Part shown: piece by piece, positions 1 to 64,000 of the stretch
Numbering within the stretch: position 1 is the stretch's first letter
How the letters are laid out: each line of letters starts with the position of its first letter
NCBI GenBank assembly: GCA_001586195.1
Contig: CP014609.1
Span: 346,001-410,000 of the forward strand
DNA: 64,000 bases
Direction: 5' to 3'
Source of the DNA: Solibacillus silvestris
GTDB lineage: Bacteria > Bacillota > Bacilli > Bacillales_A > Planococcaceae
Program-made: the position numbers and the translations under genes
The notes under the pieces: generated by a model
Seen by the model: only the letters and a program-made list of their open reading frames with translations
Databases searched by the model: none
What the model was told of the DNA's origin: nothing

Positions 1-1
1 A

Positions 2-3000
2 GCGCGTACAGCTATTCAAGTTTTAGACTTCTACGATATTACTAATCCATCAGTAGCTAACTTCAATCCAAAAGGTAACACTACTCGTGGTCAATTCGCT
101 ACATTCTTACACAAAACAATCAACTCTGACTTCGCTGGTGCTGCTGCAACAACAGGTACTGTTAAGGCAATTAACGCTACTACTGTTGAAGTAACATTTT
201 CAGATGCAGTTGATAATGTTAACGCTCTTAAATTCGCTATCGAAGGTCTTGAAGTAAAAAATGCTTCAGTTAAACAAACTGACGCTAAAACTGTAGTATT
301 AACTACTGCTGCTCAAGAAGCTAACAAAGAATATACAGTAACTCTTGATGGAGTTAAGCTTGGCACATTTAAAGGTGTTAATGCTGCAGTTCCTACAAAA
401 GTTACAATTAAAGATGTTGACGGCGACCGTTCACACCAAGGTGTTATCGGAAACGAAGTAACAGTTCGTGCAGAAGTTACTGTAGCTGATGGTCAATCTA
501 AAGCTGGTATCCCTGTAACATTCAACGTTGTTAACAACAACTCTAATACAAACGAAAAAATCGAAAAAGTTGCTTATACTGATGCAAATGGTGTAGCTAC
601 TTACTCTTATACTCGTTACTATGCATCAACTGATGATGTAACAGCTTATGCTACAAGCAAATCTTCTGTAAATTCAACTGCTAAAGTTTACTGGGCTAAT
701 GCTCATCAATTAACTATTAAAGATATTACAGAAAAAACAACAGTAACAAACGGAGATAACAAAGTTTATGAAATTAACTCTTCTAACTTCAAAAACGGTT
801 ATGTATTCGTAGCATTTACTGGTAACTTAGATGTAGCTCCAGATAAAATTGAAGATGGTGTAACTGTTGAAGGTAACTCAGTTCATCGTTTAAATTCAGA
901 TGGTGCACCTGTACTTGGAAAAATCGGTGGTAACTATCCATATAAATCAACTTTAGGTAACGAACAAGTTATTGCGGTTAAATTAGATGCAAACGGTAAA
1001 GCTAACTTAGTTGTATCAGGAACTAATGCATCAGCAAAACCTGTTGTATATGAAGGTAAACTAGTAGGAACTTCTCCTTCTAAAACAAATTTAGCTCACT
1101 ATGATGCAACTTACAGTGCAACAGCACTTCAAGCTCATGCTTCAGAAGTTAAATTTGATAAAGTAGTAAATTACGGCTTAACTATTAAAGCACAAGGTGT
1201 ACGTGATGCTGCTGTTTCTAATACAAACGGTACTGGTGGTCGTGATTATGAAATCGCTTATACTAAAGCAGATGGAAAACCTGTAGCAAAAGGTACTACA
1301 GTTTATGTAGCAATTCCAACTAAAGGTCTAAGTTCTGGTACTAACTTCCAATTATTAAATGAAGATGAAGAAACGGTTGGATTACAATCTGGTTTATCAA
1401 CTTCAGATTATAATGTCTATGCATTATCTACTGATAAAGATGGGAAAGTACTATTCACTGTTACTGCTAGAAATGCAGAAGACTATGTACAACCAATTGC
1501 GTTCTTAAACGACAACAAACCAACTGGTTCAACTTTCTTTGATAAAGATGATACACAAGCATCTGATGACGTAACATACTTCACGAATTCAGTAACATAC
1601 GCATCTAGTTTAGCTTTAGTGAATTCAACTGATAAGAAACAAACATCATTTGCTGCTGGACATGAAGCTGCAAAATTCTCTTATCGTTTAGTAGACCAAA
1701 ACGGTAAAGTACGTAAAGCAGATAAACAAACTCAAGTTACATTTAGTGTTTCTGCAGGTGAAGGTCAAATTACAGCAGGTAATGAAATTGTTCATCCACA
1801 CCAAACTAAGACAATTACAAGATCTTTAGAAGTTGGTCAAAGCAAAGTAGACCTTACAGTAAATGCACAAACACCAACTACAGTAAATGTATATGCTACT
1901 TCATCACAAGCAGGATTTACATTCTTACCTACTGAATCTCTTGTAGCAACATTTACAAATACTTCTATTGTAAATGTAAATGGTACTGTAACAAATGTTA
2001 ATAAAACTGACGGTATTGTAACAGTTAATGGTGTTCCATATAACTTAAATGGAGCAACATACCTAAACCAAGGTACTGCAGTACCTACATTAAGTGCATT
2101 CTATGATCACTTAACTGCAGGTAAATATGTTTCAATCACTAAAGATGCTGATGGAAAATTAGTATTTAATATTATTCAAGCTCCAGCTCCAACACCTACA
2201 TTAGTGACGAAGGCTGAAGTAACGGCTGATGATACAGTTAAAGTAACATTCTCAGGTGCAGTTAATGCTTCACCAACAGCTTCACAATTTGCTATTGACT
2301 TTAATGGAAATGGTACTATTGAATCGAATGAATATGCAACAGCAGCTTCTGGTTCAAGTACAGATTTAACATTAACATTTGCTACTGTTCACAATTTATC
2401 AACTTCAACTGTGACTGTACCAAACTTACAATATACACCAACAACAGCTGGAACATTACTTTCTGTTGCAAGTACTAATGTAACAACTGCATTTACAACT
2501 CCAGTAACAGTTGCGAAAGCTGCACATGGTGTTACTGTATCAACTACAAATACAGCTGGCGTAGCTGCAGAAGCTTTAACTAATACTTTATCAATTCCAA
2601 CTGGTAAAGTTGTAAATGCTGGTAATATGATTGTATCTTTACAAGCAGATAAAGCTGGTGTAACATCACCTATTAACGTTCCAGTTGCTGTAACATTATT
2701 AGATGATGAAAAAGCTGTTGCTTCTAAGATTGCAACAGAATTAAATAAATTAACTGCATTAACTTCTAAATTTACAATTGTTGCGGATGATGCTGATGTA
2801 GTTGTAACTGCAAAAGATATTGCTAATGAAGCTAATACTACTTTAGTAGTAGATATTGCGGATCAAACAGATGCTGCATATACTTCAATTTATACAGCTG
2901 ACTTTGATGGTATTACATCTGGTGTGACTGGATCATCAACTGCTGGTTCTATTGGTACTCTTGCTGTAACAAATGCAACATTCACTAATGTTACAGGTAC

Positions 3001-3244
3001 AGGTACAGTAGCTCCATTAAAAGTTAAAGTATTAACTACAGGTGGTTCTACTTTAGTAGATACTGATGTAACAGTTTCAGTACTAGCAGGTGAAACTGGG
3101 GCTCAAGTTGCAGCTAAAGTGAAAACTGCTTTAGAAGCAAATGCAACTATTGCTGCAAACTACACAGTAACAGTATCAGGTGCAATTGTGACTTTAACTA
3201 ATAAAGTCGCTGAAGTTCAAACTACAACAATTACTGTAGAATAA
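2..3244 (+). CDS. S-layer protein, 5' end outside window
   Basis: The frame is open from base 2 to the TAA at 3242-3244, so this is the 3' part of a longer gene. The first ~40 residues are the end of an SLH repeat (NFNPKGNTTRGQFATF), the domain that binds secondary cell-wall polymer. The remaining ~1040 residues are Thr/Val/Ala-rich beta-sandwich (Ig-like) sequence typical of the self-assembling part of S-layer proteins. Codon use is strongly biased to GCT/GCA, AAA and ACA/ACT, as in highly expressed S-layer genes. The sequence after AAGGCAATTAAC (163-174) is homologous to the SLH-less cassette at 32839-35757. A terminator follows at 3303. The TTG/GTG codon near 1619 is internal, not a start. 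Confidence 0.9.
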   Translation, partial: ARTAIQVLDFYDITNPSVANFNPKGNTTRGQFATFLHKTINSDFAGAAATTGTVKAINATTVEVTFSDAVDNVNALKFAIEGLEVKNASVKQTDAKTVVLTTAAQEANKEYTVTLDGVKLGTFKGVNAAVPTKVTIKDVDGDRSHQGVIGNEVTVRAEVTVADGQSKAGIPVTFNVVNNNSNTNEKIEKVAYTDANGVATYSYTRYYASTDDVTAYATSKSSVNSTAKVYWANAHQLTIKDITEKTTVTNGDNKVYEINSSNFKNGYVFVAFTGNLDVAPDKIEDGVTVEGNSVHRLNSDGAPVLGKIGGNYPYKSTLGNEQVIAVKLDANGKANLVVSGTNASAKPVVYEGKLVGTSPSKTNLAHYDATYSATALQAHASEVKFDKVVNYGLTIKAQGVRDAAVSNTNGTGGRDYEIAYTKADGKPVAKGTTVYVAIPTKGLSSGTNFQLLNEDEETVGLQSGLSTSDYNVYALSTDKDGKVLFTVTARNAEDYVQPIAFLNDNKPTGSTFFDKDDTQASDDVTYFTNSVTYASSLALVNSTDKKQTSFAAGHEAAKFSYRLVDQNGKVRKADKQTQVTFSVSAGEGQITAGNEIVHPHQTKTITRSLEVGQSKVDLTVNAQTPTTVNVYATSSQAGFTFLPTESLVATFTNTSIVNVNGTVTNVNKTDGIVTVNGVPYNLNGATYLNQGTAVPTLSAFYDHLTAGKYVSITKDADGKLVFNIIQAPAPTPTLVTKAEVTADDTVKVTFSGAVNASPTASQFAIDFNGNGTIESNEYATAASGSSTDLTLTFATVHNLSTSTVTVPNLQYTPTTAGTLLSVASTNVTTAFTTPVTVAKAAHGVTVSTTNTAGVAAEALTNTLSIPTGKVVNAGNMIVSLQADKAGVTSPINVPVAVTLLDDEKAVASKIATELNKLTALTSKFTIVADDADVVVTAKDIANEANTTLVVDIADQTDAAYTSIYTADFDGITSGVTGSSTAGSIGTLAVTNATFTNVTGTGTVAPLKVKVLTTGGSTLVDTDVTVSVLAGETGAQVAAKVKTALEANATIAANYTVTVSGAIVTLTNKVAEVQTTTITVE

Positions 3245-3302
3245 TTTGAGTAGGTGCCAGGCACTGAGACAATTCATGATAATGAATTAAGTGAGGTTGG
3301 AG

Positions 3303-3340
3303 AGTCCCATGTGAGAGAAATCTTGCATGGGGCTTTTTCT
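3303..3340 (+). terminator. Terminator of the left S-layer gene (cassette-end family 1)
   Basis: The stem AGTCCCATG / CATGGGGCT (one G-T pair) is followed by a T-rich tail. The same hairpin with the loop core GAGARAAATCTTG recurs at 6435, 35821 and 38884. Two of those copies also directly follow S-layer open frames. Confidence 0.8.
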
Positions 3341-3372
3341 GTTGTGGGTTGAGTATGTTCCATGCACAGAAA

Positions 3373-3654
3373 CAAATCGGTGGATTCTTAGCAACAACTG
3401 AATATAACAAATTCAATAAACGTCAAAAACAAGATGTGTTAGATGCAGTTAATGCTTTATCAGCTGATGATGCTCTTACAGATTTATAATTAGCAATTAA
3501 GAATGGTACTGCTAATTGTAAAACTAACGCTACATTTGATGTTGGGACAATTGCAGCAAGTTCAACTTTAACTGGTATTACTGTTAAAGATGCATTCAGG
3601 GATGCAATTGACTTAACTAAAGTAACTCCAGCTACTAAATTAGATGTACAATAA
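3373..3654 (+). pseudogene. Remnant of another S-layer gene 3' end
   Basis: Read from 3373, one frame gives 93 residues of S-layer-like sequence (KFNKRQKQDVLDAVNALSA, then ITVKDAFRDAIDLTKVTPA) with one internal TAA after ALTDL and a final TAA at 3652-3654. There is no start codon or ribosome site. The composition matches S-layer C-termini, but it is not the same sequence as the gene just upstream or the cassette at 32.8 kb. It is therefore likely a scrap of a further paralogue left by recombination. Confidence 0.65.
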
Positions 3655-3730
3655 TTAGCATTGATGAAAAGAGTGCACTTATCTCACATGAGATTTTGCT
3701 AATTCATTGGGATTCCAGAATTGATGAAAT

Positions 3731-3768
3731 GCTCTACATGGCTTCGGCTGTGTAGGGCTTTTCTTTTT
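3731..3768 (+). terminator. UUCG-loop terminator (cassette-end family 2)
   Basis: A 12-bp imperfect stem (GCTCTACATGGC / GCTGTGTAGGGC) closed by a TTCG tetraloop precedes TTTTCTTTTT. Near-identical copies lie at 39199-39237 and, degraded, at 36139-36176. In all three places it lies downstream of S-layer sequence. The rest of the gap to 3998 shows no gene. Confidence 0.8.
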
Positions 3769-3998
3769 GCCTGTCGCCTTCAAAAACTAAAATTCTAGTT
3801 GAATCACTCTATTTTTCATATGGTGATTCTTATGTAAATATTGGAATTTGGGAAGGGAATAACCGTGGGGATTTGATAGGAGTTTAAAAAATGCATGACA
3901 AATAACCCTTTCATTGGTGGCTTTTAAAAAAAAATAATGATGCTTTTACGCAATTTTTTTGTATGTATGATAAAGACCATTCAACACAGGTATTGCTT

Positions 3999-5039
3999 CT
4001 AGTTTTGTTTCCTCTGCGGATGACACGGAAGGTAGGTTGGAGAAGCAACAGGCGTCTTACCATTTATACCTTGATGTGTTCGATTCGTGTTGTAATAGTC
4101 ATTTATGTATTCATGAAGTAGTTTGCGTAAATGTAATTGATTTAATGGAATAATATGATCTAATAGCTCTCGCTTAATTGTACCAATGACTCTTTCTGCA
4201 TACGGATTTTGCCACGGTGAGCGATAGGCTGTTCGCTTAGAAGTAATGCCTGATGATATTAAAAACCGTTGAAATGCTTTTGATCGGAAAATCGGATCAT
4301 TATCATGAACGAAATATTTCGGTACATTTCCAAATGGCGTTGCGTTTCTAAATTGTTGTACAGTCCATTGGGCAGTAGGATTAGTTGTGACACCAAAAGA
4401 AACAATTTTTCGAGTTTGATGATCAATGATTACCAATACATAAAGTACACCAAAAGTTAATGTTGGAATTGTTAAGAAGTCAGTTGCCCAAGTTACAGAC
4501 TGATGATTTTCCAGGAATGTTTTCCATGATTGAATTTGTCTTTCTGTTGGTGGTTTTCTGGTACTCGGAATATACTTTGCAATTGTATTCGGTGCTGGTG
4601 GTTTTTCAATTCCAAGTAGACATAGTTTTTCATGGATTTTCTCAGGTGATAGCAACTGGTTTTCTCTGTGTACTTGCTTTATGAGTTTAATCGCTTCTTG
4701 AGATATTTTAGGTCGACCTATTTTTCTTGATTTACGTTTCCAGTGTAATTTGAAAGCGGTACGATGCCATTTGATGACGGTTTTAGGTTGAACAACTATT
4801 ATGAGCGATTTCCAGCTTACCAAATACTTAGATAGTATAACCCAAAGTTGTCTAAATGCTGGAGTAGGTGTTGGTTTAGGCAGTTTTTGTTTTTCAAAAC
4901 GCTGTTGATACAATGCTAATTGACTTCTAAGGGCAATATTTTCTAGTTTAATAGTATTTGTGGTTTTGAAGAATAGCGACAGAAATGGTATGAAATAGTT
5001 GAGCCATTCTTTTAAAAGTACATATAATGAACGAATCAA
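3999..5039 (-). CDS. DDE integrase-core transposase
   Basis: A 346-residue protein with a retroviral-type integrase core. The acidic residues lie in ATDFLTIPT (first D), VHDNDPIF (second D) and NPYAERVIG (E about 35 residues later). The N-terminal ~130 residues are basic and helical, as expected for DNA binding. The start is TTG at 5037-5039, with AAGGAGT about 10 bases upstream. It is a single-frame transposase, unlike the two-frame IS3 element at 54.7 kb. I could not identify terminal inverted repeats, so the element limits and exact IS family are unknown. It separates the left S-layer gene from the accessory genes. Confidence 0.8.
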   Translation of the reverse strand: MIRSLYVLLKEWLNYFIPFLSLFFKTTNTIKLENIALRSQLALYQQRFEKQKLPKPTPTPAFRQLWVILSKYLVSWKSLIIVVQPKTVIKWHRTAFKLHWKRKSRKIGRPKISQEAIKLIKQVHRENQLLSPEKIHEKLCLLGIEKPPAPNTIAKYIPSTRKPPTERQIQSWKTFLENHQSVTWATDFLTIPTLTFGVLYVLVIIDHQTRKIVSFGVTTNPTAQWTVQQFRNATPFGNVPKYFVHDNDPIFRSKAFQRFLISSGITSKRTAYRSPWQNPYAERVIGTIKRELLDHIIPLNQLHLRKLLHEYINDYYNTNRTHQGINGKTPVASPTYLPCHPQRKQN

Positions 5040-5101
5040 ACTAATCGACTCCTTCTAAGATTATTGATATTTATTTTCCATTTTAATACCAAGAGCGAGG
5101 A

Positions 5102-5293
5102 ATATTCAATGGGAATATTTATGAATAAATTTCAAAGAAGTTAAAAACGGTTGTGGACTTTTTCTTTGATTATATATAACTGATTATTCAATATACTTAC
5201 TTGGATATGAACACCATATGACTATAAACCTATAATTTGTAAAATATAATTGATATTCCCATTGAGTGTATGATATCATTTGTTCAATGGGGG
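5102..5293. promoter_or_regulatory. Three TCAATGGG motifs upstream of the RHH gene (candidate operator)
   Basis: TCAATGGG occurs at 5106-5113 and 5284-5291 and as CCCATTGA at 5258-5265. The last two form an inverted repeat around the inner palindrome ATGATATCAT and abut the ribosome site GGGGGTGG of the gene starting at 5301. Ribbon-helix-helix proteins commonly bind repeated short motifs in their own promoters, so autoregulation is a reasonable inference. A hairpin occluding the ribosome site is also possible. Confidence 0.4.
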
Positions 5294-5300
5294 TGGAAGT

Positions 5301-5912
5301 ATGCAAAAGAAGTTTTTACTTCGTTTAAGAGAAGAGATGTATGAAGATCTTGCTTCCTTGTCAGGTCAGAAAAGTTTAAATCAATATATTAATGAGATTC
5401 TTGATAATCATATCCTAAATTCAAAGGGGCGTGTTTCAAAAATGGATAAAGTTATTATTGGCAACAAAACAGTAAATGAGCTGCGTGAAGCTGTTACTGT
5501 AACTCAGCAGGACTGGTATATGAAGATTTTGGATAAATACAATATCTATTTCTTCTCACCAAATAGAATCGTTTCTCCAATGATGTCAATCCTGTTTTAT
5601 GGTGATTCTAGTTGTGAGCCTGCAAGGAGTATTAGTAGATTTGGTAAAGTCTCGCATATTTATCGTAACGTTACAGGAGAAGAACTTGAAACGATTCCTG
5701 AAATGAAGGAGTTGTTATATGATGCGGAATTTGCGGAGGAAATAATAACTTGGAATAATTACCAAATTGCTGTGTTGTCTGAAGTTGTGAGACTTGAAAA
5801 CCCCCTTCCTTTAACCAAAGAATACGTTAATCATCCAAGAATAATTGTTAATCGTGAAACAACTCTTGCTAAATTTTTTGCTGCCAAAAAAATTGATGAT
5901 TTATTTCTATAA
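5301..5912 (+). CDS. Ribbon-helix-helix N-terminal protein, function unknown
   Basis: A 203-residue protein. I place the start at ATG 5301 because GGGGGTGG lies 8 bases upstream; an in-frame TTG at 5280 lies before the ribosome site. Residues 1-40 (QKKFLLRLREEMYEDLASLS, then NQYINEILDNH) match the beta-helix-helix pattern of Arc/MetJ-type or toxin-antitoxin-associated DNA-binding domains. The remaining ~160 residues are not recognised. The next gene starts 61 bases downstream on the same strand and is probably co-transcribed. TCAATGGG repeats upstream may be its operator. Confidence 0.6.
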   Translation: MQKKFLLRLREEMYEDLASLSGQKSLNQYINEILDNHILNSKGRVSKMDKVIIGNKTVNELREAVTVTQQDWYMKILDKYNIYFFSPNRIVSPMMSILFYGDSSCEPARSISRFGKVSHIYRNVTGEELETIPEMKELLYDAEFAEEIITWNNYQIAVLSEVVRLENPLPLTKEYVNHPRIIVNRETTLAKFFAAKKIDDLFL

Positions 5913-5973
5913 AACTAATTTACTTCTAAGAATAGCATAATGACAATGAGATAGATAAAAAGGAGAGTAGGAC

Positions 5974-6339
5974 ATGAGAAAAGTTGTTGTTCGATACATG
6001 ATATTTCCTAGCATCGAACAGGGCGTTTCAGGTTTTTATGAGCATGAAAATGATAAGCGTTGTATCGAGCCTAGTAAGCCATACAAAAGTGGAGTCTGCC
6101 ATACAGTTGGTGAAGAGTTAGATGAATTAGCCGGGAAGGTCGGATTTATCACAAGGGAAGAATTTGCATCGAAATTTAATAGTCAATACTGGAAAAATGC
6201 TTATGGTCAAGAATTGTCAACAATTGTGGGGAAAGCCCTGGAAAGTAAGGGTATTGTTATGAATATTAACGGAGAAGATGTATTGTTTCAATGTCCTGAA
6301 AATGAATTTGTCACTTGGCAAGTGAGAAAACACAAATAA
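5974..6339 (+). CDS. Hypothetical protein, 121 aa
   Basis: ATG start with AAGGAGAG eight bases upstream. It is soluble, with no signal peptide or membrane segment. It begins RKVVVRYMIFPSIEQG and has a mixed alpha/beta character. I do not recognise a family. It follows the RHH gene closely, so the two may form an operon, and it is followed by a cassette-family terminator at 6435. Confidence 0.6.
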   Translation: MRKVVVRYMIFPSIEQGVSGFYEHENDKRCIEPSKPYKSGVCHTVGEELDELAGKVGFITREEFASKFNSQYWKNAYGQELSTIVGKALESKGIVMNINGEDVLFQCPENEFVTWQVRKHK

Positions 6340-6434
6340 TGCTCGAGCCAAAATTTCATGCACTGGGTGCAGAAATAATTCTGATATTACACTACAATTT
6401 ATGAAAATACATTGAGTGTGGTTAGATAAGGGAG

Positions 6435-6475
6435 AGTCCTATGTGAGAGAAATCTTGCATGGGGCTTTTCTTTTT
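6435..6475 (+). terminator. Terminator, cassette-end family 1
   Basis: AGTCCTATG pairs with CATGGGGCT at 6458-6466, followed by TTTTCTTTTT. It has the same loop and tail as the hairpin at 3303. Here it lies behind a non-S-layer gene, which suggests the hairpin travelled with a cassette border. Confidence 0.75.
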
Positions 6476-6554
6476 GTGTTCTAGTTCCTGTATAAGGGAA
6501 AAGCCGTAATAACTCACCTTTGAAATATTTAATATTACTAATAGGTAATATAAT

Positions 6555-6598
6555 AATGCCTTTCATTCCGAATATGGAGTAAAGGCATTTTCTATTTT
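6555..6598 (+). terminator. Leader hairpin upstream of the small ORF (candidate attenuator)
   Basis: AATGCCTTTCATTCC pairs with GGAGTAAAGGCATT and is followed by TTCTATTTT. It sits directly before the ribosome site GGAGGAAG of the ORF at 6615. The same arrangement recurs at 39317-39360 and, degraded, at about 36256-36300. A terminator placed between promoter and ribosome site suggests attenuation. Confidence 0.55.
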
Positions 6599-6614
6599 GG
6601 AGGAAGCGTTACAA

Positions 6615-6764
6615 ATGGAAAAGAAACAAAAGAAAGTTCCTGCAAAGAGAATTCAGCTATTGGATGTGGTGTTAGAGAGAAAGGGATCGCAAGTGTTTTC
6701 AGGACGAAGTGTTCTATCGCCAGAGGATGATAAACATCAATCGAGATTTCATTGGAGAAAGTGA
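6615..6764 (+). CDS. Small MEKKQ-type protein, 49 aa
   Basis: ATG at 6615 is preceded by GGAGGAAG at a spacing of about 9. The frame encodes 49 residues beginning MEKKQKKVPAKRIQLLDVVL. A related start (MEESQKNVPAKRVDL) occurs at 35986, and a six-residue stub (MEEKQC) at 39377. It is basic and soluble, with no family recognised. The good ribosome site and the three related starts argue it is, or was, a real gene. Confidence 0.45.
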   Translation: MEKKQKKVPAKRIQLLDVVLERKGSQVFSGRSVLSPEDDKHQSRFHWRK

Positions 6765-6821
6765 CAGAGAGTAATACCGTGTACTAGGTACACTAATTTG
6801 TTCGTTCAATAGTTTAGTAAT

Positions 6822-7150
6822 TCATTCGGTATATTTATTTTCAGTAATAAAATAGTGGTAAATTTCAATATCTGAATCGATGAAACCACTTAGTTTCGCT
6901 CCATACATTGTTCGATATATATTCTCTATACCAACAGGGTTGTCGGTATGAATATATTTTATTTGCCCGTAAGCCTTGTTTACAAACATATTTTACTAAG
7001 TCATAACCAGTTGGCGATAGATTACCTTGTAGATCTTTTCCTTAATCATGGTCAAGAGAAAGTATATCGTATATCTATTTGGTGATTTTCAAGTAAGTGA
7101 ATTGTTTCTTTAAACGTTCTTGTCACGACAAAACCAATAGGACAATCTCT
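6822..7150 (-). pseudogene. Degraded copy of the receiver-like gene at 36547-36900
   Basis: The DNA matches the intact gene at 36547-36900 along most of its length, but it has substitutions and frame damage. It also lacks the segment holding the start codon: AGGACAATCTCT runs straight into AAGAATTACTGATATTT, whereas the intact copy has about 55 more bases. It cannot give a full product. Confidence 0.7.
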
Positions 7151-7293
7151 AAGAATTACTGATATTTAGTAGTATATATTGAGTCTCATCTATATAAAAA
7201 AAGCAGAAATAGTCCTTCAACTAATTCTGCAAAAAGCTATTATAATGTGCAACATTCTATTTCCATGTAGTTTAAAAGTTTGCTTTAACTTCA

Positions 7294-8271
7294 CTAAATT
7301 GCTTCTTGGATATACCAATTAAGACGAGGCTCTGTTATTTGTACTTTATCTAGATTAATAGGTAAGTTCTTCAAGTATTTGAACATATCTGCAATGGAAA
7401 CCTGTGGGTTGAACCATAAGTAATGAGATATTTCCTCTTCTGTTTTTGCATATGGTAATGTTTCTTGTATTGAATAGTTAATACTACATGTCCCCAGCCA
7501 TTCCTCGAAATACTGGACTTTTTGTTGATCTTTGTGATGCAAGTTAAGCGTTAGTGTAAACTCATTCAATTGAAGAGAGAAGAAACATTTTTGTTCATCT
7601 TGCATAATGCAACCTTGGATTTGACAAGTACTATCCTCAAAAGTATTGCTATTTTCCGCTTCATTAATCCAATTTCTTGTCACTGCAACGACATGCTTTT
7701 TTACTTCATCTAATTCATAAGGAGTTAGGCGATTGAATAAATCATTCTGTAACTCCTTTAACCAAACAGGGACTTTTTGATTTACGTAATCTTCATCACA
7801 GGATAATAGAGCATTCATCAGAAGTGTAATAGATTCTTGTGATGGTTTAGATGAATGCTCAGTTGAATAATTCGTTATTGGCTTTGGTTCTATTTTTGCT
7901 CCAACACCTGTTTCAACTACTACCTGTTGAAAGTTTTCCTTGTTTCCACTATCACGTAATTTTAATAAGGTATTCGGTTTTAATTTGAATAATTCTTCTA
8001 TTCTAAGCAAGAGATTGTCTGCACCCCCTTTGTGTCCTTGTTCAATTAACGCTATATAAGTTGAAGATATACCCAATTTTAATGAGAGTTCGCTTTGTGT
8101 AAGCTTTTGCTCTTTACGTAACTCTTTGATTTTATTGCCCATTTGGATATAGAGTTTTTCTTGTTTCGTAGATTTTTCTCCAACTGGTTTTAATCCTTTT
8201 TTGCTACTTGATACTGTTGGTTTGGTAACTTTGAATTCTTGAATTTTATTTCCTTTCTTAACTCGACTCAT
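7294..8271 (-). CDS. Xre-family transcriptional regulator with C-terminal extension
   Basis: I place the start at ATG 8269-8271 (325 aa), because AAGGAGG lies 9 bases upstream; the ATG at 8277 is only 3 bases from it. Residues ~40-100 form a helix-turn-helix of the Xre/Cro type (IKELRKEQKLTQSELSLKLG, then SSTYIALIEQGHKGG). A Lys/Ser-rich tail precedes it. The C-terminal ~200 residues are unrecognised and contain Cys pairs. It lies between a duplicated block and the recombinase cluster, in the opposite orientation to the recombinases, and may control either side. Its targets are unknown. Confidence 0.75.
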   Translation of the reverse strand: MSRVKKGNKIQEFKVTKPTVSSSKKGLKPVGEKSTKQEKLYIQMGNKIKELRKEQKLTQSELSLKLGISSTYIALIEQGHKGGADNLLLRIEELFKLKPNTLLKLRDSGNKENFQQVVVETGVGAKIEPKPITNYSTEHSSKPSQESITLLMNALLSCDEDYVNQKVPVWLKELQNDLFNRLTPYELDEVKKHVVAVTRNWINEAENSNTFEDSTCQIQGCIMQDEQKCFFSLQLNEFTLTLNLHHKDQQKVQYFEEWLGTCSINYSIQETLPYAKTEEEISHYLWFNPQVSIADMFKYLKNLPINLDKVQITEPRLNWYIQEAI

Positions 8272-8554
8272 TTTCATTCTCCTCCTTTATTATTCTCATT
8301 TATAACCAAATAGAGTCACCTTTATACAGAATATAGAATAAGAAAGTCGTTATTTTAGAATGATAGTATTCGAGATGCTTTCTACATTTATATAAAAAAT
8401 CCATCTGTCCGAGAGAAAAAGAAGATTTGATTCTGATAAATGCAACTACCTGATCTATGTATTGAACCCCGTTAGTGACATGCTCAATTTGTCGAAAGAG
8501 GACATCTCTAAAAAGATGTCCTTCATTTTGTATTGCAAATAATCAAGCCTTTCA

Positions 8555-8758
8555 TTAGAGCTCTTGTACGTTTACTTTATACTGACTAATTCGTTTTACA
8601 ACTCGGAATTTGGTACCTAACTCACCATCAGACCAAGCAGCATTTCGTAATTCTTTCATTTTTTTATATGCCGCTTTCTCCTCCTTATATTTAGTAACAT
8701 CCTTCCAGTATTCATCAAAAATTTCAAAGTATTGCATCTGTATCACATTAACAAACAT
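8555..8758 (-). CDS. Small hypothetical protein, 67 aa
   Basis: I chose ATG 8756-8758 because GAGGGGGTG lies about 6 bases upstream. An in-frame GTG at 8767 overlaps that site. The protein is helical and basic (YKEEKAAYKKMKELRNAAW) with no signal or membrane segment, and no family is recognised. The opposite-strand frame over the same bases is probably a shadow, since it lacks a ribosome site. Confidence 0.5.
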   Translation of the reverse strand: MFVNVIQMQYFEIFDEYWKDVTKYKEEKAAYKKMKELRNAAWSDGELGTKFRVVKRISQYKVNVQEL

Positions 8759-8938
8759 AACAAACACCCCCTCAATCGTTTCTAAATTTATTATGGGAAC
8801 ATTTGTTCTTTTTATAACAAGTGAAATACAATTTTCTTTACTCTAAAAATCCATACTTGATTAGATTCTTCTATAAAACAATGTGATTTAACAGAACTTA
8901 AAAACTCCATCACATCCCTCTAAAAATTAGTATGAATT

Positions 8939-8970
8939 AAACCCTGATTTTTAGGGGTTTTTAACTTTTT
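8939..8970 (+). terminator. Terminator-like hairpin before the recombinase cluster
   Basis: AAACCCT and AGGGGTTT flank a short loop, followed by TTAACTTTTTTT. The stretch 8768-9128 holds this hairpin and the recombinase leader but no other gene. The leader (8980-9128) resembles 37100-37238 before the third A-type recombinase. Confidence 0.55.
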
Positions 8971-9128
8971 TTCTTTATTCACTTAGTAATAAGATGCACC
9001 TAAGAAGGAATGTTTTTCAAGAGAGTTATTACAAATAAATCTAAAAACATGTATAAGAACGGAAAAAACAGTTAACGATGGTAGTAAGAAACGAAAAGGT
9101 AAAAAAAGTAAAAGAAGGATAGTGACAC

Positions 9129-10025
9129 ATGGAATATCAGGAAACGAAATACTGGGTTAGTACTCATGAAACAATTCCAGCACAAACAAAAAAGATATTA
9201 AATGAGTACTTGCTAAGTTTGAAATTAGCAAATAAGGCAGAATCGACAATTTCAAGATACCGTACCTTCTTAGAACGGTTTTTTGTTGAGTATGAAGTTG
9301 AATTGGATACGCTCACCTCTAAAGAGGTATTGGAATGGGTGAACAATTACTCGGAAGGTAAAAAGGAATCAACCGTGATTATTGCGCTTTCTATTTTGAC
9401 TTCATTTTTTAACTTTTGTCTCGCCGAAGATTATTTAGATAAAATGGTGATGAAAAAACGATGGGGACCGAAAGCACCGCAACCTTTGCCCAAATTCTTG
9501 ACAGAACAAGAATATGCGAGTGTGAAAATGGCTGCGGAATTGTTGCCTCTCAGAGATCGGGCAATTGTTCTGTTTCTATTCTCTTCTGGCTGTCGAAGGT
9601 CGGAAGTTGCTCAATTGTTAATTGAAGATGTGGATTTAAAGAGACGAACTGCAGTCGTTCAAGGGAAAGGGAAAAAATTTAGGAAGGTACATTTTTCAGA
9701 GGAATGTGCACTCATTATAAACGAGTATTTAGAGGCGAGATCTGCTGATGGAAAAGAACCGTTATTTATGACCAAATATGGTCTGCCACTTCAACAAAGC
9801 GGTATCTACAAAATCACAACGAAACTTGGAAGATTAGCTGGTCTGAAGCAAACATTGCATCCACACTGTTGCCGGCATACCTTTGCGACGAATATGTTAG
9901 CCAGAGGAGCAGAACTGGAATTTATCGCAGATGAAATGGGGCATACCAACCTGAATACGACACGTGTTTATGCCCGCATACCTACAGAGGATATTATGTT
10001 AGCTTATCAAAATATAATGGGGTAG
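9129..10025 (+). CDS. Tyrosine recombinase A1 (XerC/D-like integrase)
   Basis: A 298-residue site-specific recombinase. It has a core-binding (SAM-like) domain at ~20-105 (LNEYLLSLKLANKAESTISR) and a catalytic domain at ~120-298. The expected residues are all visible: R156 in SSGCRRSEV, H246 and R249 in HPHCCRH, H272 in GHTN, and nucleophile Y281 in RVYAR. The ribosome site AAGGATAG precedes ATG 9129. B1 starts 6 bases after its stop, so A1 and B1 should be translated together. It is very close to A3 at 37239. Paired recombinases usually act as a heteromeric complex; the substrate sites here are unknown. Confidence 0.93.
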   Translation: MEYQETKYWVSTHETIPAQTKKILNEYLLSLKLANKAESTISRYRTFLERFFVEYEVELDTLTSKEVLEWVNNYSEGKKESTVIIALSILTSFFNFCLAEDYLDKMVMKKRWGPKAPQPLPKFLTEQEYASVKMAAELLPLRDRAIVLFLFSSGCRRSEVAQLLIEDVDLKRRTAVVQGKGKKFRKVHFSEECALIINEYLEARSADGKEPLFMTKYGLPLQQSGIYKITTKLGRLAGLKQTLHPHCCRHTFATNMLARGAELEFIADEMGHTNLNTTRVYARIPTEDIMLAYQNIMG

Positions 10026-10031
10026 ATAACT

Positions 10032-10865
10032 ATGAATAGTGAAGTTCAACAAGCTTTCTTTAATGATCATCATGCTAAATTTAGTGCCGAAACAACGCGA
10101 GGTTACCGTATTGCGCTTACTCAGTTTTTTGCATCTTGCGAGAAAGATTATGCACAGGTGAAAGCGACAGACATACGAGCGTGGCTTTCTGCTTTGGAAG
10201 AAAAAGGACTGAAACCAAAATCGATTCATTTGAAGCTGGCTGCATTAAAATCGTTTTATAACTATTGCATGGAAGAAAGTTTAGTGAAGAAAAATCCGAC
10301 GTTAACTGTCAATACACCAAAAATTGATGATTCGCTTCCTTATTATTTAAGTAAACGAGAACTGGCCTTACTACAAGAATTAACGCGACAAAAACCTCGA
10401 GACCGCGCAATCGTGGAGGCGTTATATGCGACGGGTGTTCGTATTAGTGAACTATTGCAAATTAAGTTGGAGGATGTGAAATGGGATACAAGGCAAATTT
10501 GGATACGAAAAGGAAAAGGGAATAAGGAACGCTTTGTCCTCTTTTCACATGACTGTGCGGTACGCTTGAAAACGTATCTGGATCAGAGAGAAAAAGAAAG
10601 TGATTATCTATTTTCTAACCATCGGGGTGGCCCGTTAAGTCGTGTGTTTGTGGAACAACAATTCCGGCAATTTTCTGAAGAGCTTGGATTTAAGGTGAGA
10701 CCCCATACGATGCGCCATACGTTTGCGGCTCATTTAGCAGAAAAGGGAATGAAATTCACCTATATACAGGATCTATTAGGTCATTCAAATATTAATAGCA
10801 CCAGAATATATACAAGATTGATGGATCATACTCGGAAAAAACAGTACGACCAATATCAAGTTTAA
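10032..10865 (+). CDS. Tyrosine recombinase B1 (XerC/D-like integrase)
   Basis: 277 residues, with a core-binding domain at ~1-95 and a catalytic domain at ~105-277. The catalytic set is R137 (ATGVRISE), H225 and R228 (HTMRHTF), H251 (LLGHSN) and Y260 (RIYTR). It is the second gene of the first A-B pair, 6 bases after A1. It resembles B2 at 12840 more than the A-type proteins, so the cluster looks like a duplicated two-gene unit. The 119-base gap to A2 carries the A2 leader. Confidence 0.92.
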   Translation: MNSEVQQAFFNDHHAKFSAETTRGYRIALTQFFASCEKDYAQVKATDIRAWLSALEEKGLKPKSIHLKLAALKSFYNYCMEESLVKKNPTLTVNTPKIDDSLPYYLSKRELALLQELTRQKPRDRAIVEALYATGVRISELLQIKLEDVKWDTRQIWIRKGKGNKERFVLFSHDCAVRLKTYLDQREKESDYLFSNHRGGPLSRVFVEQQFRQFSEELGFKVRPHTMRHTFAAHLAEKGMKFTYIQDLLGHSNINSTRIYTRLMDHTRKKQYDQYQV

Positions 10866-10951
10866 AAGAAATAGGTATTAAGAGGAAAACCCAATTTTGA
10901 GTGAATTTTAAGATTAATCACGTGCAACTAATTTAGAGAAAGGGTGACAAC

Positions 10952-12835
10952 ATAGAGAATTATTGGGAAGTCAAGGAAGCGTTTTTGAATCAGAAAAACC
11001 ATATGGTAGTGAATGAATATCTTTTAAGCTTGAAAAATGCAAATAATAAGGAAAGTACTATAAGCGTACACAGATGTAGATTGCAGTTCTTTTTTAAATG
11101 TAGGAAAGAGGAATTTACAGAAATTACACGGGAGGATATTCAAAAATGGTTAAAAAAGTTACAAGAGGATTTGAAGGACCGTACCGTACAAGTAAATGTT
11201 GCATCCTTACGAGCCTTTTATAATTTTTGTATGAAAATGGAATATATAGAAACATCCCCTGTAATGGAGATAAAAAAGCGAATATACAATAAAGAATATT
11301 GGGTATTGATGAAAACTTTACCGAACGAGGAAAATCAAACTGTTGTGAACGAATATCTGAAAGATATGAAGGACTCGGGTAAAAATGTGGGTAGTATTAT
11401 TTCCCTGCGTACAAAGTTACAGCGTTTTTTCATTGCAGTTAAGAAACCGTACTTTTCAATAACAGCACAGGATATTGATCAATGGATTGATAAACATCGA
11501 GACAAATGGTCTACTACCACTGTTCACAACTATTACTATGTGGTCCGCTCTTTTTTTAGCTTCTGTGAGGAAAAGGATTACATTGAAACCATGCCGACTA
11601 AAAAAACTCGTTGGGTGGGTAAGACGGAAAAGTATTGGGAAATACAGCAACCAATTGCCAATCTTGAGAATCGGGAAGTACTAAATGAATTTCTTTTGTA
11701 TTTAAAAGAAGAAGGATATACAAAAAAAACAATTGAAGTTACCCGCAGTACGCTGCAACTTTTTTTTCGAAAAAGACTAGAAAGATTCTCTTTTATTACT
11801 ACGGAAGAAATCTACCTTTGGGGAAATTTAAATGTTTCTAGGAAAACAATCAGCAGGTATATTAGCTATATCCGTTCCTTCTATCGATTTTGTGTTCGGA
11901 AAGGATATATGGAAAAATCGCCTGTCATCTACCATTGGGCTTGGAAAGCAACGGGAAAGAACTATTGGGTATTATCGAAACCATTAGTAAACGTAAGGAA
12001 TCAAGAAGTGATTAATGAGTTTTTGTTGAGTATGAAAGTGTACAATCTTAGTGAAGGTACGATTAGGAGTTACTGCAATTTTCTAAGTAGATTTTTTCAT
12101 GAAAAAGAAGAATCATTTGAAACGTTGACATCAGATTGTATCCTCACATGGCTTATCCAGTACCAAAATGAATGGAAAGCTCGAACAATCCGTAATTATT
12201 TAAGTATGCTCAGCTCTTTTTATCGTTTTTGTGTAGAAGAAGAATATATGGAAAAATCACCGATCAAGATGCAATGGTTTCCCCGTATACCAAAATCAAT
12301 TCCAAAATACTTGGAAAAACCAGAGGTAGCAAAAGTCCTTCAAGTAATTGAAAGCGAAAATATTCGAAACCGTGCAATCGTTGAACTTTTCCTTGCGACT
12401 GGTTGTCGGGTTGGAGAAGTACATCAACTGGATAAGGCGCATATTGATTTTGAAAATCGAACGGCTACCGTCACAGGGAAAGGGAAAAAAATCCGCAAGG
12501 TTCACTTTACAGAAAAGTGTTCGTTGATTTTAGAAAGGTATCTCGCTACTAGGAAAGACCAACAGCCTTATTTATTCGTTACGCAAGGGGAAACCCGGCT
12601 TGGCACAGCCTCTATTCGTAAGATTGTTGGAAGGATAGGGAGAACGGCCAAGCTAATTAGACCTCTTCATCCACACCGGTTTAGACACACATTTGCAACT
12701 GAATTATTATCTAAGGGAGCCAACCTGTCGTTTATCGCGGACGAATTGGGACATAAGAATTTAAAGGTTACTCAAACTTACGCAACTTACACGAAACAAG
12801 AGATACTCACCATGTATCGTAAATATATGGGATAG
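10952..12835 (+). CDS. Tyrosine recombinase A2 with four tandem core-binding domains
   Basis: About 627 residues, roughly double the usual length. Counting from the TTG at 10985, four core-binding units begin with NEY/NEF motifs near residues 10, 122, 234 and 344 (period 110-112). Three linker copies read KEYWVL, EKYWEI and KNYWVL, and each unit ends in F(C) plus Y(I/M)E(T/K)SP. One catalytic domain follows at ~440-616 with R475, H564, R567, H590 and Y599. I place the start at 10952 because AAAGGGTGA precedes it as in A1 and A3 and the frame there encodes ENYWEV, matching the linkers; that codon is ATA, not ATG. TTG 10985 lacks a good ribosome site. B2 begins 5 bases after the stop. Confidence 0.88.
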   Translation: MENYWEVKEAFLNQKNHMVVNEYLLSLKNANNKESTISVHRCRLQFFFKCRKEEFTEITREDIQKWLKKLQEDLKDRTVQVNVASLRAFYNFCMKMEYIETSPVMEIKKRIYNKEYWVLMKTLPNEENQTVVNEYLKDMKDSGKNVGSIISLRTKLQRFFIAVKKPYFSITAQDIDQWIDKHRDKWSTTTVHNYYYVVRSFFSFCEEKDYIETMPTKKTRWVGKTEKYWEIQQPIANLENREVLNEFLLYLKEEGYTKKTIEVTRSTLQLFFRKRLERFSFITTEEIYLWGNLNVSRKTISRYISYIRSFYRFCVRKGYMEKSPVIYHWAWKATGKNYWVLSKPLVNVRNQEVINEFLLSMKVYNLSEGTIRSYCNFLSRFFHEKEESFETLTSDCILTWLIQYQNEWKARTIRNYLSMLSSFYRFCVEEEYMEKSPIKMQWFPRIPKSIPKYLEKPEVAKVLQVIESENIRNRAIVELFLATGCRVGEVHQLDKAHIDFENRTATVTGKGKKIRKVHFTEKCSLILERYLATRKDQQPYLFVTQGETRLGTASIRKIVGRIGRTAKLIRPLHPHRFRHTFATELLSKGANLSFIADELGHKNLKVTQTYATYTKQEILTMYRKYMG

Positions 12836-12839
12836 GAAG

Positions 12840-13685
12840 GTGAAAGAAATTAACAGTGAAGCTTGTATCGAACGGTTCCAAATAGAATATAGATTACGCT
12901 TGGAAGCAAAAACAATGAAGGCTTATATTTATAGCCTTACCATATTTTTTGAATTTGTAAAAGTAGAGCCTACTCGAGTATCAAAGAAGGATATCCGAAA
13001 TTGGCTATTATATTTATCGGAGTCTGGTTATAAAACGAGTACGATATGTAGTTATTTAATTGCTTTGAAGACCTTTTTTAAATTTTGTTTGGAAGAGAAC
13101 TATTTAAATAAAAATCCTGCAAAAGAGATTCCCTATCCGAAACGAGAAGATAAAATGCCAGCTTATTTAAGCAATGGGCAAATGGCTCTTTTCAGGAAAC
13201 TTGTTAAAGGAAATGTAATGGAAAGGGCATTAATTGAGGTACTTTTTGCTACAGGCGTAAGAAGAGGCGAGTTAATGGCAATGAAAAAGAAAGATATCAA
13301 TTGGGAAGAAAAAAGTATCTTTATTTCAGATGGAAAAGGAAAAAAAGAACGTATTGTTCCATTTAGCCGGAACTGCGCGGTATATTTGTCAGCCTATCTT
13401 GAAAGTAGAATAGATGATTTGCCATATGTCTTTGTGAATAGCAGATTGAAACGACCGCTGTACGGACAAATAATAAATACGCGGTTTCAATATTATTCTA
13501 GCCAATTGGGGTTCCGAGTAACCCCCCACATGTTGCGGCATACCTTTGCCACACATTTGGTAAAGATGGGAATGCCCTATGAAATGGTTCAGAAACTTTT
13601 AGGTCATGATAATCCGAAAACAACGCAAATATATACACGATTTTTTGATGAGTTCCAAAAGGAAGAGTATGATCAATGGATGTAA
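12840..13685 (+). CDS. Tyrosine recombinase B2 (XerC/D-like integrase)
   Basis: 281 residues from GTG 12840; GGAAGG overlaps the A2 stop, so it is probably translationally coupled to A2. The core-binding domain spans ~1-98 and the catalytic domain ~107-281, with R141 (ATGVRRGE), H230 and R233 (HMLRHTF), H256 (LLGHDN) and Y265 (QIYTR). 3' fragments of close relatives are scattered at 15950, 20980 and 26730. This suggests that B-type genes have repeatedly been the edge of rearrangements in this region. Confidence 0.92.
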   Translation: MKEINSEACIERFQIEYRLRLEAKTMKAYIYSLTIFFEFVKVEPTRVSKKDIRNWLLYLSESGYKTSTICSYLIALKTFFKFCLEENYLNKNPAKEIPYPKREDKMPAYLSNGQMALFRKLVKGNVMERALIEVLFATGVRRGELMAMKKKDINWEEKSIFISDGKGKKERIVPFSRNCAVYLSAYLESRIDDLPYVFVNSRLKRPLYGQIINTRFQYYSSQLGFRVTPHMLRHTFATHLVKMGMPYEMVQKLLGHDNPKTTQIYTRFFDEFQKEEYDQWM

Positions 13686-14097
13686 AAGAATGGGTTTTAA
13701 AAACAGGAGAAAATCAAGTATTCCATAAAATTTTTGTCAGCCATAACAGACACAGTTGTCTGGTTCATCCCAGGGTGTGTGGATTGAAATTACTTGGCAA
13801 GTTACAATAATTAACGCATTAATAAATGCGTTTTTGCGCGGAAAAATACGGGGATTCGCTATTTAAGCGATTCTTTTTTGTTTTAAAACCCCTCCAATAC
13901 TCATAAAAACAAAATACATCAGAAAGATGCTTTTTTTGAGGTATACCGAGGGACGTAATTTAATGCTATATAGTGTTACATGGATATATATGTTATATAT
14001 TTCCCGTTTACCCCGAATAATTATTGTTACTAACCTCATATATTATAAGGGGAATTTTATACCATTAATCTTAAATGAAAAGGAGTTGTTTTAAGTT
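13686..14097. other. Intergenic region with two small hairpins and one CRISPR-like repeat
   Basis: Two terminator-like hairpins are visible: AACGCATTAATAAATGCGTT with a T tail (about 13819-13840) and TCGCTATTTAAGCGA followed by TTCTTTTTTG (about 13855-13883). Bases 13758-13790 end in GTGTGGATTGAAAT, which resembles the 3' part of a type I-C CRISPR repeat. There is only one copy. I see no gene. Confidence 0.5.
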
Positions 14098-15621
14098 ATG
14101 AATGAGTATTTATACCGTGATGTTTATTCGATTAAATCAGATTTAGAAGACATGCTTAACAATTCGAATAACATTTTAAGCAACACAACAAGTATGATGC
14201 AATCACTAAATCGTTTTGAATCATTAATGAATAAAGGATTTAGCGGATTACAATCACAGTTAATTGATATCTCTTACCAATTAGAAGATATACTAGATGT
14301 CATGATTGATTTTAGAAATATGACATTCATTCAAAACGAAGAGAGAAATCAACTTCTAGCGAGTATTGACGCAACACTAAAAGCACCGAATAAAACAGCG
14401 GCACATGAGAAATACGAAATCGCCTTAGAACTAGCTGATAAAAACAAGCCTGACACAGCAATTCAATTTTTAAAAAAAGCCATTGAGTTGAACCCGCTAC
14501 ATTTTCGAGTTTACATTCAACTAACTCTGAATCTATTGAAGACAAAAAATTATAAGGAAGCACTTTATTATGCGAAGGAAAGCATTAACTTTGCCCCGAA
14601 TAATAACGAAATACTTGCATATACGTATTCTTTAGCGGCGCGCGCGTCAGAAAAATTAAAAAACTTTCAAGGAGCTCTAAATTATATTAATCAAGCTGCT
14701 AAATTAAATAATCAGTCAAGCTACATTTATGAAAAGGCTAGATATTTAGTTAAATTAGATGACATTAGTGAATCGATGAAAGAACTAAAAAAGGCAATCG
14801 AGATGAATAGTGAGTATTTTGCGATTTCTCTTGTAGATTCCGTCTTTCTTCCGTGTCGAAATGAGCAAGAACAACTTCTGATGTCATTAAAGGAAGAACT
14901 AGAATCAAAATTAAATTACGCAATTACGCAAATGGAAACAATTCAGTTACATAATTATAACTTTGATAACGAACGAGATACCACCGAGCGATTTCGTTAT
15001 CCAGAATTTCCAAGTTACGAAGTTGAAAAAGCCGGTGTTGTACCTAAACAAAAGGATGTAACTATTGTTTGTTATTGGGATAAGAACGGAAAAGAAGAAT
15101 CTATAAAGAAATATTGTTATAAAGAGGTATTCTGGTTTTTTGATTTTTACTATAATCAATTATCTAAATTACATCATAACAAACTACCATTGGTTAAAGA
15201 ATTGAAAAAACAAAATACGTATATTTCGTACAGAAAATCTGAAATTGAGTTCCTTTCATACAAAGAAGAGTACAATTATCTCATTATTAATTTTAAAAGG
15301 TTTTTAAAAAATACAAAAGAAGCCGCTACACTCGCAAAGGAGGTCTTTATAGAAAATCTTGAAAGTGTAAAAGAAAACAGAAATAAACTGGATGATTTGC
15401 TTTTTAAAGACAGCATGAAGAGGTTGATTCCTTTCTATAGTTGGTTTTCTAAAACAGGGAGTAATGATGAGTGGAATGATAAGGAGAAGGCTTCTAAATT
15501 ATTGAGAGCGTTCGTACAAAATTCTGAGTATGTTATTCGACAAGAAGAGAAACATACGGCAGCCATTAATAATTTATTAAAAAAAGTAAACGAAAGACCA
15601 CTACCGGATACTATAAAATAA
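14098..15621 (+). CDS. TPR-repeat protein with N-terminal coiled coil
   Basis: 507 residues from ATG 14098, with AAAGGAG about 10 bases upstream. The N-terminal ~100 residues are a hydrophilic coiled coil. Residues ~105-240 hold three or four tetratricopeptide repeats (DTAIQFLKKAIELNP, KEALYYAKESINFAPN, QGALNYINQAAKLNN, ESMKELKKAIEMN), which normally mediate protein contacts. The C-terminal half is unrecognised, with a Trp/Phe/Tyr patch near residue 345. There is no signal peptide, so it is cytoplasmic. It lies just after the recombinase cluster and could be cargo; its function is unknown. Confidence 0.7.
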   Translation: MNEYLYRDVYSIKSDLEDMLNNSNNILSNTTSMMQSLNRFESLMNKGFSGLQSQLIDISYQLEDILDVMIDFRNMTFIQNEERNQLLASIDATLKAPNKTAAHEKYEIALELADKNKPDTAIQFLKKAIELNPLHFRVYIQLTLNLLKTKNYKEALYYAKESINFAPNNNEILAYTYSLAARASEKLKNFQGALNYINQAAKLNNQSSYIYEKARYLVKLDDISESMKELKKAIEMNSEYFAISLVDSVFLPCRNEQEQLLMSLKEELESKLNYAITQMETIQLHNYNFDNERDTTERFRYPEFPSYEVEKAGVVPKQKDVTIVCYWDKNGKEESIKKYCYKEVFWFFDFYYNQLSKLHHNKLPLVKELKKQNTYISYRKSEIEFLSYKEEYNYLIINFKRFLKNTKEAATLAKEVFIENLESVKENRNKLDDLLFKDSMKRLIPFYSWFSKTGSNDEWNDKEKASKLLRAFVQNSEYVIRQEEKHTAAINNLLKKVNERPLPDTIK

Positions 15622-15707
15622 TAATATTCTTACAGAATTTAACGAAGAAAAATTAAAGTAAATCATAAAAAAAAACGCGTTTTAAAAATAGAATCAGTGT
15701 AAATCAT

Positions 15708-15760
15708 ATGGAACTCAAAAATTTGAATTTATAGGACTTAAATTTTTGAGTTTCAATAGA
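15708..15760 (+). terminator. Inverted repeat behind the TPR gene
   Basis: AACTCAAAAATTT and AAATTTTTGAGTT form a 13-bp stem around a ~17-base loop. It is followed by a weaker T-rich region. It is a likely terminator for the TPR gene. A second inverted repeat (CTAATGTTC / GAACATTAG, about 15804-15838) follows. Confidence 0.5.
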
Positions 15761-15949
15761 GGGGGTCTAATCAAGCACAATTAGACTCTTTTAGTAGCCT
15801 AAACTAATGTTCACAAAATTCTATTTCTGGAACATTAGTGATAGAATCCTAGATATATATGCGTTCTTGTTATTTAACACGTACATACGATCCCGTCTCA
15901 CGGGACTAGTAGATAAAGAGCTTAGAAGATGAGCAGATATCGCACGTAA

Positions 15950-16158
15950 ATGAGCGGTTTCAATATTATTCTAGCCAATTGGGGTTCCAAGTAACCCCCC
16001 ACATGCTGCGCCATAGCTTTGCCACACATTTGGTGAAGAGAGGAATACCCTATGAAATGATTCAGCAACTTTTAGGTCATGACTATCCGAAAACAACCCA
16101 AATATATACGCGATTTTTTGAACAGTTACAAAAGGAAGAGTATGACCAATGGATGTAA
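15950..16158 (+). pseudogene. 3' fragment of a B-type tyrosine recombinase
   Basis: The sequence is nearly identical to the last ~200 bases of B2 and encodes [26 protein letters not shown] and the final YDQWM before TAA. The 5' two-thirds of the gene and the start are missing. The block from here to about 16335 is repeated at about 20990-21418, including the hairpin behind it. Confidence 0.8.
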
Positions 16159-16271
16159 AGAAAGGATGTTGAGGTTATAAAAAATAAAGCTTCATTACTT
16201 TAGAATAAGGGTAATTTTTATTTCCAGGTGCAATTAAGCAGTTGTTTGCTTAGTTTATTTTGTTAAAAAAA

Positions 16272-16320
16272 TACAGACGAGTTATATGCTTTTATCAGGT
16301 ATAACTCGTCTTATTTTTGT
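16272..16320 (+). terminator. Terminator behind the recombinase fragment
   Basis: AGACGAGTTATA and TATAACTCGTCT form a 12-bp stem followed by TATTTTTGTTT. A diverged copy is at 21353-21400. It is followed at 16318-16334 by AAATACTACCTG, also found at the end of the second copy. From 16335 to 16647 I see only a poorly supported 31-residue frame (16347-16442, GTG start after GAAGGAGG). Confidence 0.75.
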
Positions 16321-16647
16321 TTAAATACTACCTGAAGGAGGCATATGTGAATGGTGAATTCCACGTAGAAATTTTAAAAGAAAAAGAACATTTTGCGCGT
16401 AAAGGAGTTACTGTTTTGGGATGTAATCAACATTTTCTTTAACTTAATATTTTAGAAGATAACCGATTTGAGCACTTGTTTGGTCAATTAGACTGAGAAT
16501 TGGTCGTTACTTAAATGATTTCGCTATGAATATGTTAAAACTGAGGGCTAATTTTTGGAGATACATGCCTCAATAAATGTGTTTATTATTAGAATATTTC
16601 ACATTATATGGTAAAATGTGGATATAAATTATTTAAGGAGAGATTAG

Positions 16648-18159
16648 ATGAACCGATTTTTTACCTTAGTTATTACTTTTATACTTCTAATGTTATTTAA
16701 CACAAGTATTGAAAAGGGTGTAAAAGCAGCATCCAATTACGAACAAGAACCAAATGATGAAATGAAGTCAGCAACGAACATCGAATTAAATACAACCTAC
16801 AGTGGATATTCGAATTTTCGTACTAGCGGTAGTTGGGGTTCACATATTGGGGACTTTGACTATTTTAAGTTTACATTAGATAAACCAGGTAAAGTTACTT
16901 TATCTATGAAAAATAACGAAGACTATACGTGGAGTTTTTTACTGACGGATTCTAATAACAAGCAATTTATTGATGCTGACACTGAAAATGGGGTGAAAGT
17001 TACCGATCAAAATATTTCCCATACTACTAGGTCTGTCGGTTTACCAGCGGGGACTTATTATGTGAGAGTATATGGTAACTACGGAGAAATGGAGAAAATC
17101 CCTTATGAATTAACCGTAGGATTTAAACCGAGTTCCCGTTATGAACAAGAACCAAATGATGAAATGAAATTAGCAACGAGCATTGAATTAAATACAACCT
17201 ACACTGGATATTCGAAATATCTTTCTAGCGGTAGTTGGGGTTCACATATTGGAGACTTTGACTATTTTAAGTTTACATTGGAGAAACCAGGTAAAGTTAC
17301 TTTATCTATGAAAAATAATGAAGACTATACGTGGAGTTTTTTACTGACGGATTCTAATAACAAAAAATTTATTGATGCTGACACTGAAAATGGGGTGAAA
17401 GTTACCGATCAAAATATTTCCCATACTACTAGAACTGTCGGTTTACCAGCGGGGACTTATTATGTGAGAGTATATGGTAACTACGGAGAAATGGAGAAAA
17501 TCCCTTATGAATTAACCATAGGATTTAAACCGAGTTCCCGTTATGAACAAGAACCAAATGATGAAATGAAATTAGCAACGAACATTGAATTAAATACAAC
17601 CTACACTGGATATTCGAAATATCTTTCTAGCGGTAGTTGGGGTTCACATATTGGAGACTTTGACTATTTTAAGTTTAAATTAGATAAATCTAGTGAAGTT
17701 ACTGTATCAATGAATAATCATGAAGACTATACGTGGAGTTTTTTATTACTGGATCCTAATAACAAGAAATTTATTGATGCTAAGACTGAAAATGGAACTA
17801 AAATCGGTAATAAAAAAAGTACCAATAAATCTGTAAGTCTACCAGCAGGGACTTATTATGTGAAGGTATTTGGTAACTATAGTGAAATGGAGGAAATTCC
17901 TTATTCACTTCTTGTAAAAAAATCAATATTACTTACAATAAATAAAGTTACAAATAAAACGACTAGTATTACTGGAAAAACTGAAGAAAATGCTAATGTA
18001 GAAGTTAAAATTGGAAATAAGTTGTTAGGCAAGGCTAAATCAGATAGTAAAGGGAATTATAAAGTGAAAATTAAAGCACAAAAAAAGGGAACAAAACTAA
18101 CAGTTATAGCTAGAGATAAAGACAAAAATGAGAAAACAATAACTACAACAGTAAAGTAG
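16648..18159 (+). CDS. Secreted protein with three PPC-type repeats and an Ig-like C-terminus
   Basis: 503 residues with a signal peptide (1-28, ending VKAAS). Three tandem 134-residue repeats start near residues 31, 165 and 299 with YEQEPNDEMK. Each contains DFDYFKF and LPAGTYYVRV, the hallmark of bacterial pre-peptidase C-terminal (PPC) domains, which bind Ca or ligand in secreted enzymes. The DNA period is exactly 402 bases and repeats 1 and 2 are nearly identical, so the duplication is recent or is being homogenised. The last ~78 residues form an Ig-like domain (ITGKTEENANVEVKIG). No catalytic domain is present, so this is a stand-alone binding or matrix protein. AAGGAGAG precedes the ATG. 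Confidence 0.85.
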   Translation: MNRFFTLVITFILLMLFNTSIEKGVKAASNYEQEPNDEMKSATNIELNTTYSGYSNFRTSGSWGSHIGDFDYFKFTLDKPGKVTLSMKNNEDYTWSFLLTDSNNKQFIDADTENGVKVTDQNISHTTRSVGLPAGTYYVRVYGNYGEMEKIPYELTVGFKPSSRYEQEPNDEMKLATSIELNTTYTGYSKYLSSGSWGSHIGDFDYFKFTLEKPGKVTLSMKNNEDYTWSFLLTDSNNKKFIDADTENGVKVTDQNISHTTRTVGLPAGTYYVRVYGNYGEMEKIPYELTIGFKPSSRYEQEPNDEMKLATNIELNTTYTGYSKYLSSGSWGSHIGDFDYFKFKLDKSSEVTVSMNNHEDYTWSFLLLDPNNKKFIDAKTENGTKIGNKKSTNKSVSLPAGTYYVKVFGNYSEMEEIPYSLLVKKSILLTINKVTNKTTSITGKTEENANVEVKIGNKLLGKAKSDSKGNYKVKIKAQKKGTKLTVIARDKDKNEKTITTTVK

Positions 18160-18232
18160 AATCAGAAATATTAACTTATTTCAAGAGCATCAATATATCA
18201 AAGATATACATTTAGAAAGGTTGTAGTGTATT

Positions 18233-19396
18233 GTGAGGAATTGGGGAATTTTATTATATTTAGTAGGGCTATTTTTATTAGTAGGTTGCAACAGCAACGA
18301 GGAAACAATATCAGTTAACTCAAGTGGTAAAGCAACATATGTATCTTCTGATTCTTCAATAGAAAAAACTTCCGAAAAGGATTTAACGACCGCATTTCTT
18401 TATTATATGGGGAAAGACGAATTAGGAGATTTGAGAGGTCGTTATGCTGTGGGTGATGGAGAAGAAGGGAAATTGAAAGAAGGAAAAATAATCCCAGCAG
18501 ATGAATTCGCAGCAGGTTGGGGGGAACTTCCATACGAAGACATTTTGCAAAGTATTGAATTATATCTAAAACAAGAAGGATTTGAAACGGTATCTGCTCA
18601 ACTAGTAGCAGAATATCTAGATGACCAATATCGCATAGAAGGTTTTAGTCAAAATATCTATGACACAATATTATATATTGCCTCACGCCTTAACGAAAAT
18701 AACGAGTTGAGATCTGTATCAGTTGATGAATGGCAAATGCTAAACCATATACAAAAAAAAGCACTCGCAACAAACTTATTAAACCAAACCAGCAACTATT
18801 CGGAATTTCTCTCAAGGTATGACATGAAAGATGTTCCATCTGAATTGCTAGTGGAACTTGTAGATGATTACGTGTATGTATATAATCCTTCTTATCATTA
18901 TGATGTAATGCATTTTATGGGAAATGCGCTATCTGATATATTAAGTGTAGACGATAAAATTCAAACTATCCTTAGCCACTTAGCACAAGGCTTTAATACA
19001 AACGACATGTATATTTTAGACTCTATTTACTCAAAAGTTTTCAAATACTCTAACGGCTTTAATGAAGAATTTTTACAGTATCAATCCTTTAACATGGATT
19101 TTGATTATGTTGAGACCATAAAAATATCCCCATTCTCGGAGACGTACTACGGGGTGGTTGATATGACCTATTCATATACAACAAACAAGGAGAAATTAAG
19201 TCAATACGAAGAAGAGAATAATACACCTTATCCAACTGATCGCTTGTTTAACGAAGGCAAAGATATCAATAATAAAAAAGTTCGTACTCTTGTAGTCGTT
19301 AAAAGGAATATTGACACAGAATTTGGATTGGATGTTCGTTCTCTTTATGAAATTGATAAAAATTCAAAATATGCTTCTGAATTTATTGAAAATTAA
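18233..19396 (+). CDS. Putative lipoprotein, 387 aa
   Basis: The GTG start at 18233 follows GAAAGG. The N-terminus is a lipoprotein signal with lipobox LVGC (cysteine at residue 19), so the protein should be tethered to the outer face of the membrane. The mature part is acidic, globular and of no recognised family. It lies 73 bases after the PPC protein on the same strand and may share a transcript. A hairpin at 19594-19620 follows in the gap. Confidence 0.7.
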   Translation: MRNWGILLYLVGLFLLVGCNSNEETISVNSSGKATYVSSDSSIEKTSEKDLTTAFLYYMGKDELGDLRGRYAVGDGEEGKLKEGKIIPADEFAAGWGELPYEDILQSIELYLKQEGFETVSAQLVAEYLDDQYRIEGFSQNIYDTILYIASRLNENNELRSVSVDEWQMLNHIQKKALATNLLNQTSNYSEFLSRYDMKDVPSELLVELVDDYVYVYNPSYHYDVMHFMGNALSDILSVDDKIQTILSHLAQGFNTNDMYILDSIYSKVFKYSNGFNEEFLQYQSFNMDFDYVETIKISPFSETYYGVVDMTYSYTTNKEKLSQYEEENNTPYPTDRLFNEGKDINNKKVRTLVVVKRNIDTEFGLDVRSLYEIDKNSKYASEFIEN

Positions 19397-19593
19397 TCAC
19401 ACACAGTAACTACATTTTTGAAGAAATCAAACTATCGATACCTATTCTAAATTCTTTATTTACGAGAGGTCCTTCCACTAAAATAAAAAAGAGGGGAATA
19501 ACCCTTAAAATATTATGCCCAGTTCGCCAATGTCGCTATTTTAATGGGTAATGCAGTTTTAATACCTTAAAAGAAAGATAGTTCAATATAACG

Positions 19594-19626
19594 GGCATCT
19601 ATTCAATGAATAGGTGTCCTTTATTA
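19594..19626 (+). terminator. Hairpin between the two lipoprotein genes
   Basis: GGCATCTATTCAATGAATAGGTGTC forms a 10-11 bp stem and is followed by CTTTATTATC. It may end the upstream transcript or act in the leader of the next gene, whose start lies about 40 bases downstream. Confidence 0.45.
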
Positions 19627-19665
19627 TCTAAAGAAATAAATCAAATTATAAGAGGAGTATTATTG

Positions 19666-20892
19666 TTGCGGAAAAATACTTGTATATTTTATTTTAGTTT
19701 ATTATTAACTTTAATTCTAAGTGCGTGTAACATCGATTCTAATAGTATAAATGAAAATCATACAGCAGAAATTGAAAGTCCACCAGTTCAAAATAATGAC
19801 CTAAATATGGAGGAAATAAAAACAAAAATAGATTATTTAATTAGTCAAATTAACGATATTTATGTGAATGCAGGTACAAAATATAATCTTAATGAGGTTT
19901 CTTTATCAGATAGTATTTATCAATCGATGTCTGAAGAACTTAAACCCTATGCTACACAATCAGTAATCAATTCTAATTTATTCGAGGTAGCAAAAGAGTT
20001 TTGTTATGGCGGATGTGATGCGAAATATTTCCCAGGTCCGACTGATCAGGGGGTTAGATTTCAAATAGATGAAAAAGATGGGAAAATTACTTTGGGATAT
20101 CTGGTCCCAGAAAATCTAGTTTCAAGTGCGTTAGTAGAAACAGTTACACTAACAAATGAAAGTGGAGAATGGAAGTTGGACAGTTATGATTTTTCTAAGG
20201 GAAATTTTAATCTATCGAAAGATGAAGCTAATGAAATTGCTAAACAGTTTGGCTTAGGAACTAATACAAATTATTTAAAGGAAATACATGAACCCTTAGC
20301 TAATGGTAAATATCGAAAAGCTTACTTATTCCAAATTGAAGGAGAAGAAAGTTATCAAGTAGCAGTGTATGTTGACACTGGCTTCACTTATCTTTACGAA
20401 GATATACAGTCAATGGAAGAACAAGTGGAACAAGAAACTGAAGTGAAAGACAATAACCAAAATAATCTCACAAGCGAAAGTGTTAAATCGAATGAAAATA
20501 AAAAACCTGTATTAGATACAAAAAGTTTAAGTAAAAAAGAAGAGTACATTCAACTACTTGATAATATTGAAAGAGGATTATCTGATCTTGATCCGTTAAT
20601 TGAGACTGGTGTTACTTTGGATATACACAATGCAGCATCTATAACGTTTGGTAGATGGGATGATGCTTTGAATGAAATTTATGGCGTCCTCAAGCAACAA
20701 TTAAATGATACAGAAATGAGTAATTTAAAAAAAGAGCAACGTCAATGGATTATAGAAAGGGATAGGACTGCAGAAAAAGCAGGAAAAGATTGTTGTGAAG
20801 GTGGCTCATGGGAACCAGTGACAGTTGTCGAAGTTGCGGCCCAACTAACAAAAGAAAGATGTTATGAGTTAGTTAAAAAGTATATGAAATAA
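19666..20892 (+). CDS. Lipoprotein with C-terminal LprI/DUF1311-like domain
   Basis: I chose TTG 19666 because AGAGGAG lies 8 bases upstream and the product then begins RKNTCIFYF with lipobox LSAC. An upstream ATG at 19606 lies inside the preceding hairpin. The mature protein has a linker, a middle ~150-residue region, a Gln/Asn/Glu-rich spacer, and a C-terminal ~110 residues with the LprI-like pattern (WDDALNEIYGVLKQQL, EQRQWIIERD, conserved Cys). That family is associated with lysozyme inhibition in some bacteria, though the activity here is unknown. Cys residues near the end may form disulphides. Confidence 0.7.
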   Translation: MRKNTCIFYFSLLLTLILSACNIDSNSINENHTAEIESPPVQNNDLNMEEIKTKIDYLISQINDIYVNAGTKYNLNEVSLSDSIYQSMSEELKPYATQSVINSNLFEVAKEFCYGGCDAKYFPGPTDQGVRFQIDEKDGKITLGYLVPENLVSSALVETVTLTNESGEWKLDSYDFSKGNFNLSKDEANEIAKQFGLGTNTNYLKEIHEPLANGKYRKAYLFQIEGEESYQVAVYVDTGFTYLYEDIQSMEEQVEQETEVKDNNQNNLTSESVKSNENKKPVLDTKSLSKKEEYIQLLDNIERGLSDLDPLIETGVTLDIHNAASITFGRWDDALNEIYGVLKQQLNDTEMSNLKKEQRQWIIERDRTAEKAGKDCCEGGSWEPVTVVEVAAQLTKERCYELVKKYMK

Positions 20893-20979
20893 TACTTGTT
20901 GTTAATATATTTTAAACGGTAGATGGTAAGGAATGGAGAGTCCATTTCCGAAACGAGAGGATTAAAACAGCTTATTTAA

Positions 20980-21243
20980 ACAAGGGGTGTTTGTGAATAG
21001 CAGACTGAATTGACCGCTGTACCGACAAAGATTAAACGAGCGGATCCAATATTATTCAAGCCAATTGGGGTTCCAAGTAACTCCCTATATGTTGCGCCAT
21101 ACCTTTGCCACACATTTGGTAAAGAGGGGAATGCCCTATGAAATGATTCAGCAACTTTTAGGTCATGATGATCCGAAAACAACCAAAATATATACGCGTT
21201 TTTTTGAACAGTTACAAAAGGAAGAGTATGATCAATGGATTTA
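20980..21243 (+). pseudogene. 3' fragment of a B-type tyrosine recombinase, second copy
   Basis: This matches the end of B2 (FVNSRL..., [38 protein letters not shown]), but it has an in-frame stop (GAATTGACC region) and no start. Together with the DNA to about 21418 it duplicates 15950-16335. The opposite-strand frame here is a shadow. Confidence 0.8.
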
Positions 21244-21352
21244 GACAAATGATTTTAGATAAAAATAAAGCTTCAGGATTCTCAGAATAAGGGTAGTTTT
21301 TTTCGATTGGATGCAGTTAAGCAGTTGTGTGCTTAGTTGAGTTGTAAAAAAA

Positions 21353-21400
21353 CAGACGAATTATATATGCGCTTATGCAGGCAAAATTCGTCTGTTTTTC
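21353..21400. terminator. Hairpin between recombinase fragment and LRAT-like gene
   Basis: CAGACGAATT and AATTCGTCTG pair and are followed by TTTTTCTAT. It serves the plus strand; with the A run before it, it could also end the minus-strand LRAT-like gene that stops at 21406. Confidence 0.65.
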
Positions 21401-21405
21401 TATAA

Positions 21406-22638
21406 TTAAATACTACCTGTAGAAGGCGTTAGTGATGGAACTGGTGGAGATTCTAATAATTGCCGACGTGAATCAGTATCCATGCCTAAAGATAATTGTT
21501 GTTGTTTCAAGTATTCTAATAATTGGGCTGAAGCAGTTGCACTATGATCAATTATTTTTTCTTTTGATGATAACAAGCTTTTTAATACTTCGAGTTGACG
21601 TTCCTTTAACCCTGAAATTTGTTCATTCATACTAGATACTTGAAATATAGTAAGCTGGTCTAGATTTTTTTGGTACATTTGATGAGATGAAGAGCCTTCT
21701 TCAAATTTTTCTAATGTTGAAAGGAGCGCAGGTAACTTTGATTCAATAAATGTATAATATTCTTCAGAAATATTATGATTTAGCTGCGCATAAAAATCTT
21801 CATATTGTTGAATTAATTGCATTGATCCTGCTTCAATAATCTCTAATCGTTGTCTTGTTAGCTCATTTAAATCTTCACCAACTTTTATAAGAACTTGAGC
21901 GGTATGTGAAAGGCCGCGTGCATGAGCTTCTATAAGGGCTTCTTGACAGTATAATTGTTTCTCCATTAATTCAAGCTGTGCATTTTTAGCTAAGTGAATC
22001 CGCTCATTTTCGAAACCGGCTAATCGTAGGGTAGTTTCTCTTTCGATTTCTGCGACTTTAACCTTATCTGGATTATAAGTTGTAGTAGTAGTGCTAGTTG
22101 AGCGATTGCTTGTATTTCTATTCTTACTACCAAAAATATTACCGATTAAATCAAATAAACCCATGGTTGTTTTTCCTCCTAAAATTGGTGAAGGCAGTAA
22201 TAGCTTCCCTAATGTTTCAACTTGTTGACTGCGAAATCTCCCTAATGTACAAATGTTGGCGAAATGCTCGCAATTATTAAAAAGTAAATTATAATTCTTG
22301 TCTCCTAAGCAGGAGCGTGCATATGAGACAATATCTTCTACCGGATATAGATCAACCATTTCTTCCTCAGTATAAATCTTTACCTCCAAAACACCACCAT
22401 TTAAAAAACGAGTCAAATCGGTGCAAATCACCTCATTATTGGACCAATCCATTATGTTATCGTCTTCTTCACCTGTAAAATGAATTACCTCATGTTGTGA
22501 AATATATATACCATGATGTGTATACATACCGCCCATTCGTTTAACTCGAATATGGCTACCACATTCTGGGGATTGATATGACCATTCTTCCATTGGCAAT
22601 AAATCAATTATGTTCGGGGTATGTGGAGCAATCCGCAA
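21406..22638 (-). CDS. LRAT-like (NlpC/P60-type) domain fused to a coiled coil
   Basis: 410 residues from TTG (22636-22638) after AAAGGTTGAGG. Residues ~25-130 look like an LRAT-type papain-fold domain: a His pair in MYTHHGIYIS, IHFTG, and the Cys motif NNCEHFAN (C123). Such proteins form acyl-thioester intermediates or cleave peptides; the substrate here is unknown. Residues 190-390 are coiled coil. Residue M159 is preceded in the DNA by a perfect AGGAGG (22175-22180) at spacing 10, so a second product of 252 residues (coiled coil only) may start at 22164, or two genes may have fused. It is divergent from the DUF1566-like gene, with which it may function. Confidence 0.7.
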   Translation of the reverse strand: MRIAPHTPNIIDLLPMEEWSYQSPECGSHIRVKRMGGMYTHHGIYISQHEVIHFTGEEDDNIMDWSNNEVICTDLTRFLNGGVLEVKIYTEEEMVDLYPVEDIVSYARSCLGDKNYNLLFNNCEHFANICTLGRFRSQQVETLGKLLLPSPILGGKTTMGLFDLIGNIFGSKNRNTSNRSTSTTTTTYNPDKVKVAEIERETTLRLAGFENERIHLAKNAQLELMEKQLYCQEALIEAHARGLSHTAQVLIKVGEDLNELTRQRLEIIEAGSMQLIQQYEDFYAQLNHNISEEYYTFIESKLPALLSTLEKFEEGSSSHQMYQKNLDQLTIFQVSSMNEQISGLKERQLEVLKSLLSSKEKIIDHSATASAQLLEYLKQQQLSLGMDTDSRRQLLESPPVPSLTPSTGSI

Positions 22639-22755
22639 TTACCTCAACCTTTCTTTAGGGGAATATGGAAAATAAATGAGTAAATATATCTTATTAATAT
22701 AGTACAATAGGGACAATGTATTCGCAAAGTATTACAGAAACAAAGGGGCGTTAAT

Positions 22756-24747
22756 ATGGATATACAACAAAAAATAAATGAGATACAAAGAGAAATCGAT
22801 TTGATATTTTTAGATGAAGGTTTTGCAATTAATAAAACGATACAAAATAAAATGCAAGAGTATTTAGTTGAAATTTACTATTTACGTAAAAAATTGCATT
22901 TTGAAATTGAACAAGGAAAAGATAAAAAACCTACAATGGATGAGATTGAAAAGGTTTATAGTGAGTTAATAAATCTAGAATACCATCCAAATTCCGTACT
23001 AAATAATATCAAGAATGTAGACTATTTAAATTTTAATAAAATGCCTAATGTTATGTTGGAGACTTCTACTGGTCTCTTATGGCCAAAAATGACACAAGAA
23101 TTTCCCTACAAAGAATATTCACTTCAAGAAAAAAATCGAATCATGATTGATTTTGAATTAGATGGGTTTAAAGATTGGCGACTACCTAATATTACTGTGC
23201 TGAAGAAGTTTTCACGACTCAGAAAGTTCCCTTATTTAGAAAAAAGGGGATTTACAATCAATGGTTCAGATTCATACTGGATTTCCGGTGCTAAACCAAA
23301 TCACATGTGTAATTTAAGTAATGTGACATATCCTTCTTATGAATTGATTGCTAAAGAAGGGAATCGTGCTTTACTAATGCCTTATAGCAGTGTGATAAGG
23401 GCGAAAGAATCCATCGCAGTAGAATGGGCTGATCCGAAATATATTTTAAAGTCCCTGCAGGTACATGAGTTAACGCCCATATTAAGCACTGAGGTAGAAC
23501 AAATTGCTTACGAGAAATTTTACAAAACATTACCTAAGCTATTATTGGAACTAAACGCACTTAATTCTCCTACTTTCTATAAAGAGTACTTTAAAGATTC
23601 AAAAGAGCATCAGTTAATGGAAGTAAAAGAATTTAGAGAAATACAATATAAAGAAGAATTTGATGAGGATAAAAAGTCCTTGTTAAGTTATTATCCTGCT
23701 GCCTATAAATTATTTGATCATATAATAAAGGAACTTGCGGAGACGGAGCATCAAAAGGCAGATTTAATAAAAAAAATTAATAGACGCACAGTTCGTTTTA
23801 CATATCCGCCTAAAGTTATTATTTTAAAATCTATATATGGTGAAATAGTAAAATATATCAAAAAGACTACAGTTTCGCCCAGAGATGATTTATATAGAAT
23901 GCTTCAAGATTTAATGGAACAAGAAAAGGAATTAAAAGTTGTTCAAACAGTTGCTTCCTTGACAGCCATTGAACGAGTAGAACGTCCTTCCTTTAAATTC
24001 TTAAAGGATTATAGCTTGCAACAAGCAAATTTATTTATTCAATCTTTGCAACAATACTCTAATAATGAAGAATTATTTGATTCAATTATTAATTGGTATG
24101 AAAACTTAGAGCAAGCTATACATAGTAAAACGTATGACCACTTGCAAAGGTTGTGGTATGAAGAAGCAATCGAAGAGTCAACAATTAATGCTTGGATTAA
24201 AGAAATTGAATATCAAAATATGAAAATTTACGAATTGTATACACCGTTTATTGCAGATGTGTTAACTAGTAAATTGAATTTAGATATTTTTCATCAAATC
24301 GATACAATCTTTAGCCAGCACATTATGGCTATTGAGAATTTTTATGCAGAGAATCGTCTACAAATCCATCAGAAGTTCGCTTTCCAAGTAGGGGGTGAAT
24401 TGCAGGAAGTCTTAGAAACAGAGACAGACTTTTATAATTTATCTAATTTACTTTTAGAAAAATTCCAGAAAATTGTAGAAAATAGGGAACAGGAAGATAT
24501 TAAGAAGCGCATACTTATCAATATTCAGCCTCTACTAGCTGTATCTATCGATCGTATTGCTTCATTGTTGGCATCTAATAATGAAATGAAAAATATATTA
24601 ACAGAGTTTCAAAAGTTAAAAAGGCAGCAATTAGTGATTTTTGTGGAAGATACTGAATCCTTTGTAAAAGCGAAACGAGAACGCGAACATCAGTATAATT
24701 CGCTGATGTATCGAATGAGAAAACAACTAGTAAATGCAAATAAATAA
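22756..24747 (+). CDS. DUF1566/Lcl-like domain protein with long helical C-terminus
   Basis: 663 residues from ATG 22756. The first ~90 residues are coiled coil. Residues ~100-215 contain DUF1566-like motifs (TGLLWPKM at ~104, DWRLPN at ~139, YWISG at ~174), a C-type-lectin-like fold usually found in secreted or phage-associated proteins. The remaining ~440 residues are charged helices. There is no signal peptide. A broken piece of a relative of the DWRLPN region lies at 40534-40643. It is divergently placed against the LRAT-like gene across 117 bases, suggesting a shared control region. Function unknown. Confidence 0.6.
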   Translation: MDIQQKINEIQREIDLIFLDEGFAINKTIQNKMQEYLVEIYYLRKKLHFEIEQGKDKKPTMDEIEKVYSELINLEYHPNSVLNNIKNVDYLNFNKMPNVMLETSTGLLWPKMTQEFPYKEYSLQEKNRIMIDFELDGFKDWRLPNITVLKKFSRLRKFPYLEKRGFTINGSDSYWISGAKPNHMCNLSNVTYPSYELIAKEGNRALLMPYSSVIRAKESIAVEWADPKYILKSLQVHELTPILSTEVEQIAYEKFYKTLPKLLLELNALNSPTFYKEYFKDSKEHQLMEVKEFREIQYKEEFDEDKKSLLSYYPAAYKLFDHIIKELAETEHQKADLIKKINRRTVRFTYPPKVIILKSIYGEIVKYIKKTTVSPRDDLYRMLQDLMEQEKELKVVQTVASLTAIERVERPSFKFLKDYSLQQANLFIQSLQQYSNNEELFDSIINWYENLEQAIHSKTYDHLQRLWYEEAIEESTINAWIKEIEYQNMKIYELYTPFIADVLTSKLNLDIFHQIDTIFSQHIMAIENFYAENRLQIHQKFAFQVGGELQEVLETETDFYNLSNLLLEKFQKIVENREQEDIKKRILINIQPLLAVSIDRIASLLASNNEMKNILTEFQKLKRQQLVIFVEDTESFVKAKREREHQYNSLMYRMRKQLVNANK

Positions 24748-24780
24748 TATAGTTAATAGAGAATGTGTAGAGAATAGAAA

Positions 24781-24830
24781 AACCCCGAATATGTCCACTT
24801 TTAAAAGTGGACATATTCGGGGTTCAGTTC
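24781..24830. terminator. Perfect bidirectional terminator
   Basis: AACCCCGAATATGTCCAC is repeated in inverse as GTGGACATATTCGGGGTT around TTTTAAAA, giving a stem of about 20 bp. It lies between two convergent genes (22756+ and 24847-). Confidence 0.85.
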
Positions 24831-24846
24831 AGTATTGTTTGCTTTT

Positions 24847-25875
24847 TTATTTAAGGTTACTAGGATGTTGTTCAACAAGTTCTTCGTATTGAGCAAGAGT
24901 AGCTCGAGTTACTTCTGTTAGAAATTCTCCTAAGAAAATTTTAGGCTTTAATAATGACGGTGCTCGAATTATCCCAATAAACGCATGAGAACCTCTATAA
25001 ATCTTAAAATCAAATTCCCTCGGTTCCGGATAAAGTCCTTTATGAAAATCCTTTCTTAATAACTCATTAAATCTTTCAATAAACTTCAGTTCATCTTTAG
25101 TTGGTCGCCATGAAGGTATGTAGTCTGGATGGATCTCCCCGTATTTCTCAATATTTTCTCTTAAAGCATTATTAAAGTTTCTAATTGCTAACCTTTTCCT
25201 ATACTGAATACCTTTATCTCTTACTGAGTATGTAAAGTAAATGCTTTCAACACCTCGATTGAATCCAATAATTTTAATTTCCCTTTTTAAATCAATATCA
25301 TTGTTGCTATCCTTTTCTTTTGCCTTCCTCTTCTTCATTTTACGATATCGCATAATATTAATGATTGTCCTGAATGGAATTGCAACCGATGTATCCTCAT
25401 ATTGATAATTGGTAGACATTTCATGTATTAATAGTTTAAAAGGAGTAGCAAACATTTTTATAATTGAATTTCCAAAATAGGTGAACACACCAATAAGCAA
25501 GGAAAATATTATTCTAAGCATCCATACCCACATACTATCATCGAAATAATTCAACGAGAAAATAAATACTATTACGATTGACATTACAATCACTAAATAA
25601 GAAAAAATGGGAATATAGCCATACAAAACACCTAACAAATAAGTAACGATTAATGAACCTAAAACCATATAATACCAAGCGGGTTGTTCTATATTATTCC
25701 AAATTAAAATGTACTTAAAAATTAAATAATTTTCGACAAATAAAGTTAGTGGAATTAGTAATATAAGCCAATTCCCTCCAACTTCAGTGTTTGCTACAGT
25801 TCCACTATGTCCTCTAAGGTCTTCTGCTAATATCTCATTTCCATGTTTATCATTAAGTAAAACAAATCTTTTCAT
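24847..25875 (-). CDS. Membrane protein, 342 aa, unknown function
   Basis: ATG 25873-25875 is preferred: GGGAG lies about 10 bases upstream and overlaps the alternative GTG at 25884. Residues ~35-150 contain four hydrophobic membrane segments (WLILLIPLTLFV, YYMVLGSLIVTYLLG, YLVIVMSIVIVFIF, IFSLLIGVFTYFG). A basic cytoplasmic stretch (RKMKKRKAKEK) and a soluble ~120-residue C-terminal domain follow. No family is recognised. The gene next upstream (DUF1643) runs in the same direction, but with an 83-base gap. Confidence 0.65.
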   Translation of the reverse strand: MKRFVLLNDKHGNEILAEDLRGHSGTVANTEVGGNWLILLIPLTLFVENYLIFKYILIWNNIEQPAWYYMVLGSLIVTYLLGVLYGYIPIFSYLVIVMSIVIVFIFSLNYFDDSMWVWMLRIIFSLLIGVFTYFGNSIIKMFATPFKLLIHEMSTNYQYEDTSVAIPFRTIINIMRYRKMKKRKAKEKDSNNDIDLKREIKIIGFNRGVESIYFTYSVRDKGIQYRKRLAIRNFNNALRENIEKYGEIHPDYIPSWRPTKDELKFIERFNELLRKDFHKGLYPEPREFDFKIYRGSHAFIGIIRAPSLLKPKIFLGEFLTEVTRATLAQYEELVEQHPSNLK

Positions 25876-25958
25876 AAAACTCACACTCCCATAAAAGACC
25901 AGATTGTAGAAAATCCAATCAGAAACTCCTGAATTAACAATTTAAATGCCTCTGTAAA

Positions 25959-26597
25959 TTAACCTAGAGCAAATAACTCAGAAACACTTATCTTTTTTAA
26001 GCTTTTTAAAATAGCAGCACGCCCGGGGTGACGTGGATCTCCATGCTCCGTAAAAGTTCTAATAGCATTTTTAGTTTCAAAAACATATAAGTCATCTTTA
26101 TACGATGTTGAAAGTAAATCAATAATATTTAAAACTTCTTTGTAATAAAGTAGGTTAGGGATGGTTTTGACTTCTGGTTTCCCCCAACCTAATACTATTA
26201 GCTTCTTTTCTTTCATAGTTATTGCAAGCTTAGTTTTATTTAACCTTTGAACTCGTTCTAGAACCTTCGCTTCATTTAAGGTTCTAATATTTTCTAAAGC
26301 CGTGGTGGTATTACTAGCATATACAGGTAAAACATTACAAATACTAATATCTTTAATTTGATGTCCATCTACTTGATAATTATAGAAAAAGTCAATTAAC
26401 TTATTAATCGTACCATCTGATTTATCTTTGTCTGCTCCGGAAGGATTCATTAATATAATCCCTACTGACACACCATCTCTTCGATTTAAAAACGGAACAG
26501 TTAAAGAGTATCTGATATTTACATTTTCTGTGAAAGTTTCCTTATCAATAACTATTTCAGGTTGATTTACTTTTGTTAGGTCGTACTTTATAGCCAC
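25959..26597 (-). CDS. DUF1643 domain protein
   Basis: About 212 residues. I prefer GTG 26597, because AGGAGTG lies 8 bases upstream; the alternative GTG at 26606 is part of that ribosome site. The DUF1643 signature is clear: VGIILMNPSGADKDKSDGTI near residue 50 followed by ICNVLPVYAS, and a later LIVLGWG. The biochemical role of this family is not established; members are often found on mobile elements or beside defence genes. There is no signal peptide. Confidence 0.75.
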   Translation of the reverse strand: MAIKYDLTKVNQPEIVIDKETFTENVNIRYSLTVPFLNRRDGVSVGIILMNPSGADKDKSDGTINKLIDFFYNYQVDGHQIKDISICNVLPVYASNTTTALENIRTLNEAKVLERVQRLNKTKLAITMKEKKLIVLGWGKPEVKTIPNLLYYKEVLNIIDLLSTSYKDDLYVFETKNAIRTFTEHGDPRHPGRAAILKSLKKISVSELFALG

Positions 26598-26727
26598 TTT
26601 TCTCACTCCTGCACATTTAAATGTTTATCGCCTAATAATAACAGAAAATACCATTTGTTGTTTTCACTTCTTGTAAAAGTTTTATTGAATATTACATTTA
26701 CTCAGCAATATATTAAAAGACCACAGC

Positions 26728-26776
26728 GCTGCGTCATACCTTTGCCACTTGTTCGGTAAAAGGGGAAGTACTCTAA
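26728..26776 (+). pseudogene. Tiny B-type recombinase fragment
   Basis: About 48 bases match the [13 protein letters not shown] region of B2 (CGCTGCGTCATACCTTTGCC). They lie immediately before an orphan IS110 left end at 26785. The remainder of 26607-26727 shows no gene. Confidence 0.5.
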
Positions 26777-26784
26777 TACGATAT

Positions 26785-27023
26785 TTGCCGGAAACCCCTA
26801 AATCCTCTTTGTAGTGTCATAGCTTCGCTTGTTATACGAGATCAATGTCCCAACCAGCCTCAAACATGTTTCTACAAGTAGGGGGCGAACTGTTTTGCGG
26901 ACGGGGTCTTAGCCCCACGGGCGCGAACGTTCTACCCCGGCTACCGTTATCATATATCGATATAAAAAATGGTCAACCAGAAATATTTTCTGTCTGACCT
27001 AATAATACGATCGGGCGCGATTC
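26785..27023 (-). mobile_element. Orphan IS110-family left end (no transposase)
   Basis: These 239 bases match 31312-31550 (upstream noncoding end of the complete IS110 element) with only a few substitutions and no indels by eye. The transposase and right end are absent. In IS110-group elements this end encodes the bridge RNA that chooses the target, so an orphan guide RNA locus is possible. It stops within a dispersed-repeat sequence (ATCGGGCGCGATTC), as in the complete copy. Confidence 0.7.
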
Positions 27024-27129
27024 CAAATTGTATTCAATTCTTGAGTATGAAATAAAGGGTGACACATACCATTAACGATATGTATCACCCTTATTGTTGT
27101 GGCTTTTTACGATTAGATCCCATAATCCC

Positions 27130-27594
27130 TTACTTATAAATCTTCTTAAAGTAATGGATATACATTAAGTTATAAAAAACTTGCGCTATTATTGATATAG
27201 TAAGATCCATTAAATTAGTTTCCTCGAGAGATTGATAAGGTAATAAATCGTAAATAAGAAAATATCCAATTACATTTAAAGCAATAACAAGTAATATGAA
27301 TCTTAGTAAAATTGGTATCGCTAAACTAATATACGGAAGAAAAAACTCGTCTTTATTTCCATTTTTATAGATTCGAAATAATACAAATAAACCAATTCCA
27401 TTGATAATAACAAAGCAAATAAAATCAATAATATCAATTTGGTTCATAGTAGAAAAATCGAAAACTGTTGGAAATGATAAAACAGAGATAGCTATTATAA
27501 TCCAAAAGACACTTCGATAATATTTCTTCTGTTTTTCAGTAAAGGAATCTTCCCTTAAAGCTGTAATAAGTGCATTAATATTCCAAATATACAT
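27130..27594 (-). CDS. Small integral membrane protein, 154 aa
   Basis: The ATG at 27592-27594 follows AAAGGAG. It has four predicted membrane segments (FWIIIAISVLSFP, IIDFICFVIINGIGLFVLF, YISLAIPILLRFILLVIALNV, a C-terminal amphipathic helix) and short loops. No family is recognised. It lies among small accessory genes and repeats. Confidence 0.6.
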   Translation of the reverse strand: MYIWNINALITALREDSFTEKQKKYYRSVFWIIIAISVLSFPTVFDFSTMNQIDIIDFICFVIINGIGLFVLFRIYKNGNKDEFFLPYISLAIPILLRFILLVIALNVIGYFLIYDLLPYQSLEETNLMDLTISIIAQVFYNLMYIHYFKKIYK

Positions 27595-27768
27595 AATAGA
27601 CTCCTTTAATGTACTAAAAATATATTATAAATAAATAATACTTTTATAGCAATGAGCAAATTTAGAAAAAGGTAATAAATGGGGAGTTGGGATTAAAACA
27701 ATTAGCTTTCAACAAGAAGGAATATATTGGAAAAGTAGATTAATGAATTTTTTAAAGCATAAAGCAAA

Positions 27769-27836
27769 TTCAACAATCGGGCGCTTTCCTTGAATAAAAG
27801 GATTGGCCCTTTTTTCGTTTTAGGGCCATATTATGA
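27769..27836 (+). repeat. Dispersed terminator-like repeat, copy 1
   Basis: Consensus of the family: TTCAACAATCGGGCGCGAT, then a hairpin (CTTC AATAA GAAG-type), a T tail, GTTATAGGGCCATATTG. This copy has a variant stem. Others lie at 28181, 29408, 31536 and 32233, and a stub at 27009. The gap 27595-27768 holds nothing else. Confidence 0.7.
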
Positions 27837-27938
27837 AATATAATATTGATAGAAAATAGCATTTGGATAAATTTTGAAACAAATAAGAATTTTAATTCGT
27901 ATATCATAGTTACTAAATACTTTAAGGCGGTGTTGTAT

Positions 27939-28166
27939 GTGGAATGGATAGCTATAATAATAGCTTCTCTTATACCATATGGTGTTACCATTTGGACTTA
28001 TCTCTATCCAAAAGAAAGTTTATTGTTAGGAAGACGAGGGATATACAAGGAAGAACCTGAAATAACGGAAAGTGCAATTAAGAATACAAAAATGAAAGCT
28101 AAAATCACCATTATCGTTTATCCGATAGTTTATATTATAGTTTTTGTTTATATTTACAGTTTGTAA
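27939..28166 (+). CDS. Small membrane protein, 75 aa
   Basis: I prefer GTG 27939 because AAGGCGG lies 8 bases upstream; upstream in-frame ATG 27846 has no ribosome site. It has two membrane segments (WIAIIIASLIPYGVTIWTYL and IIVYPIVYIIVFVYIYSL) separated by a polar loop. No family is recognised. It is followed by a repeat-family terminator. Confidence 0.5.
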   Translation: MEWIAIIIASLIPYGVTIWTYLYPKESLLLGRRGIYKEEPEITESAIKNTKMKAKITIIVYPIVYIIVFVYIYSL

Positions 28167-28180
28167 AAATATAAAATCCT

Positions 28181-28256
28181 TTCTTCAACAATCAGGCGCG
28201 ATTCTTCAATAAGAAGATCGCGTTTTTCCGTTATAGGGCCATATTGTGGAGCAATG
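28181..28256 (+). repeat. Dispersed terminator-like repeat, copy 2
   Basis: A full copy: CGCGATTCTTC-AATAA-GAAGATCGCG followed by TTTTTC and TTATAGGGCCATATTGTGGA. It probably terminates the gene ending at 28166. Confidence 0.75.
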
Positions 28257-28467
28257 TTTTTCTTGGGGGGAGTGTAAGAGAAGATGCAGATTTATACCGA
28301 TAAGAGAATGGCTATACAAGTTTTTATGTAAATTAAAGGTCATCTCCAGCGATTATAAAAGTTGCTTTAGTAACGTTTCATTGACTTGCATAAATCACTT
28401 ATAAATAATGTTCCATAAGAAAAGCGAAAAACGTTATTAAATCAACGTTTTCTGCAATTTTGGTGTA

Positions 28468-28497
28468 TTCCCAAACTTTCATTTGGGAACGTTATTT
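28468..28497. repeat. Short palindromic repeat TTCCCAAA-n6-TTTGGGAA, copy 1
   Basis: TTCCCAAA and TTTGGGAA arms are followed by CGTTATT. Related copies lie at 28721-28749 and 29299-29327. Bases 28257-28467 show no gene. Confidence 0.5.
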
Positions 28498-28526
28498 GAA
28501 TTTGATTTGAATATTTTATACAGGGT

Positions 28527-28667
28527 TTAAAAAAATAAATATTTTATTAAACTCCCAATGGTAATAAAAATTATAAATATAAAAAATCCTTTGAAAGTGA
28601 ATCCATGTACCATGTTTCTTTCAGGAATCCAATTTAACTCTTTATCTTCTCCTCTCGAATCTCTCAT
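28527..28667 (-). CDS. Small membrane peptide, 46 aa
   Basis: The ATG at 28665-28667 is preceded by AAAGGAAGTG. A polar N-terminal half (MRDSRGEDKELNWIPERN) is followed by one hydrophobic segment (GFFIFIIFITIGSLIKYLFF). The start has a good ribosome site and the composition is coherent, but no family is recognised. Confidence 0.4.
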   Translation of the reverse strand: MRDSRGEDKELNWIPERNMVHGFTFKGFFIFIIFITIGSLIKYLFF

Positions 28668-28720
28668 AACATTCACTTCCTTTATTTAGATTTCATCATA
28701 TTTTTAATTAAAGTAAATCG

Positions 28721-28749
28721 TCCCCAAAGTGGTGTTTGGGAATGTTATT
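28721..28749. repeat. Short palindromic repeat, copy 2
   Basis: TCCCCAAA / TTTGGGAA arms followed by TGTTATT; it lies between the small membrane peptide and the SUKH gene. Confidence 0.5.
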
Positions 28750-28778
28750 GTTACACTAAAGCTTCCGTTAGGGTTTAT

Positions 28779-29207
28779 TTAGATAGAAATTCCACCACCA
28801 TACCATCCTTTAATAAACTCTTCTAATGAAGATGCAATAACTTCCTGACTACCATCTTCATGATTCCATACATATATGTCTTCGTTTTCAACTTTCCCAT
28901 CCACTATTAAATAACCAAATAAATCTCCATTACCTGCATCAACAAAGAATAATAAGTTATCTGGCTTCTTATAGTTTTCAAATTCTTCAATATCCCAAAC
29001 AGATAAATTTTCCCTTACCATTTGTTCCGTTGACCAAATATAAGAGTAGTATTCGCCATCTACTCCATTTGTTTCATTGTATAATTCGGCCAATTTCTTA
29101 GGTAATACAGTATTCAACTCTTTTTTTATCGAAAATTTCTCTTTTTCTGTTGCAGGTGCTTTAAACTGACAGTCTTTTATAATACTGCTCAAATAATTCT
29201 TCCACAT
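28779..29207 (-). CDS. SMI1/KNR4 (SUKH) family protein, likely immunity protein
   Basis: 142 residues from ATG 29205-29207 with GGGAGGT 6 bases upstream. The SUKH pattern is visible: LPKKLAELYNETNGVDG near residue 35, LFFVDAGNGDLFGYLI near 87, and a C-terminal IYVWNHEDGSQEVIASSLEE then FIKGWYGG. Bacterial SUKH proteins usually neutralise polymorphic toxins. No toxin gene is visible next to it, so it may be an orphan immunity gene or protect against a neighbour's toxin. Confidence 0.75.
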   Translation of the reverse strand: MWKNYLSSIIKDCQFKAPATEKEKFSIKKELNTVLPKKLAELYNETNGVDGEYYSYIWSTEQMVRENLSVWDIEEFENYKKPDNLLFFVDAGNGDLFGYLIVDGKVENEDIYVWNHEDGSQEVIASSLEEFIKGWYGGGISI

Positions 29208-29298
29208 AATCTAACCTCCCTAACAATACACGTTGTTAGCTTTCTACATTCAGCGTATCCTACTTTTATTAAGCTACTACGTTAGTTGAAGTATAACT

Positions 29299-29327
29299 TT
29301 CCCAAAACGACGTTTGGTAACATAATT
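29299..29327. repeat. Short palindromic repeat, copy 3
   Basis: TTCCCAAA / TTTGGTAA arms followed by CATAATT. A hairpin CACAAA-TTTGTG with a T tail follows at about 29340-29370. The rest of 29208-29526 holds only these and the repeat at 29408. Confidence 0.45.
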
Positions 29328-29407
29328 ATCTAGTCCTGTACACAAAATCGTATTTGTGCTTCTTTTTTATGTAAGGTAGTATACCACACGAATATGACGA
29401 TCCCTTA

Positions 29408-29470
29408 TTCCACAATCTGGGCGCGATTCTTCAATAAGAAGATCGCGTTTTTCAGTTGAAGAGCCATTTA
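29408..29470 (+). repeat. Dispersed terminator-like repeat, copy 3
   Basis: ACAATCTGGGCGCGATTC begins a hairpin identical to copy 2, and the 3' flank is slightly altered (CAGTTGAAGAGCC). Confidence 0.7.
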
Positions 29471-29526
29471 ATAGTATAAGAAACTGGTGTTATATGGTAA
29501 TGTAAATCAAGGAGGAGGGGAACGAA

Positions 29527-29862
29527 ATGAAGAAATTTGTTTCTGGTTTATTAGTAGGTATTGTGGTTACTTTAATATTTACTATTTCTTTTTACAAAAA
29601 TGAAATAGCTGCTAATGAAAGTAATGTTGAACGATGGGAACGTATTGCATCAGTACTTGACGATGGTTTCGATGAATATGGTTTGTTTAGTTACGGAGCA
29701 AACACATATGATTCGATCATTTTGATTGAAATGGATGAAACTAAAAGTGAATTGAAACTAAAAAAATATTTAAAGAAAAATGTAGATAAATCGGACTTAA
29801 AACACTTTAGCTTAGATATAACAAAAAGAAGCGCTCAAGAGGATGAAAGCATAGTTTGGTAA
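29527..29862 (+). CDS. Small membrane-anchored protein, 111 aa
   Basis: The ATG follows GGAGGAGGGG. One N-terminal hydrophobic segment (FVSGLLVGIVVTLIFTISFY) serves as an uncleaved signal or anchor. The rest is a ~80-residue charged extracellular domain of no recognised family. Confidence 0.6.
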   Translation: MKKFVSGLLVGIVVTLIFTISFYKNEIAANESNVERWERIASVLDDGFDEYGLFSYGANTYDSIILIEMDETKSELKLKKYLKKNVDKSDLKHFSLDITKRSAQEDESIVW

Positions 29863-30050
29863 CTTTGTTGAAAATAACCTTGGAGGAATTAAGCTAATGG
29901 TATCTGCTATTCAACAAAACCAGCTAATAGTTGTCAATAATTTTCATTAAAAATAATAAAAATATCATGTTATACTAAATTTGTGCATGCCAAATAACCG
30001 TCCAAATTCTTGATTTGGAAAGTTTAGGTTTGCTTGGTTAAATTGTTAAA

Positions 30051-31286
30051 TCAAGCTATGTCTTGGAAAGAAGTTTTGTTTTTTAATAGTGCATAAATCC
30101 AATGTAAGAGTTTGTTTGCACAAGCTATTACAGCTACTCTAAATGGTTTTCCTTCTTCACGTTTTTTATCATAAAACGCCCGTAATTTCTTATTACGAGG
30201 AAGGATTTCATCTGTAGTTTTCTGTTTTCGACAATCACGAATTGCACATTTAACAGCCATATACAAAGTTTGCCGTAGTCTACTAGAGCCTCTTTTGGTT
30301 ATTCGGTTGTAAGTGCCTTTGAATGTACCTGATTCAAAGATACTAGGATCAAGACCGGCAAATGCGACTAGTTTCTTAGGGTGATTAAACCTTTCAATTT
30401 CCCCAATTTCAGATATAATCGTGGCAGCGATTTTTTCTCCGATACCAGGAATTGATTGGATAATCTTCGATTCTTCAATACTTTTGGCCAAAGCATCTAT
30501 CTCATTTTCAAGTAGGGATAGGTGTTTTTTGTATTCAAAGATCATGTTAATATACATATCTAAACTTAGGGCAAGGCTAGAATATAAAGCCTGTTGAAAT
30601 GGATTTTGAGCTGCTGCAGTCATTAGCTTTTCAGCCTGTTGATTTGCCCATTGTAGAGAACGAGAATTACAGAATTCTTTTATTTTAGTTGTTAATACTT
30701 CGTTATTGGCGCTCAATATATCTTCTGAAGTAGGATAAGTCTGTAGTATTTTTAAAGAAACATTCGAATATAAGTCGCCAAAAACATTACTATATTCAGG
30801 GAATACTTGATCTAAGACTGCCTGGAATTGTAGTTTAGTTTGTACAAACATGCCTGTAATATTATCGTGCTGTCTCGTAAGATGACGTAAGTTCGCAAGT
30901 TGGATGCCACGCTTTTTATAAGGCTCTAAATCCTCTTTATAATACAGCTCGCAGAGATGATTGGCATCAACGATATCTGTTTTTACCTTTCGTAAACTAG
31001 AACTTTTCGTCTTATATGAGATGAGTGGATTTACGATAATGATTAAATAACCTTTGTCCTCAAAATATTGAACAACTGGTGTGTGATAATGGCCTGTAGA
31101 CTCCATAACTAGGGGAGGGCGCTCTCCTGAAATATCTTCTACTTCTTTAATAAAATCTAATAAACTAGCTAACCCATCAAGATCATGTTTTACTTTAAAG
31201 CTTTTCTTGTAGGGCTTCTTTCTTTCCAAATAAGCTTGAACCTGACTTTCACCTTTAGCTACATCCAGGCCAATGACTGGATTCAT
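30051..31286 (-). CDS. IS110-family transposase (DEDD)
   Basis: 411 residues with GAAGGAGG upstream of the ATG. The N-terminal DEDD RuvC-like domain begins IGLDVAKGESQVQAY and includes MESTGHYH and KVKTDIVDANHLCEL. The C-terminal transposase_20 domain includes IQSIPGIGEKIAATIISEIG and the serine motif FAGLDPSIFESG. It appears intact. IS110 enzymes use a bridge RNA to pair donor and target DNA; the candidate RNA lies just upstream at about 31290-31530. Confidence 0.92.
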   Translation of the reverse strand: MNPVIGLDVAKGESQVQAYLERKKPYKKSFKVKHDLDGLASLLDFIKEVEDISGERPPLVMESTGHYHTPVVQYFEDKGYLIIIVNPLISYKTKSSSLRKVKTDIVDANHLCELYYKEDLEPYKKRGIQLANLRHLTRQHDNITGMFVQTKLQFQAVLDQVFPEYSNVFGDLYSNVSLKILQTYPTSEDILSANNEVLTTKIKEFCNSRSLQWANQQAEKLMTAAAQNPFQQALYSSLALSLDMYINMIFEYKKHLSLLENEIDALAKSIEESKIIQSIPGIGEKIAATIISEIGEIERFNHPKKLVAFAGLDPSIFESGTFKGTYNRITKRGSSRLRQTLYMAVKCAIRDCRKQKTTDEILPRNKKLRAFYDKKREEGKPFRVAVIACANKLLHWIYALLKNKTSFQDIA

Positions 31287-31289
31287 TAT

Positions 31290-31530
31290 AATTCCTCCTT
31301 CAAAGTGATAATTGCCGGTAACCCCTAAATCCTCTTTGTAGTGTCATAGCTTCGCTTGTTATACGAGATCACTGTCCCAACCAGCCTCAAACATGTTTCT
31401 ACAAGTAGGGGGTGAACTGTTTTGCGGACGAGGTCTTAGCCCCACGGGCGCGAACGTTCTACCCCGGCTACCGTTATCATATATCGATATAAAAAATGGT
31501 CAACCAGAAATATTTTCTGGCTGACCTAAT
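31290..31530 (-). ncRNA. Candidate bridge RNA region of the IS110 element
   Basis: This is the noncoding end upstream of the transposase and is conserved with the orphan copy at 26785-27023. It has several GC-rich short complementary stretches (CCCCACGGGCG, CCCCGGCTACCG). The position fits the bridge RNA of IS110-group elements. The exact RNA ends and guide loops cannot be set by eye. Confidence 0.45.
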
Positions 31531-31535
31531 AATAC

Positions 31536-31598
31536 GATCGGGCGCGATTCTTTAATAAGAGGGTCGCGTTTTTCCGTTATAGGGCCATATTATTGAAT
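31536..31598 (+). repeat. Dispersed terminator-like repeat, copy 4 (IS110 target)
   Basis: ATCGGGCGCGATTCTTTAA, a GC-variant stem (AGAGGGTCGCG), then TTTTTCCGTTATAGGGCCATATT. Its left part is cut off by the IS110 end. Confidence 0.65.
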
Positions 31599-31699
31599 CA
31601 CACTTTTAAGTCTATCAAAATAACTCATTCACACAGCATCTATATAAAATAACCCTCAAATGGTAATATTATGACATACATTATTTAGGGGGCTTTACA

Positions 31700-32215
31700 A
31701 TGAGATTAAATAAGATTTTAAGTATTATATCTATTTTATTCTTACTAAATCTAAGCGCATGTTCAAAAGAAGAAGTTAAATATGATGGAGAACCTTTAAA
31801 AATCGCTGTAATTGGTGATATTCCTGAACTAAATAATAAAAAATTTAGTTTTGAAAAAATTTCAATAGATGAACTTAGCGAAGATACAGTACAAATTTCA
31901 ACAAATTATGATGCAATTATGATTACACCATTGATGTTTGAAGAAGCTTCTAATGATCGATTTGTTGAAGTTTATAATAACTCTAAAATCCCCTATATCT
32001 TTTTTGATTCCGAAAAAAGGAATCTTCCATTTACAAAAGTAGGATATACATACGAAACAGCGAGATGGGAATCACTAGAAAACGGTTCACATACGACAAT
32101 TTATTTATCCGATAAAGATGCCAATAGAGAAGATGTTTGGTATTTCTATTTAAATGATGAAAAAGAGTTAGATGTTCTTTATAAAGAGATTTTTGAAAAG
32201 GTTAAAATGTTATAA
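31700..32215 (+). CDS. Putative lipoprotein, 171 aa
   Basis: The ATG follows TTAGGGGG. Lipoprotein signal with lipobox LSAC (Cys at ~21). The mature part begins with an alpha/beta-like fold (PLKIAVIGDIPELNN), somewhat like substrate-binding or Rossmann-type domains, but no family is certain. It is followed by a shortened dispersed repeat. Confidence 0.65.
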   Translation: MRLNKILSIISILFLLNLSACSKEEVKYDGEPLKIAVIGDIPELNNKKFSFEKISIDELSEDTVQISTNYDAIMITPLMFEEASNDRFVEVYNNSKIPYIFFDSEKRNLPFTKVGYTYETARWESLENGSHTTIYLSDKDANREDVWYFYLNDEKELDVLYKEIFEKVKML

Positions 32216-32232
32216 ACCTATTCAGAAAAACG

Positions 32233-32268
32233 ATCTTCAACAATCTGGGCGCTATTGTGGAACAACAC
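32233..32268 (+). repeat. Dispersed repeat, internally deleted copy
   Basis: CTTCAACAATCTGGGCGC joins directly to TATTGTGGAACAAC. The hairpin core is missing. Confidence 0.5.
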
Positions 32269-32319
32269 TCTGAGGAAATGATTGAACTTTTTTATAAAAG
32301 TCTCAACTTAACTAAATTG

Positions 32320-32370
32320 GAAACCTCCATTTTGATCAATCTTTTTTCAAAATGGAGGTTTTGGCTTTAT
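32320..32370 (+). terminator. Terminator
   Basis: AACCTCCATTTTG and CAAAATGGAGGTTTTGG form a stem of about 13 bp with a modest T tail. A second terminator-like hairpin (AGGCGCTAATTAAG / CTTGATTAGGGCCT, then GTTTTTTAT) follows at about 32428-32474. Confidence 0.7.
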
Positions 32371-32597
32371 TGCTAAATAAGGATTGGAAGAATAGGATTA
32401 TTGAATGATAAGGATTGGATTTTAAAACAGGCGCTAATTAAGTAAGTCGTGAAGACTTGATTAGGGCCTGTTTTTTATGCATAGTTCATTTGGTTTGGGG
32501 CACATTATTAGTAGGCAGATAACCCATCTAATACAAAGAAAGCCACTTCTCTTGAAATTAAAAAGAGCGTCTGCTTTACTTGCTTTTATTAACTATT

Positions 32598-32762
32598 GAA
32601 TTTTTGGATCCTCTTTTAAGCGCTGCGCTCGACGAAGTGTATTGTCTATGTCCTTTAAGAAATTGAATTTCCGCTCATTTGTCGTATTTAAGTAAAGGCT
32701 GGTTGCTTCTATGGAAGTATGTCCTAATAGGTCGCGTAAGAGAATATTAACTATACTAACAC
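32598..32762 (-). pseudogene. 3' fragment of another tyrosine recombinase
   Basis: Read on the minus strand it gives VSIVNILLRDLLGHTSIEAT and SLYLNTTNERK, the His/Tyr end of an integrase catalytic domain, then RAQRLKEDPKIQ and a stop. The rest of the gene is missing. It ends just before the silent S-layer cassette, so a further, different recombinase once lay at this border. Confidence 0.65.
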
Positions 32763-32777
32763 CTCGTTTGTGTAAAT

Positions 32778-32820
32778 GCCCGAAACCTTGATATCAAAGG
32801 GATTTGGGCTTTTTTTGTTG
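32778..32820 (+). terminator. Terminator immediately before the silent S-layer cassette
   Basis: GCCCGAAACC and GGGATTTGGGC pair around TTGATATCAAA and are followed by TTTTTTT. It lies ~15 bases upstream of the cassette and should block read-through into it. Confidence 0.65.
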
Positions 32821-32832
32821 ATTGAGTTGGGC

Positions 32833-35757
32833 ATGAAAAAGGCAATTAACAATACTACAGTTGAAGTAACATTTGGTGAAGAAGTTGCTGACATTAAAGC
32901 ATTAGACTTCAAAATCGAAGGATTAGAAGTATCTAACGCTGTAGTGAAGCAAACTGACAAAAAGACTGTTGTATTAACAACTGCTGCTCAAAAAGCAGGC
33001 ACTGAATATACAGTATCTGTAAATGGTAACGCTGTAGGTAAATTCACAGGAGTTTCTGCTGTAATTCCAACTGCTATTAAAGTAGTAGAACGCTCACAAC
33101 AAGGTGTTCTTGGTCAACAAGTAACAGTTAAAGCTGAAGTTACTGTTGCAGAAGGACAATCTAAAGCAGGTATTCCAGTAACATTTAACGTTACTTCTGG
33201 TACAAATACTTCATTAAATGCTCCTGAAGTAATTGAAGCAAATACAGATGCAAACGGTGTTGCAACATTTACTTATACTCGTTATGCAAACACAACTGAT
33301 GATGTTGTAGCTTATGCAACTGGTGACCGTACTAAGTTCCAAGCTGGTAAAGTTTACTGGGCAGCTGCTAAACAATTAACAGTTAAAGATATCACTGAAG
33401 CAACTACTTTAGTAAATGGTTCTAAGAAAGTTTACGAGATTAATCAACCAAACAACGCTGGTGGTTATGTATTCGTTGCATTCCAAGAAAATCTAAATGT
33501 TACTCCAGATAAAGCAGTTCGTGGAGCAATCATTGAAGGTGTTACAACTTATGGAATCAATGGTAACACTACAGCTAACATTATTACTTCAACTGCTAAC
33601 ACTTACCCACAATCATTATCAACAGGTGGTACTACAGTAACTGCTGTTAAACTTGATTCAGCTGGTAAAGCAAACTTAGTAGTTTCTGGTAGCAATGCAG
33701 CTGTTACGCCAATCGTATATTCTGCTGAATACAAAACAGATGTTAACAATAACTTAACATACGTTCCAGCGTATTCTGCAACAGCATTACAAGCAGCAGC
33801 TTCAACTGCTAAGTTTGAATTAAAACATACATTAGGCTTAACTATTAAAGCTGAAGGTGTTCAAAATGCAGCAACTTGGGTAAATGATGTTCAAACTGGT
33901 GGACGTGACTACACAGTTACTTACACAGACAAAGATGGTAAAGCAGCTGCACCTGGCACTTTAGTTAAAATCGCAATTCCACGTGTAGGTGGAGCTATCA
34001 GTGTATTAAATTCTGATGGAGATGCGGTTGCATCAATCGGATCAGATGCTTCAAACTACTATTATCAATTACCAGTTGAAGCTAAAGGTGAACTAACTTT
34101 CACAGTAGTTTCTACTAGCACTTCTGCATATGTTTCTCCAATCGTATTTATCGACAATGGTAAAACGACAGGTGTAAATGTATTAGATACAGATGATTTA
34201 CAAGCTCAAGGTGAGGTTACTTACTTTGTATCAACTGTTAACTACAGTGCAGCACTTAAAGCTTTAGATGCACCAAATGGTAAACCAGTAACTTCTGTAG
34301 TATATGGCGGTACACCAGCATACTTCACTTACGAATTAGTTGACCAAAATGGTAAACCACGAGCTTATAATCAAGATACAGTAGTATCATTTGAATTAAG
34401 AGCAGGAACTGGTGACATCAATGTAGATGGTACTGTTATTAAAGCAGGAAATACTGGAACAGTACGTAACACAATTACAGCAGGTAATACTTCGACAAGT
34501 GTAAAAGCTTATGCTTACACTCCATCTGCTATAACTGCAAATGCAACGGGTTCTCGTTCAGGTGTTGTATTACCGTCTACAAACCCAGCATCAGTAACGG
34601 TTAACTTTACTCAATATGGTACTACAGCTATCACTGGTACTGCTGTAAGTGTTGACACAGTATTAGATGTATTAACAATCAACAATGTATTATATAGCTA
34701 TGCTGATGCTTCATACAGATATAATAACAGTGCTATTACAAAAGCTGCATTTGAAAACTACATCAAAGCTAATAATGCAACAGTTTCTGTAACTGCAGAT
34801 GCTGATGGAAAATTAACATTTAATGTTATTGGTGTTACTTCTACTACTGACGTTGTAGCTGCAGTTAACAATGCTCAATCTGCTACAGATGTTCAAAATG
34901 CATTAAAAGATTACCCATTATTCAAAAAGCTTACTGCTGGTGACCAAGCAACTGTAGCAGGAAAAATCTTTACTTCTGTTCAAACTGCTCCGGTAACAGC
35001 TGCTGCTATTAATGCAGCAATTGAACCTCATATTGTTATCAGTAATACTGCAGCTTATACTGTTGGTACTGCAGCAGTTACTGGTGCTAAAGCAACTGGA
35101 GTTCATGCAAACGCTACAACATCTACTAACACATTAACAATCGAATCAGCGGCTGGAGAAGTTGCTTACAATGGTGTTAAAGTAGTATTTGAAAAAGCTA
35201 CTACAGTGGGAACTGCTGTAACTACATCTTATGACACAAATACTAAAACATTAAAAGTAACATTACCGGTAAGTGATGCTGTAAATGGTACACTTGACGC
35301 AGCTGCAACATTAGCTGCAGTAGATACTGCAATTGAAGCTGACACTTCAACAGCCTTAACAGTTGATCTTGCTGGATTTGCAGGTACTGAATCTGCTGAA
35401 GAATTAGTTGGAAAAACTATTACATTAAAAGGTGCTACTGCATCAGCAGCTGCAGTTAATGGAAAGTTAACACTAACATTCTCTGAAGCTATTACAGCAT
35501 TAACAGATGTAACTCTAAATGATAGTGGTGCAACAACTATTACACCAGCAGCAGGAGCTAAATCACTTTCTGCTGATGGTAAAACTCTTGTAATTACTTT
35601 AACAGCTCCTGAAGAAACAGCGGTTGCAGCAGCAACAACTATTACAGGAATTACTGCAACACCTAAGGTTCCAGGTCAACCATTCAAAGTAAATGGTTAT
35701 ACTGCAGCTGATGGTTCTACAGTAGTACCGGCTGCACCAGTAACTATTTCTAAATAA
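32833..35757 (+). CDS. Silent S-layer cassette lacking signal peptide and SLH domains
   Basis: The open frame gives ~975 residues of S-layer Ig-like sequence ending in TAA 35757. The frame upstream of 32833 is only read-through of the terminator. There is no signal peptide, no SLH domain, no ribosome site, and a terminator lies directly in front, so it is probably not expressed where it is. From AAGGCAATTAAC (32839-32850) it is homologous to the left-hand S-layer gene from 163 on (VEVTFxxxV, IEGLEV, VYWA, GRDYTVTY), with diverged middle parts. Its last ~700 bases are almost repeated at 38113-38826. Codon bias is that of a highly expressed S-layer gene, suggesting it is or recently was used as a donor. 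Confidence 0.85.
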   Translation: MKKAINNTTVEVTFGEEVADIKALDFKIEGLEVSNAVVKQTDKKTVVLTTAAQKAGTEYTVSVNGNAVGKFTGVSAVIPTAIKVVERSQQGVLGQQVTVKAEVTVAEGQSKAGIPVTFNVTSGTNTSLNAPEVIEANTDANGVATFTYTRYANTTDDVVAYATGDRTKFQAGKVYWAAAKQLTVKDITEATTLVNGSKKVYEINQPNNAGGYVFVAFQENLNVTPDKAVRGAIIEGVTTYGINGNTTANIITSTANTYPQSLSTGGTTVTAVKLDSAGKANLVVSGSNAAVTPIVYSAEYKTDVNNNLTYVPAYSATALQAAASTAKFELKHTLGLTIKAEGVQNAATWVNDVQTGGRDYTVTYTDKDGKAAAPGTLVKIAIPRVGGAISVLNSDGDAVASIGSDASNYYYQLPVEAKGELTFTVVSTSTSAYVSPIVFIDNGKTTGVNVLDTDDLQAQGEVTYFVSTVNYSAALKALDAPNGKPVTSVVYGGTPAYFTYELVDQNGKPRAYNQDTVVSFELRAGTGDINVDGTVIKAGNTGTVRNTITAGNTSTSVKAYAYTPSAITANATGSRSGVVLPSTNPASVTVNFTQYGTTAITGTAVSVDTVLDVLTINNVLYSYADASYRYNNSAITKAAFENYIKANNATVSVTADADGKLTFNVIGVTSTTDVVAAVNNAQSATDVQNALKDYPLFKKLTAGDQATVAGKIFTSVQTAPVTAAAINAAIEPHIVISNTAAYTVGTAAVTGAKATGVHANATTSTNTLTIESAAGEVAYNGVKVVFEKATTVGTAVTTSYDTNTKTLKVTLPVSDAVNGTLDAAATLAAVDTAIEADTSTALTVDLAGFAGTESAEELVGKTITLKGATASAAAVNGKLTLTFSEAITALTDVTLNDSGATTITPAAGAKSLSADGKTLVITLTAPEETAVAAATTITGITATPKVPGQPFKVNGYTAADGSTVVPAAPVTISK

Positions 35758-35820
35758 TGAATTCGTTTACGTTGCACATATAATTTTTACGATTTAATAC
35801 TTTATTAGAATTATATAGTA

Positions 35821-35860
35821 AGTCCTTGTATGAGAAAAATCTTGTACAAGGACTTTTTTC
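35821..35860 (+). terminator. Terminator, cassette-end family 1
   Basis: AGTCCTTGTA / TACAAGGACT is a perfect 10-bp stem with a TTTTTTC tail and the family loop. Confidence 0.85.
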
Positions 35861-35985
35861 ATTTTTATACATACAGTTTCAATACTATCATAAGTAAATT
35901 TATAAAATTTACCTGAATAAGTATTAATGTCTATTACAGGTATTAGTACTCTTGTATTTTCTGAACGATTCAAGGAGTAATTTGA

Positions 35986-36210
35986 ATGGAAGAAAGTCAA
36001 AAGAATGTCCCAGCAAAACGAGTTGATCTTGTGACGGTGAAATTATTTGAAAAGCAAATTATGGTGTACTGGACTGGAATAGTAGAGATATTTCATCTAA
36101 AGACTTTTAATAAAATATCCCATGCCAATCTGAGAGATGCCCTAAATGGTTACAGCTATGTAGGGTTTTTCTTTTTGCCCTTCAGCCTGGGTTCATGTTT
36201 AGAGCTGTAA
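35986..36210 (+). pseudogene. MEEKQ-type small ORF, decayed second half
   Basis: The ATG follows AAGGAG at a spacing of 8. The first ~15 residues (MEESQKNVPAKRVDL) match the 49-residue ORF at 6615. Later residues are unrelated and the frame runs through a family 2 terminator (36139-36176), so the full 74-residue reading is unlikely to be functional. Confidence 0.4.
36139..36176 (+). terminator. Degraded copy of the family 2 terminator
   Basis: GCCCTAAATGG and CTATGTAGGGT pair imperfectly and are followed by TTTTTCTTTTT. It is related to the UUCG hairpins at 3731 and 39199. Confidence 0.55.
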
Positions 36211-37015
36211 TAACTCAACTTTCAAATGCTAAATATATATAGGAATTGTCATTAAAAAGTCTTTCATTCCTATTGGAGTGAAGGGTATTTTCTATTTTGA
36301 GAGAGGCGTAACAATAGAAGAAAAGCAAGAGTAAGTACCTGAAAAGAAAAATATATGCAGCTTTCAAAAGATGAGTTAGTGAATCGCTTAATAGCAGGTA
36401 AACAATATGTGGATGAAAATCAAGAAAGATGGATCGAATCATTTTGAACAGTTCAAATAATTAAAAATATGGGCATTCGCAATAAGTAGTGGACTGCCCA
36501 TTCTTTTTCTTACTAAACAATTTGTTCGTTCAATTGTGTAGTAACTTCATTTGGTATATTTATTTTCGGTGATAGCATAGTGATAAATTTCAATATCTGA
36601 TTCAATGAAACCTCTTCGTTTCGCTCCATGCAGTGTTTGGTACATATTCTCTCTACCAACAGGGTTGTCCGTATGAATATATATTTTGTTTGCCCGTAAC
36701 CCTTTTTCACAAATATATTTTACTAAGTCATAACCTGTAGGCAATAGATTACCTTGAAGGTCTTCTCCTAAATCATGATCAAGAGAGAGTATGTCTACTT
36801 TGTGAGTTTCGAGTAAGTGAATGGCTTCTTGAAACGTTCTTGCCACGACAAAACCAATAGGACAATCTCTTAAATCATCCACATATACATTTATCATCAT
36901 ATGAATTCCTTTCCGTAGTGACTAGAATTACTGATATTTTACAGTAGATATTGATTCTTATCTATATAAAAATATAAACAGAAATAGTCCTTCAACTAAT
37001 TCTGTAAAAATTGTT
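36205..37015. repeat. Duplicated block, copy 2 (other copy about 6500-7250)
   Basis: Contains a degraded leader hairpin (about 36256-36300), a trace of the small ORF, and the intact receiver-like gene on the minus strand. It is followed by recombinase A3. Confidence 0.75.
36547..36900 (-). CDS. Receiver-like (cyclic-phosphate processing receiver type) protein, 117 aa
   Basis: The ATG at 36898-36900 follows AAAGGAATTC. The small single-domain protein begins INVYVDDLRDCPIGFVVART and has DILSLDHDLGEDL at ~37-49 and IYIHTDNPVGRENM near 93. This matches the receiver-like family with a conserved acidic DHDLG motif (often called cyclic-phosphate processing receiver domain). The enzymatic role is predicted only. 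A decayed copy lies at 6822-7150, and both copies neighbour an A-type recombinase. Confidence 0.7.
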   Translation of the reverse strand: MMINVYVDDLRDCPIGFVVARTFQEAIHLLETHKVDILSLDHDLGEDLQGNLLPTGYDLVKYICEKGLRANKIYIHTDNPVGRENMYQTLHGAKRRGFIESDIEIYHYAITENKYTK

Positions 37016-37238
37016 AAATCTTTAATAGTAGAAAATAGCTTGTTAACCGGTGAGGAATATTTTGAGTTACCTCCCTTTAATTAAGATGTTTTCCATGCAT
37101 AAATAGGGTTTTGGGGTCTATTATTTATCGTTATCAATTTATAAAGAATATAAATCTATGTATAAAGGTGGAAGAAATAGTTAACAATAGTGTTAACAAA
37201 TGGTTTAGGTGTAAGAATGAAAGAAAGGATGGTAACAT

Positions 37239-38159
37239 TTGACCGATCATACAAGGAAATATTGGATTAGCAATCACGAGGGAATTCTTAAACAAACGAG
37301 ATTGATATTAAATGAATACTTACTAAGTTTAAAATTAGCGAATAAAGCGGAATCAACGATTTTAAGATACCGTACCTTCTTAGAACGGTTTTTCAACGAG
37401 TATTTAGTTGAATTGGATAGGCTAACGTCTGAAGATGTATTGGAGTGGGTGAACAAATATTCGGTAGGGAAAAAGGAATCAACAGTGATTATTGCACTTT
37501 CTATTTTAACTTCTTTTTTTAACTTTTGTCTCGCGGAAGATTATTTAGATAAAATGTTGATGAAAAAAAGATGGGGACCTAAAGCATCACAGCCCTTGCC
37601 TAAGTTTCTCACAGACCAAGAGTATGCCCGTGTAAAATTAGCAGCGGAACAGTTATCACTCAGAGATCGGGCAATTGTCTTGTTTCTATTTACATCGGGT
37701 TGCCGCCGTTCCGAAGTAGCGAACTTATTAATTCAAGATGTGGATGTAAAACAACGAACAGCAGAAGTGAGAGGGAAAGGAAACAAGATTAGAAAGGTTC
37801 ATTTTTCGGTGGAGTGTGCTCTGGTTTTAAAAGAGTACTTGTGTACAAGATCAAGTGAGGAAACAGAACCCTTATTTTTAAACAAACATGGGGAGAAACT
37901 CCAACAAAGTGGTATCTATAAAATAACGACGAAACTTGGGAGATTAGCAGATTTAGACCACTCATTGCATCCGCATTGTTGTCGACATACTTTTGCAACG
38001 AATATGTTAGCAAAAGGGGCAGAACTGGAATTTATCGCAGATGAAATGGGTCATACGAACCTGAATACGACCCGTGTTTATGCTCGTATCCTAATACAAC
38101 ATATTGTCCGAGATACTGCAGCTTATACTGCAGGTACTGGAGCAGTTACAAGGTGCTAA
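37239..38159 (+). CDS. Tyrosine recombinase A3 with its C-terminus replaced by S-layer DNA
   Basis: TTG start at 37239 with AAAGGATGG upstream, as in A1. Residues 1-284 match A1 closely: core-binding domain ~20-105, catalytic R156, H246, R249, H272, Y281. After VYARI the sequence switches to LIQHIVRDTAAYTAGTGAVT and stops at 38159. The DNA after about 38095 is S-layer sequence read in another frame. The last ~14 residues of A1, which normally help lock neighbouring subunits together, are missing, so the protein may be inactive or altered. No B partner follows. Confidence 0.85.
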   Translation: MTDHTRKYWISNHEGILKQTRLILNEYLLSLKLANKAESTILRYRTFLERFFNEYLVELDRLTSEDVLEWVNKYSVGKKESTVIIALSILTSFFNFCLAEDYLDKMLMKKRWGPKASQPLPKFLTDQEYARVKLAAEQLSLRDRAIVLFLFTSGCRRSEVANLLIQDVDVKQRTAEVRGKGNKIRKVHFSVECALVLKEYLCTRSSEETEPLFLNKHGEKLQQSGIYKITTKLGRLADLDHSLHPHCCRHTFATNMLAKGAELEFIADEMGHTNLNTTRVYARILIQHIVRDTAAYTAGTGAVTRC

Positions 38160-38826
38160 AGCAACTGGAGTTTATACAAACGCTACAACATCTGCAAACA
38201 AATTAACAATTGAGTCAGCAGCTGGAGAAGTTGCTTACAATGGTGTTAAAGTAGTATTTGAAAGAGCTACTACAATTGGTGATACAGTAACTACATCTTA
38301 TGATGCAGCTACTAAAACATTAAAAGTAACATTACCAGTAAGTGATGCTGTAAATGGTACACTTGACGCTGCTGCAACATTAGCTGCAGTAGAAACTGCA
38401 ATTGAAGCTGATACTTCAACAGCCTTAACTGCTAGTCTTGCTGGATTTGAAGGAACTGAATCTGCTGAAGAGTTAGTTGGAAAAACTATTACATTAACAG
38501 GTGCAACTGCTTCAGCAGCTGTTGTTAATGGAAAGTTAACACTAACATTCTCTGAAGCTATTACAGCATTTACAGATTTAACTCTAAATAATGTTGGTAC
38601 AACAACTATTACACCAGAAGCAGGGGCTAAATCACTTTCTGCTGATGGTAAAACTCTTGTAATTACTTTAACAGCTGATGAAGAAGCAGCGGTTTCAGCA
38701 GCAACAACTGTTACAGGAATTACTGCAACACCTAAAGTTGTAGGTCAACCATTCAAAGTAAATGGTTATACTGCAGCTAACGGTGAAACTGTTGTAGCTC
38801 CTGCACCAGTAACTATTTCTAAATAA
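38104..38826 (+). pseudogene. S-layer 3' fragment fused behind recombinase A3
   Basis: It is nearly identical to 35041-35757 of the silent cassette and encodes the last ~235 residues (ESAAGEVAYNGVKVVFE, VTLPVSDAVNGTLDAAATL, ITGITATPKV, PAPVTISK, TAA). It has no start or ribosome site of its own; the frame overlaps the end of A3 by 56 bases in a different frame. It is followed by the family 1 terminator. Confidence 0.85.
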
Positions 38827-38883
38827 TAAAATAGTTGCACATGTAATTCTAACAAATCAATAATTTGTTAGAGTTATATAAAA

Positions 38884-38922
38884 AGTCCATGTATGAGAGA
38901 AATCTTGTACAAGGACTTTTCT
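38884..38922 (+). terminator. Terminator, cassette-end family 1
   Basis: AGTCCATGTA / TACAAGGACT with the family loop, followed by TTTCTTAC. Confidence 0.8.
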
Positions 38923-39198
38923 TACACTTATACAGCCGGTTATTACCTAATTAGCACTGACTTCTATTACAGGTATTAGTGCTGTTTAAATATTACTACG
39001 CCATTACAAGGTTATTTAAATGTAAGAAGATTAATGTACCATTAAAATGAATAGAATTTAATATAGGGGATATAGTGAGTTTGATATAGAAAATAGTGGA
39101 GTTCGTTTACTTCATGATGGTTATGAATTTATGAGAAATTGTGAACACGATGCTAAATAATTCTGATATTTTTACAACAATTTCAGAATTGACGAAAG

Positions 39199-39237
39199 TC
39201 TCTACATGGCTTCGGCTGTGTAGGGCTTTTCTTTTTT
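39199..39237 (+). terminator. UUCG-loop terminator, family 2
   Basis: TCTCTACATGGC-TTCG-GCTGTGTAGGGC followed by TTTTCTTTTTT; nearly identical to 3731-3768. Between 38923 and 39198 only short decayed frames are visible. Confidence 0.8.
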
Positions 39238-39316
39238 CCCTTCATCCTGCGGTCATGTATAGAGCCGTAATAACTTAACTTTCAAATAGTTAATATTAAT
39301 ATGAAGTAACAAATGG

Positions 39317-39360
39317 GTGCCTTTCATTCCGAATGTGGAGTGAAGGGCATTTTCTATTTT
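39317..39360 (+). terminator. Leader hairpin before a truncated SLH gene (candidate attenuator)
   Basis: GTGCCTTTCATTCC pairs with GGAGTGAAGGGCAT, then TTTCTATTTT and, directly after, GAGGAGG. It is the same layout as at 6555-6606. The leader ORF here is only MEEKQC (39377-39397). Confidence 0.55.
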
Positions 39361-39390
39361 GAGGAGGAATAATTAAATGGAAGAGAAGCA

Positions 39391-40254
39391 ATGTTAGTAC
39401 GAACTTTCGATTTAAAGGGTTCTAAGAAAATGCCATTTAAAGATGCCAACGAAAGTGGCTTTAAAAATGATATTTCTGCCATGTATGCTTATGGCATTAC
39501 AATTGGTACTTCTAAAACTGCATTCGGAGTAAATAAGCCAGTTACTCGTGGACAGTTAGCTTTATTTATACACCGCATTCAAAAATTACAAAATCCAAGT
39601 CCGTTAAACGGTATCTGGAATGGTTATTATTATCAAACTAATGGTACTAAAACAAGCTTAAATTTAACAATTGAACAGAACATTGCAGTGTTCAATTTTA
39701 AAGAACCTTCGGGTACAATAGGTGTTAACTCAAGTATCCTAGATTTCGATGAAGAAACTGGCATCTTTAAAACGAAAGATAAGAAATGGCATATTCAACC
39801 TAGTGGCTATACATTAGGAGAATTCGAAGGGGTATTAACACCAAATAATTATTTAGCTGGATTCTTCATACATGGCTCTACAGCGAAGACATTTGAATTA
39901 CAAAACGTACGATCTTACCCACAAGATGCCACAGCTCATTTAAATGGGAAGTGGGAAGGGACAAGTCAATTGAACGGCAAAGATAATCAATCTGCTGCTA
40001 TTACACTCAACAATTCAACTGGAATATTTACTTTCGGTCCTACACCGGAAAACCCTAATGTTCCTTTAGGTACTTATAGTTTTTCTGTAAACACTAGTAA
40101 TTCAGGTTTATTCAAATTAGTGCCAAAAGCATGGATTGAAAAGCCGAATGGTTATACCTATACAGAAGGTACAGCAGTTATTTCAAATAAAAATTTCATT
40201 TTGGGCTATCGAGAAGAAAAGAGTGCAAGACGCTTCTTAGTTGAAAAACAATAA
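39391..40254 (+). CDS. 5'-truncated SLH-domain protein, 287 aa
   Basis: The frame opens in the middle of an SLH repeat: MLVRTFDLKG is normally internal. A complete SLH repeat follows (PFKDANESGFKNDISAMYAY, VTRGQLALFIHRI, residues ~14-65). The other ~220 residues are beta-rich with two related units (LNGIWNGYYYQTNGT / LNGKWEGTSQLNGK). There is no signal peptide. The join with the MEEKQ leader at about 39390 marks a recombination breakpoint. The ATG overlaps the MEEKQC stub, so low-level translation is possible but export is not. Confidence 0.65.
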   Translation: MLVRTFDLKGSKKMPFKDANESGFKNDISAMYAYGITIGTSKTAFGVNKPVTRGQLALFIHRIQKLQNPSPLNGIWNGYYYQTNGTKTSLNLTIEQNIAVFNFKEPSGTIGVNSSILDFDEETGIFKTKDKKWHIQPSGYTLGEFEGVLTPNNYLAGFFIHGSTAKTFELQNVRSYPQDATAHLNGKWEGTSQLNGKDNQSAAITLNNSTGIFTFGPTPENPNVPLGTYSFSVNTSNSGLFKLVPKAWIEKPNGYTYTEGTAVISNKNFILGYREEKSARRFLVEKQ

Positions 40255-40533
40255 CCTATATTTCGAGCATTCTTTCAATGTTTCCTTATAAAAAGGGTGT
40301 CTGTTATGGGTTAGGTGCAAAATTAGCTGTATTTTTAATTATGAGATCACCGATGGATGTTGATGCAGGAAATGTTTCTCGGGATGAAACTGCACTTATA
40401 TTAGCTGCTGTGGTGCTAATACATAAGTTAATCAGCGAATCTTATTCATCGGTGAATATACACTATATTCGTTCTCAAATAAAGAGGAGTACAGGAAATA
40501 CCGCTTCGACAAAAAATCCCCTCCGCTTTAGGA

Positions 40534-40643
40534 GGGTTTAAAGAGTGGCGACTACCATATATTACTGAACTGAAAAGATTTTCACGACGTAGAACGTTCC
40601 CATGGTTAAGAAGGGCTTTGCAAAGCTCTAGACTGTCTATATG
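40534..40643 (+). pseudogene. Fragment of a DUF1566-like gene
   Basis: The frame gives GFKEWRLPYITELKRFSRRR, matching GFKDWRLPNITVLKKFSRLR of the gene at 22756. It begins abruptly behind a short CCCTCC/GGAGGG hairpin (40519-40536). The weak 87-residue frame at 40278-40541 in front is unsupported. The rest of 40255-40789 holds only the terminator at 40685. Confidence 0.6.
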
Positions 40644-40684
40644 ACGCAATAACTGTCACCATGCCGTTAGACGAAATAATAGAG

Positions 40685-40730
40685 AAAGCCTGAGAAATTT
40701 TACCGTAAGTAAATTTTCTCAGGCTTTAAA
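40685..40730 (-). terminator. Terminator of the coiled-coil protein gene
   Basis: AAAGCCTGAGAAATTTTAC and GTAAATTTTCTCAGGCTTT form a stem of about 17 bp (one mismatch). It serves the minus-strand gene ending at 40790 and may act in both directions. Confidence 0.75.
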
Positions 40731-40789
40731 TAATAATGATAGGAAAGCAGTTAATCTATTACATGTTAAATAGTTACATGATGATAGGA

Positions 40790-41803
40790 TTATTTTCCGT
40801 TAGTAACAACTTCGTCTAATTTTAAATCCAATACACTAGAGACATCTTTAGCTTCTAGCCCATTAGTTTTATCCATGATTTCATTTACTTCATTGTCAAA
40901 TTTATCTACACTTGCATTTGCTTTGTTGATTTCAGCATTTGCTTCCTCTTGCGCTTTATTAGCTTTGTCCAACTCGTTATTAGCAGTATCGATTACGCCG
41001 TCAGCTTTCGTGATTTCGGCATTTGCTTTGTTGATTTCTTCGTCACCACCCGATTTTAAATCAGCTACATTATTATTCAATCCTTCAACTGATTCAAGCA
41101 ATGCTGCAATTTCCTTAGCATCTGTTTCTGCGTCAGCTATCGCTTGATTTAAATCCGCTTGAAGTTGGTCTCTCTCTTTAATCGCAGCATTATACTTTTC
41201 AGTTTGCTCTTTAAGTTGAGCTTCTGCATCATTCAGCTTTTGCGAAGTTTCTTCAAGTTCAGTATTAGCTTTCTCTAACTCTTCTTCTAATTCTGCAATT
41301 TGTGCTCTCAAGTCTTTAATAAGTGTAGTAGCGTCATCGAGCTTGAGTTTTGTATCTGCTAATTCTTGTTTTGTAGCAGTGTTGGAAATAACTAAATCAT
41401 TGTAGCTCTTCTCTAAAGCCTTGAAATTATTACCTACTTCTTCCAGGCTCTTTGTTAGACCTGCAATTTTATTATCTTTATCTTTAATTGTCCCCTCTAA
41501 TTCTTCTACTTTCCCTTGTAATTTAACAACGTCACCTTTAAGCAGAGCAATTGTCCCTTTTTGCTGATTGATGAATGCATTTGCTTTTCCGATTTTATTG
41601 TTCGCTTCCTGATGAAGGGTTTGAACTTTGTTGATTAAAGCTGCTTGATTTTGGTCGTACTTCACTACTTGATCAGTTTGAAAAGAGATTTTGCTTTTGA
41701 TAGCATTTAATGTGTCAGAACCATCATATGCGACAACTCCCACTGATGCTGTTGTAAATAATGAACCTGCCAAAATTAGTGCTTTTCCTGAAAAATAACC
41801 CAT
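40790..41803 (-). CDS. Secreted coiled-coil protein, 337 aa
   Basis: The ATG follows TTGGAGGAA. A signal-like N-terminus (ALILAGSLFTTASVGVVAYD) precedes almost continuous heptad-type coiled coil at ~50-260 (LKGDVVKLQGKVEELEGTI, IAELEEELEKANTELEETS). A repetitive tail (INKANA / ITKADG / LDKANKAQ) follows at ~255-310. It resembles surface or wall-associated coiled-coil proteins, with no enzymatic domain. It is flanked by its own terminator and is monocistronic. Confidence 0.75.
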   Translation of the reverse strand: MGYFSGKALILAGSLFTTASVGVVAYDGSDTLNAIKSKISFQTDQVVKYDQNQAALINKVQTLHQEANNKIGKANAFINQQKGTIALLKGDVVKLQGKVEELEGTIKDKDNKIAGLTKSLEEVGNNFKALEKSYNDLVISNTATKQELADTKLKLDDATTLIKDLRAQIAELEEELEKANTELEETSQKLNDAEAQLKEQTEKYNAAIKERDQLQADLNQAIADAETDAKEIAALLESVEGLNNNVADLKSGGDEEINKANAEITKADGVIDTANNELDKANKAQEEANAEINKANASVDKFDNEVNEIMDKTNGLEAKDVSSVLDLKLDEVVTNGK

Positions 41804-41821
41804 TTTTAAAATTCCTCCAAT

Positions 41822-42741
41822 ATTGTAATGTTTATACTACATTTCCAACTAGTAGTAATATTAGTAGTATACTCACGGTTGGTATCTATTATTCCTATAT
41901 TTTGTGAGAATTTTACTATAGTTAATTTTTACTTTTTAAATTTAAAATATTTAGATACTTATAGCATGTTCTTTAAAAAGTAAGAATGATAAATATATTA
42001 CAATTTTATGAAATTATTGATTTAATTATATTGCTGAAATTCTTACTTTCTAAATAATGTTAAGTTACGTATAAATATTCCGGTTTATGCTTTCATAAAA
42101 TTCATACCTAGCATATTGGGGAGAGTGTAAAACATAGAAACGTATTGAGCGCAATTAAAAAGAATTTAACGCTTAGGAGAAAAATTTAAGTAGTAGATAT
42201 AGTGATAAATGGAACTTGCTTAATTATCCATTTGAACAAAATAAAAAAGACTAAGCGGCAGTCAGCTTAGCCCTCATGAAGATGGGGTGATTTTTGCGTT
42301 TTTTAAGAACTGGTATATTAGTATTCTCTGGGTAGATTTTTATGAATTAATATACAGAAAATACAACGGGTGGTGTATAAAGTTCAGCCCTGTGACAACA
42401 GAACCGTCCCCCGGTCACACCCTGTCAAAATCGCTATCCGACGGCAGTAACAATAATATAAAAAAAGCTAAAACACGAGTTGCCAATTATGAGAAGGGAA
42501 AAACTAAAGCAAATGGTAATTTAGACATGAAACTAGTAATAGAGCTGCCAAATGGGAAGGAGAAGGAGCAGTCATTGAAGAGACTTAAATAGAGGTTTCA
42601 TGCACTAAGGAAGCATTGACTACATTTTCATTTTTAAATCCCCATTGAAATACTGGCGTATCAGACAGCCATTTTATACAAATGGGGATTTTCTTTTTTA
42701 TTCATTTCTCAAAAGCTAATTTAAAAAAGCTTTTCCCTTTC
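41822..42741. other. Gap with one terminator and no supported gene
   Basis: The stretch is AT-rich and without obvious structure to ~42285. A 101-residue frame at 42287-42592 lacks a ribosome site and includes the phrase ACAGAACCGTCCCCCGGTCAC, a low-complexity scrap seen in Bacillaceae intergenic DNA; its Lys-rich end may be a remnant. A clear hairpin AAATCCCCATT / AATGGGGATTT with a T tail lies at 42636-42700. Confidence 0.5.
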
Positions 42742-43635
42742 TTATCCCGTCACCAACGGACAACTCTCATCAGCTGCCCATTCATTCAACGACCCATCAT
42801 ACACCGCCACATTTTCCTGCCCTAACTTATTCAGTAATAACGCATTCCATGTGGCTGCAATTCCCCCACCGCAATAAGTAATCACCTTTTTATTTGGAAC
42901 CAGAGCACCTAATTTTTCGAAGGTAGCTCGTAATGTTGCGTCATCGTACAGTAAACGTGTTTCTGGGTCTGAGTGAGATCCGAAAAAGGCATGCTTGCTT
43001 CCTGGAATATGACCAGGGCGCGGGTATGTTGTAGTTTCACCGCGGAAGTCTGCTTCTGACAAACTATTGATCAATACAATATTTTCATCGCCTAAAGCAG
43101 CTTTTACCTCTTCTTTTGAGACAATCAGATGCTCACGGCGTTTTCCTGGAAATGGCGCAGGCTTATATGTGGAAATGCCGGATTCTGTTGGGCGTCCATC
43201 GAGCTTCCACTTGCGGAATCCACCGTCGAGCACAGCTACATTATCAAAACCTTCATATTTTAACTGCCAGCGTAAACGTGCCGACCAGTCAGATGCTAAT
43301 ATATCAACATTTACTAATGGACCGCGGTCATAGATCACTACATATGTTTCATCTGTAATTCCCAACGGTTCCACCGCTTTTAGAAATTGTTCTCTCGTTG
43401 CAATTTTAAAAGGTGCCTTACCTTCAGGGTTGGTGAAGTCTTTCAGTAAATCAGCATAAGCTGCTCCGGGAATATGCTCTTCCTTGTAAGCTTCGTAACC
43501 GGACCATAGCTCTGGAAACCCTTCTCCTTCAGGAATTTTTAAAAATGTTGATGCATCAATTAAGCGTAAGTTTGGATCTACCAAACGTGCCTCTAATCAG
43601 TCACCATCCACTACATAAGGAATATTTCTCATCAT
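42742..43635 (-). pseudogene. sseA: Thiosulfate/3-mercaptopyruvate sulfurtransferase with in-frame TGA
   Basis: The natural start is ATG 43633-43635, after AAAGGAGCTTG. Codon 13 (43597-43599) is TGA where the family has Trp (VVDGD*LEARLVDPN). The rest is a complete two-domain rhodanese: an inactive N-terminal domain, linker, then a C-terminal domain with the active-site loop YCGGGIAAT. It would transfer sulphur from thiosulfate or mercaptopyruvate to thiophilic acceptors. Unless UGA is read through or translation restarts at TTG 43584 (no ribosome site), it is inactive. A sequencing error is also possible. Confidence 0.8.
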
Positions 43636-44040
43636 TATCAAGCTCCTTTTGAATTATTCTTACTGAATTACTCTGTATAAATTTCACTTTAGCACAACTT
43701 ATTGGTGAGTTCTATTTGCTGCTTTGGTAGGTATCACAAACTTAACTGAATGTAGATTAGCCAGCTGTGAAATTTGAACAATCGATATAATGTGGAGTAC
43801 TTTAAGTACTAAATAGAATTAATGATACATGAAATAGCTGATATTAATAAGAAATAAGGCCCTGATTGACGGAATAGGAGAATTGCCTCTACTACATATT
43901 TCTGAAATTTAATAAAATTTAAACATTGGATAAATATAACTTTAATATTCAAATGATGTAATGGTGTAAGTAAGTGTTAAGTGTTCCTATTAAAAGTGAA
44001 GTTTTCAAAAACAAGTAAGATCGTATTCATCTAATCTCCC

Positions 44041-44083
44041 AAAGCAAATCCTTTAATTAAATACAGAAGGGTTTGCTTTTTTG
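44041..44083 (+). terminator. Hairpin with T tail in the leader of the nuclease gene
   Basis: AAAGCAAATCCTT and AAGGGTTTGCTTTTTT pair; the T run ends ~17 bases before the ribosome site AAGGAGC. No plus-strand gene precedes it, so it is a candidate attenuator. The rest of 43636-44040 shows no gene. Confidence 0.5.
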
Positions 44084-44113
44084 AGATATAAAAAATTATA
44101 AGGAGCTAAACAA

Positions 44114-47100
44114 ATGAAGAATAGTGGACTCAATTACATTTCCAAAATTGCTTTATCATTTTTACTAGTAATTTCTATGATTTTACCTCATTTTGCAGTT
44201 GTAAAAGCAGAGGCTACAGGGGCTATCGGAATTGATGAAGCAATCAGTCAGTTTGATCCAGCTTCAGTTAAGCCGGATGTAACAGTAGAAGGTTATATAG
44301 TGGGGTTTGCGAAAAGTGAAACTTCCTATGTAGTAGAAGCTGAAACTGATACGAATATTGCCATCGCGGACACTCCGGGTGAAACCGATGTGAAGAAAAT
44401 GCTCTATATTCAATTGCCAAATTCACCTGCTTCAATTAGAGCTGAATTTGGATTAAAAACGAATCCTAGCAATTTGGGCAAAAAAGTAGTCATAACTGGT
44501 TCACTGGAAAAATACTTTGGGAATCATGCGGGTTTAAAGACACCAACTTCTATAAAGTTTGTTGGTAATGATACACCCGATCCAGAAGAACCAACACAAG
44601 CAGCAATTGTAAAAGCTTCCCCAGCAGCCGGCGAAGTTTATGCAGGAACAAAAGTAACACTAACAACGGCTACACCGAATGCAACAATTTATTACACAAC
44701 GGATGGTTCTGAACCGACAACAGAAAGTACAGTTTATGATGGAGCGACAGATATTGTTATCAATGAAGCAATGTCGATTAAAGCATTTGCAACAGCATCG
44801 GACTTGGACGATAGCGAAGTTACAACATTTGCCTACACGATTAAAACAGCACCAATAGCCATCTCAATTGAAGAAGCACGCAATAAAGCAATCGGCGAGG
44901 AAGTAATCGTTTCGGGTATTGTTACTGCAAAACTGGAAACAGCGACAGCTCATATTCAGGACGAGACGGGTGTAGCTATTGCGATTTACCCAGCGGACAG
45001 TCTTACAGCAAAAGTTGGAGACCTTGTTACCGTTCAAGGGACAGTTGATGAATACAGCGGGCTTAAACAGTTAAAGAATATCTCCCTTGTTGGTATAACA
45101 ACTTCATCAACAGTACCGGAGCCGCAAGTTATCACAAGCGCAGGTATTGCAGAAAACAATGAATCTCGTTTAGTAACTCTAAAGAACGTAGAGATTACCG
45201 GGTCTGGCCAAAACTTTACAGGAAAAGATGCAGCTGGCACTTTTGCAATTTATGATAAATTAAGAGATTCAGGTTTAGTAAGTGGAAAAACGTATGGGGA
45301 AATTACAGGGATTGTTGGTCAATTTACAAACCATCAGCTACTTCCAATTCGAATTATTGAAGATACGACTAAAGTACAGAACATCCAAGCATCACATACA
45401 GGTGGGGTAACAGCCGGCACAGATGTAACACTTTCTACAATTACAGAGGGTGCAACGATTTATTACACAGTGGATGGTTCGACACCGACTACAGCAAGTA
45501 CAAAATATACGGGTCCAATTACTGTCAACAAACCGATGACGATTAAAGCTATTGGAGTTAAAGAAGGCCTAACTAGCAGTGCGGTTGCAACATTTGTTTA
45601 CCAAATCATAGATACCGACAATGCGACAATCAGTGAAATTCAAGGGGCAAACCATATTTCTCCATATGCAGGATTACAAGTAAACGATGTAGACGGTGTC
45701 GTAACGTTTGTAATTGACGCTTCAAATTTCATTATGCAAGAAAATACATCGTTCGATGGTGTGAAATCAACTGCGATAAAAGTGAACAAATCATCGCATG
45801 GTGTGTCGGTAGGAGATGCAGTGAAAGTAACCGGTAATGTAACGGAAGCCGGGGGAAATACGCGTTTAAAGGATACGCAAATTGCTGCTAATGAGATTGA
45901 AAAAACAGGAACGGCAGCTGTTCCTGAAACACTTGTTATCGGTGAAGATTTATTCTTGCCAAACAGAATTATCGATAATGACAGTTTTGCCATTTTTGAC
46001 CCGAAGGAAGATGGAATCGATTTCTGGGAGTCAATCGAGTACATGCTTGTCTCATTCCCTGAGGCAAGGGTAGTAGGACCGATGTATAACAATGATTCAC
46101 CAATCGTCGTTCCCAATACAACAAATAATACGTTTAACGACAATGGCGGTTTAAATATTGCTGCCGATGATTACAACCCGGAAAAGATTATGCTTGAAGG
46201 GGTATCAGCGAAAAACTATGAATCAGGCGATCGTTTTAATGATGCACTAATCGGTTTTGTGGAGAACTTCTCTGACGGTTATCGCCTAAATACGAATAAA
46301 GTATTCCCGGACGTAACAAAGGCGAACATTCAGCAGGAAGTAACGCATCTTGAACCGGTAGCGGACAAGCTGAATTTGGCATCTTACAATATCGAAAACT
46401 TTTCGAATAACAAGGATAATACATCCGATGAAAAAGCAGCAAAAATTGCTTCAACATTTGTAAACAATATGAAGTCGCCGGATATAATTACATTAGTGGA
46501 AGTACAGGATAATGATGGTCAAACAGATTCAGGTAATGCCGATGCATCAGAAAGTTACTTGCGTTTAATTAACGCAATTAAAGTAGCAGGTGGTCCTCAG
46601 TATGACTGGATTGATGTTATGCCGATCAATAATACAAGCGGTGGTGCACCAGGCGGAAATATCCGTGTAGGATACTTGTACAACCCTGAACGTGTATCAC
46701 TTGTTGAAGGGCCGAATGGTACAGGAGAGCAGGCGAATGCATGGACAGAAGAGGGTAGCCTTGCATTGAATCCAGGGTTTGTGAATCCTTCAAAATTTGA
46801 AGATACACGTAAACCGATTGCGGCGGAATTTGAATTCCAGGAAGAGCGCATTGTCGTTATTGGTGCACATTTAAATTCTAAAGGTGGAGACGATTCATTA
46901 TGGGGTCCAACACAGCCACCGGTTTTAGGATCTGAACCTGAGCGTATTGAGCTTGCACAGGTAATCAATGACTTTATCGATGAAGGTCTTGCAAAAGATC
47001 CGGACGTTAACATTGTTGTAGCGGGAGATATGAATGACTTTGAATTTACACCCGCTCTTGAAACATTAAAAGGCGGCGTTTTGACGAATATGGTAGACAA

Positions 47101-47650
47101 GGCACCTGTGGAAGACCGTTTCAGCTACTACTTCCAAGGTAATAACCAAGTGCTGGATCATATTTTAGTATCGAATAATCTTACAGAAGTAACGGAGATT
47201 GATATGATTCATATTAATGCGAACTTTACTGAAGCGCAGGGTCGTGCATCTGACCATGATCCGGTATTAGTTCAAATTGATTTGAAGTCTGGTAAAGAAG
47301 AAACACCGGAGCCAATCATACCGGAAAATGTGTACAATTATAACAACTATAAAACAGGCAAGTTAATTATGAACCGCCCAAGTATTTCACTTACATTAGG
47401 TGAAAATACCGATATTAAAAACGGCATTGCAGTATTTAGTGAATATGCGGAATTCCACGGAGTTGGATTTGCAGATAAAACGGTAACAATCAGCCCTAAA
47501 AAAGGAAATGCGATTATTGACTTTAAAGGTACAAAAATCGGTAAAATCATCATTGAGGGTACTCATGTAAAAGAAATACGCAATTTGCCATCCGATGCGA
47601 ATATTACGTATACAAAAGGAGCATCACCAGAGACGATTGAGTTTAATTAA
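44114..47650 (+). CDS. Large secreted nuclease (endonuclease/exonuclease/phosphatase fold)
   Basis: 1178 residues with a signal peptide (to ~residue 35, ending VVKAEA). Domains in order: a DUF6359-like domain ~38-155, a chitobiase C-terminal-like unit ~165-242 (TIYYTTDGSEPTT), an OB-fold ~248-335 (VIVSGIVTAKLET), a second chitobiase-like unit ~430-500 (TIYYTVDGSTPTT), another OB-like region, then the catalytic EEP domain ~750-1062. Catalytic motifs are SYNIENF, LVEVQD, GAHLNSKGG, GDMNDF and SDHDPVL. It should degrade extracellular DNA or RNA, like YhcR-type nucleases. No sortase motif is visible. The ~100-residue tail is beta-rich. Confidence 0.85.
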   Translation: MKNSGLNYISKIALSFLLVISMILPHFAVVKAEATGAIGIDEAISQFDPASVKPDVTVEGYIVGFAKSETSYVVEAETDTNIAIADTPGETDVKKMLYIQLPNSPASIRAEFGLKTNPSNLGKKVVITGSLEKYFGNHAGLKTPTSIKFVGNDTPDPEEPTQAAIVKASPAAGEVYAGTKVTLTTATPNATIYYTTDGSEPTTESTVYDGATDIVINEAMSIKAFATASDLDDSEVTTFAYTIKTAPIAISIEEARNKAIGEEVIVSGIVTAKLETATAHIQDETGVAIAIYPADSLTAKVGDLVTVQGTVDEYSGLKQLKNISLVGITTSSTVPEPQVITSAGIAENNESRLVTLKNVEITGSGQNFTGKDAAGTFAIYDKLRDSGLVSGKTYGEITGIVGQFTNHQLLPIRIIEDTTKVQNIQASHTGGVTAGTDVTLSTITEGATIYYTVDGSTPTTASTKYTGPITVNKPMTIKAIGVKEGLTSSAVATFVYQIIDTDNATISEIQGANHISPYAGLQVNDVDGVVTFVIDASNFIMQENTSFDGVKSTAIKVNKSSHGVSVGDAVKVTGNVTEAGGNTRLKDTQIAANEIEKTGTAAVPETLVIGEDLFLPNRIIDNDSFAIFDPKEDGIDFWESIEYMLVSFPEARVVGPMYNNDSPIVVPNTTNNTFNDNGGLNIAADDYNPEKIMLEGVSAKNYESGDRFNDALIGFVENFSDGYRLNTNKVFPDVTKANIQQEVTHLEPVADKLNLASYNIENFSNNKDNTSDEKAAKIASTFVNNMKSPDIITLVEVQDNDGQTDSGNADASESYLRLINAIKVAGGPQYDWIDVMPINNTSGGAPGGNIRVGYLYNPERVSLVEGPNGTGEQANAWTEEGSLALNPGFVNPSKFEDTRKPIAAEFEFQEERIVVIGAHLNSKGGDDSLWGPTQPPVLGSEPERIELAQVINDFIDEGLAKDPDVNIVVAGDMNDFEFTPALETLKGGVLTNMVDKAPVEDRFSYYFQGNNQVLDHILVSNNLTEVTEIDMIHINANFTEAQGRASDHDPVLVQIDLKSGKEETPEPIIPENVYNYNNYKTGKLIMNRPSISLTLGENTDIKNGIAVFSEYAEFHGVGFADKTVTISPKKGNAIIDFKGTKIGKIIIEGTHVKEIRNLPSDANITYTKGASPETIEFN

Positions 47651-47662
47651 TTGATAACGAGC

Positions 47663-47706
47663 AGCATCGCCAAATCAGTAAAATGACTTGGTGATGCTTT
47701 TTTACT
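47663..47706 (+). terminator. Terminator of the nuclease gene
   Basis: GCATCGCCAAATCA and TGACTTGGTGATGC flank a short loop and are followed by TTTTTT. Confidence 0.8.
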
Positions 47707-47782
47707 GATTAAATACATAAATCCCTAACAAGATTGTCATAAATATGGTACACAAGCCGAAATAGTGTTAGTCATGCTATGT

Positions 47783-47788
47783 TATAAT
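47783..47788 (+). promoter_or_regulatory. Extended -10 promoter element before the diguanylate cyclase
   Basis: TGTTATAAT (TATAAT at 47783-47788 with an upstream TG) lies ~55 bases before the start. There is no good -35, as expected for extended -10 promoters. Confidence 0.4.
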
Positions 47789-47844
47789 ACTAGCAATTAT
47801 ATTAAAACAAATATACATGCCTATATTTGGCCTAGGAGATTGTA

Positions 47845-49410
47845 ATGTTTTCGTTACGAAATATCGTTAAATTAAAATATTTATTTATTTCAGTCATTGC
47901 ACTTGCCTTTGTACTTTCTACACTAGTCGGTGTGTACAGTACCTACAAAGGCAATATGAAATTAATGCAGGAACAGACACTGGAAAATAACCGGGTATAC
48001 GCGCTGAAATTAGCGGAAACAGTCGATAAATTTATTGCTAATTCAACTAACACATTAAGTTATAGTGCAACAGAGATCGCAAATAACTTTAATAATATAA
48101 ATAAATTGCAAGAAGAAGTAAATCGTCTTTATTTACGTGGAGATACATTTAGTTCTGTTCTCATTGTTGATGCGGAAGAAAATGCTTTGGTGAATGCACC
48201 TCAAACTCTCGGTGAAGCTGGAAAAAATAGTCCTTTCTTAAAAGAACTGAAAAACTATGACAAATATAAGCCTTTCATTTCAGATCCATTTATTTCGCCA
48301 ACCGGACGTAAATTGATTGTCATTTCCATGCCGATTTATGATGAGCAAGGAGCATTTAAAGGGGTTTTAAGCGGGTATATCTACTTATATGAATCCAATA
48401 TTTTTGAGTCGATTCTCGGCCAGCACCCTTATGAAAATGGCTCTTATGTTTACGTGGTCGATACGCGAGGGAAAATTATTTATCATCCGAATAAAGCGAG
48501 GTTAGGGGCAGATGCTTCGGAAAATGAAGTCGTCGCCCGTTTATTAAATGAAAAACACGGTGCATTAACATTTGTTAATACACTTGATCAGCCGATGCTG
48601 TCGGGTTTCAGCCAGAGTGAACGGACACGGTGGGGAATTATCGTGCAAACACCATATGATGCAGCGCTTAGTATGGTTGGGCAACAGGTGGTAAGTGTGT
48701 TAAAAATCGGTTTACCATTCATTATATTATCAACGATTGTCGTCTTTTTGTTAGCCAGTCAGATTGTTCGTCCACTTGAAAGAATAGCGGAAATATCGGA
48801 AAACAGTGTAAAAGAGCAAGAAATGAAAAAGCTGAAGGAAATACGGGCATGGTATTACGAAGTGTATAAAATACAAGAAGCACTTATCCACAGTTTTTCG
48901 TTTTTACATGGAAAAGTGAATACACTGAAAGAAGAAACGTCAATTGACTCACTAACAAATCTATTGAATCGCGCTACTCTCGAAAAGAAAATACAATTGC
49001 TTACTGAACAACGAAAAGACTATACGCTCGTCATGTTGGATGTGGATTGGTTTAAATCAATTAATGATACACATGGACATATCGTAGGGGATAAAGTACT
49101 GCAAGCATTAGCAAGTAAATTAAAAGAATCTTTAAAAGAAAATGAATTAGCTTGCCGTTACGGAGGAGAAGAATTTATTGTTGTTTTTACAGAAACAACG
49201 GTTGAAGAAGCATATGAACGAGTTGAATTATTACGGGGAAATGTTCAGCAAATTATCAGTCCTGCAGGAAAACCTCTTACATTCTCAGCGGGTATTGCAA
49301 ACTATCCACTGCACGGTGTCCAGATGAAGAACATCATCGGAAAAGCGGATGAAGCTTTATATAAAGCAAAAGAAAACGGGCGGAATCGCGTGGAAGTAAC
49401 GAAAGTATAA
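47845..49410 (+). CDS. Membrane sensor diguanylate cyclase (dCache-GGDEF)
   Basis: 521 residues, with CTAGGAG before the ATG. Membrane segment ~12-32, extracellular dCache-type sensor ~35-280 (VLIVDAEENALVNAP, YVYVVDTRGKIIYHP), second membrane segment ~285-307, short HAMP-like linker, GGDEF domain ~360-521. The active motif is GGEEF (~439-443), so it should make cyclic di-GMP. The usual RxxD inhibitory site is replaced by KENE, so product feedback is probably absent. It stands alone between terminators. It probably links an outside signal to biofilm or motility control. Confidence 0.88.
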   Translation: MFSLRNIVKLKYLFISVIALAFVLSTLVGVYSTYKGNMKLMQEQTLENNRVYALKLAETVDKFIANSTNTLSYSATEIANNFNNINKLQEEVNRLYLRGDTFSSVLIVDAEENALVNAPQTLGEAGKNSPFLKELKNYDKYKPFISDPFISPTGRKLIVISMPIYDEQGAFKGVLSGYIYLYESNIFESILGQHPYENGSYVYVVDTRGKIIYHPNKARLGADASENEVVARLLNEKHGALTFVNTLDQPMLSGFSQSERTRWGIIVQTPYDAALSMVGQQVVSVLKIGLPFIILSTIVVFLLASQIVRPLERIAEISENSVKEQEMKKLKEIRAWYYEVYKIQEALIHSFSFLHGKVNTLKEETSIDSLTNLLNRATLEKKIQLLTEQRKDYTLVMLDVDWFKSINDTHGHIVGDKVLQALASKLKESLKENELACRYGGEEFIVVFTETTVEEAYERVELLRGNVQQIISPAGKPLTFSAGIANYPLHGVQMKNIIGKADEALYKAKENGRNRVEVTKV

Positions 49411-49416
49411 TTTAAA

Positions 49417-49456
49417 AATCCAGTCCCTCTATAATTAGAGGGACTGGATTTATTAG
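49417..49456. terminator. Bidirectional terminator
   Basis: AATCCAGTCCCTCTA and TAGAGGGACTGGATT pair around TAAT. It separates convergent genes. Confidence 0.85.
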
Positions 49457-49457
49457 T

Positions 49458-50933
49458 TTAATAGAAATTGATCGTAAAATAAGGGGCCTTTTTGCTGCTG
49501 TACTCCAGGCCTACAATCGCGTTGTTATAGGCAGGTTGCAGTAGGTTGTCTCGATGCCCTTTACTGTTCATGAAGCCTTCGTGTGAATAAATCACATTGT
49601 AATGACCATACGAAATATTTTCGCCCCATGTTCTCAGCTCGGACTCACTCATACCTCCGCTGATCATACGGTCATATGGTATTTTACCTGAAAGACTTGT
49701 ATGAGAGAAATAGTTGTTATCGATCATATCTTTACTATGCTTTCGTGCAATCGATGCCCATTGCGGTGAATGTGTTAGTGGATGAACTCCTTCAGCGGCA
49801 CGTGCCTGGTTCATCAGCTCGACCATCAGCTGTTCGGAATGTTTTTGCGTATCCGATATATCGCCGTAATAGCCATCTTTCTTCACTTCATAGTCTTTAT
49901 GGACATAAAGGATGGAGCGAATGACATTCTTTTTATGAATATCATAGAAAAATGTTACATAATAATCATCTATCAAATAGAAATTATATTCATTGGAAGC
50001 TTGCGTATTGTAAACGATATTGCCGCGTTGTACATTTGCATTTTTCGTTCCGTACTTCGCTTTTACATCGCTTGCATTATTTATGCCGATTTGCAGGTCC
50101 TTTGCACCGAAGAAGCTTTTCCCTTGTTTTGTCATGTAGCGTGCAACAATCTTATTGTTATCGACACCTTCTAATTCAAAGTCCAAATTTTTGCCTGTTT
50201 GCTTCCACGCAAAGTCATATTCGCTATTGTACGTTGCTGTAGCAGTTTCAGGTTTTTCGGCAGTAGGAGGCGCTGGTTCGCTGATTACTTCACCGGTCGT
50301 TTTATAACTCAGTGCCCGATATAAAAATGTTGCCATTTGTGCACTTGTGACATTATTATTCGGTAAAAACTGATTTTTTTCATTGCCGGTCGTAATACCG
50401 TGGCTCGCCAAAATATTTACATAGTCATAGTACCAGCTGGATTTTGACACGTCTTTAAAGCTGACCTTCGTACCGCCGTTTAATTTCAGGCTTTCTACTA
50501 AAATTTTAGATAGATGAGAACGCTTTACTGGCTGATCCGGATTGAAATTGCCGTATTCGTCCCCATCAAAAATGCCTGATTCATATGCCCAAATAATTTC
50601 CTGTGCAAAAGGAGTCGAATTCGTCACATCTTTGAACTTTCCGTTGTAAGAACGTACTTTTGGAATGGCCAGGGCCGAATCACTTGAAAGAATCGTTTGG
50701 AGAATTTTCGATGCTTCTGCTCGTGAAACAGGTTTGCTGAAATTAAATTGATTGCCGCTTTTATAATCATACACATTTAAATTATTTAAATATTGGATGG
50801 CTTCTGTATGAGAATTTCGGCTGTTTTCTACATCATAAAAAGTCTTTTTCGCCAACACGTCATCATTCGCTACAAATAATGCGGAAGCGAACAAAGTAGT
50901 AGCTATGAAACTTTTTGTTATTCCTTTTTTCAT
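49458..50933 (-). CDS. SLH-anchored CAP (SCP-like) domain protein
   Basis: 491 residues with AAAGGAGT before the ATG. Signal peptide to ~residue 28. Three SLH repeats span ~30-215 (FSKPVSRAEASKIL, FNPDQPVKRSHLSKILVESL, FLPNNNVTSAQMATFLYRAL) and bind wall polymer. A CAP-associated N-terminal domain (~225-350) and a CAP domain (~365-491, with LMNQARAAEGVHPL, TWGENISYG, GHRDNLL) follow. CAP proteins of spore formers have varied, mostly unknown roles at the cell surface. Monocistronic. Confidence 0.88.
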   Translation of the reverse strand: MKKGITKSFIATTLFASALFVANDDVLAKKTFYDVENSRNSHTEAIQYLNNLNVYDYKSGNQFNFSKPVSRAEASKILQTILSSDSALAIPKVRSYNGKFKDVTNSTPFAQEIIWAYESGIFDGDEYGNFNPDQPVKRSHLSKILVESLKLNGGTKVSFKDVSKSSWYYDYVNILASHGITTGNEKNQFLPNNNVTSAQMATFLYRALSYKTTGEVISEPAPPTAEKPETATATYNSEYDFAWKQTGKNLDFELEGVDNNKIVARYMTKQGKSFFGAKDLQIGINNASDVKAKYGTKNANVQRGNIVYNTQASNEYNFYLIDDYYVTFFYDIHKKNVIRSILYVHKDYEVKKDGYYGDISDTQKHSEQLMVELMNQARAAEGVHPLTHSPQWASIARKHSKDMIDNNYFSHTSLSGKIPYDRMISGGMSESELRTWGENISYGHYNVIYSHEGFMNSKGHRDNLLQPAYNNAIVGLEYSSKKAPYFTINFY

Positions 50934-51029
50934 TCGTTTCGACTCCTTTTCTATTTTCCGTCACTTTTATTTTTTATGTCTTTACCCGTACAGAAAGACA
51001 GTAAAACACAGTGTTCTGTATACATATTA

Positions 51030-51062
51030 AAACGGTGGGAAAGAAGAGCATGTCCCACCGTT
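51030..51062. terminator. Bidirectional terminator
   Basis: AAACGGTGGGA and TCCCACCGTTT form an 11-bp stem behind the minus-strand adaptor gene. Confidence 0.75.
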
Positions 51063-51073
51063 TATTGTTTATT

Positions 51074-52525
51074 TTATTTAATTAAATACCAAAGAGCGTC
51101 TTTCCATGTTGCATCAACATATGTCCATTCAAACGTACGTAATGGATACGGTCTGAAGGTAGGGGCGAACAGGTTTTTTTCGTCTCCGTCAATGAAAATT
51201 TGCTGTGGTGCGATTGGTGCTGTAAATACCGCTGTGTCTTCTAAATCCTCGTCCTCGTCCTTCGCTGAATCCTCATTTTTGGAATCTTCGAGTTCAACAG
51301 TTCGGATGCGTGGTTCAGTAACTACAGCTTCCTCTTCAATGACTTCCTTATCAACAGTTCCCTCAACTGGCTCGCCATACATGAATTCATCTTGCTCAAT
51401 TTCCGCTTTATGCTTGAATAGTAGGTCAACCGGTTCTAATCTAGTTTTCCCATCTTCTCCGACTGCATAAATGAGGTTTTCTGTATTCTCTTGTTCATAT
51501 TTCACAAGCCAATTCTCATCTACTTGGAAACTGTCATTTGCTTCAAATGTTGTAATTGTTGCATCGGCAAGAGTACCAAGCGGTGTTTCCGTTAATAAGT
51601 CAGTTGGTTCAATGCTAACTTCATAGACCGTATCATCCGGCTTTACTTTATCGTTCTTTTTCATTTCATTAAATGCAATGGAATCACGTGCAGGAATTTG
51701 CTGTTTTTCCAGTACATCTCCGTCAATGATCAGCTCGTCTTCTTTACCTTCATTCAATATAACAGAAGCCTTTTGACCGATTTCGATTTCCTTCCAGTCT
51801 TCATGTTTCACATATGCAACAAACTTCTTCTCAAGCGATTGAATTTGGAAAATAATCGAATCGCCTTCAAGTACAATCTCTTTAACAATCCCGTCAACTG
51901 GTGTTGTTAAGGAATTATTGTTACTTAACTGGGAAATCATACTGTCCAAAATAGTAATCTGGCGCTCTGTTTCCGCAATCGAACGTTGGATAATCGCAAT
52001 ACCTTCTGCTGTTGGCGTGCTTTGTTCAATACCAAGCTCCAGTGTTAAATTTATATTCCAAATTTCGTTGTCACCAAGTGTTGTTGAATCAGTTGCAGTA
52101 CTCGGTGAGGAATTGTTGCTTTCATTTTGTAAATCCGAAACGATTCTTTCTAATTCTGATAGCTCGTTTTCATACGCATCGCGATCCGTCTCAAGACGCG
52201 TAATTTCACGTTCAGCCTCTTCGGGTTTATAGATAGCGAGCTCCGTTAATAGGCTGACACTTTGCCCTTGTGTAACGAGCACTTCGCTAATCGATTGTAC
52301 AGGCGCTGCGATGAAGTGCTCCTGCTTCGCTGCAACAACGGCATCGGTTTCCAAAACTTTTTCATGATAATCGGCTACTGCAAACTGTACATTGTTAATA
52401 TAGTAGTTTTTCATAATAATATCGTTGTCTTTTAGTAATAAATAACCGTTCACCAACACAAACAATAAGGCAACTGCACTAAAAATCTTCACTTTTTTCG
52501 TCATACGCATTACAGACCAAGCCAC
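51074..52525 (-). CDS. HlyD/YknX-like membrane fusion (efflux adaptor) protein
   Basis: Up to 483 residues; the likely start is the internal MRMTKKVKIF, since the first residues overlap the gene upstream. One N-terminal membrane anchor (KIFSAVALLFVLVNGYLLL). It then has biotinyl-lipoyl-like half-domains (HFIAAPVQSISEVLVTQGQS, LTTPVDGIVKEIVLEGDSI) flanking a coiled-coil hairpin at ~120-205, and a beta-barrel domain. A long acidic C-terminal stretch (EDSAKDEDEDLEDT) is unusual. It overlaps the membrane gene at 52510, so the two are co-translated. In Bacillus, YknW-YknX work with the YknYZ ABC transporter, but no ABC genes are next to it here. Confidence 0.75.
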   Translation of the reverse strand: MAWSVMRMTKKVKIFSAVALLFVLVNGYLLLKDNDIIMKNYYINNVQFAVADYHEKVLETDAVVAAKQEHFIAAPVQSISEVLVTQGQSVSLLTELAIYKPEEAEREITRLETDRDAYENELSELERIVSDLQNESNNSSPSTATDSTTLGDNEIWNINLTLELGIEQSTPTAEGIAIIQRSIAETERQITILDSMISQLSNNNSLTTPVDGIVKEIVLEGDSIIFQIQSLEKKFVAYVKHEDWKEIEIGQKASVILNEGKEDELIIDGDVLEKQQIPARDSIAFNEMKKNDKVKPDDTVYEVSIEPTDLLTETPLGTLADATITTFEANDSFQVDENWLVKYEQENTENLIYAVGEDGKTRLEPVDLLFKHKAEIEQDEFMYGEPVEGTVDKEVIEEEAVVTEPRIRTVELEDSKNEDSAKDEDEDLEDTAVFTAPIAPQQIFIDGDEKNLFAPTFRPYPLRTFEWTYVDATWKDALWYLIK

Positions 52526-53190
52526 CCTTCAATCCAAGTTAAAACAGGAAGAATGCTATATAGCGCAACAAGCGATGCCAATACAATTTGAATAAGTATT
52601 AACTTAAACAGCAACGCTTTCGGTCGATCTGTCCAATTCGATAAAAATATGTATTGAATCCATACCGCAATTATCGATGCAACTGTTAATTGATTCAGGA
52701 AGAACAATAAGTAGTCATGATAATATACGTATGCCATCATAGGTGCCAGTGAAAACATTGTGAACTGTGTAGAATATCCTGCAATTGCAAAAATCATCAC
52801 CGTCAGCAGTTTCTCAAGAACAACGAAGAAAATGACGTAAAGCTGTATTTTTCGAATCCAGCCATAATCAATATTTGTCAATAAATGAATCAAATATGTA
52901 ATGACATAATAATGAACGATAAAAAATAGTATACCTGCTAGAATCGAACCGATTAAAGACATCAGTCTGGCGAAACTATACAAATCTCCTTCACCATTTA
53001 CAAGTAGTGCGGTTAAATCGGTTGTATTCATCCCCCAGAAATTACGAATGATAAAGAACAGTAATGTAAAACCAAAAATAGCCAGCAAAACTCTCCGATA
53101 CCCTAAAAGTCTCTGATCTTCGCTACGTTCAATATTATGTATGAGTTGCGATGGGTGTGAAAGATGATGCCAAAACTTGTACTCGAACAT
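52510..53190 (-). CDS. YIP1/YknW-like integral membrane protein
   Basis: 226 residues, ATG start after TTGAGGTGAA. Five hydrophobic membrane segments (LLAIFGFTLLFFIIRNF, SLIGSILAGILFFIVHYYVI, IQLYVIFFVVLEKLLTVMIF, LTVASIIAVWIQYIFL, LILIQIVLASLVALYSIL). A short cytoplasmic N-terminus (FWHHLSHPSQLI) is typical of YIP1-domain proteins. The 3' end overlaps the adaptor gene by 16 bases. It probably assists the adaptor in a transport or lipid-related complex. Confidence 0.65.
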   Translation of the reverse strand: MFEYKFWHHLSHPSQLIHNIERSEDQRLLGYRRVLLAIFGFTLLFFIIRNFWGMNTTDLTALLVNGEGDLYSFARLMSLIGSILAGILFFIVHYYVITYLIHLLTNIDYGWIRKIQLYVIFFVVLEKLLTVMIFAIAGYSTQFTMFSLAPMMAYVYYHDYLLFFLNQLTVASIIAVWIQYIFLSNWTDRPKALLFKLILIQIVLASLVALYSILPVLTWIEGWLGL

Positions 53191-53435
53191 AAATTCACCT
53201 CAATAATTTTATTAACATATGATTAATACCCTAACTTGAAGAAAATAACACATATATTAACAGTGTAATAGAAATATAGTTTCATTATAATCCTTATTGC
53301 AAAGTAAGTGTAAAAAGTATGTAAATTATAAGAAATAATCTATGTGTAGCAAGAGAGAAGTGCTACTTTTAAGTAAGACAGAAAGTAGTTATAGAAGGTT
53401 GCACTTCTAAAATAGTCTTAAGGAGTTAACTGGCG

Positions 53436-54620
53436 ATGAATTCACCGAAGCAAAATCGTATCAGATCACTTATCGAAATATTTTTAGTTTCTACACGTTT
53501 AGGGCTGACATCTTTTGGAGGACCGACTGCTCATCTAGGATATTTCCATGAAGAATACGTAAGAAGAAGAAAGTGGATGGATGAAAAAAGCTATGCAGAT
53601 TTAGTTGCACTATGCCAGTTTCTGCCCGGACCTTCTAGCAGCCAAGTGGGAATCGGCATTGGAATTATGCGCGCTGGAATAGTAGGGGGCATTACATCTT
53701 TTATTGGATTTACATTTCCATCGGTAGTGGCGCTTATTGCATTTGCATTACTTATGACTGGATTTGATGTTGGAAATGCCGGATGGATTCACGGGTTGAA
53801 GATTGTGGCAGTGGCGATCGTTGCCCATGCCATTATCGGAATGGCTAAAAGTCTGACACCTGATTTAAAAAGAAAGGCAATTGCGATATTTGCATTACTT
53901 GTAACGCTTCTTTGGCAAACTGATTTCAGTCAAGTGGTGGTAATTTTGATGGCTGCATTTATAGGGTTTCTTTTGCTGGAACAGGAGAATGAGGGTGGGG
54001 TAGTACAGACGCGTTTTCCGGTTTCTAAACAGGTTGGAGCGATTTGCCTTCTTGTGTTTGTTGGCTTACTGGTAGTTTTACCTTTATTGAAAGAGATGAC
54101 AGGTTCTTATTGGGTGGCAATGTTTGATAGTTTTTACCGCTCCGGGTCTTTTGTGTTTGGTGGGGGACATGTCGTGCTCCCGTTATTGGAAAATGAGTTC
54201 GTCCCAACAGGTTGGATGAGCGAAGAAGCGTTTCTAGCGGGGTATGGTGTTACACAAGCCGTACCAGGTCCACTTTTCACATTTGCCGCTTATTTAGGAA
54301 CAGTGATGAACGGTTGGGAAGGTGGGATCATTGCAACGGTTGCAATTTTTTTACCAGCGTTTCTTTTGGTGATCGGGGCGTTGCCGTTCTGGGATCAACT
54401 ACGCAACCAACCGAAAATTACAGGTGCCATCATGGGTATGAATGCGGCGGTTATCGGTATTTTAATTGCCGCATTGTATTCTCCAATCTGGACGAGTTCA
54501 ATTTTGGATGCAAAGGATTTTGCATTAGCCGTGATATTATTTAGCATGCTGTCTTACTGGAAGCTGCCGCCGTGGATTGTCGTTGTTACCGGTGCTGTAA
54601 CTGGGTTGGTACTATTATAG
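53436..54620 (+). CDS. chrA: Chromate transporter ChrA (long form)
   Basis: 394 residues with AAGGAG before the ATG. It is a duplicated CHR-domain membrane protein: the first half begins TRLGLTSFGGPTAHLGYFHE and contains LCQFLPGPSSSQVGIGIG, and the second half has SFVFGGGHVVLPLLENEFV and YGVTQAVPGPLFTFAAYLG. This is the standard long-chain chromate (CHR) efflux family, about 390-400 residues. It lowers cytoplasmic chromate using the membrane potential. No regulator is adjacent. The IS3 element has inserted ~35 bases behind its stop. Confidence 0.9.
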   Translation: MNSPKQNRIRSLIEIFLVSTRLGLTSFGGPTAHLGYFHEEYVRRRKWMDEKSYADLVALCQFLPGPSSSQVGIGIGIMRAGIVGGITSFIGFTFPSVVALIAFALLMTGFDVGNAGWIHGLKIVAVAIVAHAIIGMAKSLTPDLKRKAIAIFALLVTLLWQTDFSQVVVILMAAFIGFLLLEQENEGGVVQTRFPVSKQVGAICLLVFVGLLVVLPLLKEMTGSYWVAMFDSFYRSGSFVFGGGHVVLPLLENEFVPTGWMSEEAFLAGYGVTQAVPGPLFTFAAYLGTVMNGWEGGIIATVAIFLPAFLLVIGALPFWDQLRNQPKITGAIMGMNAAVIGILIAALYSPIWTSSILDAKDFALAVILFSMLSYWKLPPWIVVVTGAVTGLVLL

Positions 54621-54733
54621 AAAATGGAAAAGCTGTCTCTAATGTTAGAGTGATATTATCCCCTTTAAGTAGACAATGTTAAAAAACCTACAGTACGCTG
54701 TAGGTAAACATTTTACTTAAAGGGGATTTTTCT

Positions 54734-55054
54734 GTGTCGAGAAAAAATAGTATTTATTCAAACGAGTTGAAGTTAGAGATTGTACAAGCTTATTTAACAG
54801 GCAATGAAAGTATGCAAAAAATTGCGGATCGATATGAGATTCGTAATGTTTCTCAAGTAAAAGCTTGGGTGAAGAAATATAAAGAAGTCGGATCAATCGA
54901 AGCTTTTAATCGTATCGCATCTACAGGTTCTGGTGCGAAAGGTGAGAAGAATCCTTTAAAAGGAAAACGGGTCCACTTTAAAAATGTAGAAGAAGAACGT
55001 GATTACTATAAGGCACAGGTCGAATACTTAAAAAAGCAGTATCCAAATCTGTAA
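54734..55054 (+). CDS. IS3-family transposase OrfA
   Basis: 106 residues, GTG start. N-terminal helix-turn-helix (NELKLEIVQAYLTGNESMQK, then IADRYEIRNVSQVKAW) binds the element ends; a C-terminal leucine-zipper-like helix follows. A classical slippery heptamer A AAA AAG (55030-55036) lies near its end. A -1 shift there would continue in frame into OrfB and give the active OrfAB fusion. Confidence 0.9.
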   Translation: MSRKNSIYSNELKLEIVQAYLTGNESMQKIADRYEIRNVSQVKAWVKKYKEVGSIEAFNRIASTGSGAKGEKNPLKGKRVHFKNVEEERDYYKAQVEYLKKQYPNL

Positions 55055-55062
55055 ATGGAGGA

Positions 55063-55926
55063 ATGCCTACTTATTCAGATCGTTATCAAATTATTGAAGA
55101 AATGAAAGATCGCTATCCCATTACATGGCTTACTAAAATGGCAAAATTGGAACGTTCAGGCTACTATAAGTGGCTTAAAAATGGCAAAGTATCGTTACGC
55201 AAACATAATGATATTGTTTTAAAGGAGCAAATTTTAGCGATTCATCAAACGCACAAAATGTATGGATATCCACGCATGAAAATCGCTTTACGGGACAAAG
55301 GCTTTCTTGTGAATCATAAGAAAGTCTATCGACTAATGAGTGAGTTGGGTATTCAATCGATTATCCGTAAAAAGCGTCGCGTATGGGGCAACCGTCTCTC
55401 ACGTGTATTTGATAATGTGTTGGAGCGTCAATTTAAAGAACGTGTAGAAAATGAGGTGCTCGTAACAGATATTACGTATCTGCCAACGAAAAATGGATTT
55501 CTCTACTTGTCAGCTGTACAGGATTTATATAACAACGAAATTGTCGCTTGGCGTATTAGCAAGCGTAATGATTTAGAATTAGTCATGGATACCATCCAGG
55601 AATTGACTGCAAAAAGAAATGTGTATCGAAGCATCATTCACTCAGATCAAGGCTACCAATACACATCCATAAAGTATCATCAAACAGTAGAGCAGCTTGG
55701 CATGATTGGCAGTCATTCTCGCAAAGGAAACTGCCATGACAACGCTTGTATTGAGTCCTTTTTCTCGCACTTTAAAAGCGAGTGCTTGTATCTGTTACAT
55801 GATTATTCAGAGGAAACGGTAAGACAAGCTGTTGAGCAATATATCTACTTTTATAATTACCAGCGCTTCCAAAAACGACTCAACCATCTGGCACCGATAG
55901 AATATCGTCACCAGATGGCTGCTTAG
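55063..55926 (+). CDS. IS3-family transposase OrfB (DDE integrase)
   Basis: 287 residues. HTH_21-like region ~40-95 (AIHQTHKMYGYPRMKIAL), then the integrase core with D in VLVTDITYLP, D in IIHSDQGYQYTS, and E in NACIESFFSHFKSE at the 35-residue spacing. The frame is intact. It is expressed mainly as the OrfAB frameshift product. Confidence 0.93.
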   Translation: MPTYSDRYQIIEEMKDRYPITWLTKMAKLERSGYYKWLKNGKVSLRKHNDIVLKEQILAIHQTHKMYGYPRMKIALRDKGFLVNHKKVYRLMSELGIQSIIRKKRRVWGNRLSRVFDNVLERQFKERVENEVLVTDITYLPTKNGFLYLSAVQDLYNNEIVAWRISKRNDLELVMDTIQELTAKRNVYRSIIHSDQGYQYTSIKYHQTVEQLGMIGSHSRKGNCHDNACIESFFSHFKSECLYLLHDYSEETVRQAVEQYIYFYNYQRFQKRLNHLAPIEYRHQMAA

Positions 55927-55989
55927 TCTTTTTATAGGCTGTCTACTTGACAAGGGTAAGTCCAGAGATGGCTTTTACATGTTTATTAG

Positions 55990-56110
55990 GCGTGTTTTCT
56001 ACTTTATGTGTGTATGTTCTACTAATCATAGAAAACTTTCTACTTCTTTAACTAAGTGTTCTACTTTTCTTCACTAACTTCCACATTTCAGCTTAAACGT
56101 TCTACTTTCC
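55990..56110 (+). promoter_or_regulatory. Helically phased TTCTACT repeat array upstream of the S-layer gene
   Basis: TTCTACT starts at 55997, 56017, 56038, 56059 and 56100, with a degenerate TTCCACA at 56079. Spacings are 20, 21, 21, 20 and 21 bases, two helix turns each, so all copies face the same side of the DNA. It sits ~260 bases before the promoter. Confidence 0.55.
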
Positions 56111-56196
56111 AAAAAGGGTGAAATACACTACTAAAAAAATACTGGAATTAGAGCTCTATATTTGTAATTAATATACTAATAAGGAAGTCATAAAAA

Positions 56197-56284
56197 TACC
56201 ATTTTACTACCATTTTACATAATTCGGAAAATATATAAATTATATTCTAAAACTAATTATTACCATGTAAATTAATTATTACCA
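56197..56284 (+). repeat. Short direct repeats in the S-layer control region
   Basis: TACCATTTTAC occurs twice in tandem (about 56197-56218) and TAATTATTACCA occurs twice (56254-56265 and 56273-56284). The region is AT-rich. These may be binding sites for a regulator or UP-like elements. Confidence 0.4.
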
Positions 56285-56367
56285 AATAATAATACTTAAA
56301 GTTCTGAAAACTAAAGCACTGGTAATATTAGTATTGGTGAGTTTACTTTATATTTCCTAAAATAGCA

Positions 56368-56396
56368 TTGACATTAAAAAATCTTACTAATATACT
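56368..56396 (+). promoter_or_regulatory. Consensus sigma-A promoter of the main S-layer gene
   Basis: TTGACA (56368-56373), a 17-base spacer and TATACT (56391-56396). It predicts transcription from ~56403 and a ~70-base leader before the ribosome site GGAGGAAA. Confidence 0.75.
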
Positions 56397-56473
56397 TAAA
56401 ATTGTTATCGTAATATACGAGACAACATTTATTGAAATGATAAAAAAATGTTTTTATTGGAGGAAATCATTCT

Positions 56474-59215
56474 ATGGCTAACCAACCTAAGAAATATACT
56501 AAATTCGTAGCAGCTGCTGCGACAGCTACTCTTGTAGCATCTGCAATCGTTCCTGTAGCTTCTGCTGCTGGATTCTCAGACGTTGCTGACACAAACTCAC
56601 ATGCTGTTAACATTAACGCATTAGCAGAAGCTGGCATCATCGGAGGATATCCAGATGGCACTTTCAAACCAAACCAAGAATTAACTCGTGGTCAAGTTGT
56701 TAAAATGTTAGGTAAATGGGTAGAAGCTCAAGGTTTCGAAATCCCAGCTGACTATGCAACTAAAGCTCGTTTCACTGACTTAGCTGCAGACGCTAAAGAC
56801 CAAGAATTAGTAAAATATGCTGCATTAGTATTCGACACTGGCGTTTTCGCTGGTTCTAACGGCGCATTAAACGCTGGCGGCAAAATCACTCGCGAAAACA
56901 TGGCTCTAGTTTTAGACCGCGCTTTCAAAGCAATCAACGACACTACATTAGTAGAAGTTGCTGCTGAAATCGAAGACGTTAAAGTTGCTGACTTAGCAAC
57001 AGCTAAAGCTGAAGCTCGTGAAGCAATCCAAGCATTACGTAACTTAGGTATTTCTGGCGTTGAAAACTTCATGCCTAAAGACTCAGTGACTCGTGCTCAA
57101 TTCGCTACATTCTTAAACAAAACAATCAACACTGATGCAGTTGTTGAATTAACTGTTAAAGAAGCAAAAGCTGTAGACGCTAACACTGTAGAAGTAACTT
57201 TATCTGATGATAAAAAACACACAGTTAAATTAGACAAAGCTTTAGAAGCTAACAAAGCTACTGAAATCAAATTCACTATCGATGAAAAAGAATATACTGC
57301 AACAGTTACTTATGTAGTTGAAGCTCCAGTTGTTAAAGCACTTAATGCTGCACAAGTTGAAGTAACTTTCGGCGAAGCTGTTGATAAAGCAACTGTAATC
57401 GGCGAAAACGACGTTGTTAAAAATGTTACTTTCACATCTTTAGATGGTAAAGCTGTTACTAAAACTAAAGCTGTATTATCAAAAGACGGTAAAGTCCTAA
57501 CTATTACTGCATTAGACGGTGAAGTATTCGAAGGCCGTTATGATGTGAAAATTGAAAATGTAAAAAATGCTGCTGGTAAAGCAGTAGAAAAATTCGAAGC
57601 TAAAAACTTAGACTTCGGTAAAGATAAAACTGCTCCAGTAATTACTGGTACTGAGAAAGTAAACGCTACACAAGTTAAAGTTAACTTCTCTGAACCATTA
57701 AAAACTATCGGTAACTGGACATTTACAGATGCTGAAGGTAAAGCAGTAGACGTAACAGTTGGTTCATTTAATCCTGGCGATACTTCTGTAGTATTAACTA
57801 TTGCTGATCAAAAAATTAAAGCTGGTGCATCTATTACTGCAACAGTTATCGGTGCTACTGACATTGTTGGTAACTTAGTTAGCCCTAACCCGACTTCAGT
57901 AACATTCACTAAAGGTGATAAAGATGGAGTTGCTCCAGCAGTTTCTTCTGTAACTGCAACAGGTTTAGACAAATTAGAAGTGAAATTCACTGAAGAAGTT
58001 CAAAACTTAACAAAAGATAGTATTACAGTTGCAGGTGCTACTGTATCTGAAATCAAAAAAGACGAAAATGATTCAACTAAGTATGTTGTAACTTTAACTG
58101 CTCCATTAGCAGAAGGTTTACACAAAGTTGAAATTGTAAAAGAACAAGCTGATAAAGTAACTGATTTATCGGGTGAAGCTTTAACTGTTTTCTCTAAATT
58201 AGTAGAATTCAAAGCAGATAAAGTTGCTCCTAAATTTGTTAAATCTGAAGTAGTAGTGGATGAAACTACTAAAGAAGAAAAATTAGTACTTACTTTCGAT
58301 AAAGAAGTAACTGATACTACATTAGTAAATGCAGAAGCTACTGAGTTAAACAAAGATTTTGTAACAACTACAGGTAAATTCAATGGTACTTTCACTGTAA
58401 ATGCAAAAGATAAAACTAAATTAGAAGTTTCATTAAAAGCAGTTACATTTGAAGGCGCAGCATTAGCTAAAGATGCAACTTATACAGTGAAGTTCGCTAA
58501 AGATGCAGTAGCTGATACTAACACAACTGCTAACAAATCAGAGGCATTCACAGTATCATTCAAACGTGGTGTTGACGGTGTTGCAACAACTTCTGATAAA
58601 CCAGAAGTGAAATCTGTTACAGCTACAGACAGCAACACACTTACTGTTGTTTTCGACAAAGAAGTAGTTGGTGCAACTGCAACTAAAGTTGAAAACTACG
58701 CAATCGCTGGTTTAACTTTCGATTCTGCAATCTTAAAAAATGACGTTGATGGTAAAGCGACAACTGTGGTATTAACATTAGCTAAAGGTACTAACAAATT
58801 AGACGGTGCTCGTGATTTAACAATTGCTAATGTAGCTGCTAAAAACGGTGCAGTAATGGAAACAGCTACTGTAACAGTTAAAGACATGTTAGAAAACGTT
58901 GCTCCAACTGTTCAAACAGCTAAATTCACAAATACTACTGATGGAAAAGTTTCAGAAATCACACTTACATTCTCTGAAGCAGTAACTTTAGATGCAGACG
59001 CTTTCCAAGTATTTGTTGGTGCTGACACTACTGCTGTAGCTACTACATCTGCAGAAGCTACAACAGCAGTTAAAGAAGTTAAAATTGCAATTACTGATGG
59101 ATTAACTACAGAACAAATTGCTAAAACAATTTCTGTAAAATTAGCTTCTGGTAAAAACGTTAAAGACGTAAATCTTAACGCATTAGAATTAACTTCTATC
59201 CAAGCAATTCAATAA
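56474..59215 (+). CDS. S-layer protein with three SLH domains (complete)
   Basis: 913 residues. Signal peptide ~1-32 (cut after VASAA). Three SLH repeats span ~33-215 (GGYPDGTFKPNQELTRGQVV, NAGGKITRENMALVLDRAF, MPKDSVTRAQFATFLNKTI). The rest is Ig-like beta-sandwich repeats (VEVTFGEAVDKATV, VKVNFSEPLKTIGNW, LTLTFSEAVTLDADAF) typical of SbsA-type S-layer proteins. Codon bias is extreme, and a consensus promoter, strong ribosome site and strong terminator are present, so it is probably a major surface protein. It is the first of three SLH genes in a row. Confidence 0.93.
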   Translation: MANQPKKYTKFVAAAATATLVASAIVPVASAAGFSDVADTNSHAVNINALAEAGIIGGYPDGTFKPNQELTRGQVVKMLGKWVEAQGFEIPADYATKARFTDLAADAKDQELVKYAALVFDTGVFAGSNGALNAGGKITRENMALVLDRAFKAINDTTLVEVAAEIEDVKVADLATAKAEAREAIQALRNLGISGVENFMPKDSVTRAQFATFLNKTINTDAVVELTVKEAKAVDANTVEVTLSDDKKHTVKLDKALEANKATEIKFTIDEKEYTATVTYVVEAPVVKALNAAQVEVTFGEAVDKATVIGENDVVKNVTFTSLDGKAVTKTKAVLSKDGKVLTITALDGEVFEGRYDVKIENVKNAAGKAVEKFEAKNLDFGKDKTAPVITGTEKVNATQVKVNFSEPLKTIGNWTFTDAEGKAVDVTVGSFNPGDTSVVLTIADQKIKAGASITATVIGATDIVGNLVSPNPTSVTFTKGDKDGVAPAVSSVTATGLDKLEVKFTEEVQNLTKDSITVAGATVSEIKKDENDSTKYVVTLTAPLAEGLHKVEIVKEQADKVTDLSGEALTVFSKLVEFKADKVAPKFVKSEVVVDETTKEEKLVLTFDKEVTDTTLVNAEATELNKDFVTTTGKFNGTFTVNAKDKTKLEVSLKAVTFEGAALAKDATYTVKFAKDAVADTNTTANKSEAFTVSFKRGVDGVATTSDKPEVKSVTATDSNTLTVVFDKEVVGATATKVENYAIAGLTFDSAILKNDVDGKATTVVLTLAKGTNKLDGARDLTIANVAAKNGAVMETATVTVKDMLENVAPTVQTAKFTNTTDGKVSEITLTFSEAVTLDADAFQVFVGADTTAVATTSAEATTAVKEVKIAITDGLTTEQIAKTISVKLASGKNVKDVNLNALELTSIQAIQ

Positions 59216-59248
59216 TAACTATTCGTTTTCTTAAATGAATTAAATCAG

Positions 59249-59297
59249 AACTCCTATTTAATCGGAATAAATTCGATTAAATAGGAGTTTTTTTATT
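59249..59297 (+). terminator. Strong terminator of the main S-layer gene
   Basis: AACTCCTATTTAATCG and CGATTAAATAGGAGTT form a 16-bp stem followed by TTTTTTATTTT. Confidence 0.9.
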
Positions 59298-59377
59298 TTA
59301 TAATAAGAAATTAAATTGCTAGAAGATTTGTAATGAACAAGGAAAAATTATACAATATTCCCTGTGGAGGGATGTAC

Positions 59378-59626
59378 ATGCATTTTTTTAGCCAATTAAA
59401 AGTGAATGGGTGTTTGCTAGAAGTACAAGGTTATTTTCAGTCAAAAATGAATGTCCTGGTAATTCAGTGTAAAGAAGTACTGCCGTTATTTAGAAATTGG
59501 AAATATGAAGAAGTGCTTGTTGAAGAGTTTGCTTTAATTGATAATGATCAGACGGTATATTCAGATAGCTCTCCTTTGGTTATAGCAGAAGTTTGTCATA
59601 ATCAAATAAAGTTATTACATATATAA
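59378..59626 (+). CDS. Small hypothetical protein, 82 aa
   Basis: I chose ATG 59378 because GGAGGG lies 6 bases upstream; ATG 59372 touches the ribosome site and ATG 59333 has none. It is a beta-rich soluble protein (HFFSQLKVNGCLLEVQGYFQ) without signal peptide or recognised family. It is lodged between two S-layer genes on the same strand, 36 bases before the next. Confidence 0.55.
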   Translation: MHFFSQLKVNGCLLEVQGYFQSKMNVLVIQCKEVLPLFRNWKYEEVLVEEFALIDNDQTVYSDSSPLVIAEVCHNQIKLLHI

Positions 59627-59662
59627 AACTATCAACTTAACTAACTATTGGGGGAGTTACAT

Positions 59663-62434
59663 ATGAAAGTTCATACTAAATTTCTAGCATCTGCAACAGC
59701 AGCTGTTCTAGCAGCAACAGCAGTTGTTCCTGCAGCTAGTGCAGCATCGTTTTCGGACATTAAAGGCAGTGGCCATGAGAATGCGATTACTTCATTATCG
59801 GAGCAGGGAATTATCGGAGGTTATCCGGATGGCACATTCAAGCCGAATCAAAACCTGACGCGTTCAGATGTTGTAAAACTATTAGGGAAATATTTAGTTT
59901 CATTGGGGCATGAGGTTCCGAAAGATTATAAAACGAAAATGCGCTTTACAGATTTAACGGCAAAATCTCAGGATGAATTGTTGCAGTATGCGGCATTAGT
60001 GAAGGATGTTGGGGTTTTCCAAGGTAGTAATGGGGCACTTATGCACCGTGACCAGTTACGCCGCGACCAGATGGCGACAGTTTTAGTGCGCGCATTTAAA
60101 GTGATCAATGAATTTGATTATGTGGAAGCAATGAAAGAAACGGACTATAAATCGAATATCGGTGATTTAAACAAGACAACTAAGGAGCACCAGGAATCAA
60201 TCGAAACACTTGCTTACTATGCAGTGACAAAGCAAAAGACATTCAGTCCGAAAGATTCGACAAAGCGTGGTCAGTTCGCTACGTTCCTCTATAATATGCT
60301 GCAAATTGAAGTACCAAAGCCTGAACCGGAAAAGCCGGTTTTAACAATAAAAAAAGTAGAAGTACAAGCAGCTGACAAACTTCGTGTAACGCTTTCAGAT
60401 GATAAGGCGTATATTGTGACATTAAAAACGCCGTTAGTGGAAAATGTGGAAACTGAAGTTACTTTTGATGTTAACGAACAAACGTTTACAACGAAAGTGA
60501 AATTTGAAGTGCCGGATCTGAAAATTTCTTCTATTACAAATCCTAATGGCGGACAAATTGCTATTTCATTCAATCAGCCGGTGAAACTCGGGACTGAGTT
60601 AAATACAGCGGCCATTAATAAACTCGTTGCGGTTACAGGTGTCGATCGTCTTGGACAAGTACAATTGTCAAAAGGCCAATTAAGCGAAGATAAGCGTACA
60701 TTGACGGTGACAATTAATGCAACAACGGGGCTTGAAGGACGCTACCGTGTTGTAGTTGATGGTATTGAATCAGCAACATCGAAAAAGCTTATTAAATACG
60801 ATGATATAGCAACATTCGTACCTGATAAAACAGCACCGGGCGTTTTAAAAGTAGAAAATATTTCAGCTAGTAAAGTAAAAGTAATTTTTACAGAGCCGGT
60901 TACAAATCCAATTGGGGTAACGCAATTTAAATTAGCAGATGGTTCGGTTGTTTCAGGTATTCAAGGGACAATTGAAAAAAATGCGACAGAAGTTATTTAT
61001 GATTTATCTGCCGCTACAGCAAAAGGACAAGTTTTAGCACCAGGCACTGCTATTGCGATCACATTTGGAACAATTATCGATATTTCAAACAATCTTTCTT
61101 CACCAAACCCGTTAACAGCATACGTTACAAAAGGCGATAAAGACGGTGTTATCCCAACGTTAACGAATGTTACACAACTGGGCGCAAAAAAGTTCAAGTT
61201 AACATTCTCTGAAGAAATTCGTACAATTGTTCCGGCAGATATTAAGATTGCTCAAAATACTTACTCACCAGGAATTTCAAATGTTGTGAGAGATAAAGAC
61301 GATGTTAATTCCTATATTGTTACGACAAATGGATCTTTAAATGGCTATACTACAATATCGACGACGCCTGGACGTTATATTACCGATGTTTCCGGGGAAG
61401 TGAATGTATTTTCAACTGCGTATAATTTTGTAGCGGATACGACAATTCCATCTGTAGTTAGTACAAATGTTGTAAAAGATAAGGGGATCGAGTATTTAGA
61501 GTTTACTTTTGACCGTAATGTAGAAGCGGCGGCATTTGCGCAGGTGACGCTGACAGGCAACTATATTTTAAATGGCTATACGTATCCGCTAGACAAATCT
61601 TTAGTCGGACAGCTTGAAAAATCAACAACGAACGACAGAACAGTCCGTGTTCGTTTAAGCAATTTGGCTGGCTCTGGTGGTACAACTAATGCGGGATACA
61701 CATATTCAGTAGGTGCTACATTCACAGGAGTTACGAGTGAGTATGGACAAGCGGTAAACCCGGCCTATCAAGTGAACTTTGTACGTGGATCGGATTTTGC
61801 ACAAAATGAAGAAAAGCTTTCCGTTTTAAGCGTGGAAACTTCATATAATGCTAGACAGGGCACGGTGATTGACAATAAAACAATTGTCGTTACATTCTCT
61901 ACACATGTGGACGGTAATACGGCATCGAATCTGCAAAACTATACTTTGGATGGTTTGACAATTCAACAAGCAGTTGTTAAACATAATGAACCGTACAAAG
62001 TATATTTAACGATTAAGGAAGACATTGCCCAATCACGCGGTACGAATTTAACAATCAGCAATTTAAGGGCATTAAATTCAGTCGTAACAATGGAGCCTAA
62101 AACAGAACTTGTCTTTTTAAATGAAAATATCGCACCGCAATATGTGTATCACAATATTACTGGTACCGATACGATTACGCTTTCATTTAATGAAGCGGTT
62201 AAAAATGCATTGAATCATTCGTTTGAAGTAAAAGTGGGCGACTTAGCGGTACCGATCTCACAAGTTTATTCAACTACTAATGAGCAAGTGGCAATCCGGT
62301 TAGCCCAACCGTTAAAATCGAACCAAGTAGTTACAATTACACAAACGGTAACATCAACGGTAAGTGATTTTGCCAACAATAAACTGGTCCTTTCACCAAT
62401 TCAATTTACCGTTCCTACAAATATTAATTACTAA
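59663..62434 (+). CDS. SLH-domain S-layer-like protein 2
   Basis: 923 residues from ATG 59663, 7 bases behind GGGGGAG; the in-frame TTG at 59648 precedes the ribosome site. Signal peptide ~1-27 (VVPAASAA), three SLH repeats ~28-210 (GGYPDGTFKPNQNLTRSDVV, MHRDQLRRDQMATVLVRAF, SPKDSTKRGQFATFLYNML), then Ig-like repeats (VKVIFTEPVTNPIG, FKLTFSEEIRTIV). Codon use is broader (many GCG, CCG, ACG) than in the gene before, suggesting lower expression. It is a paralogue of the neighbours by tandem duplication. Confidence 0.9.
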   Translation: MKVHTKFLASATAAVLAATAVVPAASAASFSDIKGSGHENAITSLSEQGIIGGYPDGTFKPNQNLTRSDVVKLLGKYLVSLGHEVPKDYKTKMRFTDLTAKSQDELLQYAALVKDVGVFQGSNGALMHRDQLRRDQMATVLVRAFKVINEFDYVEAMKETDYKSNIGDLNKTTKEHQESIETLAYYAVTKQKTFSPKDSTKRGQFATFLYNMLQIEVPKPEPEKPVLTIKKVEVQAADKLRVTLSDDKAYIVTLKTPLVENVETEVTFDVNEQTFTTKVKFEVPDLKISSITNPNGGQIAISFNQPVKLGTELNTAAINKLVAVTGVDRLGQVQLSKGQLSEDKRTLTVTINATTGLEGRYRVVVDGIESATSKKLIKYDDIATFVPDKTAPGVLKVENISASKVKVIFTEPVTNPIGVTQFKLADGSVVSGIQGTIEKNATEVIYDLSAATAKGQVLAPGTAIAITFGTIIDISNNLSSPNPLTAYVTKGDKDGVIPTLTNVTQLGAKKFKLTFSEEIRTIVPADIKIAQNTYSPGISNVVRDKDDVNSYIVTTNGSLNGYTTISTTPGRYITDVSGEVNVFSTAYNFVADTTIPSVVSTNVVKDKGIEYLEFTFDRNVEAAAFAQVTLTGNYILNGYTYPLDKSLVGQLEKSTTNDRTVRVRLSNLAGSGGTTNAGYTYSVGATFTGVTSEYGQAVNPAYQVNFVRGSDFAQNEEKLSVLSVETSYNARQGTVIDNKTIVVTFSTHVDGNTASNLQNYTLDGLTIQQAVVKHNEPYKVYLTIKEDIAQSRGTNLTISNLRALNSVVTMEPKTELVFLNENIAPQYVYHNITGTDTITLSFNEAVKNALNHSFEVKVGDLAVPISQVYSTTNEQVAIRLAQPLKSNQVVTITQTVTSTVSDFANNKLVLSPIQFTVPTNINY

Positions 62435-62441
62435 TTTTTGG

Positions 62442-62472
62442 AGCATATCTATTTCGATAGATATGCTTTTTT
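62442..62472 (+). terminator. Terminator between SLH genes 2 and 3
   Basis: AGCATATCTATTTCGATAGATATGCT is a long hairpin followed by TTTTTAT. Confidence 0.85.
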
Positions 62473-62608
62473 ATCTTTATAATACTTTTTAGTCATTTTA
62501 ATGGAATTATGTTTATATTCAAATAATTTGTGGAATTGGAAAGGTTGTAAGCAAGTTTGAAAAAGAGGCAACATATTCCATTGTTTACAAACTAGGAGGT
62601 TAATAAAG

Positions 62609-64000
62609 ATGCAGAAAAAGTATAAGAAGTTTTTGACGACGGCAGCTACTGCGACATTAGTGGCATCAGCAATTGTTCCGGCGGCAAGTGCGGCCAGTTT
62701 TTCGGACACAGCAGGAAATACTCATAAACGTGCGATTGATTCACTCGTAAGCCAAGGCATCATTTCAGGATATCCGGATGGCACATTTAAACCGAATCGT
62801 ACATTGACACGTTCGGATGTTGTAAAACTACTAGGTAAATACTTAGTGTCACAAGGTTATAAAATCCCTTCAGACTATAAAACAAATATGCGCTTTTCAG
62901 ACTTGCGCAGTACATCACAGGATGAGCTATTGCAATATGCGGCATTAGTAAAAGACAATGGTGTATTTAACGGAAGTAACGGAAACCTGTTACCGGCGGA
63001 TCCGATTACACGTGAAAATATGGCGGTTGTTTTAGTTCGCGCTTATACGAATATTAATAATTTTGACTTTCTGGGATATGTTATGGATCAGGATTTTAAA
63101 GAGGATGTCATCGATTATAACAGAGCTAAAGCAGAGGCACGTTCTGCAATCAGAGTTTTAGATTACTATAACGTAACGGGTGTACCGAACTTCAACCCGA
63201 AAGGTAACACAACACGCGGACAGTTCTCTTCATTCCTGTATAAATTGCTTCAAGTGGAAGTTCCAGGCGAAGGATTGAAAGCGGTCGAAGTTGTTGATGC
63301 ATCGACATTGAAAGTTACGCTTACTGACAATACGGAACATACTGTAAAATTGGATACACCTTTGGAAACGGGCAAAGAAACGCCAGTTAAGTTTAAGATC
63401 AACGGAAAAGAGTATGGAACTTCTGTAACTTACAATGTTGCCTTAACAGTAAAATCAGCAGAAGCTACTGCAGCAAATAAATTGAAAGTCACATTAAGCG
63501 ACAACTCCGAGCATGCAGTTACTTTAGAAAATAACCTTCCTGAAAATGAGGAAACAACGGTTGAATTTAAAATTGACGGTAAAGATTATTCAGCGAAAGT
63601 AACGTATGTCGTTACTGAAGTGAAAGTCGCATCTGTGAAAGCGCTTAATGCAGGACAAATTGAAGTGAAATTCAATCAAAGAGTCGACTTGCCTGCCAGT
63701 TTAACATCTGCGCAATTGGCAAACTATGTATCAGTATCCGGTGTAGACAATAATGCCGTTACTCTTTCAAGAGGGCAGTTAAGTGAAGATGGCCGTACAT
63801 TGACAATCTCTACAAACGGTGCGGCAGCTTTAACAGGACGCTATTTAGTAAAAGTAAACAATGTGAAAAATACTGCCGGTACAACGGTTACTCCATATGA
63901 TGACGTAGTTAATTTCTCGACGGATACAGTAGCACCAACGTTAATCAGTACAGTAAACCGAGATGCAAAAACAGTTCGCGTTACTTTCTCTGAGCCTTTG
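62609..64000 (+). CDS. SLH-domain S-layer-like protein 3, 3' end outside window
   Basis: ATG at 62609 follows AGGAGG at a spacing of 9. The frame is open to the window end (464 residues). Signal peptide ~1-30 (IVPAASAAS), three SLH repeats ~31-215 (SGYPDGTFKPNRTLTRSDVV, PADPITRENMAVVLVRAYTN, NPKGNTTRGQFSSFLYKLL), then two similar ~60-residue units (TLKVTLTDNTEHTVKLDTPL / KLKVTLSDNSEHAVTLENNL) and the start of Ig-like repeats. It is closest in style to the gene at 59663. Confidence 0.9.
   Translation, partial: MQKKYKKFLTTAATATLVASAIVPAASAASFSDTAGNTHKRAIDSLVSQGIISGYPDGTFKPNRTLTRSDVVKLLGKYLVSQGYKIPSDYKTNMRFSDLRSTSQDELLQYAALVKDNGVFNGSNGNLLPADPITRENMAVVLVRAYTNINNFDFLGYVMDQDFKEDVIDYNRAKAEARSAIRVLDYYNVTGVPNFNPKGNTTRGQFSSFLYKLLQVEVPGEGLKAVEVVDASTLKVTLTDNTEHTVKLDTPLETGKETPVKFKINGKEYGTSVTYNVALTVKSAEATAANKLKVTLSDNSEHAVTLENNLPENEETTVEFKIDGKDYSAKVTYVVTEVKVASVKALNAGQIEVKFNQRVDLPASLTSAQLANYVSVSGVDNNAVTLSRGQLSEDGRTLTISTNGAAALTGRYLVKVNNVKNTAGTTVTPYDDVVNFSTDTVAPTLISTVNRDAKTVRVTFSEPL

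Follow-up and report, generated by a model that had tools for sequence, protein, structure and literature searches.

What is a tyrosine recombinase with four tandem core-binding (CB) units for, and what does it do among surface-layer (S-layer) genes? The question is raised by one gene, here called C, in the 64,000-nucleotide stretch of DNA that we analysed as a whole and refer to as the window. The answer we favour, with a probability of about 0.7, is that C and its three neighbours A, B and D make up one recombination machine of an integrative, S-layer-converting element that is able to act as a reversible coat switch.

The open frame of gene C was confirmed at 10952-12835 on the plus strand. 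It codes for a tyrosine recombinase of the Xer type in which four tandem CB units precede a single complete catalytic domain, as a sequence-only reading of the locus had proposed. The codon at 10952 is ATA, with no ATG, GTG or TTG there, and is preceded by the ribosome-site-like AAAGGGTG. The first usual in-frame start is the TTG at 10985, which gives a protein of 616 aa, and C may start at either codon. By eye, the G009 homologue of C (72% identical) has KGGNVE where the window has KGDNIE, so a valine-codon start is possible in G009.

The units were traced in three ways. A unit HMM, made from C's own units and gene A so that its E-values are partly self-matches, found four non-overlapping units of about 105-110 residues each. 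The profile search with core-binding families that the sequence-only reading had suggested gave CB-type matches in several stretches, with PF02899 at E 1.2e-30 (5 stretches pass E 1, a threshold at which one of them may be weak) and PF13495 at 6.4e-23. AlphaFold2, run with an alignment of 9 sequences and 5 models (mean pLDDT 78.5, pTM 0.33), predicted a four-helix bundle for each unit (H14-95, H126-207, H238-316 and H348-429), mostly with pLDDT >80, and then the catalytic fold. Units 1-3 are thus predicted to have CB-type folds, a point on which that reading had staked its claim, and the pTM of 0.33 leaves the placement of the units relative to one another undefined. With the whole model as query, Foldseek ranked XerA, XerC-like, XerD, XerH and integrase structures highest, with poor superpositions (TM-score by query 0.19-0.24 among the best 50 rows), a result to be expected where the domains have no fixed relative position. 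The residue pattern that had been described for the units holds with some slack, as NE[YF]L, F[YF]xFC and Y[IM]E[TK]xP, and not to the letter, since unit 2 has TMP for TSP. The three YW-containing linkers are present, and a fourth YW lies at the N-terminus of C (ENYW).

The catalytic part is a single Phage_integrase domain (Pfam: PF00589) at residues 453-616 with E 1.5e-37. Residues R486, K510, H575, R578, H601 and Y610, which we take to be the catalytic ones, are invariant across 9 aligned sequences. With R-K-H-R-H and the tyrosine in this domain C belongs with the Simple (Xer-type) tyrosine recombinases, and with four CB units it departs from their architecture of one CB plus one catalytic domain. 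It scores below the NCBIfam equivalog cut-offs of XerC and XerD, with 254.0 (cut-off 335.15) and 227.8 (329.6), and passes NF040815 (recomb_XerA_Arch) with 268.5 against a cut-off of 220.

Table 1. Features of the locus, in positions of the window.
Feature	Position	Strand	Remark
SLH-anchored S-layer gene, variable from the core on	2..3244	+	Frame begins left of the window, G000:345450
attL-type core AAGGCAATTAAC	164..175	+	Where anchor and variable region of the S-layer gene meet
Gene A, tyrosine recombinase, one CB unit, 298 aa	9129..10025	+	Phage_integrase domain
Gene B, tyrosine recombinase, one CB unit, 277 aa	10032..10865	+	Phage_integrase domain
Gene C, tyrosine recombinase, four CB units	10952..12835	+	Start ATA 10952 or TTG 10985
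C, CB unit 1	10958..11287	+	Approx. residues 3-112; unit HMM, AlphaFold2
C, CB unit 2	11291..11626	+	Approx. residues 114-225; unit HMM, AlphaFold2
C, CB unit 3	11636..11962	+	Approx. residues 229-337; unit HMM, AlphaFold2
C, CB unit 4	11969..12286	+	Approx. residues 340-445; unit HMM, AlphaFold2
C, catalytic domain	12287..12832	+	Phage_integrase match; invariant residues
Gene D, tyrosine recombinase, one CB unit, 281 aa	12840..13685	+	Phage_integrase domain
Remnant, second D 3' end	15901..16170	+	
Remnant, third D 3' end	20987..21256	+	
Hairpin/terminator, conserved inside ACCTTGATATCAAAGGG	32779..32816	+	Proposed right end of the element
Displaced S-layer variable region without SLH; frame open for 972 aa from the core	32839..35757	+	Whole frame 32776-35757
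attR-type core AAGGCAATTAAC	32839..32850	+	Direct repeat of 164-175
Second A-type recombinase; 3' end runs into S-layer fragment	37239..38159	+	Likely remnant of another element
S-layer C-terminal fragment	38104..38826	+	86% identical to the end of the displaced region

C is the third gene of an operon of four adjacent tyrosine recombinases, A-B-C-D, all of which have the catalytic domain. Among 261 genomes of the family, with one genome per species and the genome of the window labelled G000, C finds matches at E <= 1e-70 in 16, and the quartet is complete in all 16; G243 and G262 have two quartets each. A scan of genome contigs kept 80 loci, 16 of which (L070-L085) are quartets, 6 of these lying outside the family set. 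Together with the second copies in G243 and G262 this gives 24 quartets, all in Bacillales, with Sporosarcina, Lysinibacillus, Ureibacillus, Jeotgalibacillus, Lederbergia, Metabacillus, Gracilibacillus and Tenuibacillus as the named genera. A class-wide sample of 398 genomes had C matches at E <= 1e-70 only in G000 and G017. C has one unit in 8 of the 24 quartets, three in 3, four in 11 and five in 2. Relatives with other unit numbers, which the sequence-only reading had called for, therefore exist, and together with purifying selection on each unit (see below) they rule out a one-off artefact.

No record among 72,556 plasmids or 50,697 phages has 80% of C in one place, and a search of viral contigs with two short peptide patterns returned 26 distant loci, none matching before residue 356 of C. 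Further recombinase genes were seen near some quartets, one between B and C in G287 (region position 39845-40795) and one directly after D in Gracilibacillus (L081 13553-14731). Another adjacent recombinase pair is found in G259 (region 8825-11866), with open frames of 375 and 638 aa, sizes that recall TnpA and TnpB of Tn554. A deltaproteobacterial MAG has a 481-aa recombinase frame with two unit matches that adjoins another recombinase (L143 10917-12359).

We built a tree of 96 catalytic domains and three outgroup rows, for which the program gave a long-branch warning. In it the sequences of A, of B, of C and of D are each set apart from all others by one branch (support 93, 98, 98 and 86, respectively). 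A stands beside C and B beside D, both with support 99, and these paralogous pairs suggest a XerC/XerD-like division of labour in duplicate. On the tree of the concatenated quartets (24 rows) the unit number of C changes at least five times. The AU test rejects as one clade the two Lysinibacillus quartets (p 2.1e-7), the two Lederbergia quartets (9.1e-4) and the 13 quartets of genus g3, which is Sporosarcina where named (8.7e-72); transfer between hosts or old duplicated lineages would explain these rejections. We also counted changes of host genus as a sign of mobility and set the count aside, since 9 changes against the least possible 8 for 9 labels is too weak on its own.

The quartets share their neighbourhood as well as their gene order. 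S-layer regions were recognised by a protein motif of our own with a composition filter, so that broken or diverged regions can be missed. Downstream of the quartet, an open S-layer region lacking the SLH domain was found in 12 of 24 cases (G000, G084, G277, G304, G259, G287, G256, G017, G254, G170, G241 and Lederbergia citri). Ten of these start within about 2.5 kb of D, the others at 11 kb (G084) and 19 kb (G000). Three more quartets (G009, G286 and Tenuibacillus) are followed by an attR-type site, as defined below, and a broken region. No S-layer region was recognised just downstream of seven quartets with flanks of about 3 kb or more (G243a, G243b, G261, Jeotgalibacillus, Metabacillus litoralis, Lederbergia lenta and Gracilibacillus); the next S-layer region of G243a lies 17 kb on, before the second quartet, and was left out of the count. 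For the remaining two (G262a and G262b) the contig ends just downstream.

On the upstream side, nine of the 24 quartets have an anchored S-layer gene carrying the core described below (G000, G304, G259, G287, G256, G170, G241, G261 and G262b), three have an attR-type region, and for 12 no S-layer region was recognised in the flanks examined. The quartet of G009 is far from the intact S-layer gene. The upstream genes of G000 (E 1.6e-16, first 183 aa) and G304 (E 4e-21) carry the SLH domain (Pfam: PF00395) and are thus SLH-anchored S-layer genes, and the upstream frames with a core in G259 and G241 have no SLH domain and another N-terminal part. PF00395 was not found in the three downstream regions tested (window, G304 and G256). 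The downstream frame of the window is 46% identical over 684 aa to the lattice part of the upstream S-layer protein. Three further S-layer-type genes with SLH domains stand in a row to the right of the element, at 56474-64000 of the window.

Upstream and downstream sites have a 12-bp core in common, with a consensus near ARKGCGATTAAC that codes for S/K-A-I-N. The upstream core (attL-type) lies just after the anchor part of the S-layer gene, and the downstream core (attR-type) opens the long anchor-less S-layer frame. Eight attL/attR pairs from the same genome were compared, one of them with a second S-layer gene of G259. Their mean identity is at chance level to the left of the core (0.28), 0.86 in the core and 0.75 to its right. 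The values for 152 pairs between genomes are 0.28, 0.74 and 0.57, so the contrast within the core, 0.86 versus 0.74, is modest. Core-led S-layer sequence is inverted in G277 (13229-15964, minus strand, region positions) and a core is inverted in G287 (59081, minus strand, region position); inversion as well as excision could be possible there.

To the left of the attR-type cores lies a hairpin followed by T's, whose inside (AACCCTTGRTAYNNNAAGGGTTT) is conserved across genera and whose outer stem varies. Its distance from the core is 52-56 bp in 17 of 18 attR sites when two mismatches are allowed (53 and 55 in G286 and Tenuibacillus), three of the 18 having been located via the hairpin itself; at the 18th site, in G017, a diverged hairpin that the regular expression missed is visible by eye. 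Leaving out those three sites and allowing one mismatch, the hairpin motif is found 40-60 bp left of 12 of 15 attR cores, of none of 10 attL cores and of 84 of 20,000 random positions. The combined pattern of hairpin and core has 17 matches in 16 of the 261 genomes, and a reversed control pattern has none. Raw matches occur in 10 of 16 quartet genomes versus 6 of 245 others, and sites that are hairpin-like by eye in 9 of 16 versus 3 of 245 (Fisher p about 1.7e-10 in each case), a p-value that is not an independent test because these sites themselves served to write the pattern and the genomes are relatives of one another. The attR-type site is rare in genomes without the quartet, and the attR-like sites in three of them (G008, G159 and G257) are read as remnants. 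Just before the right-end hairpin of G009 there is an antisense stretch resembling a recombinase C-terminus, LGHNQRKTTEIYLES, and by eye a similar one is present on the minus strand of the window at about 32640-32760.

What would recombination between the two cores produce? The cores are direct repeats in all seven genomes that have both on one piece, 8.1-32.7 kb apart, with the 8.1 kb belonging to the compact element of Ureibacillus chungkukjangi KACC 16626, and all seven pairs are in one codon phase, so that recombination would swap the S-layer part in frame and bring in a lattice part of 819-972 aa. The agreement in phase is partly built in, as the regions were recognised by a protein motif that the core encodes, and the core is short (12 bp). 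The predicted joined S-layer frames, whose length is not built in beyond a 150-codon filter, have 1049-1205 aa compared to 1019-1259 aa at present.

Displaced regions also have relatives elsewhere that are fused to an anchor. The displaced region of G256 matches S-layer frames in 15 of the 261 genomes including itself, 12 of them quartet-free, and 14 of 17 other matching rows start at the first residue of the displaced region. We opened seven matching loci, five of them from quartet-free genomes. All seven have three SLH domains, and a core at the junction, 257-298 aa into the frame, is present in six (four of the five quartet-free ones), which indicates that such a region normally serves as the lattice part of an S-layer protein. 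For the displaced region of G304 there was no match but itself in the 261 genomes at E <= 1e-60. Within the genus of the window, each of the five quartet-free genomes that we opened retains an S-layer gene (1122-1251 aa), and in four of them left-flank DNA is shared with the window's genome. The near relative G008 keeps an open S-layer gene and has 92.7% DNA identity over 7.1 kb of the left flank; the exact empty site was not found there, as the right flank differs.

The quartet and its conservation, the paired direct cores in one phase, the hairpin and the anchor-fused relatives of the displaced type are the observed basis of the following model. The element would extend from a core through a new S-layer variable region and A-B-C-D, with cargo in some hosts, to the hairpin-terminator before the next core. 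Recombination of the element core with the core of an S-layer gene, catalysed by A-D, would integrate it between the anchor and lattice parts. At attL the anchor, the core and the new lattice part would be joined in frame, and attR would consist of the hairpin, the core and the old lattice part. The latter, pushed downstream behind the terminator and lacking an anchor, would presumably be silent, the hairpin insulating it from transcription. The conserved inside of the hairpin and its spacing suggest that it may also be bound by the recombinases, and all four proteins might build the synaptic complex. Recombination between both cores would then excise the element and restore the old coat, so that the element could act as a reversible switch.

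An ordinary integrative element, attaching at S-layer genes and supplying a substitute 3' part, would explain the structural evidence just as well; the coat change would then be a by-product. Many prophages keep their target tRNA genes working by carrying such a substitute 3' part, and the TPR, LRAT-like and HTH genes between the window's cores have the look of cargo. The carried part, however, does not restore the same protein as a copy would: in the window it is only about 40-46% identical to the displaced part, which means that the coat does change, and we regard the by-product account as possible, on the doubtful side. PADLOC, run on 10 window proteins in search of defence cargo, matched one, with HTH-type models only.

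Alternatively, an immobile chromosomal quartet might shuffle stored lattice regions behind one anchor, like Xer1/Vpma. The stored regions are indeed long open frames (12 of about 650-1031 aa), the inverted sequence in G277 and the inverted site in G287 would suit such a resident switch, and so would the several quartets or attR sites within one genome (G243 and G262). What makes it unlikely is the patchy occurrence of the quartet (16 of 261 genomes), host genera that do not form clades on the tree of quartets, the S-layer genes without a quartet in the genus of the window (four of the five opened sharing left-flank DNA with the window's genome) and attR ends whose hairpin at fixed spacing resembles the end of an element.

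A narrower doubt concerns C itself, whose tandem units might be neutral duplications without function. C proteins with a single unit are found in quartets of the same kind (8 of 24), so such a quartet does not require the extra units. Against neutrality, dN/dS of each CB unit of C is 0.09-0.39 in the four genome pairs tested, well below 1, which indicates that the extra units are kept, and forms with four units are maintained in several genera; we find neutral duplication improbable. The sequence-only reading had supposed that repeated units could let one subunit grip a longer or multi-site DNA target, or sense several recombination sites at once. The hairpin-core spacing is 52-56 bp whether C has 1, 3, 4 or 5 units, with no relation between the two, and the idea of a longer grip gains no support at that point. 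Our guess is that the extra units might give C further contacts, either within the synapse or with the S-layer coding flank. C proteins with 1, 3, 4 and 5 CB units form a natural series that is ready for probing their role.

One could also suppose that S-layer regions are simply rich in insertions and that the quartet has nothing to do with the broken S-layer genes. In favour of this are the IS copies and gene remnants at the window's locus, the numerous SLH genes in these regions and the 9 of 24 quartets with no recognised downstream S-layer region (2 owing to a contig end). It is nevertheless very hard to believe, given that the hairpin-core unit is missing at attL cores and seldom found elsewhere, that its spacing is fixed and that all 7 pairs of cores are directly repeated.

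Returning to the S-layer-converting element, its copy in the window may be decayed, as the cores are 32.7 kb apart with IS copies and remnants between them. There are three copies of the D 3' end (13428-13697, 15901-16170 and 20987-21256), and the second and third have in common the stretch that follows them, which contains a terminator-like inverted repeat. These two look like decayed earlier elements, and the locus was probably hit more than once. An HTH protein is encoded on the minus strand at 7294-8277, and DNA 82% identical to this stretch is found beside the intact S-layer gene of G009, away from the quartet; the HTH gene is perhaps part of the element. The protein encoded at 16648-18159 looks secreted; it has a bacterial Ig domain, and its PPC domains correspond to three tandem 402-bp repeats.

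Change of the coat by means of silent S-layer genes is familiar from Geobacillus stearothermophilus, Campylobacter fetus and the slpA/slpB genes of Lactobacillus, and we know of no four-recombinase operon described for these systems. The cassette-like order, with the newest part next to the expression site and older parts behind it, resembles that of integrons, but C scores far below the integron integrase model (TIGR02249: 76.6 versus a cut-off of 265) and is thus not an IntI-type integrase.

RIT elements have a trio of recombinases, and the two sequential CB domains of RitA show that a tandem arrangement as such is already known (PMC8138268). RitA is the nearest precedent for the tandem units of C. 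In both systems several simple tyrosine recombinases are encoded next to one another and one of them has tandem CB domains (PMC8138268), whereas here there are four instead of three, C has up to five units and there is a link to the S-layer. The 24 loci have four recombinases in the order A-B-C-D and not the RitA, RitB and RitC genes, and the part of the RIT literature covered makes no mention of a RitA with 3-5 CB units (PMC8138268).

GInts (ginABCD) have three integrases and a small helix-loop-helix protein (PMC5385486). They share with our quartet an integrative island, a four-gene operon, imperfect direct repeats at the ends and a 3' end region (PMC5385486). They differ in that all four genes A-D are recombinases, with no small helix-loop-helix gene among them, and that the element here would supply part of a host gene. 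In Mycoplasma agalactiae the site-specific recombinase Xer1, encoded beside the Vpma surface-protein locus, switches surface proteins (PMC2268961). That system works with one recombinase, inversions and lipoproteins, unlike a four-recombinase integrative element. Our literature search, mostly without subscription papers, found no description of a four-recombinase S-layer system. We lean towards the view that this is an undescribed class of integrative element, with four co-evolved recombinases, one of them bearing a variable array of 1-5 CB domains, that targets the anchor/lattice junction, rewrites the outer coat upon insertion and keeps the former coat as a recoverable silent cassette.

If this is true, there is a mobile element that edits one of the major surface proteins of its host, and does so at a fixed boundary between protein domains. 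This would offer a mechanism for S-layer diversity among Bacillales. With the quartet one could also test why several different recombinases are needed by some integrative elements. Rewriting of the coat could furthermore change phage receptors and protect the host of the element.
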